Positions 1 through 64,000 of a stretch of 64,000 nucleotides of DNA are shown in pieces (position 1 is the stretch's first letter; the number at the start of each line of letters is the position of its first letter). The position numbers were made by a program, and so were the translations under genes. The notes beneath the pieces were generated by a model. The model saw only the letters and a list, made by a program, of their open reading frames with translations, searched no databases and was not told the DNA's origin. The stretch comes from Xenophilus azovorans DSM 13620 (GTDB lineage Bacteria > Pseudomonadota > Gammaproteobacteria > Burkholderiales > Burkholderiaceae_C), in assembly GCF_000745855.1 (NCBI RefSeq), contig NZ_JQKD01000004.1, positions 1 to 64,000 of the forward strand. Direction: 5' to 3'.

Positions 1-1
1 C

Positions 2-253
2 GAACTGTTGGCTGCCGAACTGGCAGCACTGCCTTCCGAACGTCAGGCCGAGCTGGTGCAAGGACTCCAGGAGGATCTGGTGCGTCGAAATGCGCACCCC
101 GCCGTGATTCAGCGATTGGTAGGGAAGGGCTGGACCCATCCGATGGTGCGCCATGAGATGGTCAGCTTCTACGCCGCTGGCGCCTATGGCCCGAATTGGA
201 ACAAGCCCACCGACAAGGAGCTGCTTACCATTGCAGCAGCCCCGACCGCGTGA
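2..253 (+). CDS. hypothetical protein, 5' partial
   Basis: The frame is open from the window edge to a TGA at 251-253, so the true start lies outside. The visible part is about 84 residues, helical, with many Glu, Leu and Arg and no motif I recognise. The sequence around the first possible TTG start has no good ribosome binding site, which also favours a partial gene. No function is assigned. Confidence 0.5.
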   Translation, partial: ELLAAELAALPSERQAELVQGLQEDLVRRNAHPAVIQRLVGKGWTHPMVRHEMVSFYAAGAYGPNWNKPTDKELLTIAAAPTA

Positions 254-286
254 CATTGCCTCGCGGCTGCAGGCCTGATCACACGA

Positions 287-532
287 GTGAACGAGAGCGT
301 TGCTAACTTCGATCAGGAGCAGCTGAGAACCTCTCTCGGTTTCCTCCGCGAAACCGGAAGAGACGGAAAGCTCAATTAAATCAATGGCTTGCTTTCACAT
401 CTGAATCGCGTGACGCCGCTGGGTCTGTGGTCAGGAGCTGCTTTTGGGCTCATACATCCGAATCCGGAAAATGATGCTTGGCGCAGGCGTCAGTCTGAGC
501 GCCTCACTCGCATGAGTGAACGCTTACTTTGA
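287..532 (+). pseudogene. possible broken small gene with one in-frame stop
   Basis: From a GTG at 287 one frame reads as plausible protein to a TGA at 530-532, except for a TAA at 377-379. The part after the stop is rich in Arg, Leu and Ser. The composition looks coding, but nothing is recognisable, so this may be chance. Otherwise 254-577 holds nothing I can support. Confidence 0.25.
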
Positions 533-577
533 TGCTGCGCCAGCCTGGCGCAGCTGACTGTACTTTTGCAGAGGTAC

Positions 578-925
578 TTAGCGAAGCCGCACAACGCCAC
601 TGGCGTCACGGCGCGACTTCAAATCGTCGAACGATCCGAAGTCGTGGTCTACGGGGAGGCGGGCCATGTGCGCATCAGTGGCTTCGGCAACGGCCGGCGT
701 CTCGGCGAAACGGGGCAGGGTGGTCCAGCCCATGACGCGGCCCTCGAGATGCCGGCGCTCGATGACTGCCAGCACATTCTCGAGCACGCGCACCTGCACC
801 TTCCGCTCGGCTGGCTGCGGAGAAAGTTCGAGTTCGGGGAACTCAGGGTGTACGAAGAGAGAGCCCATATGCTTGGTCGTTGCCTGAAAACTATACTGCA
901 ATAGCTTCAGCGCAGGTGTTCCCAC
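578..925 (-). CDS. hypothetical protein
   Basis: An unrecognised protein of up to 115 residues. A GTG start at 925 would overlap the 3' end of the upstream gene (stop at 907-909) by 19 nt. An ATG at 868 would give a 96-residue product beginning MGSLFVHPEF. No domain, signal peptide or membrane segment is evident. The overlap and shared strand suggest co-transcription with the 907-1488 gene. Confidence 0.45.
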   Translation of the reverse strand: MGTPALKLLQYSFQATTKHMGSLFVHPEFPELELSPQPAERKVQVRVLENVLAVIERRHLEGRVMGWTTLPRFAETPAVAEATDAHMARLPVDHDFGSFDDLKSRRDASGVVRLR

Positions 926-1488
926 TTGAGGGTACAGGCATGCGCCGAGGCCATGTCATAGACAAAATACCGGTCGTCCATCCTCCTGAAAAGTGAGAGC
1001 AGCGAGCCTTTCAGATGGTTCCGCCGGATCAGGCCGTAGGCGAGATAGCGCTTGACCAGATCGTCCTGCTGCTTGCGTGTGCCGCGATGGTCAGCATGCA
1101 GCGCGACACGGCCCTGCAGCCCTTGCCAGCGACTTGCCTGGACGGCCGTGTCCAGCAGCAGGGGCATCACCACGAAGCGATCCGTGACACCAAAGGCGCG
1201 CAGGGCCGATGCGGGCGTGGAGGTCAGGAACCAGACGAATGTGCTCATCTCGCCAGGTTCGCCAGGGTACGGATAGCCGTGAACCAGCATCGCAAGACCA
1301 AGCGGAACCGCCCGTCCGGTCGGTGACGAGATGACGATCTGAAAAGCCTCGGTCAATCGGCCGTGCACATCGTTCAACAGGTACGAAGCCGTCAAGTAGC
1401 GCGGCCAATTCCAGCTCTGGTCCAGCCGGGTCGGATCGGTTGCGATGAACGGCTCGTGGATCAATCGCTGCCAATTTCCCAGCTCCAT
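907..1488 (-). CDS. hypothetical protein, about 193 residues
   Basis: I chose the ATG at 1488 because AGGAGG lies about 8 nt upstream on the minus strand; the longer frame starting at 1632 lacks such a site. The protein starts MELGNWQRLIHEPF and contains the conserved-looking stretch GRVALHADHRGTRKQQDD followed by a basic C-terminal half. I do not recognise the family. It is the first gene of a likely two-gene minus-strand unit with 578-925. The 290 nt upstream of it, to the transposase remnant, hold no clear gene. Confidence 0.55.
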   Translation of the reverse strand: MELGNWQRLIHEPFIATDPTRLDQSWNWPRYLTASYLLNDVHGRLTEAFQIVISSPTGRAVPLGLAMLVHGYPYPGEPGEMSTFVWFLTSTPASALRAFGVTDRFVVMPLLLDTAVQASRWQGLQGRVALHADHRGTRKQQDDLVKRYLAYGLIRRNHLKGSLLSLFRRMDDRYFVYDMASAHACTLKWEHLR

Positions 1489-1779
1489 GAAGCCGGCCTC
1501 CTGGACGACGCAGTCGACCACGCCTATGCCAGGGCGCGCACGCGGGATTCTTTGGATCGCTTTGACAGAGGCTGAAGGCAAGGGAGGTCGGCGGAGAGAA
1601 ACGGTGAAGGCGGCTGAGGATAGCCGGGACAAGCCCGATCCCCGCTGATCATCGTCGCACCGGTTCGAAATTCGAACGTTCGTTCGCTGTTCCGAGAAGA
1701 GCCCGCGCGTTCTGCGGGAAAAGCTATGGGGCCGTCACAGCGCCAAATAAAGTTCGGTGGGGCAGGGCGAAAACTGTGT

Positions 1780-2321
1780 AAATCGTAAGTCACCGGTTCG
1801 GTGAGCACGGCCTGCTTGAGCAACCGATAGAACAGCACGCCGCGTGAGCCCGAGGTGCGGCGTTGAAGTGGAAGACGAACTCGTCCACGTAGGCGTCTAG
1901 GTGCTCGGGCTGCACCGAGCCATGGTGCGTGCCCAGAATCCAGCGCTTGATCAGCCAGGCCAACCGATGCACGCCGGCCATGGACGCATGAGCGGGGCAC
2001 CTGCGAGCCGAGCATGACCGTGCGCTGATGGTCGTAATCCAGTTCCTTCAACGCCCGGTAGGCGGCCGAATCATCGGTGCACACCTAGGCGCCGGGCTCG
2101 ACGGCCTCTTGCACGCATGGAATTACACTGGAGGCCGAGTCATTGGCAATGCGGCGCAGCCGGATGCGCCCAAACCCCTTGGGCTGCAGTGTCTCCACCG
2201 CCATGACGACCAGCACCTTGGCCGTGCTGCTCTTGCGGCCCGCCGCAGTCAGCGGCTCCTGGCGGTCGGTCAGCGCCAAGTAGGTCTCGTCCACTTCGAC
2301 TCGAGGAATGGCTTGACGCAC
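1780..2321 (-). pseudogene. IS1595-family (ISXO2-like) transposase remnant
   Basis: Three minus-strand frames together spell an ISXO2-like DDE transposase. 2085-2321 has VEVDETYL and KVLVVMAVE, covering the first catalytic Asp. The next frame has CTDDSAAYRAL, the second Asp region. 1790-1981 has HRLAWLIKRWILGTHHGSV and DEFVFHFN, the C-terminal third. At least two frameshifts separate them and the N-terminal zinc-binding part is missing, so it is inactive. No terminal repeats were identified. Its 5' side abuts a truncated plus-strand gene fragment at about 2305. Confidence 0.75.
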
Positions 2322-2467
2322 CCGTCGAGCGCTCGCGGGATTTCCTTAACCAGTATCCGGCCGAGCATCTGATGATGACGCCCGAGCCGCTGCCGCCGAA
2401 GGAGCCCAGGCCCAAGGCTGAGCGGGCCAAGCCTAAGCAGCCACCCGAGCAGCCGACACTGTTCTAG
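2306..2467 (+). pseudogene. C-terminal fragment of an SRAP (YedK/HMCES-like) protein
   Basis: The plus-strand frame ending at TAG 2465-2467 reads EEWLDAPVERSRDFLNQYPA, then a Pro/Lys-rich tail ending PTLF. This resembles the C-terminus of SOS response-associated peptidases, which crosslink abasic sites in single-stranded DNA: a WLD box, a helix with YPAE, and a Pro-rich tail. The catalytic Cys2 and about the first three quarters of the gene are absent. The break coincides with the transposase remnant, so an insertion or deletion probably removed the 5' part. The family assignment rests on C-terminal similarity only. Confidence 0.5.
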
Positions 2468-2654
2468 GGCGCTAGGCCGAAGGCGGGGGGAAAGGCCTAC
2501 CGCTCCTCGGCGCCTTTGCGTAACGCAATTTTCATCGTCGCGGACTATGCTTCAAGCAGACAGTCTGCCGGCGCTGGTAGAGGTTGCTTCGGCGCTCGCC
2601 CGTCAAGGGCGGTTCCTCGATGCCGGCGACTGTCGCGGGTTACGCAGCGTGTGC

Positions 2655-2903
2655 TTAGGTGAACGCCCCGAGGATCTGCGCGTCCATTTCGATGCGCAGC
2701 CAGTCGGCGGCGCGCTCCAACTGATTGACCTTGTCCAACTGCGCAGGCGTGGGGGCGCTGCCCTCGCCGTTGATGCACTCCATGAAGGCGACTGTCGTCT
2801 CTCCGCGCGCTTTGCGGGCTCGCTGATCCGCTTCATTCCAGCGCGCGTAAAGCCGCTTCCAGGTCTTCAACCATTGGGGACCGACTGCCATGGCTTTCTC
2901 CAT
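2655..2903 (-). CDS. hypothetical protein, about 82 residues
   Basis: The start is taken at the ATG at 2903 (MEKAMAVGPQWLKTWKRLY), with an internal alternative at 2891. The protein is a small, charged, mostly helical soluble protein. It contains TVAFMECINGEG and ends in a helix (QLERAADWLRIEMDAQILGA). No family is recognised. It is divergent from the short ORF at 2982. Confidence 0.45.
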   Translation of the reverse strand: MEKAMAVGPQWLKTWKRLYARWNEADQRARKARGETTVAFMECINGEGSAPTPAQLDKVNQLERAADWLRIEMDAQILGAFT

Positions 2904-2981
2904 CGGACGAAGCGACGTGCTTCGTGATCGAGACTCTGGCGCGTGTGGCAGCCATGTGCCACTACCAGAATTGGTAGGGAG

Positions 2982-3122
2982 ATGGGCGATGCCGTCGGAG
3001 CGGCTCAAGCGCGCTCAGCGATTCGCAACGCGATCGGGCCCCTACTAGTCTTTTACTTCGACTTCTCCAATGCCGAAGCCCGGATCCGCTATGCGAAGGC
3101 CGAAGCGGTGATGGAGGCATGA
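2982..3122 (+). CDS. possible small protein, 46 residues
   Basis: A short open frame from ATG 2982 to TGA 3120-3122. The second half (FYFDFSNAEARIRYAKAEAV) has protein-like composition. AGGGAG lies directly against the ATG, closer than usual for a ribosome binding site, so translation is doubtful. It could be a fragment of a former gene. Confidence 0.25.
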   Translation: MGDAVGAAQARSAIRNAIGPLLVFYFDFSNAEARIRYAKAEAVMEA

Positions 3123-3181
3123 GTGATCTGACTGTCTGCGCCGGCCGGGCGCGCATACTTATCCGCCGCGCAGCCGGCCTT

Positions 3182-3664
3182 CTACCGAAGATTTTGAGGA
3201 AGCACTCGCAAGATCACGTTATCTGCCCCGGCTCCCGGAACCGCGACGGTCTGACCAGGTTGGCAAGCTCGACCGGATGAGTCCTTGCCGGTGGCGGCGC
3301 ACTTTTCCACCGTGGCAGCGGGCGGCGAAAACTCGACCACAATGGTGTTTTCGATCGTCGACACGTTCGACGCCGTAACGCCGGCTTCGCCCGCTGGCGC
3401 GGTAATGCCGAGGGTAAGGCTCCCGCCCTTCGTGTCCACGCCGATGACCTTGAAAGTGCCGGTCAGTTTCGTGATGCCAAGCCCGATCTTTTCTGCGTCA
3501 GGCTTCTCGGTCTTGAGCTTGAGCAGTTCGTCCCGCACTGTGCCGAGCACCTCGTGCATGTTGCCCAGTACTTGCGGCTTTTCCGCCGGCGGGCGGAACA
3601 TGCAGCAGCCGGTTGTTGCGATGGCGAGACCGATGATCGCGGCCGCCATAAAAAAACTTCGCAT
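3182..3664 (-). CDS. putative lipoprotein, about 160 residues
   Basis: The ATG at 3664 is preceded by GAGGAG at good spacing. The N-terminus (MRSFFMAAAIIGLAIATTGC) is a lipoprotein signal peptide with lipobox ATTGC, so the mature protein would be lipid-anchored at the Cys around residue 20. The rest is a short helical segment, then a beta-rich domain with GGSLTLGIT and TIENTIVVEF. The family is unknown. It has no obvious operon partners. Confidence 0.65.
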   Translation of the reverse strand: MRSFFMAAAIIGLAIATTGCCMFRPPAEKPQVLGNMHEVLGTVRDELLKLKTEKPDAEKIGLGITKLTGTFKVIGVDTKGGSLTLGITAPAGEAGVTASNVSTIENTIVVEFSPPAATVEKCAATGKDSSGRACQPGQTVAVPGAGADNVILRVLPQNLR

Positions 3665-3788
3665 GCGCTTCTCCTCATTGAAGTGGGCTACGAATCCTCC
3701 GCTGGAGCTTTGTGTCAATACTCCGTTCTGAGGTTGCAGGTAGGGCGGAGCCCTTCCGCCGGAGGGCACTTAGGAGCCCGTTGTCATT

Positions 3789-3998
3789 TCAGGGGATCAG
3801 CTCGATCGCCTTCCTGCCTGCATCCGTGATCTGCGCATAGACCGTGCGCTGCCCGTAGGTCTCGCGGCCCTTCGACATCGGCGTGCGGCGCAGGACCACC
3901 CATCCCTTCGCCTCATAGGTCTCAGCCTGGGCGATCTCATCGCTGGATAGAAGCTCGTGGAGGTTGCCGGTCGCGGCGATCTTGCGCAGGAGGTGCAT
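3789..3998 (-). CDS. hypothetical small protein, winged-helix-like
   Basis: This 69-residue protein begins MHLLRKIAATGNLHELLSSD and ends RTVYAQITDAGRKAIELIP. The ending resembles the wing and last helix of small winged-helix regulators, where an ITxxGRxAI pattern is common. That similarity is suggestive only. The start lies about 125 nt from the lipoprotein gene end, on the same strand. Confidence 0.45.
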   Translation of the reverse strand: MHLLRKIAATGNLHELLSSDEIAQAETYEAKGWVVLRRTPMSKGRETYGQRTVYAQITDAGRKAIELIP

Positions 3999-4171
3999 TT
4001 CGGTTCCTTGGGTGATGACCCGGGCAGTTTGCCCGCTAGCGAAGCTATGGTGACTGCGGCCTAATTGCGCTTCGCAATCTAGTGCGCACCACTCTCAATC
4101 GGCGCTGTGAAGACAGGGCGCATCCACTGAGATCAGCCTCGACATCCCAATACTGGAGAATCTTTGACCAC

Positions 4172-4393
4172 ATGGGGCGCACTCTCATGAGCCCAGAAGA
4201 TGCTCGTCTCCTGTGGGAAATTGCCGCCGGCCTCGGCATTGGCGGCCTGATCGGAATTGGCCTTACCTGGCTCGTGCTCAAGTTCTTCGTGTCCAGCTAC
4301 CTGGCCGAGAAGGGCAAGAACCTCGCCACAAAGGAAGACATCGCCGAGATCACTCGCAAGATCGAGGGCGTCAAGAGCGAATACCTTGCCTGA
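4172..4393 (+). CDS. small membrane protein, about 73 residues
   Basis: The start is ATG 4172 or, equally possible, ATG 4187 (MSPEDARLLWEI). A single hydrophobic segment (GLGIGGLIGIGLTWLVLKFF) is followed by a charged tail with LATKEDIAEITRKIEGVKSEY. That tail pattern is common in short single-pass proteins of unknown function in proteobacteria. It probably sits in the inner membrane with a cytoplasmic helical tail. Confidence 0.5.
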   Translation: MGRTLMSPEDARLLWEIAAGLGIGGLIGIGLTWLVLKFFVSSYLAEKGKNLATKEDIAEITRKIEGVKSEYLA

Positions 4394-4792
4394 AGGCTTG
4401 AATGAACGGCCTTGCCGATGCCGTCTCTACCTCAAAGGGATGCTTGAACGAATGAGTTGCAGGCCGGGCGCCCACCGGCTGCACGCCGGTGCCGGGCTGC
4501 TCCAGGTTCGCGCGGTCGCGCTCATCCCCTCACGGGGACGGGCCTGCTGGCCCGCCTTGTGCATCCCTGGCGCGGGATCGGAAGCGGGTTGCATCCGAGG
4601 TTGGTGAGGGTGGGGGAGGGGCTTGCCTGTGTGTCCTCAGCGTACCCCACCGTTCTCGCGTTCAAGGCCCTGCGCGCGCTTCGCGTGCTCGGCGCGTCCC
4701 GCGCGCCTGCGGCGACCTTGAGCGCTGCGCTGCGGCGGGGTGGTCCGGGGTCACGCAGGCAATCCCGCCTGTGTCATCCACAGGAGCTCACC
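4394..4792 (+). promoter_or_regulatory. non-coding GC-rich leader upstream of radC
   Basis: No convincing gene. The left half carries copy A of the dispersed repeat (4463-4575). The right half (about 4655-4790) shares short blocks with the leader before the DUF2958 gene, including CTTCGCGTGCT-like text and GGCAATCCCGCC. It contains imperfect palindromes and ends in CAGGAG before the radC start. Confidence 0.5.
4463..4575 (+). repeat. dispersed leader repeat, copy A
   Basis: About 110 bp including CGGGCTGCTCCAGGTTCGCG, TCGCGCTCATCCCCTCACGG and GCATCCCTGGCGCGG. It closely matches copy C (11166-11272) throughout and copy B (8123-8220) in its left half. It lies about 220 bp before the radC start. 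Confidence 0.75.
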
Positions 4793-5386
4793 ATGACCGC
4801 ATCTCTCGATCTCACCACCCAGCAACGCCGCATCGTCGATGCCTTGCGCCCCATCCTTGGCGCGGAGGCCGACGCGCTGTACGAGGCCCACGGCCGTTCG
4901 CTGCACAAGCTGGCCGGCTTCGCCCGTGACTCGTCGATGCCCGGTTGCCGACGCCTGGCGACCAGCCTGGCGCTGGCGCAGGAGCTGCTCGCCGAGGAGA
5001 TGATTGCCGGGCCGGTGTTCGACTCGCCGACGGCGGTGAGCGATTTCCTGAAGCTGCACTTTGCGGGGCAGCCCTACGAGAGCTTCGTGGTCATGTACCT
5101 CGACGCGCAGCATCGGCTGATCGCGATCGAAGACCTCTTTCGCGGCACGCTCGCCCAGGCCAGCGTGTACCCGCGCGAGATCGCGCGCAGGGCCCTCCTT
5201 CACAACGCGGCGGCGCTGATCGTGGCGCACAACCACCCAAGCGGTGCAGCCGAGCCGTCGCGTGCGGATGAAGCGCTGACGAGCGCGCTGAAGGCGTCGC
5301 TGTCGCTGCTCGACGTTCGCGTGCTCGATCACCTGGTCATCGCCGGCAACCAGGCGACGTCGCTCGCACAGCGCGGGCTGATGTAG
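4793..5386 (+). CDS. radC: RadC-family (JAB/MPN) protein
   Basis: The 197-residue product starts at ATG 4793 behind CAGGAG. It has an N-terminal helical segment and a C-terminal JAB1/MPN metalloprotease-like domain. The domain has the RadC signature: FVVMYLDAQHRL, a conserved Glu in AIEDLFRGT, RRALLHNAAALIVAHNHPSG with the zinc-binding His pair around residue 144, then a Ser/Asp-containing DHLVIAG. RadC proteins are common on mobile elements. Their biochemical role is not settled and the old DNA-repair assignment is doubtful. ArdC follows after 440 nt. Confidence 0.9.
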   Translation: MTASLDLTTQQRRIVDALRPILGAEADALYEAHGRSLHKLAGFARDSSMPGCRRLATSLALAQELLAEEMIAGPVFDSPTAVSDFLKLHFAGQPYESFVVMYLDAQHRLIAIEDLFRGTLAQASVYPREIARRALLHNAAALIVAHNHPSGAAEPSRADEALTSALKASLSLLDVRVLDHLVIAGNQATSLAQRGLM

Positions 5387-5824
5387 CGCCATGGGGCTTC
5401 GGCCCTTTCTGCTGGCTCCGCCGCATGGCGCGGCTTCGAAGCCTTGCACGTGAGTGGCCGCTGGAGCGCGGCCACTTGCAGCGCAAGAAAACATGCCTCC
5501 TGGAGCCTCTGCGCCCGCGCGCTGAGGAGGGCGCGGCCTGCTGGCCGCTTGCAGACACCGACGGGTGGGTGGATGCGGCGTGCCGGCGTCGTGCGCCGCG
5601 GTGGATCTGCCTTCGAAGCCGCCTCTTGGCCGACGCATAGCTCGCCCGGGCCGCTGTCCAGGGCTCGGGCTTTGCCACCGTCCTCACCCGGTCCTCTCTT
5701 CGCTCGGCTGCGGCCTCCGGGCGGTCCCTGGACATCGGCCCTTTGCGCTCGCTCTTCATGCGTCGAGGCGGCTCCGAAAGCAGATGTTCAACCACCGCGG
5801 CACACCCCGCAGAAAGGCTCAGCC
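5387..5824 (+). promoter_or_regulatory. non-coding leader upstream of ardC
   Basis: 438 nt of GC-rich sequence with open frames that look like shadows. It begins with palindromic GC text (ATGGCGCGGC and CCGCGCCAT-like arms). The last 17 nt and the first codons of ardC (5808-5836) are duplicated almost exactly at 8218-8246. No clear sigma70 promoter was recognised. Confidence 0.4.
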
Positions 5825-6901
5825 ATGCATGCAACTTCTTCCACCCGTCAACGCAATGCGGACAACCGAACAGCCACGGGCGTTCCCCCCGTACCCCCCG
5901 AGGGCTCACCAAAAGCAGGCCAGGTTGAAGGCGAAGCCCGGACGAGCCGCAGCAGCGGCCGGATGGATGTCCGGCAGGTCATCACGGACCGCATCATCGG
6001 CATGCTCGAGAAGGGCGGCAACGTGTTCCGGGAGCGCTGGACGCGGGCGGCCGCGCGTGGCGTGGCGCGCAACGGCAAGACCGGCGAGCCCTATCACGGC
6101 GCCAATGTGCTGCTGCTCTGGGACGAGGCGATCGAGCAGGGTTATGGCTCGAATGTCTGGATGACGTACAAGCAGGCAGCCGGTCTCGGCGCGCAGGTGC
6201 GGCGCGGGGAAAAAGCCGTGCTTTGCGCGCATTTCGAGCGGCGCCCGGTCAAGGGACGTGATCAGGGCGACGTTGACAGATCAGCCGCTGATGGCGAAGA
6301 CCGTACGGAGGAGGGCGGGCAGCGCGGCGTGCTGTTGTGCAGGCCGTTCTGGGTGTTCAACGTGGCGCAGATCGATGGCCTTCCGCTGGAGCTCATCGAC
6401 GGTCATTGCTATCCGCCGGGCCCGTCCTGCCCATCGGTGGAGGCGGCATTGCGGCTGGTGGCAGGGAGCTGCGCCGAGATTCGGCATGGCTTCGAGCGAG
6501 CCATGTACATGCCCGAGTTGGACGAGATCCGGTTGCCATGGCCACGGCGCTTCAGCGGTCCCGAGGCGTACTGCGCGACGACGCTGCACGAGCTGGTGCA
6601 TTGGACCGGGCACGCGAGCCGGCTGAACCGGCAATTCGGCCGGCGCTTCGGCGATGCAGCCTATGCGTTCGAGGAGCTGGTGGCCGAACTCGGTTCGGCC
6701 TTCGTGCTCGGCCACTGCGGACTGGTGGACGCCACGATCGAAGGGCATGCGGCGTACCTGGACAGCTGGCTGCAGGTCCTGAAGAACGATCGCACCGCCA
6801 TCTTCACGGCGGCGCGCCATGCTGGGGCGGCCTTCGAGTTCATCCTGTCGAAGGGATTGCCGGAGGGGGACCGGTCGCCTGAGCTTCCAATACAGGCATG
6901 A
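5825..6901 (+). CDS. ardC: ArdC-like antirestriction / ssDNA-binding metallopeptidase-fold protein
   Basis: 358 residues from ATG 5825. After a Ser/Thr-rich tail of about 45 residues comes the ArdC N-terminal domain (DUF1738): YHGANVLLLWDEAIEQGYGS, then VWMTYKQAAGLGAQVRRGEK. The C-terminal zincin-like domain has HELVHWTGH near residue 255, with the downstream Glu in YAFEELVAELG. ArdC of IncW plasmids binds single-stranded DNA and protects incoming DNA from restriction, and the HExxH metal site is retained here. The position near radC and the leader repeats fits a leading-region gene. An Asp/Glu/Arg-rich insertion of about 25 residues near residue 140 is unusual. Confidence 0.88.
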   Translation: MHATSSTRQRNADNRTATGVPPVPPEGSPKAGQVEGEARTSRSSGRMDVRQVITDRIIGMLEKGGNVFRERWTRAAARGVARNGKTGEPYHGANVLLLWDEAIEQGYGSNVWMTYKQAAGLGAQVRRGEKAVLCAHFERRPVKGRDQGDVDRSAADGEDRTEEGGQRGVLLCRPFWVFNVAQIDGLPLELIDGHCYPPGPSCPSVEAALRLVAGSCAEIRHGFERAMYMPELDEIRLPWPRRFSGPEAYCATTLHELVHWTGHASRLNRQFGRRFGDAAYAFEELVAELGSAFVLGHCGLVDATIEGHAAYLDSWLQVLKNDRTAIFTAARHAGAAFEFILSKGLPEGDRSPELPIQA

Positions 6902-6964
6902 CTTGCGGTGTCCGTGCCGGCTGTCGCCGACCCGGTCTCGCCGCCGGCAGGGCCAGCGCTCGTC

Positions 6965-7236
6965 CTACTCCTCGAGCTCAGCCCGGATGTGGGCACCCGC
7001 GGTGTACTCCGGCAACCGGCTGCGGGGTATCCGTCGCCGATCGCGGCGGCCATCTCGACGACCTGCAGGCACAACTCGACCATGTTCCGGTCGAGCTTGT
7101 CGCCCGGGCGGATCAGGCCGACTTCGACGGCTGCCGCTGTGAAGCGCGCGATGGGGTCGCGCGCCATGCCGACCGGGTCGGCATCCTCGTCTTCCACCTG
7201 CTCGGAGACGATGCTGGAGAGGAAGCCCATGCCCAT
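6965..7236 (-). CDS. hypothetical small protein with a likely 3' frameshift
   Basis: The frame from ATG 7236 reads MGMGFLSSIVSEQVEDEDAD, DPIARFTAAAVEVGLI and KLDRNMVELCLQVVEMAAAI, then turns into low-quality sequence near 7025 and runs antisense into ardC. The next frame continues sensibly as PEYTAGAHIRAELEE and stops at 6965. One missing base in 7015-7030 would join the two into a protein of about 90 residues. The helical part looks like a small soluble conserved protein of unknown role. It could be a pseudogene or a sequencing error. Confidence 0.55.
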
Positions 7237-7265
7237 CGACTACTCCTTGTCTATGTTCGCGCAGC

Positions 7266-7643
7266 TTAGCGCTGCGCGTCATCCGGCGGATTTCTAGCTT
7301 GCCGATCGGCGAACCACTGCGCGTAGGGGCTGTCGCGCACCAAGTGGCGATCAAGGTCCGGCGCGCCGTCGGTCCACCAGGGCGGGCCGTGCCCGCCTAA
7401 GGCGATCCTGGCGGCGTGTATCTGGCTTCGGGCTTGACGAGGCGCAGCGGCTTCGCCGCCGCGCCGCGCGATCGCCATCGCGCGGCGGGCATCCATCAGC
7501 CGCTCGACGAGGCGCTGGCGCTCCTCGCGGGTCAGCCCAGGGTTGGCAGCGCGCCAGAGACGCCCGCGCGCGACGATGTAGCGCCCGTCGGGCGTGAGCG
7601 GGTATTGCTCGGTTGAGGCCAAGGTGCCGTGGGGACCTGTCAT
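7266..7643 (-). CDS. conserved hypothetical protein, about 125 residues
   Basis: The start at ATG 7643 overlaps the upstream stop by four bases (ATGA), which indicates translational coupling. The N-terminal region has a clear conserved pattern: YPLTPDGRYIVARGRLWRAA, then LTREERQRLVERLMDARRA. The C-terminus has the Trp-rich GPPWWTDGAP and DSPYAQWFADRQ. I have no functional assignment. It is the second gene of a pair with 7640-7936. Confidence 0.7.
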   Translation of the reverse strand: MTGPHGTLASTEQYPLTPDGRYIVARGRLWRAANPGLTREERQRLVERLMDARRAMAIARRGGEAAAPRQARSQIHAARIALGGHGPPWWTDGAPDLDRHLVRDSPYAQWFADRQARNPPDDAQR

Positions 7644-7936
7644 CCGTTCGAGCGCGCCGACGCCTGGCGCAATTCGCCGAGGCGCTGCGCTTCTTCTGCG
7701 TCCCTCAGGCTCTTGGCGGCGCGTGCAGCCGAATACTCGACGTAGAGCGTGTCGATGATCTTGCCCCATTCGGCCGCCGCCGCCCGCTTTGCGGCGTCTT
7801 CGCCGAGATCCTTCGTGGAAGCTCCGGCGTGTTCGGGCTGATCGTGATCCTTGGCCCGGAGCGGCCGGGTGGGGAAGGCTGGAACGGCAACGCCAGCCTT
7901 GCGAAGGATGGTCTCTTTCTGGTCTGTTGTCAGCAT
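7640..7936 (-). CDS. hypothetical protein, about 98 residues
   Basis: The start is taken at MLTTDQKETILRKAGVAVPA (ATG 7936), because the upstream ATG in the same frame adds only five residues. The protein is charged, Ala-rich and helical, with AAAEWGKIIDTLYVEYSAAR. It is translationally coupled to the next gene by a 4-nt overlap. The family is not recognised. Confidence 0.6.
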   Translation of the reverse strand: MLTTDQKETILRKAGVAVPAFPTRPLRAKDHDQPEHAGASTKDLGEDAAKRAAAAEWGKIIDTLYVEYSAARAAKSLRDAEEAQRLGELRQASARSNG

Positions 7937-8122
7937 GCGTGTCTCCTGCAAGCGCCGTTCCAGCCTTATGTCTGGAAACGCGCGCCATCAGTGATTTCTT
8001 GATCTACATCATTGCCGGCTCTGCGCGCTGCTCGGCAGTGCGTTCAGATCCGGCCATTTGAGAGGTGAGGGTCGATGCGGCCAAACGCAAGGGCTGTGCC
8101 ATTCCTGCAGTGATGCCTGATG

Positions 8123-8220
8123 CGGGCGCCCCCCGGCTGCGCCGGTGCCGGGCTGCTCTAGGCTCGCGCCTTCGCGCTCATCCCCAGTCTGGACTGGTCG
8201 CGCCAGCCTTGCGCTTTCGC
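8123..8220 (+). repeat. dispersed leader repeat, copy B (diverged)
   Basis: It shares the left part with copies A and C: CGGCTGCGCCGGTGCCGGGC, then GCTGCTC, CTCGCG and TCGCGCTCATCCCC. It diverges after the CATCCCC block. It lies on the same strand as the gene at 8579. Confidence 0.6.
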
Positions 8221-8246
8221 AGAAAAGCTCAGCCATGCATGCAACT
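8218..8246 (+). repeat. duplicate of the ardC ribosome-binding/start region
   Basis: This 29-bp stretch differs at one position from 5808-5836, which spans the ardC leader end, its ATG and first codons (both contain CTCAGCCATGCATGCAACT). No ardC-like protein follows here, so it is a relic of recombination or of a lost gene. Confidence 0.7.
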
Positions 8247-8578
8247 CGACCCGCCCGCCGTGGGTGTATCGATGGCTAGCGTGATCGACGAAAACTCGAT
8301 GGGCTCTGAGCGCCAGCAGTGCCATGTCCGGTTCTCCTGGCAGCCACGCTAGCTCGAGCGCCGTCCACCTCCGGCGGATGGCAAGCGATCCAGGAAGCGG
8401 TGGGAGGGTGGGCTTGCTTGCTGTTCCCTTCATCGTTGCACGGCGTTCTCGCCGTCAAGGTCTGCGCGCACTCCGTGCGCTTGCGTCCTGCGGCCGTCTT
8501 CGAACCCTGACGGCTGCGCTGCGCCGTGCCTCTTGCGGTCTCGGGCAATCCCGCCCTGCATCCTTCCAAGGAAAGACC

Positions 8579-8926
8579 ATGACGCACTTCCTCACCGGCG
8601 CTCTTCGCGCGCATCTTCTGGCCAATGGCCGTCGGTACCTCGAAGATCCAGACTTCGATCCCGTTCCTTCGGTCAAGCTGTTCACGCCCGATGCGGGCGC
8701 GACGTGGCTGATCGTCGCGATCGACCCCGATGACCACGACAGGGCATTCGGCCTCTGCGACCTGGGGCTCGGCTTCCCCGAAATCGGCTATGTGAGCCTG
8801 GCGGAGCTGACCGCTCTGCGTGGCCGCTTCGGGCTTCCGGTGGAGCGCGATCTGCACTTCAACGCCGACAAACGCCTGAGCGCGTACGCGCGTGAAGCGC
8901 GGATGGCGGGGCGCATCGTGGCGTAG
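8579..8926 (+). CDS. DUF2958 family protein
   Basis: 115 residues from ATG 8579, preceded by AAGGAAAG. The sequence has the DUF2958 pattern: a PVPSVKLFTPDAGATWLIVA strand region, AFGLCDLGLGFPEIGYVSLAEL, and LPVERDLHFNADKRLSAYA near the end. These small cytoplasmic proteins of unknown function are typical of plasmids and ICEs, where they often lie close to ardC and radC as here. Confidence 0.8.
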   Translation: MTHFLTGALRAHLLANGRRYLEDPDFDPVPSVKLFTPDAGATWLIVAIDPDDHDRAFGLCDLGLGFPEIGYVSLAELTALRGRFGLPVERDLHFNADKRLSAYAREARMAGRIVA

Positions 8927-9284
8927 ACGCCAGAGGCACCGGTCATCGCGCACGGCCGGTGCCGTTCCTTCGGCCCCGGCAGCCGGGGAGACGGCCGGAT
9001 CTACGGTCACACGTCGGACCAACAATAAGCGGCTGACCGCGACCCTGCCTTGCTGTCCTGATCCCGCAAGCCAGGATGAGCGCGTTGCCTGTTCTTCAGC
9101 CTATGGCATGGAGCGGCGAGCAGTGGTTCACGCGAACGTTGCGATGCCCTATGGTGGAGAAGCCGAGTTCAGGAAGGCGCGATCCCGTTGCCCTGTTCGT
9201 CCCCCATGTGGACTGACGGTGGAGATGAGGGCATCCTGAGGGGTGAGCGGGCGCAACAATGCCCCAGCGATGACGGTCAGGACG
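8927..9284. other. intergenic region, no gene recognised
   Basis: Only short open frames with no coding signal. A perfect 8-bp inverted repeat (8935-8942 with 8956-8963) just after the DUF2958 stop may form a hairpin. It lacks a following T-run, so termination is uncertain. Confidence 0.4.
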
Positions 9285-9536
9285 TCAATCGCCGCTGACC
9301 GGTCGCGATAGGTAGTCGTGAATCCAAGAGCGCGCCTTGGTCGCCAGGAGCCTCCTGGCCTCATCCTCAGAGCTGACAGCACCCGCCAGCGACAACCTGC
9401 ACACATGTTTCCCCCTGCGCTTCACGTCGGCGAAGTAGTAGTTGTCGCCTTTTGCGTCCGCACCGAGGTCCATGGTCCAGTCGGCAGGCGCGAGTGGTGC
9501 AGCGGGATCGGTCGATTCCAAGGGGTACAGGTTCAT
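9285..9536 (-). CDS. hypothetical protein, 83 residues
   Basis: The start at ATG 9536 gives MNLYPLESTDPAAPLAPADW, then YYFADVKRRGKHVCRLSLAG and a helix DEARRLLATKARSWIHDYL. The pattern of paired strands followed by an amphipathic helix suggests a small soluble domain. The family is not recognised. It lies directly downstream of, and on the same strand as, the PLD-family gene. Confidence 0.55.
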   Translation of the reverse strand: MNLYPLESTDPAAPLAPADWTMDLGADAKGDNYYFADVKRRGKHVCRLSLAGAVSSEDEARRLLATKARSWIHDYLSRPVSGD

Positions 9537-9641
9537 CTTCGGTGGTTACGTCGTTGCATGGCTCCGCCGAGAATAAATGAGCCAACACGCACGACAGGTC
9601 GGCAGGGTCCGCCAAGCTCGGCGCTTCCATGCCACATGCGG

Positions 9642-10988
9642 TCAGACGCCCCGGACGGGGTAGCCCAGGGCCCGCAGACCCTTGAGCGTACGGTCGTTGC
9701 GCGGCGGGTAGTCGTCCGGGCGCGCCCAGCCGACGACTTCGCCCCAGGTGCTGAATTGCAGCCATGGCAACCGCCACTCCGGCGAGCGTGCCGCGTTCCA
9801 GATGCGACGCTCGACCGGGCCGGGACCCCAGATGACGTACTCGAATACTTCCAGGGGCGTCCGATTCGTCTCGGTGCGGGCTTCCCAGATCTGTCCTGCG
9901 TGCGCAAGGGCTTTGATATGTCGATCCTGTCGTTCTGCGGACAGGCCGAGCTCCAGGTTGTCCCGCTTGCTCGCATAGTCGTTGAAGGCATGCACCATCG
10001 ACATGGCCGTCGCAAACTCATCGCGCGTAAGGGTCGGCAGCCTGTCTCTTGCCAGAAGGGTGCGGAGCTTCGGGGCCCAGTCGAGCAAGGTGTTGCGCTC
10101 GCCTTCGTGGTCGAAGTCGGCCCGCTTCCACCAGGCGAGCGCCTCCTTCAATGCCGCTGCGGGGTCGATCCTGTTCTTCGTGAAGGCCGTCTCGACGTGG
10201 TGGCCGCCCTTGTGACCTTCGACAACCTGGTAGTAGTAGGCGTGGACGAACTGGTCGGCTTGCGCGCCAGGCGGCGTGCCGGCAGGGATCCACGCGGGGC
10301 GGTTGCTGCCGAGCACGAGCTGGTCGGCGATGTCGCGCAGCACCTGCAGCGACTCGCGCCAGCGGCGCTCGAATTCCTGGTAGCCGCGCTCGACAACACT
10401 TTGCTTGTCGACGCTGGCCAGGCCAGCGCCTGGCGGGAAGAAGCGCGGGGCGGTCTTCTCAAGTTCATAGGCGGCCGCGTCGGCTGCCGTGCCGAGCTTC
10501 TGGAGTTCCAGGAGATGTTTGTAGAAGGCCTCGTCGATGACCTCGGCGCGCGCGTCGACGACATCGAAGAAGGTGCGCAGCTCCTCCATCATCGACGTCC
10601 TTTCCATGTCCTCCTCACGCAGGAAGGCACCAGCTTCGATATTCGACACCCAGGCCCGGTTGGTCATGTTGGCGGAACCGATGTAGGCACCCACGCCCAC
10701 CCACCAGATCACCTTCGCGTGGAGGATGTCCGGCACCATGCGGCAGGTGAAGCTCGGGCTCTTCTGATCGAGGAACCAGCGCACCACGGCCGGGTGCACC
10801 GGGACCGTGTGGTCGTAGCGGCCGTAGTAGGTCAGGGGCCTGGCCAGGCTTTTGCAGGTCTCCAGCAGGATCAGGTTGTCCTTGTCGGCGTAGGCGATCG
10901 CTGCGCGCACCTCGGTGCACTCGGGCGTGTGGCGAGCGACGAGGTTGTGCAGCCATCCCTTGTTGATGGCGCCGGCGATGAGTTCCAC
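9642..10988 (-). CDS. PLD-superfamily (restriction-endonuclease-like) protein
   Basis: The GTG at 10988 was chosen because it places VELIAGAINK in register with MKLVAGLANK of a paralogue at 50259-51438. The N-terminal half has a PLD core: AIAYADK, LTYYGRYDHTVP, HAKVIWW near residue 91, then GAYIGSANMTNRAW. The usual Asp of HxKxxxxD is replaced by Val, as in BfiI/NgoFVII-type nucleases that rely on His, Lys and Asn. One motif per chain implies a dimer. The C-terminal 250 residues are helical with a final VGWARPDDYPPRNDRTLKGL. It is a candidate nuclease in defence or DNA processing. Confidence 0.75.
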   Translation of the reverse strand: MELIAGAINKGWLHNLVARHTPECTEVRAAIAYADKDNLILLETCKSLARPLTYYGRYDHTVPVHPAVVRWFLDQKSPSFTCRMVPDILHAKVIWWVGVGAYIGSANMTNRAWVSNIEAGAFLREEDMERTSMMEELRTFFDVVDARAEVIDEAFYKHLLELQKLGTAADAAAYELEKTAPRFFPPGAGLASVDKQSVVERGYQEFERRWRESLQVLRDIADQLVLGSNRPAWIPAGTPPGAQADQFVHAYYYQVVEGHKGGHHVETAFTKNRIDPAAALKEALAWWKRADFDHEGERNTLLDWAPKLRTLLARDRLPTLTRDEFATAMSMVHAFNDYASKRDNLELGLSAERQDRHIKALAHAGQIWEARTETNRTPLEVFEYVIWGPGPVERRIWNAARSPEWRLPWLQFSTWGEVVGWARPDDYPPRNDRTLKGLRALGYPVRGV

Positions 10989-11661
10989 GGGTGTCCGTCT
11001 CGTTGTGACTAAAGGGGCGCCAGCGTAGCTCCGACGCTGGCGCATTCTCTTGGCTGCAGGCGCAATCGGCTGCGGATGGAACCGGCGGAACCCGGCAAGG
11101 TTGTGGCGGGTTTCACGCTGCGGTTCATTTCCTGATGGACTTGGCCGGATCGGGGAGGGGAGGGCGTCCCACCGGCTTCGCCGCTGTCGGGCTGCTCCAG
11201 GTTCGCGCTGTCGCGCTCATCCCCTCACGGGGACTGGCCTGTTGGCCAGCCTTGCGCATCCCTGGCGCGGAGGCAAGGGGACGTCCGTCCCCTGAACTTC
11301 CATTGATCAGACCGGCCTTCGGCCGGTAGAGGCGCTCGCCGCGCGGCGTTCCGGTGCGCGTCGCCCTCCTGCAGTGCTGCCGTTTTCCAGAGTCCTTCGC
11401 TTTGTCCGGTGACTCTGCGCCCGCGCTGCCGGGCGACCGGCTCGCGCCTGCAAGGGGGTGTTCATAACGCGTGCGCGTTACGAATGCTTCCCCCTTGCTC
11501 CCCCGTCCCCGCCGTCGCTGTCGTTCACCGGGCGAAGAACTCAGGAAAACGGCGGCCAGCTCCGGGTAGGAGGCCGATGCGAACCGGAACCCTTCATGGA
11601 AGGGCTCTGAATCTAGGAACCCGGCATCTCTTCATCAACTTCAACTGCAAAGGAAACCGAA
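10989..11661 (+). promoter_or_regulatory. non-coding leader upstream of the parB-like gene
   Basis: 670 nt without a supported gene, shared by the divergent PLD gene and parB. It contains repeat copy C (11166-11272). Around 11464-11486 there is a GC-rich palindrome (AACGCGTGCGCGTT) within a longer structured stretch. It ends in AAAGGAAA before the parB start. Confidence 0.45.
11166..11272 (+). repeat. dispersed leader repeat, copy C
   Basis: About 107 bp closely matching copy A, including GGGCTGCTCCAGGTTCGCGC, GTCGCGCTCATCCCCTCACG and GCGCATCCCTGGCGCGGA. It lies about 390 bp before the parB-like start and on its strand. Confidence 0.75.
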
Positions 11662-13695
11662 ATGACTGTCATTGCCAAGCCAAGGAAGATCGTTGCATCG
11701 CGAGCGCGCAAGCCAGCTGCGATGGCTGAAGCTGCAACGCCTGCAAATGTCGAACCCATGGGGCGCGATGTGCTGGTACCGCTCGACAAGCTGTTCGTCG
11801 GCGAGGCCAACGTGCGCAAGGTGCACCACGAAGAAGGTTTGATCGAACTGGCTGCGCTGATCGAGGCGCAAGGGCTACTGCAGCGCCTGAGCGTGGTGGC
11901 ACATCCCGAGGGGCGCTTTGCCGTGGTGGCGGGGGGAAGGCGACTGCGTGCGATGCAAATTCTGGTTGCGAACGGGCGGTGGCAAGCGTCTCAGCCCATC
12001 GAGTGCAAGCTGTACGACGAAGACCAAGCCGTGCAGGTGTCGCTCGCGGAGAACTCTGGCCGCGAGAGCATGCACCCAGCCGACCAGATGGAAGCCTTCA
12101 AGCGGTTGATTGACGAAGGCCTGACGGCCGCCCAGGTTGCGGGCCGGTTCGGCGTTTCGCCTCTAACGGTGGAACGCAGGCTCAAGCTGGCACGACTCGC
12201 GCCGCGTTTTCTGGATCTGTACCGCGCCGACGAGATTGAGCCCGAACAACTCCAGGCGCTCGCGTTGATCGACGAGCACGCGGCGCAGGAGGCCGTTTGG
12301 GACGGCCTGAGCGTCTATGACCGCAGCGCCTGGCGCATCCGTAGCGTCATCACGTCCGAGGCGTGCTGCGCCGACAGCCGGCTCGCACGTTTCGTCGGAC
12401 TGGATCACTACGAGGCCAAGGGCGGCACAGTGCGCCGCGATCTCTTTTCGTCGGCTGACGACCTGTCAGGCATCTTCCTCGACAACCCCGAACTGCTGCA
12501 GACGCTCGCCATGGAGAAGCTGCGCGGCATGGCCGCGTCGATCAAGGAGGAGGGCTGGTCATGGGTCGAGTGCTCGCTCGATACGGACACGACTGCGTTT
12601 CGTGGATATGGTCGGGTGGACATGGAACAGCGCGAGCCCTCCGCCGAGGAAGCGCAGGTGATCGAGGCGCTGTCTGCCGAGCAACGCGCCTGCGCCGATG
12701 CCTACGACCGGCATCAGGACGAAGGCGATCCGGATGCCAATGATTTTGATCGGGTAGAGCAGGAACTGGCCGAAGCGCTTGAGGCCGTCGACCGGAAGCT
12801 GGAGGAAGTCAACGAGGACCGGTGGCACTGGGGCGCGGAACGCTTGGCCATCGCGGGCGCGATCCTGCGCATCGACACCCGAGGCGGTGTGCTGGTCGAA
12901 CGTGGCTTGGTGAGGCCAGAAGACAGGAAGGCAGAGAACCAGGCGGGAAGCATGGATGACGAAGGCCAGCCGCGCGACGAAGCGAGCAGCCCAACGAGAG
13001 TCAAAGCCGAGTTCAGCGAAAAGCTCATGCGCGACCTGACTTCGCACCGGACCGCGGCGATCCAGGCGGCGCTGGTGCAGAACCCGCGCGTTGCGCTCGT
13101 GACGCTGGTGCACCGCATGGCAGAGACAGTGTTCGGCCTCTACGGATCGGGCGACGACATCGTGAAGGTGTCGCTTCGGTTGATGGGAGACAGCGCACTC
13201 GCGCAGGAGGCGAGCGAGTACTCGGAGAGCCCCGCGGCGACGGTTCTCGGCGTCGCGGAGGCGGAGTGGGACGACCGCCTGCCTGGAACGCCTGCTGCCT
13301 TGTTCCAGTGGCTCTTGGCGCAGTCTCACGAGACGTTGCTTGAACTGCTCGCCTACTGCACCGCGCGCAGCATCAATGCGGTAGCCAGTCGGCCGCGCGG
13401 CCGTAACCACAGCGATGCGCTCGTCGAAGCGCTGGGTGTCGATATGGCCGACTGGTGGCTTCCCACCAAACGCCGCTACCTCGACAGTGTGAGCAAATCG
13501 AAGGCATTGGAAGCTGTGAAGGAGGCCATTGGCGGCGAACCTGCGCAGGCGACCATTGGCATGAAGAAGGGTGACCTCGTGGCGTACTGCGCCGCGAAGC
13601 TGGAAGGGACGCGGTGGCTGCCGTCGCCGCTTCGTGCAGCCAACCCCGACGATGAAGATCCCGCAGGGGCAACGCGCGACGCTTCCGAAGAGTGA
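11662..13695 (+). CDS. ParB/RepB/Spo0J-family protein, 677 residues
   Basis: The ATG at 11662 follows AAAGGAAA. Residues about 38-125 form the ParB N-terminal (sulfiredoxin-like) domain with the GGRRLRAMQIL and LAENSGRESMHPADQMEAF signatures. A helix-turn-helix follows (AAQVAGRFGVSPLTVERRLK). The long C-terminal part of about 480 residues is unusual for a plain partition protein and resembles the large ParB-domain proteins of ICEs and plasmids. It may serve partition or gene control. No adjacent parA is on the same strand, although the StbB-like ATPase is close by. An intrinsic terminator follows. Confidence 0.85.
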   Translation: MTVIAKPRKIVASRARKPAAMAEAATPANVEPMGRDVLVPLDKLFVGEANVRKVHHEEGLIELAALIEAQGLLQRLSVVAHPEGRFAVVAGGRRLRAMQILVANGRWQASQPIECKLYDEDQAVQVSLAENSGRESMHPADQMEAFKRLIDEGLTAAQVAGRFGVSPLTVERRLKLARLAPRFLDLYRADEIEPEQLQALALIDEHAAQEAVWDGLSVYDRSAWRIRSVITSEACCADSRLARFVGLDHYEAKGGTVRRDLFSSADDLSGIFLDNPELLQTLAMEKLRGMAASIKEEGWSWVECSLDTDTTAFRGYGRVDMEQREPSAEEAQVIEALSAEQRACADAYDRHQDEGDPDANDFDRVEQELAEALEAVDRKLEEVNEDRWHWGAERLAIAGAILRIDTRGGVLVERGLVRPEDRKAENQAGSMDDEGQPRDEASSPTRVKAEFSEKLMRDLTSHRTAAIQAALVQNPRVALVTLVHRMAETVFGLYGSGDDIVKVSLRLMGDSALAQEASEYSESPAATVLGVAEAEWDDRLPGTPAALFQWLLAQSHETLLELLAYCTARSINAVASRPRGRNHSDALVEALGVDMADWWLPTKRRYLDSVSKSKALEAVKEAIGGEPAQATIGMKKGDLVAYCAAKLEGTRWLPSPLRAANPDDEDPAGATRDASEE

Positions 13696-13710
13696 GTCCT
13701 GCAAACATCC

Positions 13711-13742
13711 AAGCCGACGAGGCAAGCTTCGTCGGCTTTTTT
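13711..13742 (+). terminator. intrinsic terminator after the parB-like gene
   Basis: A perfect 10-bp stem AAGCCGACGA (13711-13720) and TCGTCGGCTT (13729-13738) with an 8-nt loop, followed by a T-run to 13742. A matching A-run is weak, but the stem could also stop minus-strand transcription from the stb genes, which end at 13741. Confidence 0.85.
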
Positions 13743-14208
13743 ATTTGCCGATCACGTCGTGCACCTTGGTGCGGGTGCCGGCGTCGAGCGACGACCACGC
13801 GGACTGGAGCGCACGCCCGATGCGCGCCTGCTCAAGAAGATCGCGCCCGATGAAGCATAGAAGGGCGCTCACAAGCGCGGCGGACAGCAACGCGCTTCCC
13901 ACCGAGGTGGCTAGCAATGCCGGCCAGCGTCGCTGTTGCGGCGGCTTCGCTGCCGATCCTGCACCCTCGCTCTCCATCGAGGCTTCGATGCGGGCGGCCG
14001 AGCCATTCAGTTTTCGGGCTGCTTCGAGGAGCGCCGGCTGGGCGTCCACGGTTCGCTGGACCAGCGAGCCGAGTGTTTGCAGATCCGCGTTCAGTTCCTC
14101 GCGCACCGTCTTCAGCGTCGTCGTCACCTGCTCGGCCTGCTTCAGCAAAGGCTCGACATCCTCCAGCAGGATCCGTAGCGCCGCATGCTGGGCGCTGGTC
14201 GGGCTCAT
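13741..14208 (-). CDS. StbC-position membrane protein
   Basis: 155 residues. The N-terminal 90 residues are a predicted coiled coil (LLEDVEPLLKQAEQVTTTLK and onward). One transmembrane segment around residues 100-122 (LLATSVGSALLSAALVSALL) and a short tail follow. The start overlaps the StbB-like stop by 4 nt. Gene order and size match the third gene of the R388 stbABC operon, but sequence similarity to StbC cannot be judged here, so the name is positional. Confidence 0.6.
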   Translation of the reverse strand: MSPTSAQHAALRILLEDVEPLLKQAEQVTTTLKTVREELNADLQTLGSLVQRTVDAQPALLEAARKLNGSAARIEASMESEGAGSAAKPPQQRRWPALLATSVGSALLSAALVSALLCFIGRDLLEQARIGRALQSAWSSLDAGTRTKVHDVIGK

Positions 14209-14972
14209 GCCCTTCGGGCCTTCGCCGACGCAGCTGCCGCCGGAAACAGCATGCCGTGCACCTGAGACAAGTTCTCGTGCGCGGTTGCAGCCAGGTCGTG
14301 CGTCATCTGAGCTGCCATCGCGCGCTCCATTGCGACCAGATCACCGGCTCGCTTCGCATCGCCACGTGCGGCCTTCCAGTCAGTACTGTCCTGCGCCAGC
14401 TCCATGATGGTCTTCTTGCTGGACTTCGCCAGCTCATAGACCTCGTTCAGCATGACGACCGCAAATGGCTCGAACACTGCCTTGCCTTTGCCGTCTGTCG
14501 CGCCGTAGCCGGCTACTTGTGCGTAGACCAGCTCGACCGGCTCCAGGCTTGCGGTGGCGTACTGGTTGAAGAGCACCCGCACCTTCTTGCCGTCGATGCC
14601 GAGCTTGTGCAACCAATCGATGGTCGCGATGGTGTCGCGCTGCTGCTTGTCGGCGGGCACGGTCGGCACCAGCACCAGGTCGAACTCGCCGACGGCGCTC
14701 TTGAAGCGCGTCATCTCGGTCATGAATGCCGCCACGTTCGAGGCGCCCACGTCGACGATCACTTCGTCGTTGAACATGATTTCCCGGAAGATCTCCTTGA
14801 ACCGACTGGCACTCAGCTCCTCGACATCCAATGCCTCCACGTCGTTGACGTTGCTGGCATTGATGGACTCGACGCTGATGATCTTGGAGCCGGGCGCGAA
14901 AGCGGCGAGCAGATGGACGGCAAGCGTGCTCTTGCCGACGTTGCCTGAGAGGTTGAGGACACAGATCTTCAT
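14205..14972 (-). CDS. stbB: StbB-like P-loop ATPase (ParA/MinD-like stability protein)
   Basis: 255 residues, starting MKICVLNLSGNVGKSTLAVH. The deviant Walker A GNVGKST is typical of the ParA/SIMIBI group. VIVDVGASN supplies the Walker B region and VLVPTVPADKQQRDTI the following strand. StbB of R388 is needed for conjugation in balance with StbA. It overlaps its neighbours by 4 nt on both sides, so the three genes form a coupled operon transcribed away from oriT. Confidence 0.8.
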   Translation of the reverse strand: MKICVLNLSGNVGKSTLAVHLLAAFAPGSKIISVESINASNVNDVEALDVEELSASRFKEIFREIMFNDEVIVDVGASNVAAFMTEMTRFKSAVGEFDLVLVPTVPADKQQRDTIATIDWLHKLGIDGKKVRVLFNQYATASLEPVELVYAQVAGYGATDGKGKAVFEPFAVVMLNEVYELAKSSKKTIMELAQDSTDWKAARGDAKRAGDLVAMERAMAAQMTHDLAATAHENLSQVHGMLFPAAAASAKARRA

Positions 14973-15412
14973 TTGCGGGTCTTCCGATGGAGGTCTCTGG
15001 CGACTTGCGCGTAGTCGCGCGAGGCCACTTGCTTGGCTCCGGCCAGTGCGTCGAGCACGCGTGTGGGGGAGAGAGGTGGGGCGGCGGCGACAAACGCGTT
15101 TTGGCCGACAGGATTGATGACCTCGGCCGTCGAAACCGGCTTGGGAGGCGCTGCGGTGCCCGCGCCCCGGTCAGCAATTCCCGTGGCAGTTTTCCGGGCT
15201 CTCACCAGGCTGACTCGGTAGTTGTTCCAGCTGGTGCGGAGCCCGCCAGCCTGAAGGCGCGCATGGATGGCCGAATGGCTGTGGCCCAACCGATTCGCCT
15301 CGGCGATCAGCTCGCGAAGCCGGGAAATGGCGATCGAGCTGCTTCGCAGGTTCTCCGCGACCAGGCTTTCCGCGCGTTGTTGAACAAGATCGAGGATGTT
15401 CTGATTGGCCAT
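14969..15412 (-). CDS. StbA-position DNA-binding protein
   Basis: 147 residues. The N-terminal half is helical, with a region resembling an HTH (LIAEANRLGHSHSAIHARLQ, then LRTSWNNYRVSLVRAR), and the C-terminal half is Pro/Ala-rich. It is the first gene of the stb operon, facing the oriT region, where R388 stbA lies. StbA binds direct repeats in its own upstream region, and such repeats are present here at 15492-15522. The assignment is by position and fold. Confidence 0.6.
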   Translation of the reverse strand: MANQNILDLVQQRAESLVAENLRSSSIAISRLRELIAEANRLGHSHSAIHARLQAGGLRTSWNNYRVSLVRARKTATGIADRGAGTAAPPKPVSTAEVINPVGQNAFVAAAPPLSPTRVLDALAGAKQVASRDYAQVARDLHRKTRK

Positions 15413-15460
15413 GCTGCTGGCTAAACGTACGATTCGACGCTACATTGTGCCGTACCAATC

Positions 15461-15471
15461 GCGTATTGTCT
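15461..15471 (+). other. second nic-like string (alternative)
   Basis: GCGTATTGTCT equals, as I remember it, the R388 sequence just 5' of nic. No good hairpin precedes it, and a nick here would send the trw genes in first. It is less likely than the hairpin-linked site but worth testing. Confidence 0.3.
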
Positions 15472-15491
15472 TGTACTGCAGGATGCATCGT

Positions 15492-15522
15492 GAGTACATC
15501 GAAGACGCAGCAGGAGTACATC
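15492..15522 (+). repeat. direct repeats GAGTACATC x2
   Basis: Two identical 9-mers at 15492-15500 and 15514-15522, with a 22-bp period. They lie near the stbA start and may be binding sites for the StbA-like protein. Confidence 0.55.
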
Positions 15523-15655
15523 TTGAGCACAGTTTGGACGCAGTTGGCCTTCGGCCTGCTGTCACGCTCTCGGCCGATCCTTCGGCTCGACCGACCTGTT
15601 TTCCTCAACGAAGGTCGCGTTCTGGCGGACGGCGCGGGATTCGCCGACTCGCCTA

Positions 15656-15687
15656 GGGCGATACACCATACGCACTTACCAAGTGCG
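15656..15687 (-). other. candidate nic site with hairpin
   Basis: On the minus strand, CGCACTT-GGT-AAGTGCG (15687 to 15671) is a perfect 7-bp hairpin followed directly by TATGGTGTATCGCCC. By analogy with R388 (hairpin, then TATTGTCT / ATAGCCC), nicking would fall between 15663 and 15662. The strand would enter the recipient with the stb genes first, as in R388. The R388 sequence is quoted from memory. Confidence 0.6.
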
Positions 15688-15691
15688 CGGG

Positions 15692-15775
15692 AACCCGCAT
15701 GGATGCTGGAAAGTCCGGTATGACCGACCCTTTGCGCGGTATGACTTCGGACACGCAAACCCGCGTGGTTGCTGG
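15692..15775 (+). repeat. 18-bp direct repeats in oriT region
   Basis: AACCCGCATGGATGCTGG at 15692-15709 recurs at 15758-15775 with two mismatches, exactly 66 bp apart (three times 22). Between them CGGTATGAC occurs at 15716-15724 and 15737-15745, 21 bp apart. These are candidate TrwA-like binding sites. Confidence 0.55.
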
Positions 15776-15791
15776 CTGAGCAGGTAGGACC

Positions 15792-16193
15792 ATGGCCAGC
15801 ATCGTCTCGATCAAGTTCAACGACGAGGAAACCGAGATCCTCGGCCGTGCCCATGCGGCGTCCGGCGTGCCGGGCCTGAGCTCGCACATCAAGCAGGTGT
15901 ACTTCGACGCCGTCCGGCTGCAGGTGGACGTGCTGCAGGGGATTCGGGGTGACCTGGATCGCATCGCAGCGAATGTGGAGCGCCTGCGCGAACATCAGGC
16001 CGAGGCGGCCGAGCGGGGGGCCGTGGGCAGAGGGATCCGGGGATCAGGGCGGGACGACGACACCGACCTCCTGCTCAGCATCTTGTGCGGCCTCTACGTC
16101 ATGGTGCGCAAGTCGGTGGGCGACAGTATCCGGGCGCAGGCCGACCAGGTGCTGGAGATCTCGGCCATTGAGAGCTACCTCAAGGGTCGGTAG
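15792..16193 (+). CDS. trwA: TrwA-like oriT accessory protein (RHH type)
   Basis: 133 residues starting MASIVSIKFNDEETEILGRA, a ribbon-helix-helix-like N-terminus. A helical tail follows (LQGIRGDLDRIAANVERLRE), then a C-terminal segment with LLLSILCGLYVMVRKSVGD. TrwA of R388 binds oriT, represses the trwABC promoter and stimulates the coupling protein. Gene order with trwB and trwC and the position beside the repeats support the role. The gap to trwB is 16 nt. Confidence 0.75.
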   Translation: MASIVSIKFNDEETEILGRAHAASGVPGLSSHIKQVYFDAVRLQVDVLQGIRGDLDRIAANVERLREHQAEAAERGAVGRGIRGSGRDDDTDLLLSILCGLYVMVRKSVGDSIRAQADQVLEISAIESYLKGR

Positions 16194-16209
16194 CGAAGGG
16201 CGCGAGGCC

Positions 16210-17847
16210 ATGTACGTCAATCACCGCACGCCCGACAACACGCTGCGCTCGTGGTTGGCTCTGGGCGTGGTCGTGGTGATCCTGGCCGGCTGGGTGGCCA
16301 ACGTGGCCCTGTACTTCCGCGTGCCCTTGAACTTGTTCGCCCAGGGCCTCTGGCATGCCGCCAAGCAGACTCCCTTCCTGCCCTGGCTGTGGATCGGTCC
16401 CACCATTGGCCTGGTGGTGGGGGTAGGCGCGTTCATCTTCTGCGTGCGGCGCTACGCCAACCACTTCGGTGGCTCGGTGTTCGTGAGCCGCCTGCGTGGC
16501 CCGCGTATGGTGAGCCAGGCGCTGTTAGCCGGCACAACGCGCGGGCGCGCCGGCCAGCATGCGCTGCGTTTTGCGGGCATCCCGATTCCGCGAGAAGTGG
16601 AGAACACGCAGTTCTTCGTGGGTGGCTCCACCGGTACCGGCAAGAGCGTGTGCATCAGTGAGTACGTTGGCAGCGCGATGGCGCGCGAGGACCGCATCAT
16701 CTGCGTCGACCCCGACGGCGCCTCCATGCGCTACTTCTGGCGCCCGGGCGACATGGTCCTCAATCCCTTCGACCGGCGCAGCCAGGGCTGGAGCATCTTC
16801 AATGAGATTCGCACGAGCTTCGACTGCGAGCAGTACGCCATCAGCCTGATCCCGCGCAGCCCCTCCACCGAGCAGGAGACGTGGAACAGCATGGGGCGCA
16901 CCATCGTGAGTGAAACCCTCACGGTGCTGCTGCGCCAGGGCGCTGGCACTACCGAGCGCCTGGTGCACTGGCTCACCACCGCCAGCAACGACGACCTCAA
17001 GGCCCTGCTGGCTGGCACGCCCGCGGCCGGTTGCTTCCATGGCGCGCCCGAGACCCTGGCCAGCATTCGCACCGTGCTCACGCAATACATCACGCCGCAC
17101 AAGTACCTGCCCTCGGGCGATTTCTCGTTTCGGGATTGGCTGGACAACGGGAAGGGAAGCCTGTGGATCACCTGGCGCGAGGACATGCTGCAGGCGCTCA
17201 AGCCCCTGATCTCCTGCTGGACGGACGTCACCTGTGCGAGCGTGCTGTCCATGCCCGAGGATGCGAACCGGCGCATGCACCTCATCTGCGACGAACTTGA
17301 TTCCCTGGAAAAACTGAACTACCTGATCGACGCGGCAACCAAGGGGCGCAAGAAGGGGCTGAGGATCGTGGCGGGCGTGCAGTCGCTCGCGCAGCTCAAC
17401 GACATCTACGGCAGGGACGATGCGCTCACCTTGCGCAACTGCTTCCGAAGCTCCTTGTTGTGCGGCATCGGCGAACTCGACACCTACACGGCCGAGGAGT
17501 TCTCGCGGGGCTTGGGTGAACACACGGTGCTGCGCCGTGCGCCCAGCGTCTCGGTGGGCACCGCCGGCGGCAAGGGCACGCTGTCGCACCGCCAGGACAC
17601 GGAGCGTCTGGTGTCGCCGGCTGAATTCCACCTGCTGCCCAACCTCACGGGCTATGTGAAGCTGGCGGGCGACTACCCGATCTCGCGGGTGTCGATGAAG
17701 TACTGCCAGCGGCCGCTCGTGGCGCCGCCCATGCTGATGGCCGAGGGCTTCAACGACCGACCGCAGCAGACGAACTTGCTGTTCTCTGCGACGGCACAAA
17801 CGCAAGCAGTGGCTGCGGCGGCAACGTCCATGCGGTCCTCAACCTGA
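16210..17847 (+). CDS. trwB: TrwB/VirD4-type coupling protein
   Basis: 545 residues from ATG 16210. There are two N-terminal transmembrane segments (about residues 16-36 and 58-80). The RecA-like motor has Walker A VGGSTGTGKSVC near residue 137 and Walker B HLICDELDSLEKL near residue 356. Coupling proteins form a hexameric inner-membrane DNA pump linking the relaxosome to the secretion channel. Downstream is the relaxase gene after 12 nt, as in R388 trwBC. Confidence 0.93.
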   Translation: MYVNHRTPDNTLRSWLALGVVVVILAGWVANVALYFRVPLNLFAQGLWHAAKQTPFLPWLWIGPTIGLVVGVGAFIFCVRRYANHFGGSVFVSRLRGPRMVSQALLAGTTRGRAGQHALRFAGIPIPREVENTQFFVGGSTGTGKSVCISEYVGSAMAREDRIICVDPDGASMRYFWRPGDMVLNPFDRRSQGWSIFNEIRTSFDCEQYAISLIPRSPSTEQETWNSMGRTIVSETLTVLLRQGAGTTERLVHWLTTASNDDLKALLAGTPAAGCFHGAPETLASIRTVLTQYITPHKYLPSGDFSFRDWLDNGKGSLWITWREDMLQALKPLISCWTDVTCASVLSMPEDANRRMHLICDELDSLEKLNYLIDAATKGRKKGLRIVAGVQSLAQLNDIYGRDDALTLRNCFRSSLLCGIGELDTYTAEEFSRGLGEHTVLRRAPSVSVGTAGGKGTLSHRQDTERLVSPAEFHLLPNLTGYVKLAGDYPISRVSMKYCQRPLVAPPMLMAEGFNDRPQQTNLLFSATAQTQAVAAAATSMRSST

Positions 17848-17859
17848 TTGGAACTCGGC

Positions 17860-20800
17860 ATGCTGTCCTTCAAGTTCGTCGCTGATGCCACGCGCGCTGG
17901 CCACTACTTCGAGTCCTCGGACGACTACTACGGCAAGGAGGGGCACCGCGGGGACTGGATCGGGAGTGCCGTGGTGTCACTCGGACTCGAGGGTGCAACG
18001 GCCGTCGAGCGTGCGGTTTTCCAGGACCTGCTGGAAGGACGCTTGCCCGACGGCAAGCAGCTGCGAGTGAATCGCACGCACGCAAGCGCGGACCGCAAGG
18101 GCATCGACTTCACCTTCAGTGCGCCGAAGTCCGTGAGCATCCAGGCCTTGGTGCAGGAAGACGCGCGCATCATCGTGGCGCACGACACGGCCGTGAAAAA
18201 GAGCCTGGAGCTCATGCAGGAGTTTGCGGCCACGCGCAAGAAGGAGCGGGGCCTGTCTTTTCGCGAACGAACCGGGAATTTGGTGGCGGCGACCTTCCGG
18301 CATGAGTTGTCCCGTGCGCAGGACCCTCAGTTGCACACGCACGCCATCGTGATGAACATGACGCGACGCTCCGATGGCCAATGGCGGGCCCTTTCGAACG
18401 AGGATCTGCTGCGCAACGTCAAGATGGTGGGCGCGTTCTACCGCGCGACGCTCGCCGAGGAGCTCAAGAAGATCGGATTCGAGCTGCGCGAGACGCGCAA
18501 AGGTGGGTGGGAGCTCGCGCACATCTCCGACGCGGTGATCCGCCACTTCAGCCAGCGCAGCCGCGAGATCGAAGACTTGCTAGCTTCGCGCGGCCAGGCG
18601 AGGGAGACGGCGACCACCGCTCAGAAGCAGGTCATCACGCTGGCCACGCGGCGCAAGAAGACAGAAAACGACCGGGCGTGGCTGCGCGAGCATTGGCGTC
18701 AAACCGCGCGGGAGGCGGGTCTGGACCTGCAGGCGCGGGGTCCCTTGCAGGGCGACGTGCTGCCCACGCCGTCCTCGGCGGCTCGTCTTGTACGCGCGGT
18801 CCGCGAGAAGCTCACCGGCTCGAGCACGACGCGCCGCGCGGCTAATGACGCCATCGACTTCGCCATTGCTCACCTGGCCGAGCGCCAGGGCATCTTCTCT
18901 CGCGCCGAACTGCTGGAAGTGGCCTACGGCCGGGCGGCCACGCGCACCACAACGGTGGAAGTTCGCGCGGCATTGGATGCGGCCAAGACGGATGGTCGCC
19001 TGCTGCCGGAGTTGCCGCTGTATCAGACGGCACGGTCCCTGAACATCAGCGCCGGCGAGCTGGCCCGCGACCCCAAGGCCAACCAGTTCAAGGGACACGA
19101 CGACTTCGAGAAGTTGACGCGCGCCTCCTGGATCGCTCTGACCATGACCACGCGCGGGCAGCCGCAGGCCCAGGCCGGGGCGGTGGTGGACGCCGCCATT
19201 GCACGGGGAGCGTTGGTGCCCTCGGAGCCGCGCTTCGCGACGCCGCAGGCGCGGCGCAGCGAGATCCGGATCCTGGGCATCGAGAAGGCGGGTCGAGGAA
19301 CGGTGCCTGCGGTGGCGTCAATCGACAACGTGACGGCCATGCTGGCGGCGAGCAACCTCAACGCCGGGCAGCGCGATGCAGTGAGCATGGTGTTGACCGC
19401 GCGGGATCGATTCGTAGGCATCCAGGGCCTGGCCGGTACCGGTAAGAGTCACATGCTCGCGAAGGCTGTCGAGGGCATCAAGGCGGAGACGACGCGCCTG
19501 TCGGGCCCGCGAGGCTACCGCGTCATCGGCCTGGCGCCCTACGCCTCGCAGAACGAGGCTCTCGCGCTGCTCGGCATGGAGTCGCAGACGCTGGCTTCCT
19601 TCCTTGCGCGCGTGGGCCAGCACAGGAGCCTGGATGCCAAGTCGATCGTCTTCCTAGACGAAGCCGGTGTGGTGCCTGCCCACCAGCTAGAGAACCTCAT
19701 GGCGATTGTCGAGCGTCAGGGCGCGCGGCTGGTCCTGTGTGGCGACCGCAGGCAGACGCACGCGGTGGAGGCCGGCAAGCCTTTCGAGCAGCTGCAGGAT
19801 GCGGGCATGACCAAGGCCTTCCTCACGGAGATCAAGCGCCAGAAGAACGAGGCGATCAAGGCCGCCGTGGTGCACGCCGCCAACAACGAAGTGCCTAAGG
19901 CCGTGGAGGTTCTTAAGCCCCAGGTGGTCGAGGTCCGGCACGACCTGATGCGCTACGAGCGCCTAGCGCGCACCTACGTGCAGCTGCCGCAGGCCGAGCG
20001 CCGCGAAACCCTCATCGTGGCTGGGACCAACGATGCCCGGCGCGCCATCAACGCGCTCGTGCGCGAGGGGCTCGCCTTGCCCAACGGCCACCAGGTGGAG
20101 GTGCTCAACAACGTGGATATGACCCGCGCCGAGTTGAAGTCCGCGCAAAGCTACGAGGCGGGACAGATCGTGATACCTCAACGCACCTACGGCGCCTCCC
20201 TCATCAAGGACGAGCAGCTCACCGTCGTCTCGCATGACGTTCGTACCAACACGCTCGCGGTGCAGCGCGAGAACGGCCAGCAAGTCCGGTTCGATCCTAT
20301 GGTGAACACGATGCTGCGCCTGTACGAGCGTGACGTGGTCGACCTCGCGCCGGGCGACTGGGTGCGCGTGACGTCGAACAACCGGAGCCTGGGCATCTTC
20401 AACGGCGAGCGCTACGAGGTGCTGGCGGTCGACGCGAAGAACGTCACCCTCAAAGGCGGCGAAGCGAACGTCATGCTGGATCGAAGCCGTCCGCTGCATC
20501 TGCAGCACGGCTACGCCAGCACGATCCACTCGGCGCAAGGCCTCACAAAGAACCGCGTTCTGGTGGAAGCGAATACTAAAAGCCTCACTAGCAACCGTGC
20601 AGTCTTCTATGTGGCGATTAGCCGGCCCAGGCACGACATCACGCTTTTCACGGATGATGCGTCGAACCTGGCGGCCGCCATGAGCCGGGAACTTAAGAAG
20701 TACGCGGCCCTGGAGTTACGCGACGCAAAGAACGAGAGGGTTGTGTTGGAAGCCAAGACGACGCGCTCGCGACAGGCGATCCTCGCGCAGACGCTGCGCA

Positions 20801-20892
20801 AGGCAGGCAGGAGCCAAGGGGCGGCAGGGCCGATGGCCGCACGCACCTCCGATCCGCAACGCGCGAGCGGCGCGATCTCGCGAGGGCGTTGA
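17860..20892 (+). CDS. trwC: TrwC-like MobF relaxase-helicase
   Basis: About 1010 residues. I chose ATG 17860 (MLSFKFVADATRAGHYF) because it matches the TrwC N-terminus, where residue 1 to the catalytic Tyr spacing is conserved. Tyr16 and Tyr23/24 (DDYYGKEG) are the nicking tyrosines. The HUH histidines are His148, His159 and His161 (FRHE and LHTHAIVMN). The C-terminal helicase has Walker A GLAGTGKSHML near residue 525, then FLDEAGVV and a UvrD/RecD-like YASTIHSAQGLTKNRV motif. It nicks oriT, pilots the strand and unwinds it. Confidence 0.95.
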   Translation: MLSFKFVADATRAGHYFESSDDYYGKEGHRGDWIGSAVVSLGLEGATAVERAVFQDLLEGRLPDGKQLRVNRTHASADRKGIDFTFSAPKSVSIQALVQEDARIIVAHDTAVKKSLELMQEFAATRKKERGLSFRERTGNLVAATFRHELSRAQDPQLHTHAIVMNMTRRSDGQWRALSNEDLLRNVKMVGAFYRATLAEELKKIGFELRETRKGGWELAHISDAVIRHFSQRSREIEDLLASRGQARETATTAQKQVITLATRRKKTENDRAWLREHWRQTAREAGLDLQARGPLQGDVLPTPSSAARLVRAVREKLTGSSTTRRAANDAIDFAIAHLAERQGIFSRAELLEVAYGRAATRTTTVEVRAALDAAKTDGRLLPELPLYQTARSLNISAGELARDPKANQFKGHDDFEKLTRASWIALTMTTRGQPQAQAGAVVDAAIARGALVPSEPRFATPQARRSEIRILGIEKAGRGTVPAVASIDNVTAMLAASNLNAGQRDAVSMVLTARDRFVGIQGLAGTGKSHMLAKAVEGIKAETTRLSGPRGYRVIGLAPYASQNEALALLGMESQTLASFLARVGQHRSLDAKSIVFLDEAGVVPAHQLENLMAIVERQGARLVLCGDRRQTHAVEAGKPFEQLQDAGMTKAFLTEIKRQKNEAIKAAVVHAANNEVPKAVEVLKPQVVEVRHDLMRYERLARTYVQLPQAERRETLIVAGTNDARRAINALVREGLALPNGHQVEVLNNVDMTRAELKSAQSYEAGQIVIPQRTYGASLIKDEQLTVVSHDVRTNTLAVQRENGQQVRFDPMVNTMLRLYERDVVDLAPGDWVRVTSNNRSLGIFNGERYEVLAVDAKNVTLKGGEANVMLDRSRPLHLQHGYASTIHSAQGLTKNRVLVEANTKSLTSNRAVFYVAISRPRHDITLFTDDASNLAAAMSRELKKYAALELRDAKNERVVLEAKTTRSRQAILAQTLRKAGRSQGAAGPMAARTSDPQRASGAISRGR

Positions 20893-20901
20893 AAACAGCA
20901 T

Positions 20902-21606
20902 ATGGATGAGCGTATGAGCGAGAGAGCACGAACAGAAACGCAGGCGAGCGCGGACGACGCGGCCGATGTATCGAAGGCGATTCGCGCGCTGATGCACGAC
21001 ATGCGCTCGCCGATGCAGGCGATCCTTTCGTCGCTCGATGTATTGGACGACGCCTCGATGGATGCCGCGGCCAAGCGTGGCGTGGGCCGACTGCATCGCT
21101 CGGCACTTGCCTTGGACGCCCACCTCGGGGACTTGGCCACGCTGATGCTGATCCAAACGGGTGCTCACGTCGAGCGTGCGGTCGCCTTTGAAGTCGGCGC
21201 CTTGTTGGAAGAAGTCGGAGAGCTCTCGGCGCGTGCGGGAGTTTGCGTGTTGGCGCAAAAGCCGGTCGACCCCGTCTTTGCAGTGGCGGATCCCCTCCTG
21301 ATTCGCGCCATGCTGCTTCGCCTGGCGCATGCGTTCGGCAAACTCTCGGGTGCGGGCGCCATCACCGTGTCGGTTCGAGAGGCAGGTCCCGGGGATTCCT
21401 CATTGAGCCTTGTCCTGCAGTGCGCCAAGGATGTGCCTTGGCCCCAAGGCTTCGGGCAGCGACTTCTTCCTGTGCGGGTCATGGCTGAGGCCTTGGGCGG
21501 CGAATTGGACGTCAAAGAGCACTCATCGGTGGTCCTCACTCTTCCAGCACGGCTCGAGGACGCACTGGACGGGCAAAGTGCGACGGGGCCCTTGGGGCAT
21601 GCCTGA
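20902..21606 (+). CDS. histidine phosphotransferase-like protein (degenerate kinase, ChpT-like)
   Basis: 234 residues, soluble. The H-box is intact (ALMHDMRSPMQAILSSLDVL) within a DHp-type helical pair. The C-terminal half has the order of a HATPase domain but no N-box Asn (RAMLLRLAHAFGKLSG), no DxGxG and no GxGLG. It should therefore not bind ATP well. This combination is the hallmark of ChpT-type phosphotransferases that pass phosphate between receivers. It begins 9 nt after trwC and overlaps the next gene. Confidence 0.7.
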   Translation: MDERMSERARTETQASADDAADVSKAIRALMHDMRSPMQAILSSLDVLDDASMDAAAKRGVGRLHRSALALDAHLGDLATLMLIQTGAHVERAVAFEVGALLEEVGELSARAGVCVLAQKPVDPVFAVADPLLIRAMLLRLAHAFGKLSGAGAITVSVREAGPGDSSLSLVLQCAKDVPWPQGFGQRLLPVRVMAEALGGELDVKEHSSVVLTLPARLEDALDGQSATGPLGHA

Positions 21607-22081
21607 GCGCACAGTAGAGATCGCCATGACGTCCAAACCCTCCAATTGCTTGCCGGGGCCCATGTCCACGCGGGCGGCGACGCATGCCGCTCTTCGCGTG
21701 GCAATCCTGGACGACGACGCAGATGTGGTGGCGGCCATCGGCGAGGTCCTGCGGCGGCAGGGCTTGGCGGTCCAGGAATTCACTGACCCGGCCGAGCTGT
21801 CCCTGGCGATCCGTGAGCGCGTTTTCGATGCCTACGTGCTGGACTGGCTGCTGGGTGACGTCACGGCGCTGGACATCGTGGTCCAGCTGCGCGCGGACGC
21901 CGCCAACGAAGCGGTGCCGATCTTTTTGCTTTCAGGAAACTTGGCCCTCGGCGGGGTCCCCACCGATCCGGTGTTGGCGGCGGCGATCGCCGAACACCGG
22001 CTCTTCTATCGCGCCAAGCCGTTTTCCACGCGGCAACTCGCGCGCGACATTTGCATGGCATACGAAGGAGGTAGCCCATGA
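21599..22081 (+). CDS. single-domain response regulator (REC)
   Basis: About 160 residues from ATG 21599, which overlaps the upstream gene; ATG 21626 is an alternative. A 30-residue tail is followed by one receiver domain: VAILDDDADVV (acidic pocket), AYVLDWLLGD (phosphoacceptor Asp), LLSGN (Ser) and RAKPFS (Lys). No output domain follows, so it is a shuttle like CheY or Spo0F. Its AYVLDWLL box is nearly identical to that of the divergent regulator at 25571-26440, which suggests a common partner. Confidence 0.85.
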   Translation: MPERTVEIAMTSKPSNCLPGPMSTRAATHAALRVAILDDDADVVAAIGEVLRRQGLAVQEFTDPAELSLAIRERVFDAYVLDWLLGDVTALDIVVQLRADAANEAVPIFLLSGNLALGGVPTDPVLAAAIAEHRLFYRAKPFSTRQLARDICMAYEGGSP

Positions 22082-22608
22082 CACGGTTCATCCCATTTGG
22101 CTTGCGAACGGCGGCGTCGATCGCGGGGTTGATCGCGGCGCTCGGGGTTGGCGCAGGCGCCGCTGCCGCGCCCAACGCTTGCCCGAACGACGCGCTCCTG
22201 GAGATCGCCGGGGCGGTCAAGCCCAATTCGCCGCGCGGCTCCTTCCTCTTCAGTGAAAAGGACCTTCTCAATCTCAAGGCGGTCAAGCTGACCACGGCGA
22301 CAGCTTGGACGCCGCGCAGCGAGTTCATCGGCCCGGAGCTCTCGACAGTGCTCGAAGCCGCAGGCGTGCCCGCCACGGCCAAGGAGATGCGCTTCTATGC
22401 GATCGACGCCTATGAGATCACCATCCCAACCACCGACCTGGTCAAGTACCGGCCGGTCATGGCCCACACGCAAAATGGCGAGCGGCTGATGGTGGCCACC
22501 CGCGGCCCGGTCTTCCTCGTCTATCCGCGTGACCAGTACCCGGAACTCACCGCCATCAAAGGCCAGGCGCAGTTTGTCTGGATGGTGTGCAAGATCGTTG
22601 TCAAATGA
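22078..22608 (+). CDS. periplasmic SUOX-fold, putative pterin-binding protein (PruR-like)
   Basis: 176 residues. A Sec signal peptide (hydrophobic core to GAGAAAA, cleavage near residue 31) precedes one small molybdopterin-oxidoreductase-like (SUOX) domain: LLEIAGAVKPNSPRGSFLF, EFIGPELSTVLEAAGV, AIDAYEITIPTTDL and GPVFLVYPRDQYPEL. The domain is too short for an enzyme and lacks the conserved molybdenum Cys. In Agrobacterium a protein of this type, PruR, binds pterins and controls a membrane regulator. It is coupled by ATGA overlaps to the genes on both sides. Confidence 0.75.
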   Translation: MTRFIPFGLRTAASIAGLIAALGVGAGAAAAPNACPNDALLEIAGAVKPNSPRGSFLFSEKDLLNLKAVKLTTATAWTPRSEFIGPELSTVLEAAGVPATAKEMRFYAIDAYEITIPTTDLVKYRPVMAHTQNGERLMVATRGPVFLVYPRDQYPELTAIKGQAQFVWMVCKIVVK

Positions 22609-24101
22609 ATCGGGTCCCGCATGTGGATGCGACGCCACGAATGCGTGCGCACGGTCCCCTGGTTCGCTGGATTCTGAGGTTCGGTCGGCCGGTGGGAGTG
22701 GCACTGGTCCTATTGGCACTCCTTGGAACGGTCCTGTTGCACCGCGCGGCCAACTCGCGCAATCCATCCTCCGATTCCTGGCCGACCGAGGGCTACTACT
22801 TCGCGGGCGTGCAGTATCAGTTGGGCTTGCAGGCGCTGCGCCTGGAGATGGCGCGCTATCACCTGGCCATCGACCCCGAGGCCCGAGCTGCGCTTCGACG
22901 GGATTCGCTCGTTCTGCGGGATGTGCTCCACGCGAAGTACGCGATCCTCATGGAATCGCCGGAATTGAGGCCCTTTCTTCAGGCCGTGGAAGGCTTTCGG
23001 GGTTCGATCGAACCTTTGACTCGGATGAACAGCGAACTGGACACCATGGTCGATGAGGCCCTCGCTTCGCCGCAGGGCTATCGTCAGTTCGATGCGCAGG
23101 TCGAGCCGCTGAGCCAGAGGGTGGTGAGCATGGCCAACGACTTGAGGGTCGCAGAATTGACAAGTTTCGAGGCCGCCTTTGAGGCCCAGCGCCAGGCAAC
23201 CCTCACCTACCAGGAGGTCGGCCTGGCACTGTTGGCGATGCTGGGACTGGGGCTCATCACGCATGTGCAGATTCTTCGCAAGGAGGACCAAGCCCTTCGT
23301 AAGGAAGCGGAGGCCCGTGCAGAGGCGCAGCGCAGCGCGCAGGCGCGGGTAGCGCTGCTTGGCATGGTGTCGCATGAACTGCGAACGCCCCTGCAGACCA
23401 TGCTTGCGGACGTGGAAGTCTTGGCGGACACGACGGCGCCACGTGCCGGCCAACGCGCGGTGGACAGCCTCGAGCGCAACATTGGCCTCATCTCGGGTCA
23501 ATTGGATGACATCGCACAGTACACGCGGATGGTCAGCGGGACCTACGAGGCGCGCCGGGAACGCTTCGCGCTGGTGCCCATGCTTCAGCGCGTCCTGGGC
23601 GAGCATCTGGCGTCCGTGCAGCCCGGCCAGCAACTCGCGCTGGAGACTTCCATTCCCGACGATCTGTCGGTGGTCGGTGACCCGATCCGGTTGCATCAGG
23701 TCATCAACAACTTCCTGTCCAACGCGATCAAGTACGGCGGCCCGGACGTCATTTTGGTGTCGGCGCAGTTGGAGGACGGGAGTGCCTCGGGTCGGGCCGT
23801 GGCGGTGGAGGCGGCCATCGTGCGCGTAACCGATCATGGACCCGGGATTTCCGACTCGGACTTCGCAGCCATCTGGGAGCCTTTCGTGCGTGGGCGGCGC
23901 GGCCAAGGCCGCTCCCAAGGGAATGGTCTGGGGCTGGCCGTGGTTCGCCTACTGGCCGACTCCGTCGGCTGGGAGGTGGGCGTGGCCAGCGCCGCGGGCA
24001 ATGGCACCGCAGGCCCAGGAAGCGGGGCGACCTTCTTTGTGCGCTTCCCGCTGGTGCCGCCCGATGCAACCCAGGCGAGCGAGGTCGGCCGGTCTGGTTG
24101 A
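22605..24101 (+). CDS. membrane sensor histidine kinase
   Basis: About 498 residues from ATG 22605, overlapping the SUOX gene by 4 nt. The first transmembrane segment lies at about residues 28-47. A helical periplasmic region of about 150 residues follows, with a second segment at about 206-226. The cytoplasmic kinase has H-box MVSHELRTPLQTML, N-box NNFLSNAIKYGG, G1 DHGPGISDSD and G2 GNGLGLAVV, all intact. The obvious hypothesis is that the periplasmic region reads the SUOX-fold partner. It is the phosphate source for the REC and phosphotransferase encoded just upstream. Confidence 0.88.
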   Translation: MNRVPHVDATPRMRAHGPLVRWILRFGRPVGVALVLLALLGTVLLHRAANSRNPSSDSWPTEGYYFAGVQYQLGLQALRLEMARYHLAIDPEARAALRRDSLVLRDVLHAKYAILMESPELRPFLQAVEGFRGSIEPLTRMNSELDTMVDEALASPQGYRQFDAQVEPLSQRVVSMANDLRVAELTSFEAAFEAQRQATLTYQEVGLALLAMLGLGLITHVQILRKEDQALRKEAEARAEAQRSAQARVALLGMVSHELRTPLQTMLADVEVLADTTAPRAGQRAVDSLERNIGLISGQLDDIAQYTRMVSGTYEARRERFALVPMLQRVLGEHLASVQPGQQLALETSIPDDLSVVGDPIRLHQVINNFLSNAIKYGGPDVILVSAQLEDGSASGRAVAVEAAIVRVTDHGPGISDSDFAAIWEPFVRGRRGQGRSQGNGLGLAVVRLLADSVGWEVGVASAAGNGTAGPGSGATFFVRFPLVPPDATQASEVGRSG

Positions 24102-24151
24102 AAATATCAATCCGCCCGGCATCTTCGTTGGGCAAGTAACCTCTGACGACT

Positions 24152-24496
24152 ATGGCAACCATTGAAATGCAAATCGAGGTGCGCACCGAGATCGGGATCG
24201 CGCCGTCCGAGCAGGGCAGGGAGCAGGCGCTGACCGTGGGACTGCTCGTTGAGGTCGATGATCGGCACTCGGATGCGGCCGCGCGCGAGGGCAAGATCAG
24301 CGAGACGCTTGACTACGGCAAGCTGCGGCAGATCGTGCATCAGGTGTTCGCAGAGCGCCGCTGGGATTTGCTGGAGCAGGTGACCACGGCCATTCGCGAC
24401 CGCATCCGTGATCTGAAGCACGTGACCTCGGCGCGCGTGAGCATCACCAAGCATCACGCCTGGGCGGATGTGCCACGCCTGACCCTGACGCGATGA
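24152..24496 (+). CDS. FolB/FolX-like dihydroneopterin aldolase-fold protein
   Basis: 114 residues with the whole FolB domain: IGIAPSEQGREQALTVGLLV, TLDYGKLRQIVHQVF, WDLLEQVTTAIRDRI and VSITKHHAWADVPRLTL. Glu20 and the Lys near residue 100 align with the catalytic Glu and Lys of FolB. The protein could therefore act on dihydroneopterin or dihydromonapterin triphosphate-derived pterins, as aldolase or epimerase. It overlaps the reductase gene by 4 nt, so the two enzymes are co-translated. Confidence 0.75.
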   Translation: MATIEMQIEVRTEIGIAPSEQGREQALTVGLLVEVDDRHSDAAAREGKISETLDYGKLRQIVHQVFAERRWDLLEQVTTAIRDRIRDLKHVTSARVSITKHHAWADVPRLTLTR

Positions 24497-25197
24497 GCTG
24501 GGTGCTCGTCACTGGCGGCACGGCGCGCGGTGGAGAAGCCATCGTGCGGGCCATGCAGGGTGCCGGGCTGAATGTGGTGATCCATCACTCGCCACGCTCC
24601 GGTGATCGGGCTGCGTCCCTGTGCGCCGAGTTGGAAAGCCTGCGCGCTGGCTGCGCGCTCACCTGGGAGGCCGATCTGAGCCAGCCGGTGGACGTGCCGG
24701 GTTGGCTCATCGAATTGACGCCCGAGTTTTGCGTGTGCAATGCCAGCGTCTATCAGCCAAGTACCCTGGCTGACAGCGCGCGGGAGTCGTTAGACATGGC
24801 GGTGCATCTCAACGCGCACGCTGCCATCTTGAAGAGCTTGGAGCCGAGCCTGTGTTCGGTGGTGGCGGTGACGGACATCCACGTGGACCGGCCCGCCGCA
24901 GGCTATCTCTGGTACACGGTGGCCAAGGCGGCGCTGCAGTCGCTGGTTCTTACGCTGGCGATGGAGTGGGCACCGCGGATTCGCTGCAACGTGGTGGCGC
25001 CCGGCGCATTGCCGCTGCCCGAAGCCTGGACCGATGAAGGGCGTGCGGAGGCGATCGAACGATCCATTCCGCTGGGCCGCCTCGGCGGTTTCGAGGATCT
25101 CGCCTCAGCAGTGAAATGGGTGTTGTTGGACGCACCCTATGTGACTGGTCAGGTGCTCGCCGTCGATGGCGGGCGCAGCCGTTGGCTGCGCAATTAG
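24493..25197 (+). CDS. SDR pteridine reductase (FolM/PTR1/PruA-like)
   Basis: 234 residues, short-chain dehydrogenase fold. The NADP-site loop is VLVTGGTARGGEAIV, with HHSPRSGDRA at the phosphate-binding position typical of NADPH-dependent members. The active site is VTDIHVDRPAAGYLWYTVAK with YxxxK. The IRCNVVAPGALPLPE and VTGQVLAVDGGRS regions follow. The Asp-His-Val-Asp motif before the Tyr resembles PTR1/FolM, which reduce dihydropterins to tetrahydropterins. The Agrobacterium homologue PruA makes the pterin signal used by PruR. Confidence 0.78.
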   Translation: MSWVLVTGGTARGGEAIVRAMQGAGLNVVIHHSPRSGDRAASLCAELESLRAGCALTWEADLSQPVDVPGWLIELTPEFCVCNASVYQPSTLADSARESLDMAVHLNAHAAILKSLEPSLCSVVAVTDIHVDRPAAGYLWYTVAKAALQSLVLTLAMEWAPRIRCNVVAPGALPLPEAWTDEGRAEAIERSIPLGRLGGFEDLASAVKWVLLDAPYVTGQVLAVDGGRSRWLRN

Positions 25198-25310
25198 GAA
25201 TTCAGAAAAGCGCTGAATAGCGGCCAGGATTTCCGTACGGGGACGACATTGATGACAACGAATCAGGCGTCGGAGTACACCGGATTTCCCGGCTTCAATA
25301 CGATGTAGCT

Positions 25311-25670
25311 ATGCCTTTTCGGGCGCTTGCCGATCGCTATCTCTGGGTGCACAACGCCGATGGCCGCAAACTGCAGATAGAGGCGAGGCGGGTGGTCACG
25401 TTCAAACGCGGGCGGATGGAGTTCGGCGAGCCCCGTTATGTTCCAGAACGGAATCTCGCTGACCAGAGTGACCCAGAGACGCTACGTCGACCCCAACTGT
25501 CGAACATTCATTCGGGTCAGCGGCGCTCGATAACTTTGGATGGCGAGGAATTCGTGATTGCCATGACGACTTATCTTCGGGTCTCGCGCACCCTATGCAG
25601 GCCGTCGTTCTCCAGAGCGGAGAGCAGTAGCGGCAGGTGCGTGGGCTTCTCGATGACCTGCACGCGATAG
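25311..25670 (+). CDS. doubtful hypothetical ORF
   Basis: The first 80 codons (MPFRALADRYLWVHNADGRK onward) have plausible composition, but the last third is antisense to the BetR-like/REC gene and no ribosome binding site is clear. It may be a decayed gene. The 25198-25310 stretch before it holds nothing recognisable apart from a 12-mer, ACGAATCAGGCG (25258-25269), repeated at 26484-26495. Confidence 0.2.
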   Translation: MPFRALADRYLWVHNADGRKLQIEARRVVTFKRGRMEFGEPRYVPERNLADQSDPETLRRPQLSNIHSGQRRSITLDGEEFVIAMTTYLRVSRTLCRPSFSRAESSSGRCVGFSMTCTR

Positions 25671-26440
25671 GTCGTGGCCGCTGAGGCCACATCGACAGGA
25701 TCGGCGGAGCCGCTGCGCAGCTTGCCCGACAGCAGCACCACGGCTGGGGGTCGAGCTTGTGCGCGCAGGGTGGCCAAGAGCGGCGTCGCATTGCCTTCGG
25801 CCAGCAGCCAATCCAACACGTAGCCGTCATAGGGGCTGCTGGCCATCGCCTGGATCAGGTCGGCCGATCTTGAGAAAGGCACGGCCTTCAGGCCCGCCGT
25901 GCGCAACTGGTCGCAAAGGGCATGCGCGACGTCGTCCTCATCGTCCAGCACCGCGATGCGCATCGTCGCCTCGGGTTGGCGCTGCAACGTGACCTCCATG
26001 CGCGCGATGCGCTGCACATTTGCCGGTGCTGTGGGCGAGGACATCGTGGTGATTGGCACGACCAGATAGGTGCCCCCGTTGTCCACGGCCACGAAAGTGT
26101 CCACCTTGGAGTCGGGTGTTCCGTCGGCCAGCCAGATCATGCAGTCGACGTTCGCGCCGCCCATGCGCAAGGTGGCGCGCTTCGATGTGGAAGTTGCGTG
26201 TGCGGCCACGATGCCCGAGAGCGTCTCCCCGAAATTCTGGGCTAAGGAAGAAAGCTCCTCCAGCGTCCAGGCCGCACTCCGGTTCACACGCTGGTGTGCG
26301 GCCGCACGAGACAAATTGAAGAACTCGCCCACGAACGCGGCATGGCGGTGTTTTGCGATGCCGTGCCGTTCCAGTAGCGCACGAACCATGTGCGCGGCCA
26401 AAGAAAGAGGGCCTTCTTCGGGGGCGGGCGACTTGCTCAT
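25571..26440 (-). CDS. BetR-like HTH regulator with C-terminal receiver domain
   Basis: About 289 residues from ATG 26440; ATG 26485 is possible. The N-terminal 90 residues resemble a BetR-type helix-turn-helix: MVRALLERHGIAKHRHAAFV, then LSRAAAHQRVNRSAAWTLEE. A linker of about 60 residues follows, then a complete receiver: RIAVLDDEDDVAHAL, GYVLDWLLAEG, VVLLSGKLRSG and IEKPTHL. HTH-then-REC is the reverse of the usual order. It is the likely output of the phosphorelay, is divergent from virB1, and probably acts on the palindrome between them. Confidence 0.78.
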   Translation of the reverse strand: MSKSPAPEEGPLSLAAHMVRALLERHGIAKHRHAAFVGEFFNLSRAAAHQRVNRSAAWTLEELSSLAQNFGETLSGIVAAHATSTSKRATLRMGGANVDCMIWLADGTPDSKVDTFVAVDNGGTYLVVPITTMSSPTAPANVQRIARMEVTLQRQPEATMRIAVLDDEDDVAHALCDQLRTAGLKAVPFSRSADLIQAMASSPYDGYVLDWLLAEGNATPLLATLRAQARPPAVVLLSGKLRSGSADPVDVASAATTYRVQVIEKPTHLPLLLSALENDGLHRVRETRR

Positions 26441-26522
26441 GGGGCGGGACCTATCTCCATTTGTAAACGCAGTTGTCCAGGACACGAATCAGGCGCAGAG
26501 TCTTGAAAAACACTACAAACAA

Positions 26523-26553
26523 ACACTTTATCCAGACGGATGGATAAAAGTGT
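26523..26553. promoter_or_regulatory. operator-like palindrome between the regulator and virB1
   Basis: ACACTTTATCCA (26523-26534) and TGGATAAAAGTGT (26541-26553) form an inverted repeat with one extra A, spaced by GACGGA. It is AT-rich in an otherwise GC-rich region and sits in the divergent promoter region 26441-26640. It is a natural binding site for the BetR-like/REC regulator. Confidence 0.65.
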
Positions 26554-26640
26554 AAAGCGTTTCTTTATTTCGACTCGAATGTACCAGGAAAGTATTCAGC
26601 TTCGCAAAACTTGCGCGGCTGATTTCATCGGAAAGTCACG

Positions 26641-27285
26641 ATGTTCCCATCGGCAGCCCTGATCGAACAATGTGCCCCGCAAGTGTCGCCGGTGCTGATG
26701 CAGGCGCTGGTACGCACTGAATCGGGAGGCCGGCCGCTGGCCATCGGCATGGACCGCGCGCAAGGAAGCGTGAAGCAGCCGCAAACGCTGGAGGAGGCGG
26801 TCGCCATGGCGAAAGGCCTGGCTGCCGCCGGCCGCAAGTTCTCCGTGGGGCTTGCCCAGATCCACGTCAGCAACGTGAGCCTGTACGGCATGAGTTGGGA
26901 GCAGGCCTTCGACGCCTGCCAGAACCTGACCGTGGGCCAGAAGATCCTGTGGAACTTCTTTCACCGCGCCACGGCGTCGGGCTACACCGGGGTGGCGGCG
27001 ATCTGGGCGGCGCTGCGCGGCTACAACTCCGGCGGCGCTGATCGCACGATCAGTGACGACTATGCCAGCCGCATCTTTGCCTACATGAGCAGCGCGCCGC
27101 CGCTGGTGCAACTCGGTCGGGGCATCGCTATGGCGAGCGCGTCACCTCTCACCGCAGCACCGAGTTCAGCGGTCAAGGTTGACGTTGCGTCGATCGCCCC
27201 GGCAGACAACGCGGCAAGCCCCCAGCGCCGACCCGGCGAATCCCTGGACCTTTTCGAGAAGCCCGGCGCCAAAGCCGGTTTCTGA
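26641..27285 (+). CDS. virB1: VirB1-like lytic transglycosylase
   Basis: 214 residues. An SLT-type domain has the catalytic Glu in ALVRTESGG, then FSVGLAQIHVSNVSLYGMSW, and ALRGYNSGG. No clear signal peptide is visible at this start. The protein would open peptidoglycan for assembly of the transfer channel. It heads the secretion operon, and its promoter region holds the palindrome at 26523-26553. Confidence 0.88.
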   Translation: MFPSAALIEQCAPQVSPVLMQALVRTESGGRPLAIGMDRAQGSVKQPQTLEEAVAMAKGLAAAGRKFSVGLAQIHVSNVSLYGMSWEQAFDACQNLTVGQKILWNFFHRATASGYTGVAAIWAALRGYNSGGADRTISDDYASRIFAYMSSAPPLVQLGRGIAMASASPLTAAPSSAVKVDVASIAPADNAASPQRRPGESLDLFEKPGAKAGF

Positions 27286-27328
27286 GCCGCACCGCCTTTC
27301 CCATTCGCTCACTCTTCATGAGGTACCC

Positions 27329-27751
27329 ATGGCCAACAAGCTCATCGTCCCGACTGTCGCATCCGTCCTCGCGCTCGCCCATGTGGTCGCTCCTGCGGTT
27401 GATCACGCGCGCACCCGTCGCGCGACCAGCTGGCTCGCGATCGGTGCCCGGCTCGGGCTTGTGGGCCTCTCTGTGGCGTGCGCCGCCAGCCCCGCATTCG
27501 CGCAGACGCTGCGGCAGACAGGCGTGAACGTCTTCAACATGCTCTACGGCATCGTCGGGGTGGTGGGAGCCATCATGGGTCTGCTCACGCTGCTCAATTG
27601 GACCACCGGCAACTGGCTGGGGCGCGAGGATCCGAAGCGCCTGTTCCTGCAGGTCCTGTTCGCCACGGCGCTGGCCTTCGCCATCGTGGCGATCATCCAG
27701 TTCATCAAGGAAACCGTGGGCAGCACGTCCTCCGGGATCTCCAACCTCTGA
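27329..27751 (+). CDS. virB2: VirB2-like pilin
   Basis: 140 residues from ATG 27329. A long N-terminal region ends in a signal-like hydrophobic segment (GLSVACAASPAFA). The mature pilin is about 80 residues with two hydrophobic helices (YGIVGVVGAIMGLLTLLNWT and LFATALAFAIVAIIQFIKET) joined by a short polar loop, as in the VirB2/TrwL family. Confidence 0.85.
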   Translation: MANKLIVPTVASVLALAHVVAPAVDHARTRRATSWLAIGARLGLVGLSVACAASPAFAQTLRQTGVNVFNMLYGIVGVVGAIMGLLTLLNWTTGNWLGREDPKRLFLQVLFATALAFAIVAIIQFIKETVGSTSSGISNL

Positions 27752-27775
27752 CGCTGTTCGCGAAGGCAGGACCCC

Positions 27776-28126
27776 ATGTCAGAGGCTGATACCCGCCACG
27801 ACGAGCCGGCGCTGGAGCGTGCGGTGATCTACCGGGCTGCGCAGGCGCCGGTGCTGCATGCCTACGTGCCTCTGCCGATCTTCGGCCTCGAGTGCATGCT
27901 CCTGCTGCTGTGCATGCGCCTGTTCGCCTTCTGGGCGCTGCTTTTGCTCCCGCTGCACCTGCTGCTGGTCATGCAGACCAACGAGAATCCATATTGGGTG
28001 CGCGACCTGATCGCCTACTACCGGTTCCGGTGGTTCGCCGACAACAGGAACACGCATGGACACGGCGTCGTGAGCTTCAGTCCGCACATGAGCCGGGCGA
28101 ACCTGGCCCGCGACCTGGGGCGTTGA
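27776..28126 (+). CDS. virB3: VirB3-like inner-membrane protein
   Basis: 116 residues. An N-terminal VIYRAAQAPVLHAYVPLPIF region and paired hydrophobic segments (about residues 38-65) match VirB3. The conserved-looking NENPYWVRDLIAYYRFRWFA follows. It lies 12 nt before virB4, the standard order; VirB3 works with VirB4. Confidence 0.85.
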   Translation: MSEADTRHDEPALERAVIYRAAQAPVLHAYVPLPIFGLECMLLLLCMRLFAFWALLLLPLHLLLVMQTNENPYWVRDLIAYYRFRWFADNRNTHGHGVVSFSPHMSRANLARDLGR

Positions 28127-28138
28127 GAGGACGAAGTC

Positions 28139-30667
28139 ATGTCTGCCGTCCCCAAGCTTCAGGCCGAGCGAAACGTGGCGAGCTGCCTGCCGTACTCGCA
28201 GCAGATCGACGAGCACACGGTGATCACCTACGAGGGAGACCTCACAGAGACGATTGCCGTGCATGGCCTGTCCTACGAGACCATCGGCCACAGGGAACTG
28301 GACAGCCTGAACCAGCAATGGTTCTCGGCCATCAACAACGTCGCGCGCAGCCCGAACGTGGCCCTGTGGACTCACCTAGAGCGTCAGCGCGTGCGCTTCG
28401 ATTTCTCCGGCGTCGCGTACGACAACGACCTGTCCACCGAGTTCGCCCGCCAGTACGCCGGCAAGTTTGGCGACGAGGCGCAGTTCACCAATCGTCTGTT
28501 CCTCTCGCCCGTGTACCGCCTGGCCGGCAACAAGGCGGACAAGGTGAGCATCCGACTGTCAAACCGTACCAGCGAGGGCATGGCAGAGCTTCGCCTACGA
28601 GCGCGTGACGAGCTCGCAAAGATTTCTTCGCAATTGCTGGCCAGCCTCAAGCGCTACCACCCGCGGCGCCTGGGCACGTACTGGCAAGGGGGGCAGGAAG
28701 GCCAAGGTGGTCAACTCTGCTCGCGCACGGCCGGCTTCTACGCCCGCCTGCTCAACAATACCGATCGGCACATCAACCTCGGGGCCTACGAACTCAGCCA
28801 CGGCCTGCAGTCCGCGGCCCTGAACTTCGGCGCCGAGACCGTGGAGATTCAGGGACCGGCGGGATCGCGATTTGCCGCAGTCCTCTCGCTGGTCGCCCCG
28901 TACCGCGCCGAGCAGCTCGATGCCAAGGTCTTCGAGGGCCTGCTGTCGGCACCCTTCGAGTTCGTGCTCAGCCAATCCGTCACCGTGATGGCCTTTGACA
29001 AGGCCGATGCCTTGCTGCGCACCCAGTACAACAAGATTAAGTCCACCAGCGACAACGCGCAGCAGATGGAAGAAGTCGCGGCCGCTCGCACCCAGCTGCA
29101 GGCCGGGCGCTTCTCCATGTTCGACCACGAACTGGTCCTGATCGTCTACGGCGACACCGTCAAGGCGCTGAACCAGAACGTCAACGCAGCGGTGACGCTG
29201 CTGGACCAGAAGAGCATGAACACCTCGCGCGAGCGCGGTGGGGCGCTCATCTGCACCTACTTCAGCGTGTTGCCAGGCAACTTCAAGTACGGGCGCATCC
29301 GCGCCATGCCCATCAGCAGCAAGAACTTCTCCAAGTTCTTTCCGATGCACAACCACCCGCAGGGCAATGCGCAGGGCAGCCAGTGGGGGGCACCCATTGC
29401 GCTGCTGAAAACCGTGGCGGGTGGGCCCTATTTCTTCAATTACCACGTCAGCCGCAACCGGCTGCTGGAGCAAGGCATTCGGCTGGACTATGAAGAAGAG
29501 CCAAGCAGCGGCAACGCGGAGCGGGAAGAAGGGGTGGCCGCCAATGACGACGCTGATAAGCCGCGGGCCCATCGCAAGGAGTTGGGCAACTACAAGATCG
29601 TCGGCCGCTCCGGCGGGGGCAAGACGGTGCTCAAACTCGCTCTGCGCCTGCTGGCACGGCAGCAGCGTCACGTGCAGGAAAAGCCCCTGAAGATCTTCAG
29701 CTTCGACAAGGACTACGGCGAGGAGATCTGCATCCGCGCCATGGGCGGGCGCTACTTCCGCATCGCTGGCGGTGAGCCGACCGGAATGAATCCGTTCTCG
29801 CTGCCGCCCACGCCTGAGAACTTGTCGGTCATCCTGAGCATTCTTTCCTGGAATGCGCAGTTCGACGGTCGGTACGCCATGACGCACAAGGACGAGGAAG
29901 ACCTGCTGCGCGCGATCCGGCAGGTCTACGAACTCGAACCCCGATATCGGCGCTACGCGCGCGTGAGGGATTCGTTGCCGACGCACCGCGAGAACAGCCT
30001 CTATCACGCGCTTGGACGCTGGTGCGACGGCGGCGCTTTCGCCTGGGTGCTGGACAACGACGCCGACCGCTTCGACTTGACAGGGGCCGACACCTTCGGC
30101 TTCGACATGACGAACTTCCTGGATATCGAGGAGGCGCGCACCCCGATCCTGCGCTACCTCATTCACAAGATCGGTCGGGAGGCTTCGGGTGCCCCTCACA
30201 TCATCGACATCGCCGAGGCGTGGAAGGCCCTGAAGGATCCTTCGATGCAGGTCTTCATCGAGAACAAGGGTCGCACGATTCGCAAGGAGGACGGGATCAT
30301 GGGACTGGACACCCAGGAGCCGGGCGACATCAGCAAGTCCCCGCTGGGCAGCACGCTGCTGTCGCAGTTCCCCACCCAGATCATCCTGCCCAATGGCCAG
30401 GCCGAGCAGGACGACTACATCGAGGGGCTGAAGCTCACGCCGCGCGAGTTCCACCTGGTCAAGAACACCGAGGAGAACGCCGGCAAGTTCCTGCTCAAGA
30501 AAGGCGCCGAGTCGGTGATGGTGAACATGGACCTGAGCGGCCTGGACGACATGCTGGCGGTGCTCTCGGCGAGCCTGGACAACGTCGAGGTCATGCATGC
30601 GGCCATCGAAGAGGTGGGTGACGCCCCCCGGGACTGGCTGCCCTTGTTTCTGCGAAGGAGAGTGTGA
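28139..30667 (+). CDS. virB4: VirB4-like secretion ATPase
   Basis: 842 residues. The N-terminal CagE/VirB4 domain includes TYFSVLPGNFKYGRIRAMPI and GGPYFFNYHV. The C-terminal motor has Walker A IVGRSGGGKTVLKLAL near residue 493 and Walker B HIIDIAEAWKAL near residue 686. The usual acidic residue after the Walker B Asp is displaced (IDIAE in place of IDE). VirB4 energises pilus assembly and substrate movement at the cytoplasmic face. Confidence 0.93.
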   Translation: MSAVPKLQAERNVASCLPYSQQIDEHTVITYEGDLTETIAVHGLSYETIGHRELDSLNQQWFSAINNVARSPNVALWTHLERQRVRFDFSGVAYDNDLSTEFARQYAGKFGDEAQFTNRLFLSPVYRLAGNKADKVSIRLSNRTSEGMAELRLRARDELAKISSQLLASLKRYHPRRLGTYWQGGQEGQGGQLCSRTAGFYARLLNNTDRHINLGAYELSHGLQSAALNFGAETVEIQGPAGSRFAAVLSLVAPYRAEQLDAKVFEGLLSAPFEFVLSQSVTVMAFDKADALLRTQYNKIKSTSDNAQQMEEVAAARTQLQAGRFSMFDHELVLIVYGDTVKALNQNVNAAVTLLDQKSMNTSRERGGALICTYFSVLPGNFKYGRIRAMPISSKNFSKFFPMHNHPQGNAQGSQWGAPIALLKTVAGGPYFFNYHVSRNRLLEQGIRLDYEEEPSSGNAEREEGVAANDDADKPRAHRKELGNYKIVGRSGGGKTVLKLALRLLARQQRHVQEKPLKIFSFDKDYGEEICIRAMGGRYFRIAGGEPTGMNPFSLPPTPENLSVILSILSWNAQFDGRYAMTHKDEEDLLRAIRQVYELEPRYRRYARVRDSLPTHRENSLYHALGRWCDGGAFAWVLDNDADRFDLTGADTFGFDMTNFLDIEEARTPILRYLIHKIGREASGAPHIIDIAEAWKALKDPSMQVFIENKGRTIRKEDGIMGLDTQEPGDISKSPLGSTLLSQFPTQIILPNGQAEQDDYIEGLKLTPREFHLVKNTEENAGKFLLKKGAESVMVNMDLSGLDDMLAVLSASLDNVEVMHAAIEEVGDAPRDWLPLFLRRRV

Positions 30668-31446
30668 TGAAGAGCCTGTGCATTGCGAGAACCGATGAGC
30701 TGGTAGTCCATCCGAGAGGCCACTTGACCAAGTCCAGGCGCCGACTTGCGGTCACCGCGCTGGCCCTTGGCCTGGGTCTGTCGACCGGTGCATCCGCGCA
30801 ATGGGCGGTGGCGGTGGTGGCGGATGCGCCGGCCACCATGAATCACGTTGAGACGATCCTCAAATGGACCGAGCAGCTGAGATCGATGCAGCAGCAGCTC
30901 GACCAGATGCGCGATGTCTACAACACGCTGCAGGGCTCGCGCAACTTCGGCAGCCTCTTGAACAACGATCTGAACAACCAGTATCTGCCGCAGGACTACG
31001 TGGCCGCGGCCCATGCGTTGAAGAGCGGCAGTGGCGGGGCATTCGCGGGCATCTCCGGGTCGCTGACCGACATCGTACGTGCCAATCAGCTGCGAAGCTG
31101 CGCGGAACTGAACTCGGACACCGCGATGCGCACGGCATGCAATCAGCAGTGGCAGCAACTGGCTCTGCAAAAGCAGATCGGCGACATGGGCTACCGCAAA
31201 GCGTCCGAGAACATCCGAAACCTGCAGACCTACGTGCAGTCAATCAACGGCTCGACCGACGTGAAGGCCATCAACGAGATCCAGGCCCGGATCCAGGTGG
31301 AGACCGTCCGGATGCAGAACGAGCAGATCAAGCTCTCCACCATCCAGGCGATGGAAGAGGCGGACCGGCGGCTGCAGCAGCAGACCGCGATCGACAACTT
31401 CAATGCGGGCATGGCGCGCGGCGCCGCCGGCGGGATCAGGTTCTAG
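30667..31446 (+). CDS. virB5: VirB5-like minor pilin
   Basis: 259 residues from ATG 30667, which shares one base with the virB4 stop. A late signal peptide (TALALGLGLSTGASAQ) follows a basic leader. The rest is coiled-coil helices (ILKWTEQLRSMQQQLDQMRD and VETVRMQNEQIKLSTIQAME), the VirB5/TrwJ pattern. It is a pilus-tip adhesin-like component. Confidence 0.88.
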   Translation: MKSLCIARTDELVVHPRGHLTKSRRRLAVTALALGLGLSTGASAQWAVAVVADAPATMNHVETILKWTEQLRSMQQQLDQMRDVYNTLQGSRNFGSLLNNDLNNQYLPQDYVAAAHALKSGSGGAFAGISGSLTDIVRANQLRSCAELNSDTAMRTACNQQWQQLALQKQIGDMGYRKASENIRNLQTYVQSINGSTDVKAINEIQARIQVETVRMQNEQIKLSTIQAMEEADRRLQQQTAIDNFNAGMARGAAGGIRF

Positions 31447-31448
31447 CC

Positions 31449-31709
31449 ATGCAGTACCTCTACACCCTCGTCACCTATGCGTTGGCGGCGCTGAGCATAG
31501 TCGGCTGCGGCAAGCAGGAGGCGGCTGAGTCGCCGGCGTTCGATCCCAAATACATCGCCGCCGAGGCGGACAAGGGCAACTTGGAGCCCCTCAAGAAGCT
31601 GAATTCCGCATGTTCAGCTGAGGTGCAACGCACTGGTGCTCGAGGGGGCGCGTGCAGTGCGCAAGACGAAGTCGGCGGGTTGCGGAAGCCCCTGAACATT
31701 CGCTTCTAA
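31449..31709 (+). CDS. eexN: EexN-family entry-exclusion lipoprotein
   Basis: 86 residues. The signal peptide ends in a lipobox, LSIVGC. A short mature domain has NSACSAEVQRTG and GACSAQDEVGGLRKP, so there are two more Cys. This is the size, position (between virB5 and virB6) and Cys pattern of EexN proteins, which reduce uptake of the same plasmid by a host that already has it. Confidence 0.8.
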   Translation: MQYLYTLVTYALAALSIVGCGKQEAAESPAFDPKYIAAEADKGNLEPLKKLNSACSAEVQRTGARGGACSAQDEVGGLRKPLNIRF

Positions 31710-31726
31710 CTTCGCGGAGAAGGATC

Positions 31727-32680
31727 ATGGCCGACACCGTCATTGGTGACATCTACGCCAAGTTCGAGACAGCGCTGAACGGCTTCTATGAGGGCGCCGC
31801 GATGGGGATCTCGGACTATGTCATTCCAATTGCCTGGATCCTTCTTGGGATATGCATGCTCATCTGGTGCTACCTGATGATGGAAGGGAAGATCACCACG
31901 CCCATCACGGATTGGCTTCTCAAATTCATCGGGTTCATGGTTGTCCTGCACATCATGGGCGGCGGCTATCTCAGCTGGGTCGCCAAGCCGATCTTCGCGC
32001 TTCCGTCTGAGTTGACCATGGCTATGAGCCGTACGTCCGTCGACGCCCCTGACTTACTGGGCCAGGTGAACGAGAAAGTCATGAACCTTGTCTCAGCCAT
32101 GTTCACGGCTGGCAGCGACCTTATCAAGGAACTGGCATTCGGTCCCGCCATCACGCTCTTCTTGATGGGCGTCCTCGTCATCGTGGCCGTGTACCTGCTT
32201 GTAGGCGTGGCCCTCTTCGCGATCATCTACACGAAGCTTGGACTGAGTCTGTTGCTCGCCGTGGGGCCGTTCTTCTTGCTTGCCCTCGTGCTTACCCAGA
32301 CGCGCTACCTGTTTTACTCATGGATCAACACGTGCTTGTATTACGTCTTCTATCACGTGTTCACCACGCTGTTCATCTTCATGTTCATCGGAATCGTGAA
32401 CAGCTACGTCGGCACGCTCAATGCTCAGTTGGGCGGAGCGACATCGGGCGCGGGCGTGATGAACATGGTGGCCAACCTGTTGGGTGTTCGCGGGGCAGGC
32501 TTGAACGTGGCCGCAATCACGATCCCGATCCTCCTGATTTCGATCTCGATGCTCTTCATGTTCATGCAGATTGGGGTCATCTGCTCATCGTTGACTGGTG
32601 GTAGTGGCGGATCTTTCGGAAGTGGCCTGACCAGCGCGGTCCATTTCCGTTCGATGCTCGGGCGCATCCGGTCGAAGTAG
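31727..32680 (+). CDS. virB6: VirB6-like polytopic channel protein
   Basis: 317 residues from ATG 31727 behind GGAGAAGGA. At least five hydrophobic helices are visible, for example VIPIAWILLGICMLIWCYLM, ALFAIIYTKLGLSLLLAVGP and VFTTLFIFMFIGIVNSYV. It has a TrbL/VirB6 core and a Gly/Ser-rich end. It forms part of the inner-membrane DNA path. Confidence 0.9.
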   Translation: MADTVIGDIYAKFETALNGFYEGAAMGISDYVIPIAWILLGICMLIWCYLMMEGKITTPITDWLLKFIGFMVVLHIMGGGYLSWVAKPIFALPSELTMAMSRTSVDAPDLLGQVNEKVMNLVSAMFTAGSDLIKELAFGPAITLFLMGVLVIVAVYLLVGVALFAIIYTKLGLSLLLAVGPFFLLALVLTQTRYLFYSWINTCLYYVFYHVFTTLFIFMFIGIVNSYVGTLNAQLGGATSGAGVMNMVANLLGVRGAGLNVAAITIPILLISISMLFMFMQIGVICSSLTGGSGGSFGSGLTSAVHFRSMLGRIRSK

Positions 32681-32691
32681 GGAGAGGTTAC

Positions 32692-32826
32692 ATGCGAGTT
32701 CTGCTGGCCGTGTGTGTCTTGGCTGCTGGCTTGTTGTCGGCTTGTGGCGCACCCAAGCCCCCAGGTTGGCCCGCCGGTGAGGAACGGCCCATCAATGCGC
32801 AGCAGCCAGGCAAGGCGGTTCGATGA
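32692..32826 (+). CDS. virB7: VirB7-like small lipoprotein
   Basis: 44 residues, starting MRVLLAVCVLAAGLLSACGA behind GGAGAGG. The lipobox is LSAC. The mature peptide of about 26 residues is Pro-rich (PKPPGWPAGEERPIN), as in VirB7, which anchors VirB9 in the outer-membrane core. The stop overlaps the virB8 start by ATGA. It is shorter than usual gene-calling limits, so it is easily missed. Confidence 0.82.
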   Translation: MRVLLAVCVLAAGLLSACGAPKPPGWPAGEERPINAQQPGKAVR

Positions 32827-33644
32827 ATGAGAAGCAGGCCTACTTCGCGCAGGCGCTGGACTGGGACAGCCAGCAGCGCCTGGCCCTGGAGCGCAGGGCG
32901 TCGCGCAGCGTCAGGATCGCGTGGGCCTGCGGCATCCTGTGCGGGCTCAGTGTCTTGAGTGTCACCTTCCTGCTGCCGCTCAAGCAGATCGTGCCGGCCG
33001 TCATTCGCGTGGACAACGCCACCGGTGCCTATGACGTGCAGGCGCCAGGCGAGACCGTGCAGATCGGCCGCCCGCGTGACCAGAAGATTGTCCTGTCGGA
33101 CGTGGCGCGCTATGTCCTGGCGCGGGAAGGCTTCACGCGCGGCGAGGCCGAGTCCAACTACAAGACCGCCTACCTGATGTCCTGCGGACCCGTGCGCACC
33201 GATTGGGAGAACTACTTCAACCCCGAGATCAACCCGCAGTCACCGGTCAAAACCATGACCCCCACGGATTCGGAGCGCGCCGAGATCCAGAGCATCACCT
33301 TCCTGCCCACGGAGCAGGACGATCTGCGCGTGGCGCAGGTGCGCTTCGACAAGACCGTCACGCGCGGGGTCTCGCCGCCAGTGCGCACGCGCTATATCTC
33401 GACGCTCACCATCCGCTACGACCAAGGAAACATTCCTTCGCAGCTGAAGGACCTGTACGTCAATGCCTTCGGTTTCTGCGCCTTGAACTATCGCCGCGAT
33501 CAGGAGGGGGTGCCGCAAGTGCTTGGCCAACCGGGAAGTGCTCCGCCGCCGACGGGTAGTGCGGGCGCGGCAGGTTCTGGCTCCGGCGGTTCCAGCACCG
33601 TCACTCCTGCGAACTTCGGGATGGTCCAGGGAGCGCCCCGATGA
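32823..33644 (+). CDS. virB8: VirB8-like scaffold protein
   Basis: 273 residues. A short cytoplasmic N-terminus and one transmembrane segment (about residues 28-53, AWACGILCGLSVLSVTFLLP) are followed by the NTF2-like periplasmic domain. That domain has YVLAREGF, SFxSPxxP-like positions NPQSPVKTM and the RYISTLTIRY strand. A Gly/Ser-rich C-terminal tail is present. It is coupled to virB7 and virB9. Confidence 0.9.
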   Translation: MNEKQAYFAQALDWDSQQRLALERRASRSVRIAWACGILCGLSVLSVTFLLPLKQIVPAVIRVDNATGAYDVQAPGETVQIGRPRDQKIVLSDVARYVLAREGFTRGEAESNYKTAYLMSCGPVRTDWENYFNPEINPQSPVKTMTPTDSERAEIQSITFLPTEQDDLRVAQVRFDKTVTRGVSPPVRTRYISTLTIRYDQGNIPSQLKDLYVNAFGFCALNYRRDQEGVPQVLGQPGSAPPPTGSAGAAGSGSGGSSTVTPANFGMVQGAPR

Positions 33645-34468
33645 GGCTGATTGGCGTGGCGTTCGCGGCCGGGTTGGCATGCGTCGGGTCTGTCGGGCCG
33701 GCGTGGGCCGAGGTCGGAACCATTCCTTCGTCTAGCGACGCTCGGATCCAGACGGTGCGCTACACCGGCGACAACGTGATTCGCATCGTCGCGGCCGAGG
33801 GTGTCGTCACCACGATCGAATTCAGCAGGAAGGAAGAGATCAAGGATTTCGCCATGGGCGATCGGGATGCCTGGCACGCTGCCATCAACGGCAACCTGTT
33901 CGTGCTCAAGCCCAAGGACGTGAGGGCAGACACCAATCTGACCATCTTCACCAACAAGCGCGCCTATCTCTTTCAGCTGCGCACCACCTCGCGTACCGCC
34001 CGCAACGTCGCGTACTGGGTGCGGCTCCAATACCCGGAGCAGGAAGCCGGCACCCCCGAGGCCGTTGCCCTGGCCAAGTTGGAAGCCGAGCGGCGCCAAG
34101 TCAAGGCAGATCTCCAGGCCTCAGGCCAGGAAGGCACGCTCAACTACGACTACTGGATCGTGGGCCCCCAGGAGTTGCAGCCTCTGGCCATGCACGACAA
34201 CGGCCGCCAGACTTTCTTGCTCTTCAGCGCCGCGAACCCGATGCCCGCGGCCTTCGTGATCGAGCCGGACGGCACGGAGAGCCTGGTGGACTACCACGTC
34301 GAAGCCGACACGATGGTGCTGCACCGGGTCGTGCAGCGCCTCCTGCTGCGCCGTGGCGGCCTGGTGGCAGGCATCACCAACCGCTCGCCCTCGCTGCCGA
34401 TTGAGTCTGCGCCCACGGGGACTGCCAGCGGCAAGGTGCAACGCGCGATCCGCGAGCCAGCCAACTGA
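33641..34468 (+). CDS. virB9: VirB9-like outer-membrane core protein
   Basis: 275 residues. The signal peptide ends near residue 24 (GPAWA). The N-terminal beta domain has RIQTVRYTGDNVIRIVAAEG and NLFVLKPKDVRADTNLTIFT. The C-terminal beta sandwich has YDYWIVGPQELQPLAMHDNG and AFVIEPDGTESLVDYH. The charged linker between the domains is about 30 residues. It starts inside the virB8 stop codon region (4-nt overlap). Confidence 0.92.
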   Translation: MRLIGVAFAAGLACVGSVGPAWAEVGTIPSSSDARIQTVRYTGDNVIRIVAAEGVVTTIEFSRKEEIKDFAMGDRDAWHAAINGNLFVLKPKDVRADTNLTIFTNKRAYLFQLRTTSRTARNVAYWVRLQYPEQEAGTPEAVALAKLEAERRQVKADLQASGQEGTLNYDYWIVGPQELQPLAMHDNGRQTFLLFSAANPMPAAFVIEPDGTESLVDYHVEADTMVLHRVVQRLLLRRGGLVAGITNRSPSLPIESAPTGTASGKVQRAIREPAN

Positions 34469-34477
34469 GGTGCGCCC

Positions 34478-35719
34478 ATGATCGAGATGAAGCAGGAAGC
34501 GCCGGTCGCTGAAGTGGAGCGTGAAGGGCTGGTGGAGCGCCGACGGACCGCGGCCCCGGGTCAGAAACTCATCCTGGTCGCTACCGCCTCGGCGGCGGCG
34601 CTGCTGATCCTCTTTGGCATTGCCAGCCGCAACCACTACTTCGGCCTCTTCGGCGCGGCGTCCGCGCCCAAGCCCAAGGACGACGCGCAGGTCCGGCCTT
34701 TGGCGGCGCCGGAGGTCAAGGTGCCCTTGGCGCTCGGTCCCGCGCTGCAGACCCAGAACTATGTCGAGTGCCCCAACGGCGTGCGTCTGCCGATCGGCCT
34801 GAATTGCCCCGAGCCAGCGGCGAAGAAGGAAGAGTCAGCACAGGCGGGGCAACCGGGGCAGTCCGAGGAGGACCGCATCCGAGACCGCCGTCGCAAGAGC
34901 GGCATCGCGTTCAGCGCAGCCATGCCGGTGTCCGCTGCGGCGGGGCAGTTGGGCACGAATGCGGGTGTCGCTGCCACCGCCAGTCTGCCCGGGGCCTCGT
35001 CGTCGGCTGGCGCCGCCGCCAACGCGCTGGCCAGCGCACTCTCGGCGACCAGCACCCCGGGCACGAGCGCCGGAATCTTCCGCAACCCCTCCATGACGTT
35101 GGCGAAGGGGACGCTGCCGGACTGCACCTTGCTCACGGCCATCCTCACCGACCAGCCTGGTTTTCTCAAATGCATCTTGAGCGCGCCCGTGATGTCGATG
35201 GACGGCAAGGTGGTGCTGATGGAGACGGGCACGACGATGGAGGGCGAATACGCGCAAGGCGTGCAGTTGGGCCAGCAGGCGATCTTTACGCTTTGGACCC
35301 GCGCCGTGACGCCCCACTTCGTGACGGTGCAGCTCAATTCCCCGGGCACCGATGCACTGGGCCGTGCGGGCACCTCCGGCTACGTCGACAACAAGTGGTT
35401 CGAGCGCTTCGCCGGCGCCATCTTCTTCTCGCTGCTGGAGGATGCCAAGGACATCTACATCGCCCGCGACAACGCGCGCGCGGCATCGCGGGCCTCGGCC
35501 GATGGTAGCGATACCTACAACATCGGCACGCAGGGTCTGTACTCACAGATGAGCAATACGGACAGTACCGCTAGAGCCGTGGTCGAGGAGATGCTGACGC
35601 AGGGTCGCCAGCTGCGCCCGAGCCTTTACAAGAACCAGGGCGAGATCATCAAGATCTTCGTGGCGCGGGATGTGGACTTCTCGACGGTCTACGAACTGCG
35701 CCCGACATCAGGGCGTTGA
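34478..35719 (+). CDS. virB10: VirB10-like energy-sensing channel protein
   Basis: 413 residues. A cytoplasmic tail and a transmembrane segment (about residues 33-50, LILVATASAAALLILFGI) precede a disordered Ala/Gly/Ser-rich region. The C-terminal beta-barrel domain runs from LPDCTLLTAILTDQPGFLKC onward with an antenna region near VTVQLNSPGTDALGRAG. The proline-rich spacer typical of VirB10 is weak here. Confidence 0.92.
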   Translation: MIEMKQEAPVAEVEREGLVERRRTAAPGQKLILVATASAAALLILFGIASRNHYFGLFGAASAPKPKDDAQVRPLAAPEVKVPLALGPALQTQNYVECPNGVRLPIGLNCPEPAAKKEESAQAGQPGQSEEDRIRDRRRKSGIAFSAAMPVSAAAGQLGTNAGVAATASLPGASSSAGAAANALASALSATSTPGTSAGIFRNPSMTLAKGTLPDCTLLTAILTDQPGFLKCILSAPVMSMDGKVVLMETGTTMEGEYAQGVQLGQQAIFTLWTRAVTPHFVTVQLNSPGTDALGRAGTSGYVDNKWFERFAGAIFFSLLEDAKDIYIARDNARAASRASADGSDTYNIGTQGLYSQMSNTDSTARAVVEEMLTQGRQLRPSLYKNQGEIIKIFVARDVDFSTVYELRPTSGR

Positions 35720-35721
35720 GC

Positions 35722-36792
35722 ATGGGCTCGTCGGACAAGTACGTCTCGATCCTTGCGCACCTTCGCGCGCTGCAAGGCTGGCTGGATGATCCCCGGGTCA
35801 ACGAGATCGCGGTCAACGCACCGGGCATCGTTCAGCTCTGGAAGGGCGGCGTCTGGGAACAGGTCGATGCACCGGTCATCCACTTCGAATACCTGCAGGC
35901 GCTGGGCAATTTCCTTGCGAACCTGTCGCTAAAGCCCTTCGACGAGGGCGATCCGATCCTTTCGGCCTACCTGCCTGGCGGGGAGCGCATCGAGATGACG
36001 ATGCCGCCGACGGCGCCGCGCGGGATGATCTATCTGAATTTGCGCAAGCACACCAGCCAGTCGTTCGAGCTTGCTCAGTTTGTTGAGCAGGGCTACTTCA
36101 AGCGCGTTCGACACATGTACTCGCCATCGTTGAGCGAAGATGAGCGAGCGCGTTTGCGCGATCAGGTGGAGCCCGCGCAGCGGCTGCTCTGGGATCTGGC
36201 ACGCGCAGGCGATTGGCCGCAGTTTCTCACGCGGGCCGTGGGCGGCAGCCAGAACATCCTGGTGTCCGGCGCGACGGGCAGTGGCAAGACGTCTTTCATT
36301 CGCGCGCTGATCGAGCTCATTCCTGCCTGGGAGCGCTTGATCACGGTGGAGGACACGCCGGAGATGCCGCTGCGCAACCATCCGAATTCTCAGGCGCTGT
36401 TCTATCGGCGCGATGGGCATGCTGGCGAGCGCGTGGTCGGCGCCACGGCCAAGCAGGTGCTGCAGGCGGTGATGCGCAAGACGCCGAACCGGGTGCTGCT
36501 GGCGGAACTGCGCGGCGACGAGACCTTCTACTACGTGCAGAACGTCCTGAACTCGGGTCACCCGGGCGGCATCACGACCGTACATGCGAACTCGCCGCAG
36601 GAGGCTTTCGTGCGCGTGGCGCTACTCATCAAGGCCTCGGAAGAAGGAAGAAGCTTGGCGCTCGACGAGATCCTGCGCCTCTTGCACACCTTGGTGCATG
36701 TGGTGGTCCAACTTGTATTCGACCGGGACCAGGGCCGCCATGTGCCGGCGATCTACTACGACCCGATGTATGCGCTGTCGGTCGTGAAGTAG
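35722..36792 (+). CDS. virB11: VirB11-like hexameric ATPase
   Basis: About 356 residues from ATG 35722. The N-terminal domain has NEIAVNAPGIVQLW. Walker A is VSGATGSGKTSFIRAL. The Asp box is ITVEDTPEMPL, Walker B is NRVLLAELRGDE, and the His box is GHPGGITTVHANSP. VirB11 switches the system between pilus assembly and DNA transfer. It ends the virB operon; ssb follows 88 nt later. Confidence 0.94.
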   Translation: MGSSDKYVSILAHLRALQGWLDDPRVNEIAVNAPGIVQLWKGGVWEQVDAPVIHFEYLQALGNFLANLSLKPFDEGDPILSAYLPGGERIEMTMPPTAPRGMIYLNLRKHTSQSFELAQFVEQGYFKRVRHMYSPSLSEDERARLRDQVEPAQRLLWDLARAGDWPQFLTRAVGGSQNILVSGATGSGKTSFIRALIELIPAWERLITVEDTPEMPLRNHPNSQALFYRRDGHAGERVVGATAKQVLQAVMRKTPNRVLLAELRGDETFYYVQNVLNSGHPGGITTVHANSPQEAFVRVALLIKASEEGRSLALDEILRLLHTLVHVVVQLVFDRDQGRHVPAIYYDPMYALSVVK

Positions 36793-36880
36793 GGCAGGGG
36801 AGAAGGTGAGGAGAGCAAGGATCAGCGCAGTTCAAGTTCGGCGAGCCGGCGCAGCCTGCGAAACCGAGAAAGGAAGCACC

Positions 36881-37405
36881 ATGAACCGGATTCAGTTGAT
36901 TGGCAGGCTCGGCCGCGATCCCGAGGGCGGCCAGGCGCCCAAGGGGCCTTATGCGAGTTTCAGCCTGGCGACGCACGAGTACTGGACGGATCGTGTTACC
37001 GGTGAGCGGCGCGAGCACACCGAGTGGCACAACATCGTCTGCTACGACCGGCTGGCCGAGTTCGCGATGGCGTATCTTGGCAAGGGCAGCGAGATCTATG
37101 TGGAAGGCCGCCAGCGTTCGACGCAATGGACCGACAAGGACGGTCGTGAGCAACACGGCGTTGAGGTGCGGTTGGACGATCTGAAGATGCTGAAGCGCGC
37201 ACCGCAGGGGGAACCGATGCCGCACGTGGCGAAGGGGCTCGCCTCGGTAGAGACGTTGCTGCGCGGCGTGGCTGCCGGCCAGCGCCAAGACGTGTCGCTT
37301 GTTGACGTGGCAGGCATGCTGTCCGCTTTGCGCTCCAGCCTGGTTGGCGACCAGGAAACGTGCCCGATCGATGAGCGCGAACCAGCGGCGGCCGCGATCC
37401 GCTGA
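36881..37405 (+). CDS. ssb: single-stranded DNA-binding protein
   Basis: 174 residues from ATG 36881 behind AAAGGAAG. The OB fold has MNRIQLIGRLGRDPE, YASFSLATHEYW, TEWHNIVCYDRLAEFAMAYL and GSEIYVEGRQRSTQW. The acidic C-terminal tip (DDIPF) of chromosomal SSB is absent; instead there is an extra helical segment and an Ala-rich end. Mobile elements often carry ssb to coat the incoming strand. Confidence 0.9.
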   Translation: MNRIQLIGRLGRDPEGGQAPKGPYASFSLATHEYWTDRVTGERREHTEWHNIVCYDRLAEFAMAYLGKGSEIYVEGRQRSTQWTDKDGREQHGVEVRLDDLKMLKRAPQGEPMPHVAKGLASVETLLRGVAAGQRQDVSLVDVAGMLSALRSSLVGDQETCPIDEREPAAAAIR

Positions 37406-37438
37406 CACGCTGGCAAGCGCGTTGCGCAAGGTCATGCA

Positions 37439-38701
37439 GTGAAGAGCGAGCATGTGCACAGCAGCGAAACGGTCGATAGCAGCGTGCGGTCGAGTGACGT
37501 TGCACGGGAAGGCCAAGCCAAGCTGCCGCATGAAATGACGTTGGCAGAGTTCGCGGCAAAGGCCACCGTAGAAGAGTTGACGAACCACCGCCGGAAGTGG
37601 CAAGTCAGCTACCCGGGCAATCACAGCTTCTCCGACGCCGCCACGGCCAAAGAGGCCATTGCGGGGTTTCACTACGTAGCCGTGAACAACGCCCTGTACT
37701 GCAATATCCCAGGCGCGAGACAAGCCAACCTGCCAACCAGCAGCCTTCCGCCGGCGAACGTGCTGGCCGAGTATCCGAACCTCGTGCAGCGGTTTCGCGA
37801 TGCCATCCCCGCCGACATCCGCGATGCGCTACCGGTGGCGCGCCATCCTGTTCCGGAAGTGACAGCTGAAGTGCTTGCTGCTCTGCAAAAGGAACATGCC
37901 AGCACTGCTGACGGTCATTCGATGCTCAATAGTTGGCTGGCGATGAAAGCCGAGGCCGCGCGTCATGGATTTGGTGCTCACATCGCCCTGCCGTTCGATG
38001 CGTCCAACTACGAAATCAGCTACTACGACCGCCAAGGCTACCGCACCAACATCTACACCGATGTTTTCCCTGGCGGCCGTGTGGCGACCATTCGTGATGG
38101 CCTCAGGTATGGCGGGCCTCATGATGATGAAAAGGCATCCGAGGACTTGGAGTTGCTAACGCGGGCCCTCGCGCTTGCCATTCAGGACTACGCGCTGAAA
38201 TATGGCCAGCCTGCGCTGGCTGCCGAGGAAGCGCAGCGCCAAGAGCGCGGCCATGGCGAAGCTATTTCGAGTCTCTCTAGGAGTCAGGTGTCCGATCAGC
38301 CGAGGTTTGGGCGTGACCCGGTTGTCGAGCGTCTGCAAGTTGTCCATGGCGGTGATCACCTGGCATATGGCGACACTCGTGACCGTCCCGTTTGGCAACC
38401 ACCGGATGCGCAAAGCGTGGTCAACGAGGTTCGTAGTCGGGAGCACGCCACGGTCAATCACGCCGAGGCCGCTATCTCCGGGTCGCGCGTCATGCACCCG
38501 CTCGAATCACAGGCTTTGACTCAGGCAGCGAGCCGCCCGCAACCTTCTGCGCCGCAGCCGGCGAAGCTGACGGAGTCCACGCCATATGCAGCGGGCAAGT
38601 CGATGACTGCCGCAATACCCTCAGCACGCGTCACCCCCGCCCCAACCGTGCAACCTCAACAGGCGCAAACTGCGCCTTCTGGGCCGCGCCGCGGACGCTG
38701 A
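37439..38701 (+). CDS. hypothetical protein, 420 residues
   Basis: It begins at a GTG (37439) 33 nt after ssb. A folded central part contains WQVSYPGNHSFSDAATAKEA, LPFDASNYEISYYDRQGYRT and IYTDVFPGGRVATIRDG. From about residue 270 the chain is low-complexity, rich in Gln, Ser, Pro and Ala. I do not recognise the family. The position after virB11-ssb suggests an accessory transfer or establishment role, but nothing in the sequence proves it. Confidence 0.6.
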   Translation: MKSEHVHSSETVDSSVRSSDVAREGQAKLPHEMTLAEFAAKATVEELTNHRRKWQVSYPGNHSFSDAATAKEAIAGFHYVAVNNALYCNIPGARQANLPTSSLPPANVLAEYPNLVQRFRDAIPADIRDALPVARHPVPEVTAEVLAALQKEHASTADGHSMLNSWLAMKAEAARHGFGAHIALPFDASNYEISYYDRQGYRTNIYTDVFPGGRVATIRDGLRYGGPHDDEKASEDLELLTRALALAIQDYALKYGQPALAAEEAQRQERGHGEAISSLSRSQVSDQPRFGRDPVVERLQVVHGGDHLAYGDTRDRPVWQPPDAQSVVNEVRSREHATVNHAEAAISGSRVMHPLESQALTQAASRPQPSAPQPAKLTESTPYAAGKSMTAAIPSARVTPAPTVQPQQAQTAPSGPRRGR

Positions 38702-38862
38702 TGGCAACTGATATCTGTTCTTCCGCTGGGCTTATGACGGTTACGGATGAGCAGCTGTGCCTTCAATCGGTGGCTCCTTGAGAGACGCGTGGGGCCTGAC
38801 TGCGTCCGCGTTCACTTCACCGTATCAGCGCTGCTACTTCCAAGTCGCGGCCCGCGTTGGTC

Positions 38863-39897
38863 TCAGGCAACCTCCACCATCGCGGGCAGCAAGTGCTCAT
38901 AGCGCTTCATCTCGCGTGGCTCGACGCCCAACCAGCGGGCGATCTGCTCGGGGTCCGTGCCGCGCCGCATCTGCCGGATCGCGAAGGTATGGCGCAGCCG
39001 GAACGAGCCTCCGGCCATGGATGCCATGCCCGCGTCCTCGAGCACTTGCCGGGCGCTCACGTACTGCGACTCCGCACCCCAGGGCTTGCCGGTGCGGGTG
39101 GAAGGGAACAGGAACCCACCCGCCACCCGTGCCTCCTCGCGCACCTGCAGCCAGTACTGGAGCAACTCTGCTGCCCAGGGCGCGATGGGCGTTTCGCGCG
39201 GCTGCGAGGTGCCATTGCCCGGCACCTGCAGCTTCCAGGGCCGGCCCCGAATGCGCGAGCCGGCCGCCACGGGCGAATCCAGCGTCAGGGCCCGCACGTC
39301 GCCCGGTGTGATCCCCGCACCCAGCTGCAATGCCACCGAAGCGCGATTGCGCACCTCCTGCCAACTCATGGCCGCCAGCGCATTGCGATCCCGCCCAGGG
39401 CGAGGCCGGGCTGAGGACAAGTGCGCAATCAGCTGCCGCGCCTCGGCCACGGAGAGGTATTCCGGCAGCGGGTCTTCGCGCTCGGCATCGGCATAGCGCA
39501 CATCGGGATTGGCCAAGACCCATTCGGGGGCCGCCGTATTGAGCGTTGAATCGGTGCGAGCTGCGTGATGGCGCAGCACCCGATCGATAAGGCGCATCAG
39601 CCGCAGCACATAGCGAGGGGAGAGAGAGCGATCCGAGGCTTTGCGCCCGAAGCGCTCGGCCTGGTAGGCCTGCAGTTCAGCCAGGCCCAGGGTGTCCAGC
39701 GTGACGCGCGGGGACTGCCCAAGGCACCAGAGGGCGAAGCTGTCCCACATGGCCTGGTAGACCTCGGCTGCGCCGGGCCGGCGCAGCGTGCCCGTGCCGC
39801 GCTGGTCGGCCAACCAGGCCGCGAACGCATCGCGAAAGCCCGCTGCCGTGCCCCCGGCGGAGGGCGAATCGTCGAACAAGGAGAGGCTCGAGTTCAT
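38863..39897 (-). CDS. tyrosine recombinase / integrase 1
   Basis: 344 residues. An N-terminal SAM-like core-binding domain (AAWLADQRGTGTLRRPGAAE) precedes the catalytic domain. Catalytic residues are Arg in QEVRNRASVALQLGAGITPG, the FRLRHTFAIRQM box (His and Arg), and the nucleophile in MKRYEHLL. The WLGVEPREMKRYEHL end is intact. A perfect 13-bp inverted repeat lies just upstream. It may integrate or resolve the element or the neighbouring island. Confidence 0.85.
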   Translation of the reverse strand: MNSSLSLFDDSPSAGGTAAGFRDAFAAWLADQRGTGTLRRPGAAEVYQAMWDSFALWCLGQSPRVTLDTLGLAELQAYQAERFGRKASDRSLSPRYVLRLMRLIDRVLRHHAARTDSTLNTAAPEWVLANPDVRYADAEREDPLPEYLSVAEARQLIAHLSSARPRPGRDRNALAAMSWQEVRNRASVALQLGAGITPGDVRALTLDSPVAAGSRIRGRPWKLQVPGNGTSQPRETPIAPWAAELLQYWLQVREEARVAGGFLFPSTRTGKPWGAESQYVSARQVLEDAGMASMAGGSFRLRHTFAIRQMRRGTDPEQIARWLGVEPREMKRYEHLLPAMVEVA

Positions 39898-39907
39898 CAG
39901 ACTTCAA

Positions 39908-40001
39908 AAATACGTTAACGCGCAACGCAATAGTATTGCAGACCAGGGATGGCGAGGGCGGTGCCGATTTTGGAAAAGATCGGTTGCCCGTTAACGTATT
40001 T
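39908..40001. repeat. perfect 13-bp inverted repeat upstream of integrase 1
   Basis: AAATACGTTAACG (39908-39920) and CGTTAACGTATTT (39989-40001) are exact reverse complements 68 bp apart. Each contains the palindrome CGTTAACG. They flank the integrase promoter region and could be recombinase arm sites, a recombination core pair or regulator sites. Confidence 0.85.
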
Positions 40002-40033
40002 ATAGCCTTCGATGGCCGCGGGGGGCCGGCCTC

Positions 40034-41212
40034 TCAGGCCGTGGAATATCTTTCGTAAATGCTTTTCGCAAGACGTCGCGCCTGCGCCTGTAGCTCCTCG
40101 CTTGCAGACGGCAGCTCAACGCCGTCTTCCCCAACGGCGAACATGTTGCCGCCCACATCATCGTCGTAGGCAGATCCGTCTTCATGTACGGCGTGGTAGT
40201 CGTCCAGTGTCAAGTCCTTGCCATGGAGCTTGGCCAGGTGGAACCAGGTCCAGCATTTCAGGGGATCGCCCGTCTGGCGGTCCTCGATCAGCTCTCGCAT
40301 GGCCTGTAGGTCCCCGGCCATGGCGGCAGCCTCCAGCCACATGAGTGCCGCATCGTGCTGGCCCATGCGATCCGCCAGGGTGGCCACCTCGTAGGGATCC
40401 GCGTGGACTTGCGGGTCTGGCAGGTCGAAGAAGCGCGCATCCCCGGTGCGTGCGGCGAGAAGGAGCAGCGCATCGTGCTGACCCAAATCGGCCGCCGCGG
40501 CGAGGTGCTGCTCGGCAGACTGCCGTCCGCTGCGTCGTGACGCATAGCCGTCGGCCCACTCCTTTTCAACGCCCGTGAAAACCTCGCCCTTTTGCTGGCG
40601 CTCATACCAGTACCGGCCGTCGGCACCCGAGTTCCCGCCCTCGATGTCTTCCAGCAGCACCATGCCTTCCAGAAGAGCGAGCGCCAGATGAGCCCGGCCG
40701 TCACCACGTTCAGCCGCTGCTCCCAGCGCCTCGCGAACCTCGGTGGCGCTCAGGTCCAGCGCTTCTTCCTGCGCTTGCCACCTCTCGCGCCACCCCTCTT
40801 CGTCGAGTTCGTCCAGGTCGTCGTGCTTCTCGCCGACGGCCCTGACCATGAGGTCATCCTCAAAGAGTTCATACCTTTCGTCCAGCAAGCGCTCGAGCAT
40901 CAGATCCAATGGAACGAGGCCGACCGAAGCCTGTTCAAGCCCCGAACGCACGGCCTTCGCAATAGCGCCCGCCGCCAACGGTGCCTGATTCAGTGCACGG
41001 GCCCTGGCAACGATTCCTTCCACGTCGAGGGACCGCTGGGCCGCCATGTGTGTCGGCAACTTCAGGACCAGTCCTTCGACGACGAGCGCCGCATACGAAC
41101 CGGCCCCCAACGCAGCGGCGATCAGCTCGTAGATATGAGAGCGATTGACGGAGAGACCGGCAGCTTGCCGCAGGTCCTGTTGAAGGCCATAGGCCAGGAT
41201 CTTCACGTTCAT
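40034..41212 (-). CDS. Sel1-like repeat protein
   Basis: About 392 residues. ATG 41212 (MNVKILAYGLQQDLRQAAGL) was chosen because GGAAAGG precedes it. The N-terminal helical module has NRSHIYELIAAALGAGSYAA. The middle and C-terminal regions contain Sel1/TPR-like helical pairs: AAERGDGRAHLALALLEG, AAADLGQHDALLLLAAR, DRMGQHDAALMWLEAAAMAG. Such solenoids mediate protein contacts. No enzyme motif is seen. Confidence 0.65.
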   Translation of the reverse strand: MNVKILAYGLQQDLRQAAGLSVNRSHIYELIAAALGAGSYAALVVEGLVLKLPTHMAAQRSLDVEGIVARARALNQAPLAAGAIAKAVRSGLEQASVGLVPLDLMLERLLDERYELFEDDLMVRAVGEKHDDLDELDEEGWRERWQAQEEALDLSATEVREALGAAAERGDGRAHLALALLEGMVLLEDIEGGNSGADGRYWYERQQKGEVFTGVEKEWADGYASRRSGRQSAEQHLAAAADLGQHDALLLLAARTGDARFFDLPDPQVHADPYEVATLADRMGQHDAALMWLEAAAMAGDLQAMRELIEDRQTGDPLKCWTWFHLAKLHGKDLTLDDYHAVHEDGSAYDDDVGGNMFAVGEDGVELPSASEELQAQARRLAKSIYERYSTA

Positions 41213-41699
41213 GTTCAACCTTTCCAACAAAGGGGCGCAGGCGTCGGGAACGCGCACACGTTTAAGGCCCGACAACGCCCCGGAGGAAGTGGTCGCATGA
41301 AGTAAAGGTCAGGGGAGGGACGCCTGTTTCTGCTCGTGTGCAAGCAAGGTGGGCACCTCAAATAAGTGTAGTGGGAAGCGAGTCGCGCGCGCAAGCCGCG
41401 CACACGCCGGCAAAGCTCTCCTCAGTGAATGACAGCGTTTGACCGCGCTGTCGGCCCCCGCGCTCCCTGGGGTCCGGCCAAGGATTATGTTCAGTGCCCC
41501 TCGCACCGCCTGAAAAAGACAGCTCTGCAAGGAGAAAACAGGGCCAACGAGGGCGCGTGGACCCCCATGACAGATTGTCGCGGCACGGCCGTCCCGCCGC
41601 CCCGGTCCTGAAGACCGCTTGGCAAGGCGTGGCTCCGCCGCCCGGACCGCCTGCCTGCCTTGCTTTGCAATGCATTGCTTGCTCTGCAGGGAGTCCCCC
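41213..41699 (+). promoter_or_regulatory. non-coding leader with a 12-bp palindrome
   Basis: 487 nt without a supported gene, between two divergent genes. A perfect palindrome, GCAATGCATTGC (41667-41678), lies 21 bp before the HTH gene start and may be its operator. Short GC-rich imperfect hairpins occur around 41580-41640. Confidence 0.5.
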
Positions 41700-42053
41700 A
41701 TGCCGTTTCTTGCACCGTCCGCGGCGCGGCTGCCGCCCTTGGCTTTTTTGTTGGCCGACCAGGTCGAGCCGCGCAAGAAAGTTGCCAGGCACCTCGGCCT
41801 CAGCCTGCGCACCCTCCAGCGCTACCAGGCCTCCGGCAACGCACCGCGCGCCGTCTACCTGGCCCTCTGGTTCGAGAGCCGTTGGGGAGCGTCTGCCTTG
41901 CATGAACGCGCCTTCAACGAAGCTCGCCACGCCCGCGCCTGGGTTGCCTCACTGGAAAACGAATGCGAGCGGCTGCGCGGGGTCATACACGCACTGGAGA
42001 AGGCCCACGAAGAAGAACCAGCCGCCAACTCGGCGGTGCTTTGGGTGGGGTAG
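41700..42053 (+). CDS. small HTH-type protein
   Basis: 117 residues from ATG 41700 behind GCAGGGAG. The central part resembles a helix-turn-helix (RKKVARHLGLSLRTLQRYQA), followed by RAVYLALWFESRWG and a coiled coil (WVASLENECERLRGVIHALE). It is probably a phage-type DNA-binding regulator. The palindrome just upstream suggests autoregulation. The following 230 nt (to 42285) is G-rich and holds no gene. Confidence 0.6.
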   Translation: MPFLAPSAARLPPLAFLLADQVEPRKKVARHLGLSLRTLQRYQASGNAPRAVYLALWFESRWGASALHERAFNEARHARAWVASLENECERLRGVIHALEKAHEEEPAANSAVLWVG

Positions 42054-42285
42054 CCGGGGGGAGGGTGGGGGCCCTGGGGAAGAAGAAACGCTGGGGGGAC
42101 TTTGGCGCCCCGCAACGGGCGGTGGTGCGCCGCCGCCGGCCAACCACCCATTGCCCCGATGGATGTTCCATGCCGGCGGGTAGCCGGCTCAGTAGGGGCC
42201 GATCCTCGCCACAGTTTCAAATCCCTAGGCGGTCGGGGGCAGCAGCGGCTCCGCGCGTTGTCTGCGGCAGGCTCGCAAATGGGAA

Positions 42286-43170
42286 CTACATCTGCCCGTG
42301 CCGCCGCAGGAACGCCTCGAATTCCGTGGCATCCATGATCTTGATCTGTGCGCCGGCCTCCTTCAATTGCATGGCTTTGCGCTGCTTCGTGCTCATTCCA
42401 TCTTCCCCGACCAGAGATAGATCCTGATCTCCGACGACCACGAAGTCGGTCTTCTTGGAGACACTGCTCGTGCACTGACAACCAAGCGAAGCTGCTTTTG
42501 CCTCCGCAACACCGCGCGGCACGGAAAGTTCGCCGGTAAAGACAATCCGGGTACCCGCCAACGGACCAGCGGAGTTCGGTACCAACGGCGCAGGCTTCTC
42601 TGGCTCGACCCTGCTCTCACCGCCGACCGCCAGGCTCTGTAAGCCGATCCAATCGCGCGCCCACGTCCCGGTCGCCTGTTGCGCCTTGACGAACACGTGC
42701 CCGGCCGCACCCGCATCAGCCAACGCATCGTGGTGATTCGCTAGTTCTATCCCAAGGTGCGCGCACACCTTCTTCAGCGCCCAGCCGCCTGTGCGGCACT
42801 CTGCGGGCCAAGCCCGCCTGACCACATGTTGCAGATCAAGCCACTGCCCTTCTATTGCGGGGAGGTGGTACCGAGTGGCAGCTTGAGAGAAGGCGCTGCG
42901 GTCGAAGTCCCCGTAACTCGCAACGCACGCCCCGGCAACCCGCCTTTGAATCTCAATGAAAACTTCAGGCAGCGTTGGCGCTGATTGGACCGCCTTTTGG
43001 CCAATGCCGTGAATTCCAACGTTGATGACATTGAACTCGTCCTCCGGGTTGATAAGCGTCGTCCACTCCTCGACGATCCGTCTGTTCTCGAAGACGACAA
43101 GGCCAATCTGGCAGATCGATGCGCGCCGGGCATTGGCCGTCTCGACGTCAATCGCTACGAATCGTGCCAT
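42286..43170 (-). CDS. DEDDh exonuclease with C-terminal BRCT domain
   Basis: 294 residues. The N-terminal DnaQ-like domain has FVAIDVETAN (Asp, Glu), GVASYGDFDRSAF-like text (Asp) and ANHHDALADAGAAG (His, Asp), so the DEDDh set is complete. The C-terminal part is a BRCT domain of the NAD-ligase/RFC type (LAGTRIVFTGELSVPRGVAE, then VSKKTDFVVVGDQ). This fusion occurs in DNA-repair or defence settings. The upstream neighbour is a gene remnant cut by an IS element. Confidence 0.85.
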   Translation of the reverse strand: MARFVAIDVETANARRASICQIGLVVFENRRIVEEWTTLINPEDEFNVINVGIHGIGQKAVQSAPTLPEVFIEIQRRVAGACVASYGDFDRSAFSQAATRYHLPAIEGQWLDLQHVVRRAWPAECRTGGWALKKVCAHLGIELANHHDALADAGAAGHVFVKAQQATGTWARDWIGLQSLAVGGESRVEPEKPAPLVPNSAGPLAGTRIVFTGELSVPRGVAEAKAASLGCQCTSSVSKKTDFVVVGDQDLSLVGEDGMSTKQRKAMQLKEAGAQIKIMDATEFEAFLRRHGQM

Positions 43171-43173
43171 CGG

Positions 43174-43376
43174 CTACCCTTCCTCGGATGGCGCCAGCGC
43201 CAGTGCTTGAACGTCGCCGGTGAATGTGACCTTGGTTTGGAAGCGGGTGCAGGTCAGAGCAGGGGCAGCGTCCGGGTCAATGTCGAGATCGTCTCCCCGC
43301 AGGCCTTGCCATGTCGCGAGGTAGTTCAGCGAGCCGATTCGCTTGCCGGACTTCAACGCCTTATCTGAGCCGCCTT
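43174..43376 (-). pseudogene. possible truncated ORF at an IS insertion point
   Basis: The minus-strand frame upstream of the exonuclease reads SDKALKSGKRIGSLNYLATW, then PDAAPALTCTRFQTKVTFTG, and stops 3 nt before the exonuclease start. The spacing would suit an operon partner, but its 5' end would run antisense to the phosphoesterase beyond the IS. The region may instead be the phosphoesterase leader on the plus strand. Confidence 0.3.
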
Positions 43377-43430
43377 TCCATGAATCGCCCCGGGTTTTGA
43401 GGAGGCTCAACACTCTGAGAGGATTGAGCC

Positions 43431-43754
43431 ATGAGCAAGTCAAACAAGTTCTCGCCCGAGGTGCGTGAGCGCGCGGTGAGGATGGTGCAGGAGCACCGGG
43501 GGGAGTACCCGTCGCTGTGGGCGGCCATCGAGTCCATCGCGCCGAAGATTGGATGTGTCCCGCAGACCTTGAACGAATGGGTCAAGCGCGCCGAGGTCGA
43601 CACCGGCGTTCGTGAAGGCATCACGACCAGCGAGGCCCAGCGGATGAAGGAGCTGGAGCGCGAGGTCAAGGAACTGCGCCGGGCCAATGAGATATTGAAG
43701 CTGGCCAGCGCGTTTTTCGCCCAGGCGGAGCTCGACCGCCGGCTCAAGTCCTGA
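43431..43754 (+). CDS. IS3-family transposase OrfA
   Basis: 107 residues: an HTH ([20 protein letters not shown]) and a leucine-zipper region ([20 protein letters not shown]). Near 43712-43718 GTTTTTC is a likely slippery site for the -1 shift that fuses OrfA to OrfB. Confidence 0.9.
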
Positions 43755-43810
43755 AGGACTTCATCGACAAGCATCGCGATACCTTCGGGGTCGAGCCGCT
43801 CTGCAAGGTC

Positions 43811-44662
43811 TTGCAGGTCGCCCCGTCGGCATACCGAAGACACGCAGCGCTGCTGCGCGAGCCCCACAAGCGCTGCGCCCGGGCGCATCGTGACGAGATG
43901 CTGATGCCACAGATTGAACGTGTCTGGCAGGCCAACATGCAGGTCTACGGCGCCGACAAGGTGTGGCGGCAACTGGCACGCGAAGGTGTTGTCGTGGCCC
44001 GCTGCACGGTCGAGCGATTGATGCGCAGGCTAGGCCTTCGTGGTGTGATGCGCGGCAAGGCCGTGCGCACCACCGTCGGCGATGCCAAGGCGCCATGCCC
44101 GCTGGACCGGGTCAATCGGCAATTTCGCGCCGAGCGGCCCAACCACTTGTGGGTCAGCGATTTCACGTACGTCTCGACCTGGCAGGGCTGGCTGTACGTG
44201 GCCTTCGTCATCGATGTGTTTGCCAGGCGCATCGTCGGCTGGCGGGTGAGCAGTTCGATGCGAACCGACTTCGTGCTCGATGCACTGGAGCAGGCTCTGT
44301 ATGCCCGGCAGCCCGAACGCGATGGAAGCCTGGTCTGCCATTCCGACAGGGGCTCGCAGTACGTCAGCATCCGCTACACCGAACGCCTGGCAGAAGCGGG
44401 CATCGAGCCGTCAGTGGGCAGCAAGGGCGACAGCTATGACAACGCCTTGGCCGAGACCATCAACGGGCTCTACAAGGCCGAGCTCATTCATCGCCGAGCA
44501 CCCTGGAAAACGAAGGAGGCAGTGGAACTCGCAACGCTTGAATGGGTGTCGTGGTTCAACCACCATCGCCTGCTCGAATCCATCGGGTATATCCCGCCAG
44601 CAGAAGCCGAGGCAAACTACTACCGGCAACTCGCCAGTCAGAACACCGAGGTGGTGGCCTGA
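43811..44662 (+). CDS. IS3-family transposase OrfB (DDE)
   Basis: 283 residues as listed. The frame is open upstream to about 43713 ([16 protein letters not shown]), so the functional product is the OrfAB fusion. The DDE set is WVSDFTYV, CHSDRGSQY and NALAETINGLYK. All are intact, so the element may be active. Confidence 0.9.
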   Translation: MQVAPSAYRRHAALLREPHKRCARAHRDEMLMPQIERVWQANMQVYGADKVWRQLAREGVVVARCTVERLMRRLGLRGVMRGKAVRTTVGDAKAPCPLDRVNRQFRAERPNHLWVSDFTYVSTWQGWLYVAFVIDVFARRIVGWRVSSSMRTDFVLDALEQALYARQPERDGSLVCHSDRGSQYVSIRYTERLAEAGIEPSVGSKGDSYDNALAETINGLYKAELIHRRAPWKTKEAVELATLEWVSWFNHHRLLESIGYIPPAEAEANYYRQLASQNTEVVA

Positions 44663-44702
44663 CTTAAACCAAACAGCCTCCGCGAATCCCGGGGCGATTC
44701 AT

Positions 44703-46889
44703 TCCGATTTGCACCTAGGTCCCGAGGAGAACAAGAGCCAGATTTTGGGTGACTACAAGGAAGATCTCATTCCGTTGAGCGAGCGCATGTCTCGTATCAA
44801 GAAGTTGCAGCACTCGCTCGATTTGCTTGGGAAGCATCTTGCCAGCCAGCGTCAAACTCTTGATGCGGTGGTTGTAAGTGGCGACGTCTCGCTGGCGAAC
44901 GAGGAAGCCGGCTTTCAGATGCTCAGCACAGTTCTCGGCAGGCTAGGCAGTGCGCTCCCAGAACCATCAAACATCATCGTGGTGCCCGGAAACCACGATG
45001 TGGCGTGGACGACCCCGCCAAGCTCTGACGAAAGGTACAAAAACTTTGTCCAGCATGTGCGCTCACAGGCCTATACAACTCCGATGCTCGATGGAGTCGA
45101 CAAGTCGCTTGCGGGAATCGACAGTTTGCTCAAGCACGTTGTCGTCGATCAGGGGCTCCGATGGGCAATTATTCCCGTCAATTCGGCAAACTACTGTGGA
45201 AGCCTAGCGTCTACCTCGTACGTTACCGATGACCAATGGAGCGCCTGGGCGACAAAGGTGGACGGCCACACCGATGGACCTGCTGCAAAGGCTATTAGGC
45301 AGCTAAGGCTGCGCGACATGCCTCGCATTACGCCTTGGCAATTCGGCAATCTGTCAGAGATCGTCAGGCACTTGGACGCGAAGGCATTGGAGGCCAAGAT
45401 CCCGGGTGGGATCCGAAAGATCGTTGTTGTCCACCATCAGCTATTGCCGGTCTCCGACGAAGAGGAAGTCAAGCCATATGAGTCATTTGTCAACCTTGGG
45501 CTGCTGCGCTCATTCCTAGCGGACCACAAGGTAGACATTCTCCTGCACGGGCACAAGCACGTGGACCATGTATATCGCGATGCGATCGCGCTGCAGACCT
45601 CGCAGACGTCTCACGAGGTTGTGGTGATTTCTGGAGGCACCATCGGCATGGGTTCATCCTCTACCCACGCTTGCCGCCTGGTTGAACTCGATCTTGATCT
45701 TCCAACGGCGCCTCGAGTTCGAATTGCGAATATTCCAGGCCTAAGCCCAGGACGGGTTCTTCGAGAGAAGGAATTTCCAACGACTGAGTTCGAGCTATGG
45801 ACTGGAGCCAAGAATGCGGGTTCAACGGCGCCCGTTCAGATCAACGGCGAAAGCGTTCGAGAGACTTACGAAAGGATTCAAGCCACCTTCAGGGGTCTGG
45901 GCTCGAGCGATCGAGTCTCCATCGTATGCACAGTGAACAATCCGAGCGACGCCGCCGAATTGCCGCCCAGCTATCCCGAAGTCTCAGGAGTCACGAATCG
46001 ACAAGAGTGGCTCAAGGGCATCGTCGATTGGTGGCAGCTGAAGGGCTCCAAGGTCGGGCAGGACCGGTTGCATTTCACACATGGTGAACGAATCTACAAG
46101 TATGGCGGTGACGTTGACCAACTGAAAAACGCCGTCGCCGCACTTCGCAATGGCGATACCAATGCACGCGCAGTGATTGCGTTGTTGAATCCGATTGAGG
46201 ACCAATCGCGGGGCGGACGCTGGCCCTCATTTTGCCTTGTCCAGTTCGTAGTCCGGGCGGAAGAACGAACTCGGTATCTAGACGCTATCGCATACTTTCG
46301 GCACCAGGAGATGGCCTATTGGTGGCCCGTCAACATCGCAGAGATCGCGGCGATGCAAGCCTGCGTTCAGCGTAGCCTCGGCGCAAAATCTCCAGTGATG
46401 ATTGGAAGGATAACGACCATCAGTCCGCTTGCTCACTCAGGGCGCGCCCCGACCTTTGTCGCTGTTCCGGAGATGGATCGAATCTTTGACGCAAACGAGA
46501 CGTCCCTTTGGTCGATGGTATACGCACTTGTTTGGGCCGACATTCCCAATCGAACGGACTTCAAGGCGCAGTGGATATCTCTCCTCAACAACCTCGTTCC
46601 TGAAGAACATGGTGACCCGATGCGGGCTCCAGTGTCGATTCGAGGGCTTGGCTATGTCCTTGATACGTTGCGGCAATTTATTCGGCACCATTCGAGTCCT
46701 TCTCTGGAAACATTGGCCGATGCCTTGGAGCAAATACTTGCCGCGAACAAGGGCTACTTCGATGCTGTTTTGGATAGCAAGGCCGACCAACAACAGCATC
46801 ATGCCTGGCGCGGCCAGGTCAAGCGAGCCGTAGACCGGGCACTTGCCGGCCTCTCCAATTTCTTCCCCGAGTCGCAAGCTGGGAGCTGA
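44703..46889 (+). pseudogene. calcineurin-like metallophosphoesterase, 5' end separated by IS
   Basis: About 728 residues remain. All metal motifs are present: SDLHLG, VVVSGDVS, IVVPGNHDVAW, VVHHQ and LLHGHKHVDH. Removing the IS and one TCC gives an open frame back to ATG 43311 with LSDLHLG intact, so only the start and about 22 residues are cut off. The C-terminal 450 residues are of unknown type (KGIVDWWQLKGSKVGQDRLH). It could be expressed only from an internal start or IS promoter. The next gene starts 4 nt on. Confidence 0.8.
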
Positions 46890-46893
46890 CCGA

Positions 46894-47850
46894 ATGACCA
46901 ATGATTCTGAAGCCGCCGTCACTCTAGATCAACTTCAACGCATCCAGGCCGCATTCGACCGACAACACGGATTTGAATTCGCCAGCGCCGCGACAGGACA
47001 TGATCTCGCTCGCTCCGTCTTCGCTTCCTTGGCACTGTGCGGTGAGGTCGGGGAGTTGGCCAATCAAATCAAGAAAGCACAGCGGTCGGCCTGGCTTGGA
47101 GAAGACCCTGCCGAACATATCGCTCGAGCGAAGCTCGAGGTTGGCGGCATCCTGGCATATCTCCTGAAGCTCTCCAATGAACTGGACTTGAGCTTGGATG
47201 AGACATACCTCACAACGTTGAGCGACAACTGGCTTCGATTTCCCGTTCGCAATCATCAAGCGACGGGCCGTGTGGTATGTATCGCGGGGCCATCGGGAAG
47301 CGGAAAGTCGTCAGTCGTTAAGCGACTAGCAACCGCCGGTGTCTCCACCTATGTGGAAGATGTCGCTGGCAATCCCTACCTGAAAGGTGTCTACGCCCGA
47401 TCACCCTCGTTTGATGCTCGTGCAAGCCAACGCTGGTTTCTGGCGCAGATCGCGGACTTTGTGGAGCGGTCCAATGATTCCAGTACGCTACTTATGGATC
47501 AAGATCCAGCAGCGGAAGTGCGTGTGTATGCCCACTTGATGCGGGAAGATGAACTCCTCTCCCGCGATGCGTATGTGGAGTTGCTCACAACACTAGCTGC
47601 GTTGGAGAGTCGCCTTGGTTCTCGACAGCAGCGGGTCACCATCTATCTGGATGCGGATGAGGTGACGCTACGAGCGCGCATGATTGCGCGCGGTGACCGA
47701 GAGGTACCGACCGAAGCTTGGCTTCGCCGCGTGCGGATGTCATTTGCAGAACTTAGCGACCGCAATCGGAATTCGCGACTTGTCAGAACCGAAGGCCGAG
47801 ATGTCGACTCGGTAGTGGACGACATTGCCGACCTGACAGGTCTACGCTGA
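46894..47850 (+). CDS. MazG-like domain fused to P-loop nucleoside/nucleotide kinase
   Basis: 318 residues from ATG 46894. Residues about 25-105 form a MazG-like helical bundle: ALCGEVGELANQIKKAQRS (ExxE) and LEVGGILAYLLKLSNELDLS. The second metal Asp of ExxD is replaced by Gly. The C-terminal domain has CIAGPSGSGKSSVVKRL (Walker A near residue 132) and a deoxynucleoside/thymidylate-kinase-like layout with YLDADEVTLRARMIARGDRE. The pairing with a phosphoesterase suggests nucleotide-pool control, possibly in phage defence; that is inference. Confidence 0.75.
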   Translation: MTNDSEAAVTLDQLQRIQAAFDRQHGFEFASAATGHDLARSVFASLALCGEVGELANQIKKAQRSAWLGEDPAEHIARAKLEVGGILAYLLKLSNELDLSLDETYLTTLSDNWLRFPVRNHQATGRVVCIAGPSGSGKSSVVKRLATAGVSTYVEDVAGNPYLKGVYARSPSFDARASQRWFLAQIADFVERSNDSSTLLMDQDPAAEVRVYAHLMREDELLSRDAYVELLTTLAALESRLGSRQQRVTIYLDADEVTLRARMIARGDREVPTEAWLRRVRMSFAELSDRNRNSRLVRTEGRDVDSVVDDIADLTGLR

Positions 47851-47919
47851 ATCGAGCGCCCAGCATCTTGATGCTGCGCTGCCCAAAGGATAGCGTTGAA
47901 TGCGATCAGCCAAGAACAT

Positions 47920-48498
47920 CTATTTGCTCGGTCCCCTGCGGCCAAATTTCACCCAGAACTCATCGCTGAAGCTCATGTCGATTGCTGCCGCACGGATGTT
48001 GATCTGGAAGCGAAATTCCTGGATGGCTTCGGCATACTTCGCGACATCGAAAGGCTCCGCGTCGAAGAACGGCCGACCTGCTCTATCGGTCGGATACCTG
48101 TATCGTTGGTCATGCAGTTCCTGAATCGGAGTGAGCGTTTCGGGGAAGAGGCCACCGTCTGAGTCCAGAAGTTCGCGACCGAAAGGCGTGTCGAACACGA
48201 AATGTTCTTCGGGATACAGGAGTCGATACTCCTTCAAAAGTCGGTCGAGCCGATGGCTACTACGAGCCTGTAAACCAGATCGCACCTGAATAGCGCCCTT
48301 TAAGAACAGCTCCAGCGCGTGATGGCAGAGATGCAGGACGACTCGAGTATTGTGGAAATCGGCATCGTAGTCACCCGCCACTAGCGCCTGTGTGAGGACG
48401 TCCGCGGCCTGCGCGTACGCGTTGCTCATTCCAAACAGCCTGGCCGTTTGGCTCACGTTGACGGGCCACGGCTCAATAGGCCCCGGTAGGTTGCTCAT
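47920..48498 (-). CDS. HEPN-like domain protein
   Basis: 192 residues; an internal start at 48429 is possible. The core RVVLHLCHHALELFLKGAIQ, then RLDRLLKEYRLLYPEEHF and a C-terminal helix, resemble HEPN domains. The usual RxxxxH RNase motif is not evident, so a toxin activity cannot be claimed. It is on the same strand as, and 180 nt downstream of, the disrupted PLD gene. Confidence 0.55.
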   Translation of the reverse strand: MSNLPGPIEPWPVNVSQTARLFGMSNAYAQAADVLTQALVAGDYDADFHNTRVVLHLCHHALELFLKGAIQVRSGLQARSSHRLDRLLKEYRLLYPEEHFVFDTPFGRELLDSDGGLFPETLTPIQELHDQRYRYPTDRAGRPFFDAEPFDVAKYAEAIQEFRFQINIRAAAIDMSFSDEFWVKFGRRGPSK

Positions 48499-48912
48499 GT
48501 GCGAGTTCCCGATCGTTGCGCTCGGGCGTCGCTCGACTCGCCCGCTGCTTGAAATATTCGTAGAAGCCCAGAGTCGGCATTTGAACGTCGGCCAGACTGC
48601 AGGCTACCCTGCCTATTGATGACTTACGCACAGGATCTCTTCAGGTTGAAAATTAACACGCCAGCACGGTGCGGGACGCTTCAAGGTCCGTCGTCTTCTA
48701 TCTCATCGAGAATGCCGCCCTCGAGATCGAATCCGAGCATTTTCAATTCCTTGTACGTTCGGCCATTCACCGGCGGGACTTGATCGGGTCGTACCCATCC
48801 CAGGATGTCGCTCAGCGTGTTCTCCCGAATCTGCTCGATGTAGTACATCGCACTTCGAGCCCCCAGATGAATGCGCTCATCCTGATGTTGCCCCCGTACT
48901 TCCGGGCCCGTC

Positions 48913-49845
48913 CTATTCGCAATAAAGCGCCTGGTCCATCACTGACTCTTGGCGCACCTGGGCGGCCTGCTGCCGCCTGAACTCCCGAGGTGATCGCATT
49001 TTCAGCGACGAGTGCGGATGCACCTCGTTGAAGTGCTCGAAGGCGGCCGGCAACTGCGCCAGCACCGTCTGTGCGTCACGCAGGTCCATGCGCGCCACGT
49101 AGTCGCGCTTGAAGGTGTTGACGAAGCTCTCGGCCATGCCGTTGCTCTGTGGGCTGCATACGGGTGTGTTGATGGGCTGCAAGCCCAGCGAGCGTGCCAG
49201 TGCGCGCGTGTCCGCCGCGATGTAGGCGCCGCCGTTGTCGCTCAGGAACTCCAGCCGGTGGCCCGCGGGGACGGCTTCCACGGTCCCGAAGCGCCGCTCC
49301 ACCGCTTCGATGAGCATCTCGCGCACCGGCTCGCCCGGCAGTCCCTTGCCTTCCCAGGCACGCCAGGCCATCACCTCGCGGTCGCAGCAGTCCTTGGCGA
49401 AGGTGGCCGTCACCGTCTGGCCCGAGTCGCACTTGATTTCCAAGCCGTCGGAGCACCAGCGCAGGTCGCTGTTTGTCACGGACACCTGACCCTCATGCGT
49501 GCGGGCCGACTGGCGTCGTCGTGGTGCCTTGGGCAATAGCAAGCCCGCGTGCGCCATCACGCGATACACGCGCTTGGGATTGACCCGCGCCTCGCCCCTG
49601 GCGTCGCGCTGGCGGTTCACCAGGGCGCAGGCGCGCCGATAGCCATAGCTTGGCAACTCGGCAATCTCGTGGCGCAGCTCGGCCAGCAAGCTTGCATCGC
49701 CTTTCGGTGTGCGATGCGTTCGACCGTCCGTCCAGTCGTCGCCGCGTCCCAGCACCTCACACACATGCGAGCGCGCCAACCCCATCGTCCGGCAGACCGT
49801 CTTCACTGGTCTTCCCCGGGCAACAAGGGCGAGCGCGCAATCCAC
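48913..49845 (-). CDS. IS2-group transposase OrfB (DDE)
   Basis: 310 residues. The DDE residues are in [22 protein letters not shown] and [15 protein letters not shown]; the C-terminus has [16 protein letters not shown]. It overlaps OrfA by 43 nt in another frame, so a programmed shift is expected. It appears intact. Confidence 0.9.
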
Positions 49846-50195
49846 TTTTTTTCGGCGGCGTACTCCACGGCTTCCTTGAGGATTTCGTTCTCCAAGGTCT
49901 TCTTGCCGAGCACGCGCTGCAGCTTGGCGATTTCCGCACGGGCAGCCGCCAGCTCAGACGCCGGAACCACTGCTTCGCCAGCGGACACGGCAGTCAAAGC
50001 GCCTTGCCGCTCGAGCTTGCGCCACTGGAACAACAAGCTGGCCGCTACGCCTTCCTGTCGAGCCACGAGCGACACGCTCATCCCAGGCTCGTAGGTGCGC
50101 CGCACCAGCGCTGCCTTTTCAGGGAGGGACCAGCGCCTGCGGCGCTGGTCTTTCAAAATCACCTCCACCGACTCCGTATGCCTAGTCGTATTCAT
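49803..50195 (-). CDS. IS2-group transposase OrfA
   Basis: 130 residues with an HTH ([20 protein letters not shown], then [17 protein letters not shown]) and a coiled coil ([20 protein letters not shown]). It is typical of IS2-group OrfA and appears intact. Confidence 0.9.
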
Positions 50196-51567
50196 AGTCC
50201 TATTCCTATCTCAAAGATAAGCGATAGGACGGGACCGGGGAATCAGGGGGCTATCTCACATCCAGCGGAGCTGCACCGTCCAGCCAGAGCACAAACTCGA
50301 GCAATTGCAGGACGCTCTTGCCACCTTCGGATCTGGTGTTCCAGATCAGCTCCGCATGTCGCGTGAGGCGCTCTGGCTGCTTGGGTTTCAGACCCTTGAA
50401 CCCAAGGTCCTCATTCGAGCGATTGCGCGCCCGTTCGCCGACGGCGTGAATCTCAGTGAACGCTGCGATGAATTCCGCTTTCGTCAGGTTCGCAACGCGA
50501 TGCCTCGCGAAAGTAGTGCTGACAAGTTGGTAGATCTGGTCGACTTGGCGCTGGAGTTTCTGATAGCGGTAGTTGCCAGCCACCCACCACGCGACTGCCT
50601 CGGCCAGCGCAGCCTCATGTCGGATGCCGTTGGCTGCCATGACTTCAGTCGGTGCGCGCCTCTTGTTCGGTGGGAACTGCTCGCCGTAGGCGTAGAGAAA
50701 CTGGTCGACCTGCAGCACCAACGGAGTGCTTGCAGGCATCCAGAAGGGGCGATTCGCCTCCAATAGAGTCCCGAGCCGGCGCATGCAGACGATGGCCGAC
50801 GCACGCTTTCGCTGCAAGCTGATCAACCGCTTGTCTTGATCAGAGTTCTTGCCGGACTCAAATGGCTTTCCCTTGGGCTTCCAGCGATGCTTTTCGAACT
50901 CATTCTCGAATTCGCTCTGGGCGTCACGATTCTTCTTGATGGCGCCCGCCAACGCCTTCATCTTGTTTCGCAGATCACTGTCGATGGGATACGCCCGAGC
51001 AGCGATCTCATTGAAAATCAGTTCGAGGTCTTCCAGCATCCCTGATGCTTGGAGGTCGACCTCGTCAATGAAGGTTCCGATCTCGATGTTCTGATGCCAA
51101 GCCCTGTGGCTCAGGTTTGCGGAGCCGATGTACGCCCCTCGACCTTTCCACCAGATGACCTTCGGGTGGTAGAAATCTGGCACCAGGCTGCCCGTGACGG
51201 TCTTGCGCCAGTTGTTGTCCAAGAACCATTCGACGACAGGCAAGGCAACCGGCAACGACGTGTCATAGCGCCCGTAGAAGCGCAGCCGCACGCCGTGTGC
51301 GGTGGCGAGGTCCAGGAACTCACGAAAGTAGTTGTCGGCGTATGCGACAGCTATAAAAATTTCATCGGCGGCCGGCGTGTGCTGCCGATGGAGCGATTCC
51401 AATGTGACTTTGTTCGCCAGTCCAGCGACAAGCTTCATCCCACAACTCTCCATTGGCAGATTGGATCGATCACTTGAGCAGGGCGTCCTCGCACAAGGCA
51501 ATCGCCCAGAGCTCGCACAGACTCGTCATCGGGCCGCTAGCCTCGACCATCCGCATACGGTGCCGCG

Positions 51568-54072
51568 TCAGTGCCCAACGACCACTTCCACCGGGACGCC
51601 GATCTGTTGAGCAACCGCTGCGTACAGGTCTTGCTCGACGGGGGGCGCTTCGATCGAGACGATCAGTGAGTACCTCGCCGCACGACCGTAGCGCTGATGC
51701 GCAGGGCGATTGCGCCACCAGCCCATCGCGGGGAAGACAGCGAGCTGCCCCCGATTTGCCAGTTCTGCTGCAGACCCTGTCCAACTGTCGGAGATCAACG
51801 AGCCTCGAGCCCGCGACCGCTCACCCACCGCCCAGCGGTCATCGGGCGCAGTCGCGGAAGGCAAGCCGTGCTCTTCCTGTGCCGCTTGCGCATTGATTCG
51901 GCCGCGGAAAGCGGCCTCGGTTTCCAGCGGCCTACGAACCGCAAAGCGCAGCGCGTGAGACTGATAGGCATATTTGTCGATTCCGCCGCGCTCCCCTGGA
52001 TTAGGTTCGATGAAATACGAGAGCGTCACCCGCAACGTCACATCGGTCTCGCCAAGCGCCTGCAGTTGGTCGATCGGCCAAGGCAGCGCGTGAAGATGCA
52101 TCTCCCGCGTTTTCACCCCTGAGCCAGTCTTCTCGAACGGCTGCAAGCCGTCTTGGACAATGAGAGTGAGCGAGTTGCTGGCGCTGTACAGCGCTCGCTC
52201 GAGGCTGGGGACACCGTAGCCGCAATGCCTTAGCAGGCGCCGAATACTTGTCTGATTGCGAACTCCACCAGGCAAGTAGGCGTCCAGCATGGGCTGCGTC
52301 CACCGCGCCGAGTGAACCATGATTGCTCGTACCGTTTCTGGCCAGAGCTGCGGATACGCCGCTTGAATCTTCGCAGCCATGCCGGCAGCCAAGGCGGAAG
52401 CCGCGCTCGTTGCCCAGGTCAATGAGAAGAGCTGCTCATGCGGCTGATGTCCGGTGGTGAGCAGGCACAGGCTGTCCATGCGGGAGACGAAGCCCGTGCC
52501 ATCCTTTGCCAGGTTGCCACCCTCCATGACAAGGTCGGGCTTGAACGGCCATCCCTTGTCCCATCCGTTAGATGTTGAGGTGTAGGGGCTCAAGCCACCG
52601 GCGGTGGCGATCGGCTCATACTGGCCCGCATGCGGCTCCGACATGGTCGTGAGTTGCGTGTAGGCCCCGACCGTCAGCGCATTCCACGCCTGCCCCGGAT
52701 CATGCACCAGGCTCTCCGAAAGAGAGTCTGGATACGCCGCCCAGGCGGCCGGATCAGCGGTGTTCCCGGCACACACCACGAACAGCCGAGGAATTTCACC
52801 TTGTCCGTCATAGTCACAGGCCAGCCGATCGATCTCTGAAGACCATGAAGAAGGTCTTCCCTTGTCACGTCCGTCGGTTGATGAAACCGCCATGGAGAAC
52901 ACGCGCTTCCGACCCGGATCGGAGATTTCCACGCGCGCAGTCGCCTCTGCGGTAATCGCGCCGTAGGACTCGCCCTCGTTGTCGTTCTCGCCCCTGAGCA
53001 CCTTGACCGACTCGAGTCGATGGCCGACGACGACTGGCCCCGCGTCCTGCAGGGCCCCAGAAAGGTCCCCCAACAATGCAAGTCCCGCAAGCTCGGTCCC
53101 ATGACCGTGTCCGTCGTCCGGCCCCCAGGCCGGGTTGACTGTATGGCGATCCTCGTTGGTGACGAATGGCGCCAGCAGCGGGTGACCATGATTGACGCCG
53201 GTATCGAGCAAGGTGACGTAAACATTGGCATCTTGCGCCGCAGTCAATCGTTCCTGCAAGTTGGCAAGCCACTCCGCCTGCTCTTCATGTGCCAGTTCGG
53301 TGAAGAACTCGGCGGTCGTCTTGGCACGGCGCAGTTCCGCCAGCATGTTGAGTACCAGCGGCGAATGCAAAAGCTGCTCCCGGCTGGCCTGGATTTGGAC
53401 CACCGAGCGCTCCGGGAAATGCAGAATCTGCTCGCTAACCATCAGGCCTGCCATTTCGCAGACTGCTCGGAAATCGTCGACGACCTGGAGTCGATGCTCC
53501 CCGGCGGGGAGCCACGCCTCCCACCAAATCACGTCCTGCACAGCAGCTGGAAGCGCCTCCGCGGTGTCCGTCCAGAGTGACTCGAAAGTAGCGACACGTA
53601 CAGCATGAATCGCATCGATCAGGGATCGGTTGTCGCGTGGGCGTCCAGCCGAATCAGTGCGCTGCTCTTCGTAGGCTGTCAGCAGCTTCTCGAAGTGCTC
53701 GAGCTTGCCCGGCGGCACGAAGACGGTTGCCATCACCCGGTCGTCGTATGCACGGACATTCATCAGTTCAATGCCCTGCTGGTCTCTCGCGAGACTCTCT
53801 GCGGCAAGCTCAACACCGGCCTGGCTCTCAAACTCGATCTGAACGCCTACCGCCAACTGCACCGCTGCTGCTTGCTGCTGCGCGACGAGTTGCACTTGTG
53901 CATCGGCGACATGCGCCAGTTGTGCTCGCAGACCCTGAGCGTGCTCCACGCGTGGAAGGGCGGGAATGTTGGGTTGACCTCCCCCTCCGGCACCTTTTGC
54001 CGTATAGCCTTCGGTAGTGCGGGTCTCGTTTGGAAAGAGGTGAGGGCGCCTTTGTGGTTCTTGTGTGGCCAT
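51568..54072 (-). CDS. subtilisin-like serine protease (S8), 834 residues
   Basis: The first 270 residues contain no named domain. The S8 triad follows: Asp in YVTLLDTGVNHGHP (near residue 288), His in DDGHGHGTELAGLAL (near 327) and Ser in TWATSAASALAAGMAA (near 556). The oxyanion Asn is in VVCAGNTADPA. A beta-rich C-terminal region follows. There is no signal peptide, so it acts in the cytoplasm. It starts 14 nt after the AAA ATPase stop. AAA-subtilase pairs recur in defence islands, with the ATPase thought to control the protease. Confidence 0.85.
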   Translation of the reverse strand: MATQEPQRRPHLFPNETRTTEGYTAKGAGGGGQPNIPALPRVEHAQGLRAQLAHVADAQVQLVAQQQAAAVQLAVGVQIEFESQAGVELAAESLARDQQGIELMNVRAYDDRVMATVFVPPGKLEHFEKLLTAYEEQRTDSAGRPRDNRSLIDAIHAVRVATFESLWTDTAEALPAAVQDVIWWEAWLPAGEHRLQVVDDFRAVCEMAGLMVSEQILHFPERSVVQIQASREQLLHSPLVLNMLAELRRAKTTAEFFTELAHEEQAEWLANLQERLTAAQDANVYVTLLDTGVNHGHPLLAPFVTNEDRHTVNPAWGPDDGHGHGTELAGLALLGDLSGALQDAGPVVVGHRLESVKVLRGENDNEGESYGAITAEATARVEISDPGRKRVFSMAVSSTDGRDKGRPSSWSSEIDRLACDYDGQGEIPRLFVVCAGNTADPAAWAAYPDSLSESLVHDPGQAWNALTVGAYTQLTTMSEPHAGQYEPIATAGGLSPYTSTSNGWDKGWPFKPDLVMEGGNLAKDGTGFVSRMDSLCLLTTGHQPHEQLFSLTWATSAASALAAGMAAKIQAAYPQLWPETVRAIMVHSARWTQPMLDAYLPGGVRNQTSIRRLLRHCGYGVPSLERALYSASNSLTLIVQDGLQPFEKTGSGVKTREMHLHALPWPIDQLQALGETDVTLRVTLSYFIEPNPGERGGIDKYAYQSHALRFAVRRPLETEAAFRGRINAQAAQEEHGLPSATAPDDRWAVGERSRARGSLISDSWTGSAAELANRGQLAVFPAMGWWRNRPAHQRYGRAARYSLIVSIEAPPVEQDLYAAVAQQIGVPVEVVVGH

Positions 54073-54086
54073 TCAACTCAGATAGG

Positions 54087-55094
54087 TCATTTCACGGGAG
54101 CCGCCGCGGAGCGTTGTCGGACGTTTTGCCTCGAAAGGAGGAGCGCCCCAAGCATGTCGGGCGACACCTCATCCAAGTCATGCATGACCGTCTCTTTGAT
54201 CGCATCGTTCATCGCGCGTGCGATCTCCGCATGACTCAGGCCATCGGCCGCAGCGGCCAATTCTCTGATGGATTTGGACGACTTTAGGTAGGGCGCCAGT
54301 CGCATGCGAAGGAGCGCCTGGATCTCTTTTGGATTCGGTACGTGGTATTCAATGACATCGTCGAAGCGACGAAACAAGGCATCGTCCAGTATCCCGGGGT
54401 GATTGGTCGCGGCAACAATCAAGCTATTCGACTCGTCCTGCTCAATCATCAGCAGGAAGCTGTTCAAGATTCGTCGAATCTCGCCAACGTCGTTTGCGGT
54501 TCCGCGATGGCTGCCAATCGCATCGAATTCATCGAAGAAATAGACGCCTCGAGTAGAGGAGGCAGCGTCGAACACTTGGCGAAGCTTCGCCGCCGTTTCG
54601 CCCATGAACTTCGTGATCAACGCATCGAGTCGAACGACAAACAATGGAATCCCGAGCTCCCCCGCCAAGGCCGACGCCGTCATGGTCTTGCCGGTGCCAG
54701 AAGGCCCCACCAACAAGAGCTTGCGTCTTGGATGCAACCCGTGGCTGCGCAATTTGGACAGATGGCGTTGCTCCTTGAGTACGCGCTGCAGGCTTTCCTC
54801 AACCGGCTGCGCCAGCACCATGTCGGTCAGCTTTCGGGTGGGATAGGACGCCGTCAACAAGCCGGCGAGTTCGCCGCGCGGGCGAGCGATTGGGATGGCG
54901 CCGCCGCCCGGTGTCACTTGGCGTTCCTTGGCAGCGTCGATCAACTCCCGCAGTTCTTCCGCGAGCTTGCCGTGACCCTGCTTCGCTTCGCGGGCGGCCA
55001 TTTGCATCGCCACCGAATAGAAATGGCGATCGTCACCCTGCGCATGGGAGCGCACGAGAGCCTTGAGTTGGTCACCAGTTGCCATAGAGCACAT
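54087..55094 (-). CDS. AAA+ ATPase paired with the subtilase
   Basis: 335 residues. An N-terminal helical region of about 90 residues is followed by one AAA+ module: Walker A LLLVGPSGTGKTMTASAL, FMGETAAKLRQVFDAA, Walker B VYFFDEFDAIG, sensor 1 VAATNHPG and the arginine-finger region LFRRFDDVI. It resembles the FtsH/CDC48-type AAA group but lacks a protease domain of its own. It is the first gene of the ATPase-subtilase-PLD unit. Confidence 0.85.
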   Translation of the reverse strand: MCSMATGDQLKALVRSHAQGDDRHFYSVAMQMAAREAKQGHGKLAEELRELIDAAKERQVTPGGGAIPIARPRGELAGLLTASYPTRKLTDMVLAQPVEESLQRVLKEQRHLSKLRSHGLHPRRKLLLVGPSGTGKTMTASALAGELGIPLFVVRLDALITKFMGETAAKLRQVFDAASSTRGVYFFDEFDAIGSHRGTANDVGEIRRILNSFLLMIEQDESNSLIVAATNHPGILDDALFRRFDDVIEYHVPNPKEIQALLRMRLAPYLKSSKSIRELAAAADGLSHAEIARAMNDAIKETVMHDLDEVSPDMLGALLLSRQNVRQRSAAAPVK

Positions 55095-55164
55095 TGTGGC
55101 TCAGTCTGCCGCCACGGGCCGCAGTGAGCATTCCAGCCATTGACGATTCTTTCGCCGCCCCGTC

Positions 55165-56442
55165 TTAGGAGTCAGCCACCGGGTCGACATCGAGCATCCG
55201 GCTCGCCTCCCGATTCAGCGGATCCTCGGCCCGGTAGTACCCCATGAAGGTCTCGAAGTTGCGGTGCCCGGTCATGGCCATGGCGTCGGCCGTGTCCATG
55301 CGCCGGCGGCCGGCCTCGGTGACGAAGCCGGACCTCAGCGAATGCGCCGAGAAGTCCCCCGACAGCCCCGCCTGCAGGCAGCGCTGCTGCACGATCTTGC
55401 GCACCGCCGTCGGATCCAGGCCATCTTCCAGGATGCGCCCGCCTTTGAGGATGCGCCTAAAGATCGGCCCCTCGGTGATGCCGCTGAGCTCCAGCCACTG
55501 TGCGAGCGCGGCCGCCGCCATGCCCGCGATCGGCTTGTCGTCCTCGGCCCGCAGCTCGCCTTCCTGGTTGGTCTTGGAGTGCCCCAGCGTGTAGAGGTAG
55601 CCGCGCGCGCCGGCGCTACGCAGGTTCTCCATGGTGGCCCCGGCGATCTCCGAGCGCCGGCGCCCGCCGCTGGCCCAGCCAAAGAGGAGGAGGGCGCGAT
55701 CGCGCAGGCCGCGCGGCGAGTCGTCGCAGGTGGCCAGCACCGCCTGCAGCGGCTCCTTGGTGAGAGCGTCCTTCTTGTCGGGCTTGACGCCGCGCTTGGC
55801 ATGGCCGCTGCGCACGCTTTTCATCAGCTCGCGCACCTGGGTGTGGTTGCACGGGTTGTCCACATTGAGGTTCTGGTGCGCCTTGGACAGCACCGCCACG
55901 CGGTGCTCCAGGGTGGCCAGGGCGTAGGCGCCGCATTTGCCCTTGTAGCCCTGGGCGACCAGCAGCGCGTCGATCTCGGGCGGCAGGTCGAACACCAGCG
56001 CCGCGGATTTCCTTGGCGCTTTCTTGAGCGCTTTCGCGACGGACCTCTTGTGGGCCTTCGTGCCGTCAACACCGGCGTGCGCATCAGCGGCCGCGGACCC
56101 GACCTCCGCCCGGGCGGCTCCAGGCTCGTCCACCTCGGCCACCTCGACGGCCTCGCGCGCCGCGTGATCGACAATGAACTGCACCACGACCGGCACCGGC
56201 ACGGGCAGCGCGAGGGCTTGGCCGTAGCGCGCCGCAAACCACGCGGCCCAGTAGCGCATGGCGGCCTGGTAGGACGCGCGGGTGTTGGCCGATTCGCCCT
56301 GGCGGATGAGCTCGCGCGCCGAGTCTTGCGTGAGCGCGGACAGCACGGCCGGATCGAGCACCGGGCGCAGCACGGGCACCACCGCGACTTGGGCCGCGAC
56401 CGCCGCTGGACTCATAGCTGAAGACGAAGATTCCGAGGCCAT
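55165..56442 (-). CDS. tyrosine recombinase / integrase 2
   Basis: About 425 residues from ATG 56442; ATG 56487 would add 15 residues. The core-binding domain has ANTRASYQAAMRYWAAWFAA. The catalytic domain has RDRALLLFGWASGGRRRSEI (Arg), FSAHSLRSGFVTEAG (HxxR), TGHRNFETFMGYYR (His and Tyr). An Ala-rich insert of about 40 residues lies between the halves. It flanks the cargo island on the right, opposite integrase 1. Confidence 0.85.
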   Translation of the reverse strand: MASESSSSAMSPAAVAAQVAVVPVLRPVLDPAVLSALTQDSARELIRQGESANTRASYQAAMRYWAAWFAARYGQALALPVPVPVVVQFIVDHAAREAVEVAEVDEPGAARAEVGSAAADAHAGVDGTKAHKRSVAKALKKAPRKSAALVFDLPPEIDALLVAQGYKGKCGAYALATLEHRVAVLSKAHQNLNVDNPCNHTQVRELMKSVRSGHAKRGVKPDKKDALTKEPLQAVLATCDDSPRGLRDRALLLFGWASGGRRRSEIAGATMENLRSAGARGYLYTLGHSKTNQEGELRAEDDKPIAGMAAAALAQWLELSGITEGPIFRRILKGGRILEDGLDPTAVRKIVQQRCLQAGLSGDFSAHSLRSGFVTEAGRRRMDTADAMAMTGHRNFETFMGYYRAEDPLNREASRMLDVDPVADS

Positions 56443-56487
56443 GATTTTCTGAATGTTTATTATCTTGTTATGTATGATATTAGCCAA

Positions 56488-56744
56488 TAACTCGGTATTA
56501 GAGTCTCATAAATTGCCTTATCGTATCTAAAATCAGGCTCGCCATTAGCCTCCCTGCGCGCCATGCACACAGCACCCACGACCCAGGTGACATGAATTTC
56601 CAACATTCGTGACGTGAACCTTCAACATCCGGCGAATCCGGCCAGGTCGGCAGAAATGTTGGTCACTTGTGACCCAGATGCGCGTTCGCAACGGCGTGTC
56701 GCCACTGCGCCAGCCGTAAGCAACACCGACTCAAGGACCACGCA
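56488..56744. promoter_or_regulatory. intergenic region between integrase 2 and kfrA
   Basis: The left part (about 56445-56540) is strikingly AT-rich. The right part holds two adjacent 22-bp repeats (56587-56630) and an inverted partial copy, GTGACCAACATT on the minus strand (56655-56666). It serves divergent promoters and possibly KfrA operators. Confidence 0.55.
56587..56630 (+). repeat. tandem 22-bp repeats upstream of kfrA
   Basis: GTGACATGAATTTCCAACAT-TC (56587-56608) is followed directly by GTGACGTGAACCTTCAACAT-CC (56609-56630); 17 of 22 positions match. The 22-bp period puts both on one DNA face. Confidence 0.7.
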
Positions 56745-57848
56745 TTGATCGATCACGTCCCCACAGCCAATCCCGCCGCGCGGCGCGGGCGCCCCGGCAT
56801 CCAGTTGGAGGATGTCTGCGCTGCCGCTGACGCGCTGATCGCGCAAGGCCTGAAGCCCACCATCGAGCGCGTGCGCCTGCACATGGGCGGCGGCTCGCCC
56901 AACACCGTGAGCCGGCTGCTGGACGAATGGTTCGCACGGTTACCGCAGCGCCTGGTCGGCGTCACGGCGCCGGAATCACGCGCGCCAGTCGACGGCCCGC
57001 CGCTGGCCGTGGTCCAGGCCGCCGAGCAGTTCTGGGCCGTGGCGCGGCGCGAGGCCGAACTGGCGCAGCGTCAAGCGACCGAAGCCGAGCGGCGCACGCT
57101 CGAACTCGAGCGCGCCGCCCTGGTCGAGCAGCAAGCCGAGCTTCAGCAGCGTGAGATTTCGTTCGAGCAGACCCGCGCGAAGCTCGACGAGGCGCTTGTC
57201 GCCGCTAAACAGGCCCTCACAACCATGCAGGAGCAGCTGCACGCTCAGCAGCAGGATGCCGCGCGGCGCTTGGCCGACACCGAGGCCGAGGTGCGGCGCC
57301 TGCGCAAGGCGCTCGAGGACGCCATGGGCAGCAAGGAGGCGCTGCGCGAGACCATGGGGATGGCGCTCGCTCAGCAGCAGCGCGCGGCCGAGGACGCCGA
57401 GAAGCGGCAGCGCGTGCACGAGCAGCGGCTGCTGACCGAGGTCGACCGCGAGCGCATGGCCACGGCCAAGGTGGCGGCCGAATTGGCCAAGGCCCAGAAA
57501 GCGCATGCGGCCGACGCAGAAGCCGCGCGCACCTCCTTCCTCGCGGCGCAGCAGGCGCTGCATCAGGAGCAAGGCATTCGCCGCGAGGTGGAATCCGCGG
57601 CTGCGCAGCAGGCACAGGCCCTGCAGATCGAACTAGCCACCTGGCGCGAGCGGGCCGCCGGCGCGGACGGGCGCGCGCAGGACCTGGCCGCGCAACTGCA
57701 GCGTCAGGGCGAACAGGCCGAGCGCGCGATCACGCAACTGCGCGAGCACCAGGCAGCGACGGCCGCGGCCCTGCGCCAACTGGAAGCCCGACAGACGACC
57801 AGCGCCGGCGCACCGAAAAATCCACGCGCGAAGAAACCTGCTACGTAG
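56745..57848 (+). CDS. kfrA: KfrA-like plasmid DNA-binding coiled-coil protein
   Basis: 367 residues from a TTG start (56745) behind AAGGA. The N-terminal domain matches KfrA: RRGRPGIQLEDVCAAADALI, PTIERVRLHMGGGSPNTVSR, LLDEWFARLP. From about residue 95 to 345 it is a continuous Ala/Glu/Gln/Arg coiled coil. A basic tail ends it. KfrA proteins autoregulate and help stable inheritance by forming a scaffold on DNA. The tandem repeats just upstream are plausible operators. Confidence 0.87.
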   Translation: MIDHVPTANPAARRGRPGIQLEDVCAAADALIAQGLKPTIERVRLHMGGGSPNTVSRLLDEWFARLPQRLVGVTAPESRAPVDGPPLAVVQAAEQFWAVARREAELAQRQATEAERRTLELERAALVEQQAELQQREISFEQTRAKLDEALVAAKQALTTMQEQLHAQQQDAARRLADTEAEVRRLRKALEDAMGSKEALRETMGMALAQQQRAAEDAEKRQRVHEQRLLTEVDRERMATAKVAAELAKAQKAHAADAEAARTSFLAAQQALHQEQGIRREVESAAAQQAQALQIELATWRERAAGADGRAQDLAAQLQRQGEQAERAITQLREHQAATAAALRQLEARQTTSAGAPKNPRAKKPAT

Positions 57849-57926
57849 GCGATCAGCGACAGGCGGCGCGGCCTGGTCGTCAATAAATCCTTTTGAATCA
57901 AAGGCTTACGATATACAAGGATAATT

Positions 57927-58154
57927 ATGTCAACTCTGGTCGACACATTCAGTAGTTTGAGATCGCTATCTACCTCTTTCTCTTTCGGGCGCACGTCTAC
58001 CTCACTCTACAAGGCTGCCGTGCCTCCCTCCATGTTGTCGATCAATCGTGTCGAGCCCATTCGGGCAGCGGCAAGGACAACGACCGGCGCGCCGACCGCA
58101 CGATCCTGCGATGTCGGCACCACCAGATCCGACTGTCGCCGGATGCTCACGTAG
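57927..58154 (+). pseudogene. truncated gene start at the element border
   Basis: AAGGATAATT directly before ATG 57927 is a good ribosome binding site. The first 34 codons (MSTLVDTFSSLRSLSTSFSF onward) are Ser/Thr-rich. After about 58020 the frame runs antisense through a panC fragment, so the native protein has been cut off there. The identity is unknown. The AT-richer sequence before it (57849-57926) holds no gene. Confidence 0.45.
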
Positions 58155-58212
58155 TCCGGCACCCAGCCGCCGTTCCGGAGCTCCGCCACGGCGGACGCCT
58201 TGAGACCCTGCG
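58007..58212 (-). pseudogene. panC: panC (pantothenate synthetase) C-terminal fragment
   Basis: The minus-strand frame reads ELRNGGWVPDYVSIRRQSDL, then VVVLAAARMGSTRLIDNMEG and stops at 58007. This is the end of PanC, which joins pantoate and beta-alanine. Only about 65 residues remain; the catalytic N-terminal parts are absent. Upstream at about 58212 it is fused out of frame to the start of another operon gene. It marks one side of a rearrangement junction. Confidence 0.75.
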
Positions 58213-58270
58213 CGTGCCGCCGGGGGGCACGATCCGGATGGTGGACAGGGAGCCGCTCTCGTTCATGGCC
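58213..58270 (-). pseudogene. truncated last gene of the catabolic operon
   Basis: ATG 58270, with AAGAGG at good spacing and 7 nt after the lyase stop, starts MNESGSLSTIRIVPPGG. The sequence then changes to the panC fragment. About 17-19 codons are left, too few to name the product. Confidence 0.55.
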
Positions 58271-58277
58271 GACCTCT

Positions 58278-59066
58278 TCAACGCGCGCCGGGGCGGATGT
58301 GCGCCGTGGCCTCGTCCTCGACGCGCTGCCAGATCTCCACGGCCATCGGGCTGTTGCTTTCCTCGAGGATGTGGCCAACGAGCCCGATCGCGCGGGCGAA
58401 CACGCCCACGCCGCGCACGATCTTCCACGGCAGGCCGAGCTCGCAGCAGATCGCGCCGATGGCGCCGGTGGCATTGACGGGCAGCATCTTGCCGGTGGTT
58501 CGCTCGGCCTCGGCGCAGATCAGCTGCTCGAGCCGCACGTAGTCGCGCGAAAAACCGTTGTCCGCGGCGATGCGGAACAGCCGCGGCGCACGCGGGTCGA
58601 CCGGCTTGTGCAGCGGGTGGCCGAGGCCGGGCACGATCTGCCCGCGCTCGCGGTAGCCGGCCACCACATCGCGCGCGATCTTTTCCAGGTCGGCGCCCTG
58701 GGTGCCGGGCGGCAGCGCCTCGTAGAGCATCTTCGCGGTGCCCTCGGTCGAGCCGACGAACACCGAGCCAAGCCCGCACAGGCCCGCGGCGACGGCGGCC
58801 TGCAGCGACTCGGGCGCCCCGGCGTAGGTGATGCGCGCCGCCAGCGCGCTCGGCGTGATGCCGTGCTCCACCAGCGTGACCGCGATGGCGTTGAACACGG
58901 TCGACTCCTGCGGCGTCGGCATGCGGCCGACGAGCAGCAGCCAGGCCATGTCGCCGAGGCTGATGTTGCCCAGCAGGTCGTCGGGCAGGCTGCGGCCGCG
59001 CACCTCGATGCGGTCGGGCGTGCTCCAGGCGATGTCGGAGCGGATCGGCTTGGTCTTGCGGGGCAT
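58278..59066 (-). CDS. citryl-CoA lyase-like protein (citrate synthase family)
   Basis: 262 residues, shorter than citrate synthase and of the size of CCL-type proteins. The motifs are GRSLPDDLLGNISLGDMAWL, GLGHPLHKPVDPRAPRLF (active-site His) and ICCELGLPWKIVRGVGVFAR. The family splits or makes citryl-CoA-like C-C bonds. In this operon it probably acts on a branched or dicarboxylic acyl-CoA; the substrate cannot be read from sequence. It is 45 nt after the CitE-like gene. Confidence 0.8.
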   Translation of the reverse strand: MPRKTKPIRSDIAWSTPDRIEVRGRSLPDDLLGNISLGDMAWLLLVGRMPTPQESTVFNAIAVTLVEHGITPSALAARITYAGAPESLQAAVAAGLCGLGSVFVGSTEGTAKMLYEALPPGTQGADLEKIARDVVAGYRERGQIVPGLGHPLHKPVDPRAPRLFRIAADNGFSRDYVRLEQLICAEAERTTGKMLPVNATGAIGAICCELGLPWKIVRGVGVFARAIGLVGHILEESNSPMAVEIWQRVEDEATAHIRPGAR

Positions 59067-59111
59067 GGGAAGTCCTCGGTGAATCGAAGAAGGAAGAATG
59101 GAGGGAAGAAC

Positions 59112-59939
59112 TCAGCCCGCCAGCCCGGCGCTGCGCAGCACTGCCCGGGCGCGCTCGACGACGGGCACGTCGATCATCTGGCCGTCCACGGCGACCGCCG
59201 CGCCGCCGGAGGCGGCGAACGCGGCGCAGACGCGCTGCGCCCAGGCCACGCGCGCGGGCTCGGGCGTGAACGCGGTCTGCACGACGGCGATCTGCCGGGG
59301 GTGGATGCACAGCTTGGCGCCGAATCCCATGCGGCGCGCGCGCTCGACATCGGCCTGCAGGCGCGCGGCGTCGTCGAGCGCGATGCTCACGCCGTCGGCC
59401 GGGGCAGCCAGGCCGCCGAGCCGCGATGCCAGCACCACCTGCGCGCGGTACGGCTGCAGTTCGGCTTCCGCGCCGTCGGGCGCGCAGTCGATGCCCAGGT
59501 CGACGGCGAGATCGATGCTGCCGAACGCGAGCCGGGTCACGCCGGGCACGCGAGCGATCGCACGGGCCTCCTCGATGCCGCGGGCCGACTCGATGATGGG
59601 CAGCACGTCCTTGAACGAGGTCTCGAACGCGTGGCACACGGCGTCGATCCCGTCGGCCTTGGGCAGCATCACGGCGGAGACGCCGGGATGGCGGCACAGC
59701 TCGAGGTCGTCGTCGAACCACGGCGTGCCCGCCGCGTTGACGCGCACGATCAACGGAGCGGCCTTGTCGAGCGCCGCCGCGAGCGCGTCGCGGGCGCGCG
59801 GCTTTGCGTCGGGCGCGACCGCGTCCTCGAGGTCGACGATCACCGCATCGGCACCCGAAGCGCGCGCCTTGGCGAAGCGCTCGGGCCGGTCGGCCGGCAC
59901 GAACAGGTAGGCGCGCGGCGCCGCTGCCGCGGCCGTCAT
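59112..59939 (-). CDS. HpcH/HpaI aldolase / CitE-like lyase
   Basis: 275 residues from ATG 59939, overlapping the upstream stop by 4 nt. The TIM-barrel motifs are PRAYLFVPADRPERFAKA, VIVDLEDAVAPDAKPRAR (metal-binding Asp/Glu region), PIIESARGIEEA, RLAFGSIDLAVDLG and KLCIHPRQIAVV. CitE-like enzymes cleave malyl-, citramalyl- or citryl-CoA-type thioesters. A stand-alone CitE near a CoA-transferase suggests citramalyl-CoA or similar cleavage. Confidence 0.88.
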   Translation of the reverse strand: MTAAAAAPRAYLFVPADRPERFAKARASGADAVIVDLEDAVAPDAKPRARDALAAALDKAAPLIVRVNAAGTPWFDDDLELCRHPGVSAVMLPKADGIDAVCHAFETSFKDVLPIIESARGIEEARAIARVPGVTRLAFGSIDLAVDLGIDCAPDGAEAELQPYRAQVVLASRLGGLAAPADGVSIALDDAARLQADVERARRMGFGAKLCIHPRQIAVVQTAFTPEPARVAWAQRVCAAFAASGGAAVAVDGQMIDVPVVERARAVLRSAGLAG

Positions 59940-61306
59940 GGCAGCAGGCGACCGAGGCGCGGCGTGTCGGCCAGCCCCCAGGTCCGGGCGATCAAGCCGT
60001 CCATTTCCGCCGGCGTGGCGGCATCGCCGTAGGCAGCCAGGCGGCGTGCCTTGTCCTCCAGCTCGGCGCGGCTCAGCGTGTTGCCGGGGTCGCCCTTGGG
60101 CTCGTCCACACGTGCGTGCAGCAGGCGCCCGTCGGTGGTGCGCACCTCGACCTTGCCGATCCACCGCTGCGGATAGGCGCCGTCGACCTCGGCGTCCAGC
60201 CGCATCGCCACGCGGTCGCGGAAGGCGGCCACGCGCGGGGCGAGGAAGTGGCGGTCGAACTCGTCGAGGCCGGCTTGGCCGAACTCGGCCACCAGGCCGA
60301 GCACGGTCCCCATCGAGAACTTGCCCTGGTGCACGGTGGCCGGCACGACGACGCGGCCCAGCACGTCGATCGCACCCTGGTGCACCAGCGTCGTCACCGC
60401 GGCGATGTCGTCGGCGGCGAGGCGCTCGCGCCGCATCAGCGCCTGCAAGGCGTCGGCGCTCGGGTGGGTGTGGCGGCACGAGGCGTGGTACTTGAAGGAG
60501 GTCTCGGCGGTGGCCCAGCGCTGCCCGAGTCCCGCGACCAGCCGCGCCGGGTCGGCGTCGCTCGACATGCCGGCGCCCAGGCCCTGCTCGCCCTCCAGGA
60601 TGCGGCGCGCGCCGGTGAAGCCGTCCTTGGCCAGCCAGGCCGAGGCCAGGCCCGCCGAGGCCGCATGGGCGCAGTGCAGCTGCTTGGAATCGGCCGCGTC
60701 GCGCAGGAACTCCCACAGGCCAGCGGCCTGCGTGCCCGCGCTGCCGAACGCGTGCAGCATCGTCGTGGCGTCGAGGCCGAGCAGCCGGCCGGTGGCCGCA
60801 GCGGCGGCCAGCGTGCCGGCGGTAGCGGTGGTGTGGAAGATGCGGTAGTGCGAGCGGCCGAGGAACTCGCCGACGCGGATGCCGACTTCGTAGCCGGCGA
60901 CCGACGCCGCTAGCAGCTCGCGCCCGCTGCAGCCGATGGCCTGCGCCGTGGCGAGCGCCGCCGGAAAGACCACCGCGGCCGGATGGAACACCGAGCCGTT
61001 GTGCACGTCGTCCTGCTCGACGACGTGCGAGGCCGCGGCGTTCACCATCGCGGCGAAGTGCGGCGACGTGAGGCGGCGCGAGATCAGCACCTCGGCCCCG
61101 CCCTCGTCGCCGGCACGCAGCGCGGGCCCCATCGCCAGCGCGTAGCGCTCGATGGCCTGCACGGCACGGGCACTCTTGCCCGCAAGCGTGGAGCCCAACC
61201 AGTCGAGGAACAAGTCCTCAGTGCGGCGCACCACCGGCGCCGGGATATCCTGCACGCGCAGCGTGGCGGCGAAGGCGGCCAGCGTGGCCGACGGGTGGTC
61301 GTTCAT
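59936..61306 (-). CDS. MmgE/PrpD family protein
   Basis: 456 residues from ATG 61306 (MNDHPSATLAAFAATLRVQD). The MmgE/PrpD pattern is clear: RRTEDLFLDWLGSTLAGKSA, ASHVVEQDDVHNGSVFHPAA, SFKYHASCRHTHPSADALQA and QGKFSMGTVLGL. Members are dehydratases or isomerases such as 2-methylcitrate or cis-aconitate-type enzymes. It precedes the CitE-like gene with a 4-nt overlap. Confidence 0.9.
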   Translation of the reverse strand: MNDHPSATLAAFAATLRVQDIPAPVVRRTEDLFLDWLGSTLAGKSARAVQAIERYALAMGPALRAGDEGGAEVLISRRLTSPHFAAMVNAAASHVVEQDDVHNGSVFHPAAVVFPAALATAQAIGCSGRELLAASVAGYEVGIRVGEFLGRSHYRIFHTTATAGTLAAAAATGRLLGLDATTMLHAFGSAGTQAAGLWEFLRDAADSKQLHCAHAASAGLASAWLAKDGFTGARRILEGEQGLGAGMSSDADPARLVAGLGQRWATAETSFKYHASCRHTHPSADALQALMRRERLAADDIAAVTTLVHQGAIDVLGRVVVPATVHQGKFSMGTVLGLVAEFGQAGLDEFDRHFLAPRVAAFRDRVAMRLDAEVDGAYPQRWIGKVEVRTTDGRLLHARVDEPKGDPGNTLSRAELEDKARRLAAYGDAATPAEMDGLIARTWGLADTPRLGRLLP

Positions 61307-61346
61307 GTCGTTCTCCGCTTGCGCCGCTGCGCGTTCGATCCCGCGT

Positions 61347-62522
61347 TCAAACGGCGCGCTCAGCCCGCAGCCGTGCGATCTCGTCGGCAGAGCGCCCGAG
61401 CTCGGCCAGGATGGCGTCGGTATGCGCGCCCAGTGCCGGCACCGACCCCATCGGCGGCGGGGCCTCGCCGGCCACGTGGTGCGGTGGGTAGAGCGCCGGC
61501 ACCGGGCCGCCGGGGGTGCCGATCTCGGTCCAACGCGCACGGGCGCGGAGCTGCGCGTGCTGCCACAGATCGGCCATCTCGTTGAGGCGACCGTACGCGA
61601 TCTGCGCATCCTCCAGTCGTTCGACGAGCTGTTCGCCGGTGAGGCCCGCGCACACCTGCTCGATGACCTCGCGCAGCGTCTCGCGCTCGGCCAGGCGCTT
61701 GGCATTGCCCTTGTACTGCCCGGCCAGCTCCGGCCGGTGCAGCACCTTGTCGCAGAAGGTGGCCCATTCGCGGTCGTGCTGCACCGCGAGCACGACCTTG
61801 CGCCCGTCGCCGCAGGCAAACGGGCCGTAGGGGTAGATCGCCGCGTGCGAGGCGCCGGCGCGCGGCGGCGGAGGCTGGCCGTCGAGCGTGTAGTAGAGCG
61901 GGAAGCCCATCCACTCGGACATCGCCTCCAGCATCGATATCTCGAGCCGCTTGCCGCGGCCGGTGCGGCCGCGCTCGAGCAGCGCCGCCAGCACGCTGCT
62001 GTAGGCGTACATGCCGGCGGCGATGTCGGCGATCGACAGGCCCGCTTTGGACGGCTGCTCCGGCGTGCCGGTCACCGACACGAAGCCCGATTCGCTCTGG
62101 ATCAGCAGGTCGTAGGCCTTCTTCTCGGTGAACGGCCCGCCGTCGCCGTAGCCCGAGATGTCGCAGACCACGAGCTTCGGATTGCGCGGCGCGAGGCTGG
62201 CGTGGTCCAGGCCCATGCGCGCCGCAGCGCCCGGCGCCAGGTTCTGCACCAGCACGTCGGCGCGTTCCACCAGTTCCTGGAGCACTGCACGCGAGGCGGC
62301 ATGCTTGAGGTTGAGCGTCAGACTCTCCTTGCCGCGGTTGCACCACACGAAGTGCGAGGCCGAGCCTTTCGCACGCGTGTCGTAGGCGCGCGCGAAGTCC
62401 CCTTCGCCGGGGCGCTCGACCTTGATCACGCGCGCCCCCAGGTCGGCGAGCTGGCGGGTGCAGAACGGGGCGGCGATGGCGTGCTCGAGGGTGACGACGA
62501 GCATCCCTTGCAACGGAAGCAT
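61347..62522 (-). CDS. CaiB/BaiF family III CoA-transferase
   Basis: 391 residues from ATG 62522. The motifs are LEHAIAAPFCTRQLADLGAR, VIKVERPGEGDFAR (with the active-site-region Asp), GYGDGGPFTEKKAYDLLIQS, SIADIAAGMYAYSSVLAALL and RGKRLEISMLEAM. It transfers CoA between carboxylic acids, so it probably activates the pathway substrate. It is 11 nt downstream of the acyl-CoA dehydrogenase. Confidence 0.92.
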   Translation of the reverse strand: MLPLQGMLVVTLEHAIAAPFCTRQLADLGARVIKVERPGEGDFARAYDTRAKGSASHFVWCNRGKESLTLNLKHAASRAVLQELVERADVLVQNLAPGAAARMGLDHASLAPRNPKLVVCDISGYGDGGPFTEKKAYDLLIQSESGFVSVTGTPEQPSKAGLSIADIAAGMYAYSSVLAALLERGRTGRGKRLEISMLEAMSEWMGFPLYYTLDGQPPPPRAGASHAAIYPYGPFACGDGRKVVLAVQHDREWATFCDKVLHRPELAGQYKGNAKRLAERETLREVIEQVCAGLTGEQLVERLEDAQIAYGRLNEMADLWQHAQLRARARWTEIGTPGGPVPALYPPHHVAGEAPPPMGSVPALGAHTDAILAELGRSADEIARLRAERAV

Positions 62523-62533
62523 GGTGCAGGCCT

Positions 62534-63694
62534 TCAGAACGAGCGCGGCAGCCCGAGCACATGCTCGGCCACGTACGACAGGATAAGGTTGGTCGAGATC
62601 GGCGCCACCTGGTACAGCCGCGTCTCGCGGAACTTGCGCTCCACGTCGTATTCGCAGGCGAAGCCGAAGCCGCCGTGCGTCTGGATGGCCACGTTGGCGG
62701 CCTCGAACGACGCCTTGGCGGCGAGGTACTTGGCCATGTTGGCCTCGGCGCCGCAGGGCTGCTTGGCGTCGAAGAGGTCGCAGGCCCGCCAGCGCATCAG
62801 GTCGGCGGCCTCGGTCTCGATGTGATTCTCGGCGATCGGGAACTGCACGCCCTGGTTCTGGCCGATCGGGCGGTCGAACACGCGCCGCTCGCGCGCATAG
62901 GCCGCGCTGCGCGCGACGAACCAGCGCGCGTCGCCGATGCACTCGGCCGCGATCAGCGTGCGCTCGGCGTTGAGCCCGTCGAGGATGTACTTGAAGCCCT
63001 TGCCCTCCTCGCCGATCAGGTTCTCGGCCGGGATCTCCAGGTTCTCGAAGAACAGCTCGTTGGTCTCGTGGTTGACCATGTTCGGGATCGGGCGCACCGT
63101 CAGGCCCTTGCCGACGGCCTCGCGCAGGTCGACGAGGAAGATCGACATGCCCTCGGACTTGCGCTTCACATCGCCCAGCGGCGTGGTGCGCGCGAGCAGG
63201 ATCATCAGATCGCTGTGCTGGATGCGAGAGATCCACACCTTCTGCCCGTTGACCACGTAGCGGTCGCCCTTGCGGACGGCGGTGGTCTTGAGCTGCGTCG
63301 TGTCGGTGCCGGTGGTCGGCTCGGTGACGCCCATGCTCTGCAGCCGCAGCTTGCCGCTCGCGATGCCCGGCAGGTACAGCCGCTTCTGCTCGGCCGAGCC
63401 GTGGCGCAGCAGCGTGCCCATGTTGTACATCTGGCCGTGGCAGGCGCCCGCGTTGCCGCCGCAGCGATTGACTTCCTCCATCACGACCGAGGCTTCGGCC
63501 AGGCCGAGCCCGGCGCCGCCGAACTCCTCGGGGATCATTACCGCCAGCCAGCCGGCGCCGGTGAGCGCATCGACGAATTCCTCCGGGTAGCCGCGTGCCG
63601 CGTCGACGCGGCGGAAATACTCGTCGGGAAAACGCTTGAACAGGTCGCGCAGCGCGGCGCGCAGTTCGGGGTGGCGTTCGGTCGGGGAGGTCAT
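62534..63694 (-). CDS. acyl-CoA dehydrogenase
   Basis: 386 residues from ATG 63694. The motifs are AVMIPEEFGGAGLGLAEASV, LQSMGVTEPTTGTDTTQLKT, VVNGQKVWISRIQHSDLMIL, the C-terminal YARERRVFDRPIGQNQGVQF and AIQTHGGFGFACEYDVERKF. It passes electrons to the electron-transfer flavoprotein, whose alpha subunit is encoded next upstream. The catalytic-base type was not determined. Confidence 0.92.
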   Translation of the reverse strand: MTSPTERHPELRAALRDLFKRFPDEYFRRVDAARGYPEEFVDALTGAGWLAVMIPEEFGGAGLGLAEASVVMEEVNRCGGNAGACHGQMYNMGTLLRHGSAEQKRLYLPGIASGKLRLQSMGVTEPTTGTDTTQLKTTAVRKGDRYVVNGQKVWISRIQHSDLMILLARTTPLGDVKRKSEGMSIFLVDLREAVGKGLTVRPIPNMVNHETNELFFENLEIPAENLIGEEGKGFKYILDGLNAERTLIAAECIGDARWFVARSAAYARERRVFDRPIGQNQGVQFPIAENHIETEAADLMRWRACDLFDAKQPCGAEANMAKYLAAKASFEAANVAIQTHGGFGFACEYDVERKFRETRLYQVAPISTNLILSYVAEHVLGLPRSF

Positions 63695-63796
63695 GCTGGG
63701 GCAGCCGGGGCGCGGTGGGGTCGACAGTCCAAAAAAATAAACGTTAGGCCGGTCGTGGCGGACCCGGCGCATCGCTGCGCGGCGCCGGGTTGGGCC

Positions 63797-64000
63797 TCAG
63801 ATCGCGGCGGTAAGCTCGGGCACCGCGACGAACAGGTCGGCCACCAGTCCGTAGTCGGCCACCTGAAAGATCGGCGCCTCGGCATCCTTGTTGATCGCCA
63901 CGATCACCTTGCTGTCCTTCATGCCGGCGAGGTGCTGGATCGCACCCGAGATGCCCACCGCCACGTAGAGCTGCGGCGCGACGATCTTCCCCGTCTGGCC
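63797..64000 (-). CDS. etfA: electron-transfer flavoprotein alpha subunit, partial
   Basis: Only the C-terminal 67 codons are in the window. They read [40 protein letters not shown] and [13 protein letters not shown], the FAD-binding signature of EtfA. It stops at 63797-63799. The 100 nt to the acyl-CoA dehydrogenase start holds no gene. Confidence 0.93.

What the first reader, a model, noticed from the sequence alone, without database searches (positions are those of the whole stretch)
20902..26440. Candidate pterin-responsive phosphorelay embedded in a conjugation region
Between the relaxase and virB1 lie, in coupled order, a ChpT-like phosphotransferase, a single receiver, a periplasmic SUOX-fold protein, a complete membrane kinase, a FolB-like enzyme and a FolM/PTR1-like reductase, plus a divergent BetR-like-HTH/receiver regulator. 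Seen directly: the motifs, the ATGA overlaps and the near-identical receiver boxes AYVLDWLL and GYVLDWLL. Known: Agrobacterium PruA (pteridine reductase) and PruR (SUOX-fold) form a pterin signal pathway through DcpA. Inference: here the pterin signal feeds kinase to receiver to phosphotransferase to HTH-receiver, and the output controls virB and/or trw genes. I know of no described conjugative element that uses a pterin signal.
Basis: partly seen in the sequence, partly recalled or inferred. Interest (0 to 1): 0.9.

Follow-up and report, generated by a model that had tools for sequence, protein, structure and literature searches.

The report
Pterin-sensing switch beside conjugation genes
A mobile element carries, next to the genes that transfer its DNA to other cells, enzymes that probably make a small vitamin-like molecule (a reduced pterin) together with a sensor for it; related sensors occur on hundreds of plasmids, at the same control point in most of those examined, which suggests a so far undescribed way of switching DNA transfer on or off.

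Summary
Window 20902-26440 holds a PruR-type periplasmic protein (best solved match 'Pterin Binding Protein' 7KOS), a membrane histidine kinase, a FolX-like epimerase, a reductase with the pteridine-reductase signature, a lone receiver, a degenerate kinase, and a BetR-HTH/receiver divergent from virB1. FolX plus FolM is the tetrahydromonapterin route, PruR's preferred ligand, so this looks like a make-and-sense circuit. A second MobF/VirB element in the same genome (two contig fragments) has a similar layout; its transfer proteins are 72-90% identical, its sensor genes 28-45%. BetR-receiver + PruR-like + kinase cassettes recur on plasmids: of 20 such types read, 18 have transfer genes in the flank, and in 14 BetR lies next to and divergent from the tra/virB operon, across mating-pair types T, F and I. 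Near-identical cassettes cover most of the query in 211, 129 and 39 PLSDB plasmids and in 63 of 5,426 E. coli genomes. The trio also occurs on chromosomes without a T4SS, so transfer control is inferred, not shown. The 'ChpT' label failed its test and the relay order is untested. My paper searches listed nothing linking pterin sensing to conjugation.

The parts
16198..17847 (+). VirD4/TrwB-like coupling protein (start approximate)
   Evidence: ORF; 86% identical to the copy on contig C61; name from position and similarity, no family scan
17848..20892 (+). MobF/TrwC relaxase-helicase
   Evidence: Pfam TrwC 275 bits; NCBIfam MobF 289 bits, cut-off 100
20902..21606 (+). Degenerate histidine kinase: H-box kept (HDMRSP, by eye), ATPase part decayed; candidate phosphotransferase (not ChpT)
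   Evidence: HisKA 18.6 bits, below its cut-off of 26.9; single-sequence model has a helical hairpin then alpha/beta, but pLDDT 57.8
21599..22081 (+). Stand-alone receiver, paralogue of the BetR receiver
   Evidence: Pfam Response_reg 36.5 bits; 41% to the window BetR receiver
22078..22608 (+). PruR-type periplasmic SUOX-fold pterin-binding protein
22605..24101 (+). Membrane histidine kinase with a DcpA-like periplasmic region, no fused receiver
   Evidence: HATPase_c 71.5 bits, HisKA 32.3 bits; alignments
24152..24496 (+). FolX-like dihydroneopterin(-triphosphate) epimerase/aldolase
   Evidence: Pfam FolB 58.9 bits; best solved match E. coli FolX 1b9l
24493..25197 (+). FolM/PruA-like pteridine reductase
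   Evidence: PRK09135 176 bits, below its cut-off of 288; TGX3RXG and YX3K present; best solved match pteridine reductase 2
25571..26440 (-). BetR-domain HTH + receiver regulator, divergent from virB1
   Evidence: BetR 46.3 bits, cut-off 21.6; Response_reg 26 bits, cut-off 30.2
26441..26640 (.). Divergent BetR/virB1 intergenic region; candidate inverted repeat 26523-26553, not better than shuffles
   Evidence: 6 of 60 shuffles as good
26641..27285 (+). virB1 lytic transglycosylase, first gene of the VirB operon
   Evidence: Pfam SLT 40.6 bits; VirB1 model 50.5 bits, below its cut-off of 212
28139..30667 (+). virB4
   Evidence: named by similarity to annotated plasmid VirB4 proteins and by position; 90% to the C74 copy
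33641..36792 (+). virB9, virB10, virB11
   Evidence: named by similarity to annotated plasmid proteins and by position; 83-87% to the C74 copies

Best explanation
The segment is a pterin-responsive two-component switch that governs the divergent virB operon of a MobF/VirB conjugative element. Proposed working: (1) the FolX-like and FolM-like enzymes turn the host's dihydroneopterin compounds into tetrahydromonapterin (or a close relative), part of which reaches the periplasm; (2) the PruR-like protein binds it there and contacts the DcpA-like periplasmic domain of the kinase; (3) the kinase changes its phosphorylation of receiver partners, here the lone receiver and the BetR receiver, perhaps through the degenerate kinase; (4) phosphorylated BetR-receiver, encoded divergently from virB1, turns the virB operon up or down. 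Shown here by computation: gene content, homology to solved pterin-binding proteins, reductase signature, divergent layout, and recurrence of the cassette at tra/virB promoters. Inferred: the ligand, the relay order, the DNA target, the sign of regulation. More generally the BetR-receiver + PruR-like + kinase cassette, often with one more enzyme (reductase, GT9-like or GNAT), would act as a plug-in transfer regulator used by different conjugation machines.
For: SUOX protein matches solved 'Pterin Binding Protein' chains (E 1e-13 alone; 6.5e-39 as a profile of ten relatives), sulfite oxidases only at E 0.012 or worse. FolX-like best solved match is E. coli FolX. The four strong reductase neighbours of this trio that I examined (window, L021, L043, L044) all have TGX3RXG + YX3K, the signature the 2026 review gives for pteridine reductases; weaker SDR hits of 39-100 bits at other loci were not examined. 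PruR prefers tetrahydromonapterin (review section 7). Second element of the same genome: MobF directly followed by SUOX and hybrid kinase, BetR divergent from virB1. Of 25 distinct plasmid loci read (26 regions, one a repeat of a type), 20 have SUOX + kinase + BetR; 18 of 20 have transfer genes in the flank, and in 14 BetR lies next to the tra/virB operon (at most small same-strand genes between) and is divergent from it, in MPF_T, MPF_F and one MPF_I plasmid type. On F-type plasmids it lies between traY/traA and traM where traM is annotated. The E. coli MPF_T and Klebsiella MPF_I cassettes are sisters in the BetR tree (96/87) and in the SUOX+kinase tree (95).
Against: No experiment. The same trio is found away from any T4SS marker in the 80 best genome-collection relatives: BetR in 76 of 80, T4SS markers only as weak VirB11-like hits in 3. 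So it does not always control transfer. Two of 20 plasmid types (L020, L022) show no transfer gene within 15 kb. Of the four BetR loci outside the own genome in a phylum-wide draw, three have SUOX + kinase, one (L139) does not, and none shows a T4SS marker. The kinase lacks the WX7E motif of published PruR-DTB kinases. No shared operator motif was found. FolX was seen beside this trio only in the window, and FolX/FolM were not found on the contigs of the second element. Neither the FolX-like nor the FolM-like protein reaches the curated cut-offs of the specific models.
Confidence: 0.6

Rival explanations
1. The cassette reports host physiology (redox or folate/pterin status of the envelope) rather than a signal the element makes; transfer is tied to host state, and FolX/FolM only keep the reduced pterin pool filled.
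For: Pterins are redox active and the review proposes redox sensing. The Enterobacterales plasmid cassettes read carry no FolX/FolM-like gene. The trio is chromosomal without a T4SS in many Burkholderiales.
Against: The co-encoded enzymes: FolX + FolM here, pteridine reductase in L021, L043, L044, GT9-like or GNAT elsewhere. Strong sensor divergence between the two elements of one genome is not expected if both read one host pool.
Confidence: 0.45
2. Passenger or unrelated output: the cassette is a general signalling unit that happens to sit near transfer genes and controls something else, for example envelope sugars through the GT9-like enzyme.
For: Chromosomal copies without a T4SS. One GT9-like enzyme is annotated as an LPS heptosyltransferase. 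Two plasmid types lie away from transfer genes.
Against: In all 16 cases where BetR is next to the tra/virB operon (14 plasmid types, window, second element) it is divergent from it, in three machine types; the 16 are not all independent. On F-type plasmids it sits between traY/traA and traM.
Confidence: 0.2
3. The SUOX protein is a molybdenum-cofactor enzyme (MsrP/sulfite-oxidase-like) and the kinase senses oxidative damage.
For: Pfam Oxidored_molyb match, 31 bits; many records call it molybdopterin-dependent oxidoreductase.
Against: Closest solved proteins are pterin-binding proteins; no cysteine is conserved in the alignments, while a tryptophan after T.T is nearly invariant (that it is the tryptophan meant by the review is my reading); NCBI now names the E. 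coli homologue 'putative pterin-binding protein'.
Confidence: 0.04

Closest known systems
Agrobacterium PruR-PruA-DcpA pterin pathway
   Same: PruR-type periplasmic binder coupled to a membrane signal protein with a similar periplasmic domain; a pteridine reductase supplies the ligand (review PMC13259868, sections 5, 7 and 8 read).
   Different: Output there is c-di-GMP (DcpA); here a histidine kinase with a BetR-receiver. A FolX-like gene is added. On a conjugative element beside virB.
PruR-DTB kinases (DcpA-TorS-BaeS)
   Same: PruR gene followed by a kinase with a DcpA-like periplasmic domain; the window kinase scores best against a TorS model.
   Different: Published group keeps WX7E; here F-X7-G, and in BetR-linked kinases the Glu is present in 1 of 95, against 10 of 15 classed as without BetR. 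The review's main text has no occurrence of 'plasmid', 'conjugat' or 'mobile'.
TraJ and the alternative regulators of F-like plasmids
   Same: Same region at the head of the tra operon; PMC5102898 (passages only) reports TraJ-negative groups, in one of which another DNA-binding protein occupies the traJ locus.
   Different: TraJ is a single regulator; here a sensor, kinase and receiver. The main text of that paper has no 'histidine kinase', 'two-component' or 'response regulator'.
Quorum-type control of conjugation (TraR/TraI of Ti plasmids, peptide pheromones; recalled)
   Same: Element-encoded signal-making enzyme next to the receptor that governs transfer.
   Different: Chemistry would be a pterin, sensed in the periplasm through a binding protein and kinase. 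Signalling between cells not shown here.

Membership tests
PruR | Related to solved SUOX-type pterin-binding proteins, about 170 aa | tested here: met
   7KOS E 1e-13, profile 6.5e-39; 176 aa
PruR | No molybdenum-ligating cysteine; tryptophan instead; conserved tyrosine | tested here: met
   No conserved Cys, nearly invariant Trp66 and invariant Tyr99 in the ten-sequence alignment; criterion from the review; residue equivalence is my reading
PruR | N-terminal secretion signal | tested here: inconclusive
   Hydrophobic N-terminus ending AAAA seen by eye; no predictor run
PruR | Binds reduced pterin, prefers tetrahydromonapterin | not testable with these tools
   needs protein
PruR-DTB kinase | pruR and kinase genes coupled | tested here: met
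   ATGA overlap at 22605
PruR-DTB kinase | WX7E motif in the periplasmic domain | tested here: not met
   Window F-X7-G; Glu in 1 of 95 BetR-linked kinases. Described as a sister variant, not filed as a DTB member
Pteridine reductase (FolM/PruA) | TGX3RXG and YX3K | tested here: met
   TGGTARGG and YTVAK
Pteridine reductase (FolM/PruA) | Curated NCBIfam cut-off | tested here: not met
   176 of 288 bits for PRK09135, 83 of 249 for PRK06483
FolX epimerase | Closer to FolX than to FolB | tested here: inconclusive
   Solved best match FolX; NCBIfam 48.9 bits generic folB, 42.2 folX, 23.3 E. coli folB, all below cut-off
ChpT | Match to the ChpT models | tested here: not met
   17 of 225 and 14 of 240 bits
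BetR-receiver regulator | BetR domain plus receiver | tested here: met
   BetR 46 bits over cut-off; receiver 26 bits, under its cut-off of 30.2, but the acidic pair, acceptor Asp, Ser/Thr and Lys are seen by eye in the alignment

The most novel reading that the evidence does not exclude
Conjugative elements use pterins as private pheromones. Each element encodes enzymes that make or decorate a pterin (epimerase + reductase here; reductase, GT9-type glycosyltransferase or acetyltransferase on others) and a matching periplasmic receptor-kinase-BetR chain that reads it to count donors or to recognise neighbours that already carry the element. The sensor parts diverge to stay specific while the transfer machine is conserved (kinase sensor part 23%, SUOX 34%, transfer proteins 72-90% between the two elements of this genome).
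Probability: 0.25. Interest if true: 0.95.

Novelty: new variant of a known kind. Interest (0 to 1): 0.85.

Why it matters
In what I could read, pterin sensing is described for biofilm/c-di-GMP control (Agrobacterium DcpA and relatives) and, by bioinformatics, as PruR-kinase pairs whose output is not stated. Here the likely output can be read from the map: the promoter of the transfer operon. Related cassettes hold the same position on several plasmid lineages of Enterobacterales, at least one of which carries resistance genes, and my searches found no sensor assigned to their transfer control. It makes two questions testable: what PruR-kinase systems control, and what signal sets transfer competence on plasmids that have this cassette where F has traJ.

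Tried and rejected
Tried and rejected: a Moco oxidoreductase; ChpT membership; a shared operator in divergent promoters (14 intergenic regions in three groups; no 11-mer of the first member, one mismatch allowed, was found in more than one other member of its group; the window palindrome was matched by 6 of 60 shuffles); a relaxase-centred survey (of 150 family genomes only the own genome has a relative at E 1e-150; MobF relatives on 1,140 plasmids, about 40-43% identical in the 30 listed, were not read); structure of the degenerate kinase (pLDDT 57.8, no fold search made).

Results against the reading: the trio without a T4SS on chromosomes (the best 80 of 204 relatives); nine SUOX loci of related genomes (L032-L040) without BetR beside SUOX and without T4SS markers except a 49-bit VirB11-like hit in L038; plasmid loci L020 and L022 with no transfer gene within 15 kb; SUOX-kinase pairs without BetR and not beside a T4SS on 4 of 25 plasmid types (L027, L028, L030, L144); a BetR-receiver with another kinase and no SUOX on one (L145); Pfam recognises no family in the E. 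coli GT9-like protein. Plasmid loci were picked from hit lists for diversity, not at random. Several are close relatives (L026/L126/L127; L025/L129; L130/L143; L029/L131/L146), so independent cases are fewer than 20. MOB-suite types L026, L126 and L127 as non-mobilizable and several F-type ones as mobilizable only, although VirB or tra genes are annotated there.
Full report
WHAT IS THERE. Between the MobF relaxase (17848-20892) and virB1 (26641) the window encodes, on the + strand, a degenerate histidine kinase (20902-21606, starting 10 bases after the relaxase stop), a lone receiver (21599-22081), a SUOX-fold secreted protein (22078-22608), a membrane histidine kinase (22605-24101), a FolB/FolX-family protein (24152-24496) and a pteridine-reductase-like SDR (24493-25197). 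On the - strand lies a BetR-HTH/receiver protein (25571-26440), divergent from virB1. Markers on either side of the transfer genes (ParB, a ParA-like ATPase below its cut-off, ArdC, RadC, KfrA, tyrosine recombinases, then PrpD and acyl-CoA dehydrogenase genes with high third-position GC from about 59.9 kb) suggest an integrative element in a 308-kb contig (inference).

THE SENSOR IS A PTERIN-BINDING PROTEIN BY HOMOLOGY. Against all solved chains the SUOX protein matches 'Pterin Binding Protein' 7KOS/7KOU (E 1e-13), 7RKB, 7KP2 and 7KOM (E 2e-11 or better); sulfite oxidases appear only at E 0.16. A ten-sequence profile gives E 6.5e-39 against 0.012 for the best sulfite oxidase. The 2026 review by Rucker et al. 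(PMC13259868; outline and abstract, sections 5, 7 and 8 read, other passages by term search) says that PruR lacks the molybdenum cysteine, has a tryptophan instead, and prefers tetrahydromonapterin. No cysteine is conserved in the alignments here and a tryptophan after T.T is nearly invariant; the equivalence of residues is my reading.

THE ENZYMES FIT THE LIGAND. The FolB-family protein is nearest to E. coli FolX epimerase among solved chains (1b9l, 1e-5), though NCBIfam scores are ambiguous and below cut-offs. The SDR has TGGTARGG and YTVAK, i.e. the TGX3RXG/YX3K signature that the review ties to pteridine reductases; its best solved match is a pteridine reductase. That FolM makes tetrahydromonapterin from dihydromonapterin is in the review; that FolX feeds this route is recalled. 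In the same genome a search with PRK09135 lists five SDRs at E 1e-40; of the four whose sequence I examined only the window's has the Arg form. The E. coli-type FolM model finds nothing at 1e-30, and the FolB family has one other member. So the element may supply the cell's tetrahydropterin step; most SDRs of the genome were not checked.

A SECOND ELEMENT IN THE SAME GENOME. Contig C61 has VirD4, MobF, then directly a SUOX protein and a hybrid kinase. Contig C74 has virB11 to virB1 and a divergent BetR-receiver. They are separate contigs, so their union is inferred; the sequence beyond the C61 kinase looks by eye like transposase remnants (not tested). Identities to the window: VirD4 86, MobF 82, VirB1 72, VirB3-like 84, VirB4 90, VirB5 82, VirB6 73, VirB8 86, VirB9 85, VirB10 83, VirB11 87, SSB 72 percent; but SUOX 34, kinase 28 (periplasmic part 23, kinase part 35) and BetR-receiver 45. 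VirB2 aligned over only 39 residues (46%) and is left out of the range. VirB2, 3, 5, 6 and 8 are named by position. The two BetR proteins are sisters (100/100). No degenerate kinase or lone receiver lies between MobF and SUOX there, so they are a variation of the window's element, in which a hybrid kinase's receiver appears to have been replaced by separate proteins (inference).

THE CASSETTE IS WIDESPREAD AT TRANSFER PROMOTERS. tblastn of the window SUOX finds 546 PLSDB plasmids: 393 typed conjugative, 134 non-mobilizable, 19 mobilizable. The window BetR-receiver finds 465: 382 conjugative, 54 mobilizable, 29 non-mobilizable. These are homologues at any distance, not complete cassettes. I read 26 regions, 25 distinct types (one search repeats the type). 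Twenty have SUOX + kinase + BetR-receiver. Of these, 18 have transfer genes in the flank read (not L020, L022). In 14 (L019, L021, L023, L024, L026, L029, L126-L131, L143, L146) BetR lies next to the tra/virB operon, at most with small same-strand genes or a PLD-family gene between, and is divergent from it. L125 is about 3 kb away, L123 and L124 about 6-11 kb, and L025 starts at a record end beside traM. The 14 comprise 5 VirB-type (MPF_T), 8 F-type and 1 MPF_I type. On the 8 F-type ones the cassette follows traY or traA (or an unnamed gene before traE in L143), with traM annotated on its far side in 4 (L029, L128, L131, L146) and an unnamed gene in that place in 3 (L024, L129, L130). In F the traM-traY interval holds traJ (order recalled; PMC5102898, passages only, speaks of another protein at the traJ locus in one TraJ-negative group). 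Near-identical cassettes: Klebsiella MPF_I type in 221 plasmids, 211 over at least 80% of the query, 218 conjugative; E. coli MPF_T type in 139, 129 over at least 80%, 136 conjugative; Klebsiella F type in 41, 39 over at least 80%, 39 typed mobilizable and 2 conjugative. In 5,426 E. coli genomes the E. coli type is in 66 (63 over at least 80%), 68 places, none chromosomal. Such counts reflect sampling of clinical isolates, and position was read only for the representatives above.

MODULES SWAP BETWEEN MACHINES. In the BetR tree (29 rows) the E. coli MPF_T and Klebsiella MPF_I cassettes are sisters (96/87) inside a set otherwise of F type (100/100); the states T, F, I and none need at least 8 changes on that tree. 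The SUOX+kinase tree agrees on that pair (95); there the window is a long branch of unsure place.

ACCESSORY ENZYMES. A GT9-like protein accompanies Enterobacterales and Paraburkholderia plasmid cassettes (profile comparison 100% probability, 41% identity; annotated as glycosyltransferase, as heptosyltransferase in 57; Pfam gives no family for the E. coli one). A GNAT acetyltransferase accompanies others, a pteridine reductase the Pandoraea, Trinickia and Herbaspirillum ones. FolX was seen only in the window. That the GT9 and GNAT enzymes decorate a pterin is speculation.

HOW FAR IT IS FROM PUBLISHED PRUR-DTB KINASES. The motif W-X7-E has Glu in 1 of 95 BetR-linked kinases and in 10 of 15 classed as without BetR (alignment-based; the 95 are mostly Paraburkholderia and kin, and the 15 include two loci, L031 and L068, cut by contig ends). 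The window has F-X7-G. So this is a sister subfamily.

LIMITS. Of 204 genome-collection relatives of the SUOX profile the best 80 were kept, nearly all Paraburkholderia and kin; 76 have BetR nearby and none a convincing T4SS marker within the up to 10 kb held on each side (3 Chromobacterium loci have weak VirB11-like hits); markers were my own reference proteins at E 1e-5. The BetR domain is rare: 4 of 398 genomes across the phylum, the own genome included; of the 4 loci in the other 3 genomes, 3 have SUOX + kinase and none a T4SS marker. The cassette is therefore a general signalling unit that plasmids have recruited, or that chromosomes have kept from plasmids. No operator motif was found.

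LITERATURE. Searches for PruR/pterin with plasmid, conjugation, histidine kinase, BetR or tetrahydromonapterin listed no paper on pterin control of conjugation; only the first 20 of 22, 121 and 28 papers were listed. The nearest is PMC6771610 (title, passages), on c-di-GMP inactivating Agrobacterium T4SS and T6SS, which mentions PruA/DcpA in its discussion. The library holds open-licence papers only.

Noticed in passing
window 55168-61819: Tyrosine recombinase and KfrA gene close to where chromosome-like genes with high third-position GC begin; probable right end of an integrative element.
   Followed up: partly
L131 11971-14074: Pantoea ananatis plasmid with two tandem BetR-type regulators before the GNAT-SUOX-kinase genes.
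   Followed up: no
L143 18581-19973: Serratia plasmid with the cassette also carries an acyl-homoserine-lactone synthase and a LuxR-type gene.
   Followed up: no
L027 14776-18583 and L028 14782-18640: Rhizobium/Agrobacterium plasmid SUOX-kinase pairs followed by an HD-domain phosphohydrolase instead of BetR, kinase with intact WX7E.
   Followed up: no
L082, L107, L108 (12-15 kb): Chromobacterium SUOX-kinase pairs next to two genes with weak VirB11-like ATPase matches (46-48 bits), no BetR.
   Followed up: no
L110 16646-18208: Paraburkholderia xenovorans chromosomal gene near the trio matches an ADP-ribosyltransferase-type Pfam family (Enterotoxin_a, 155 bits).
   Followed up: no
window 51571-54072 and 50254-51501: Subtilase-family protease and PLD-like protein encoded within the element.
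   Followed up: no
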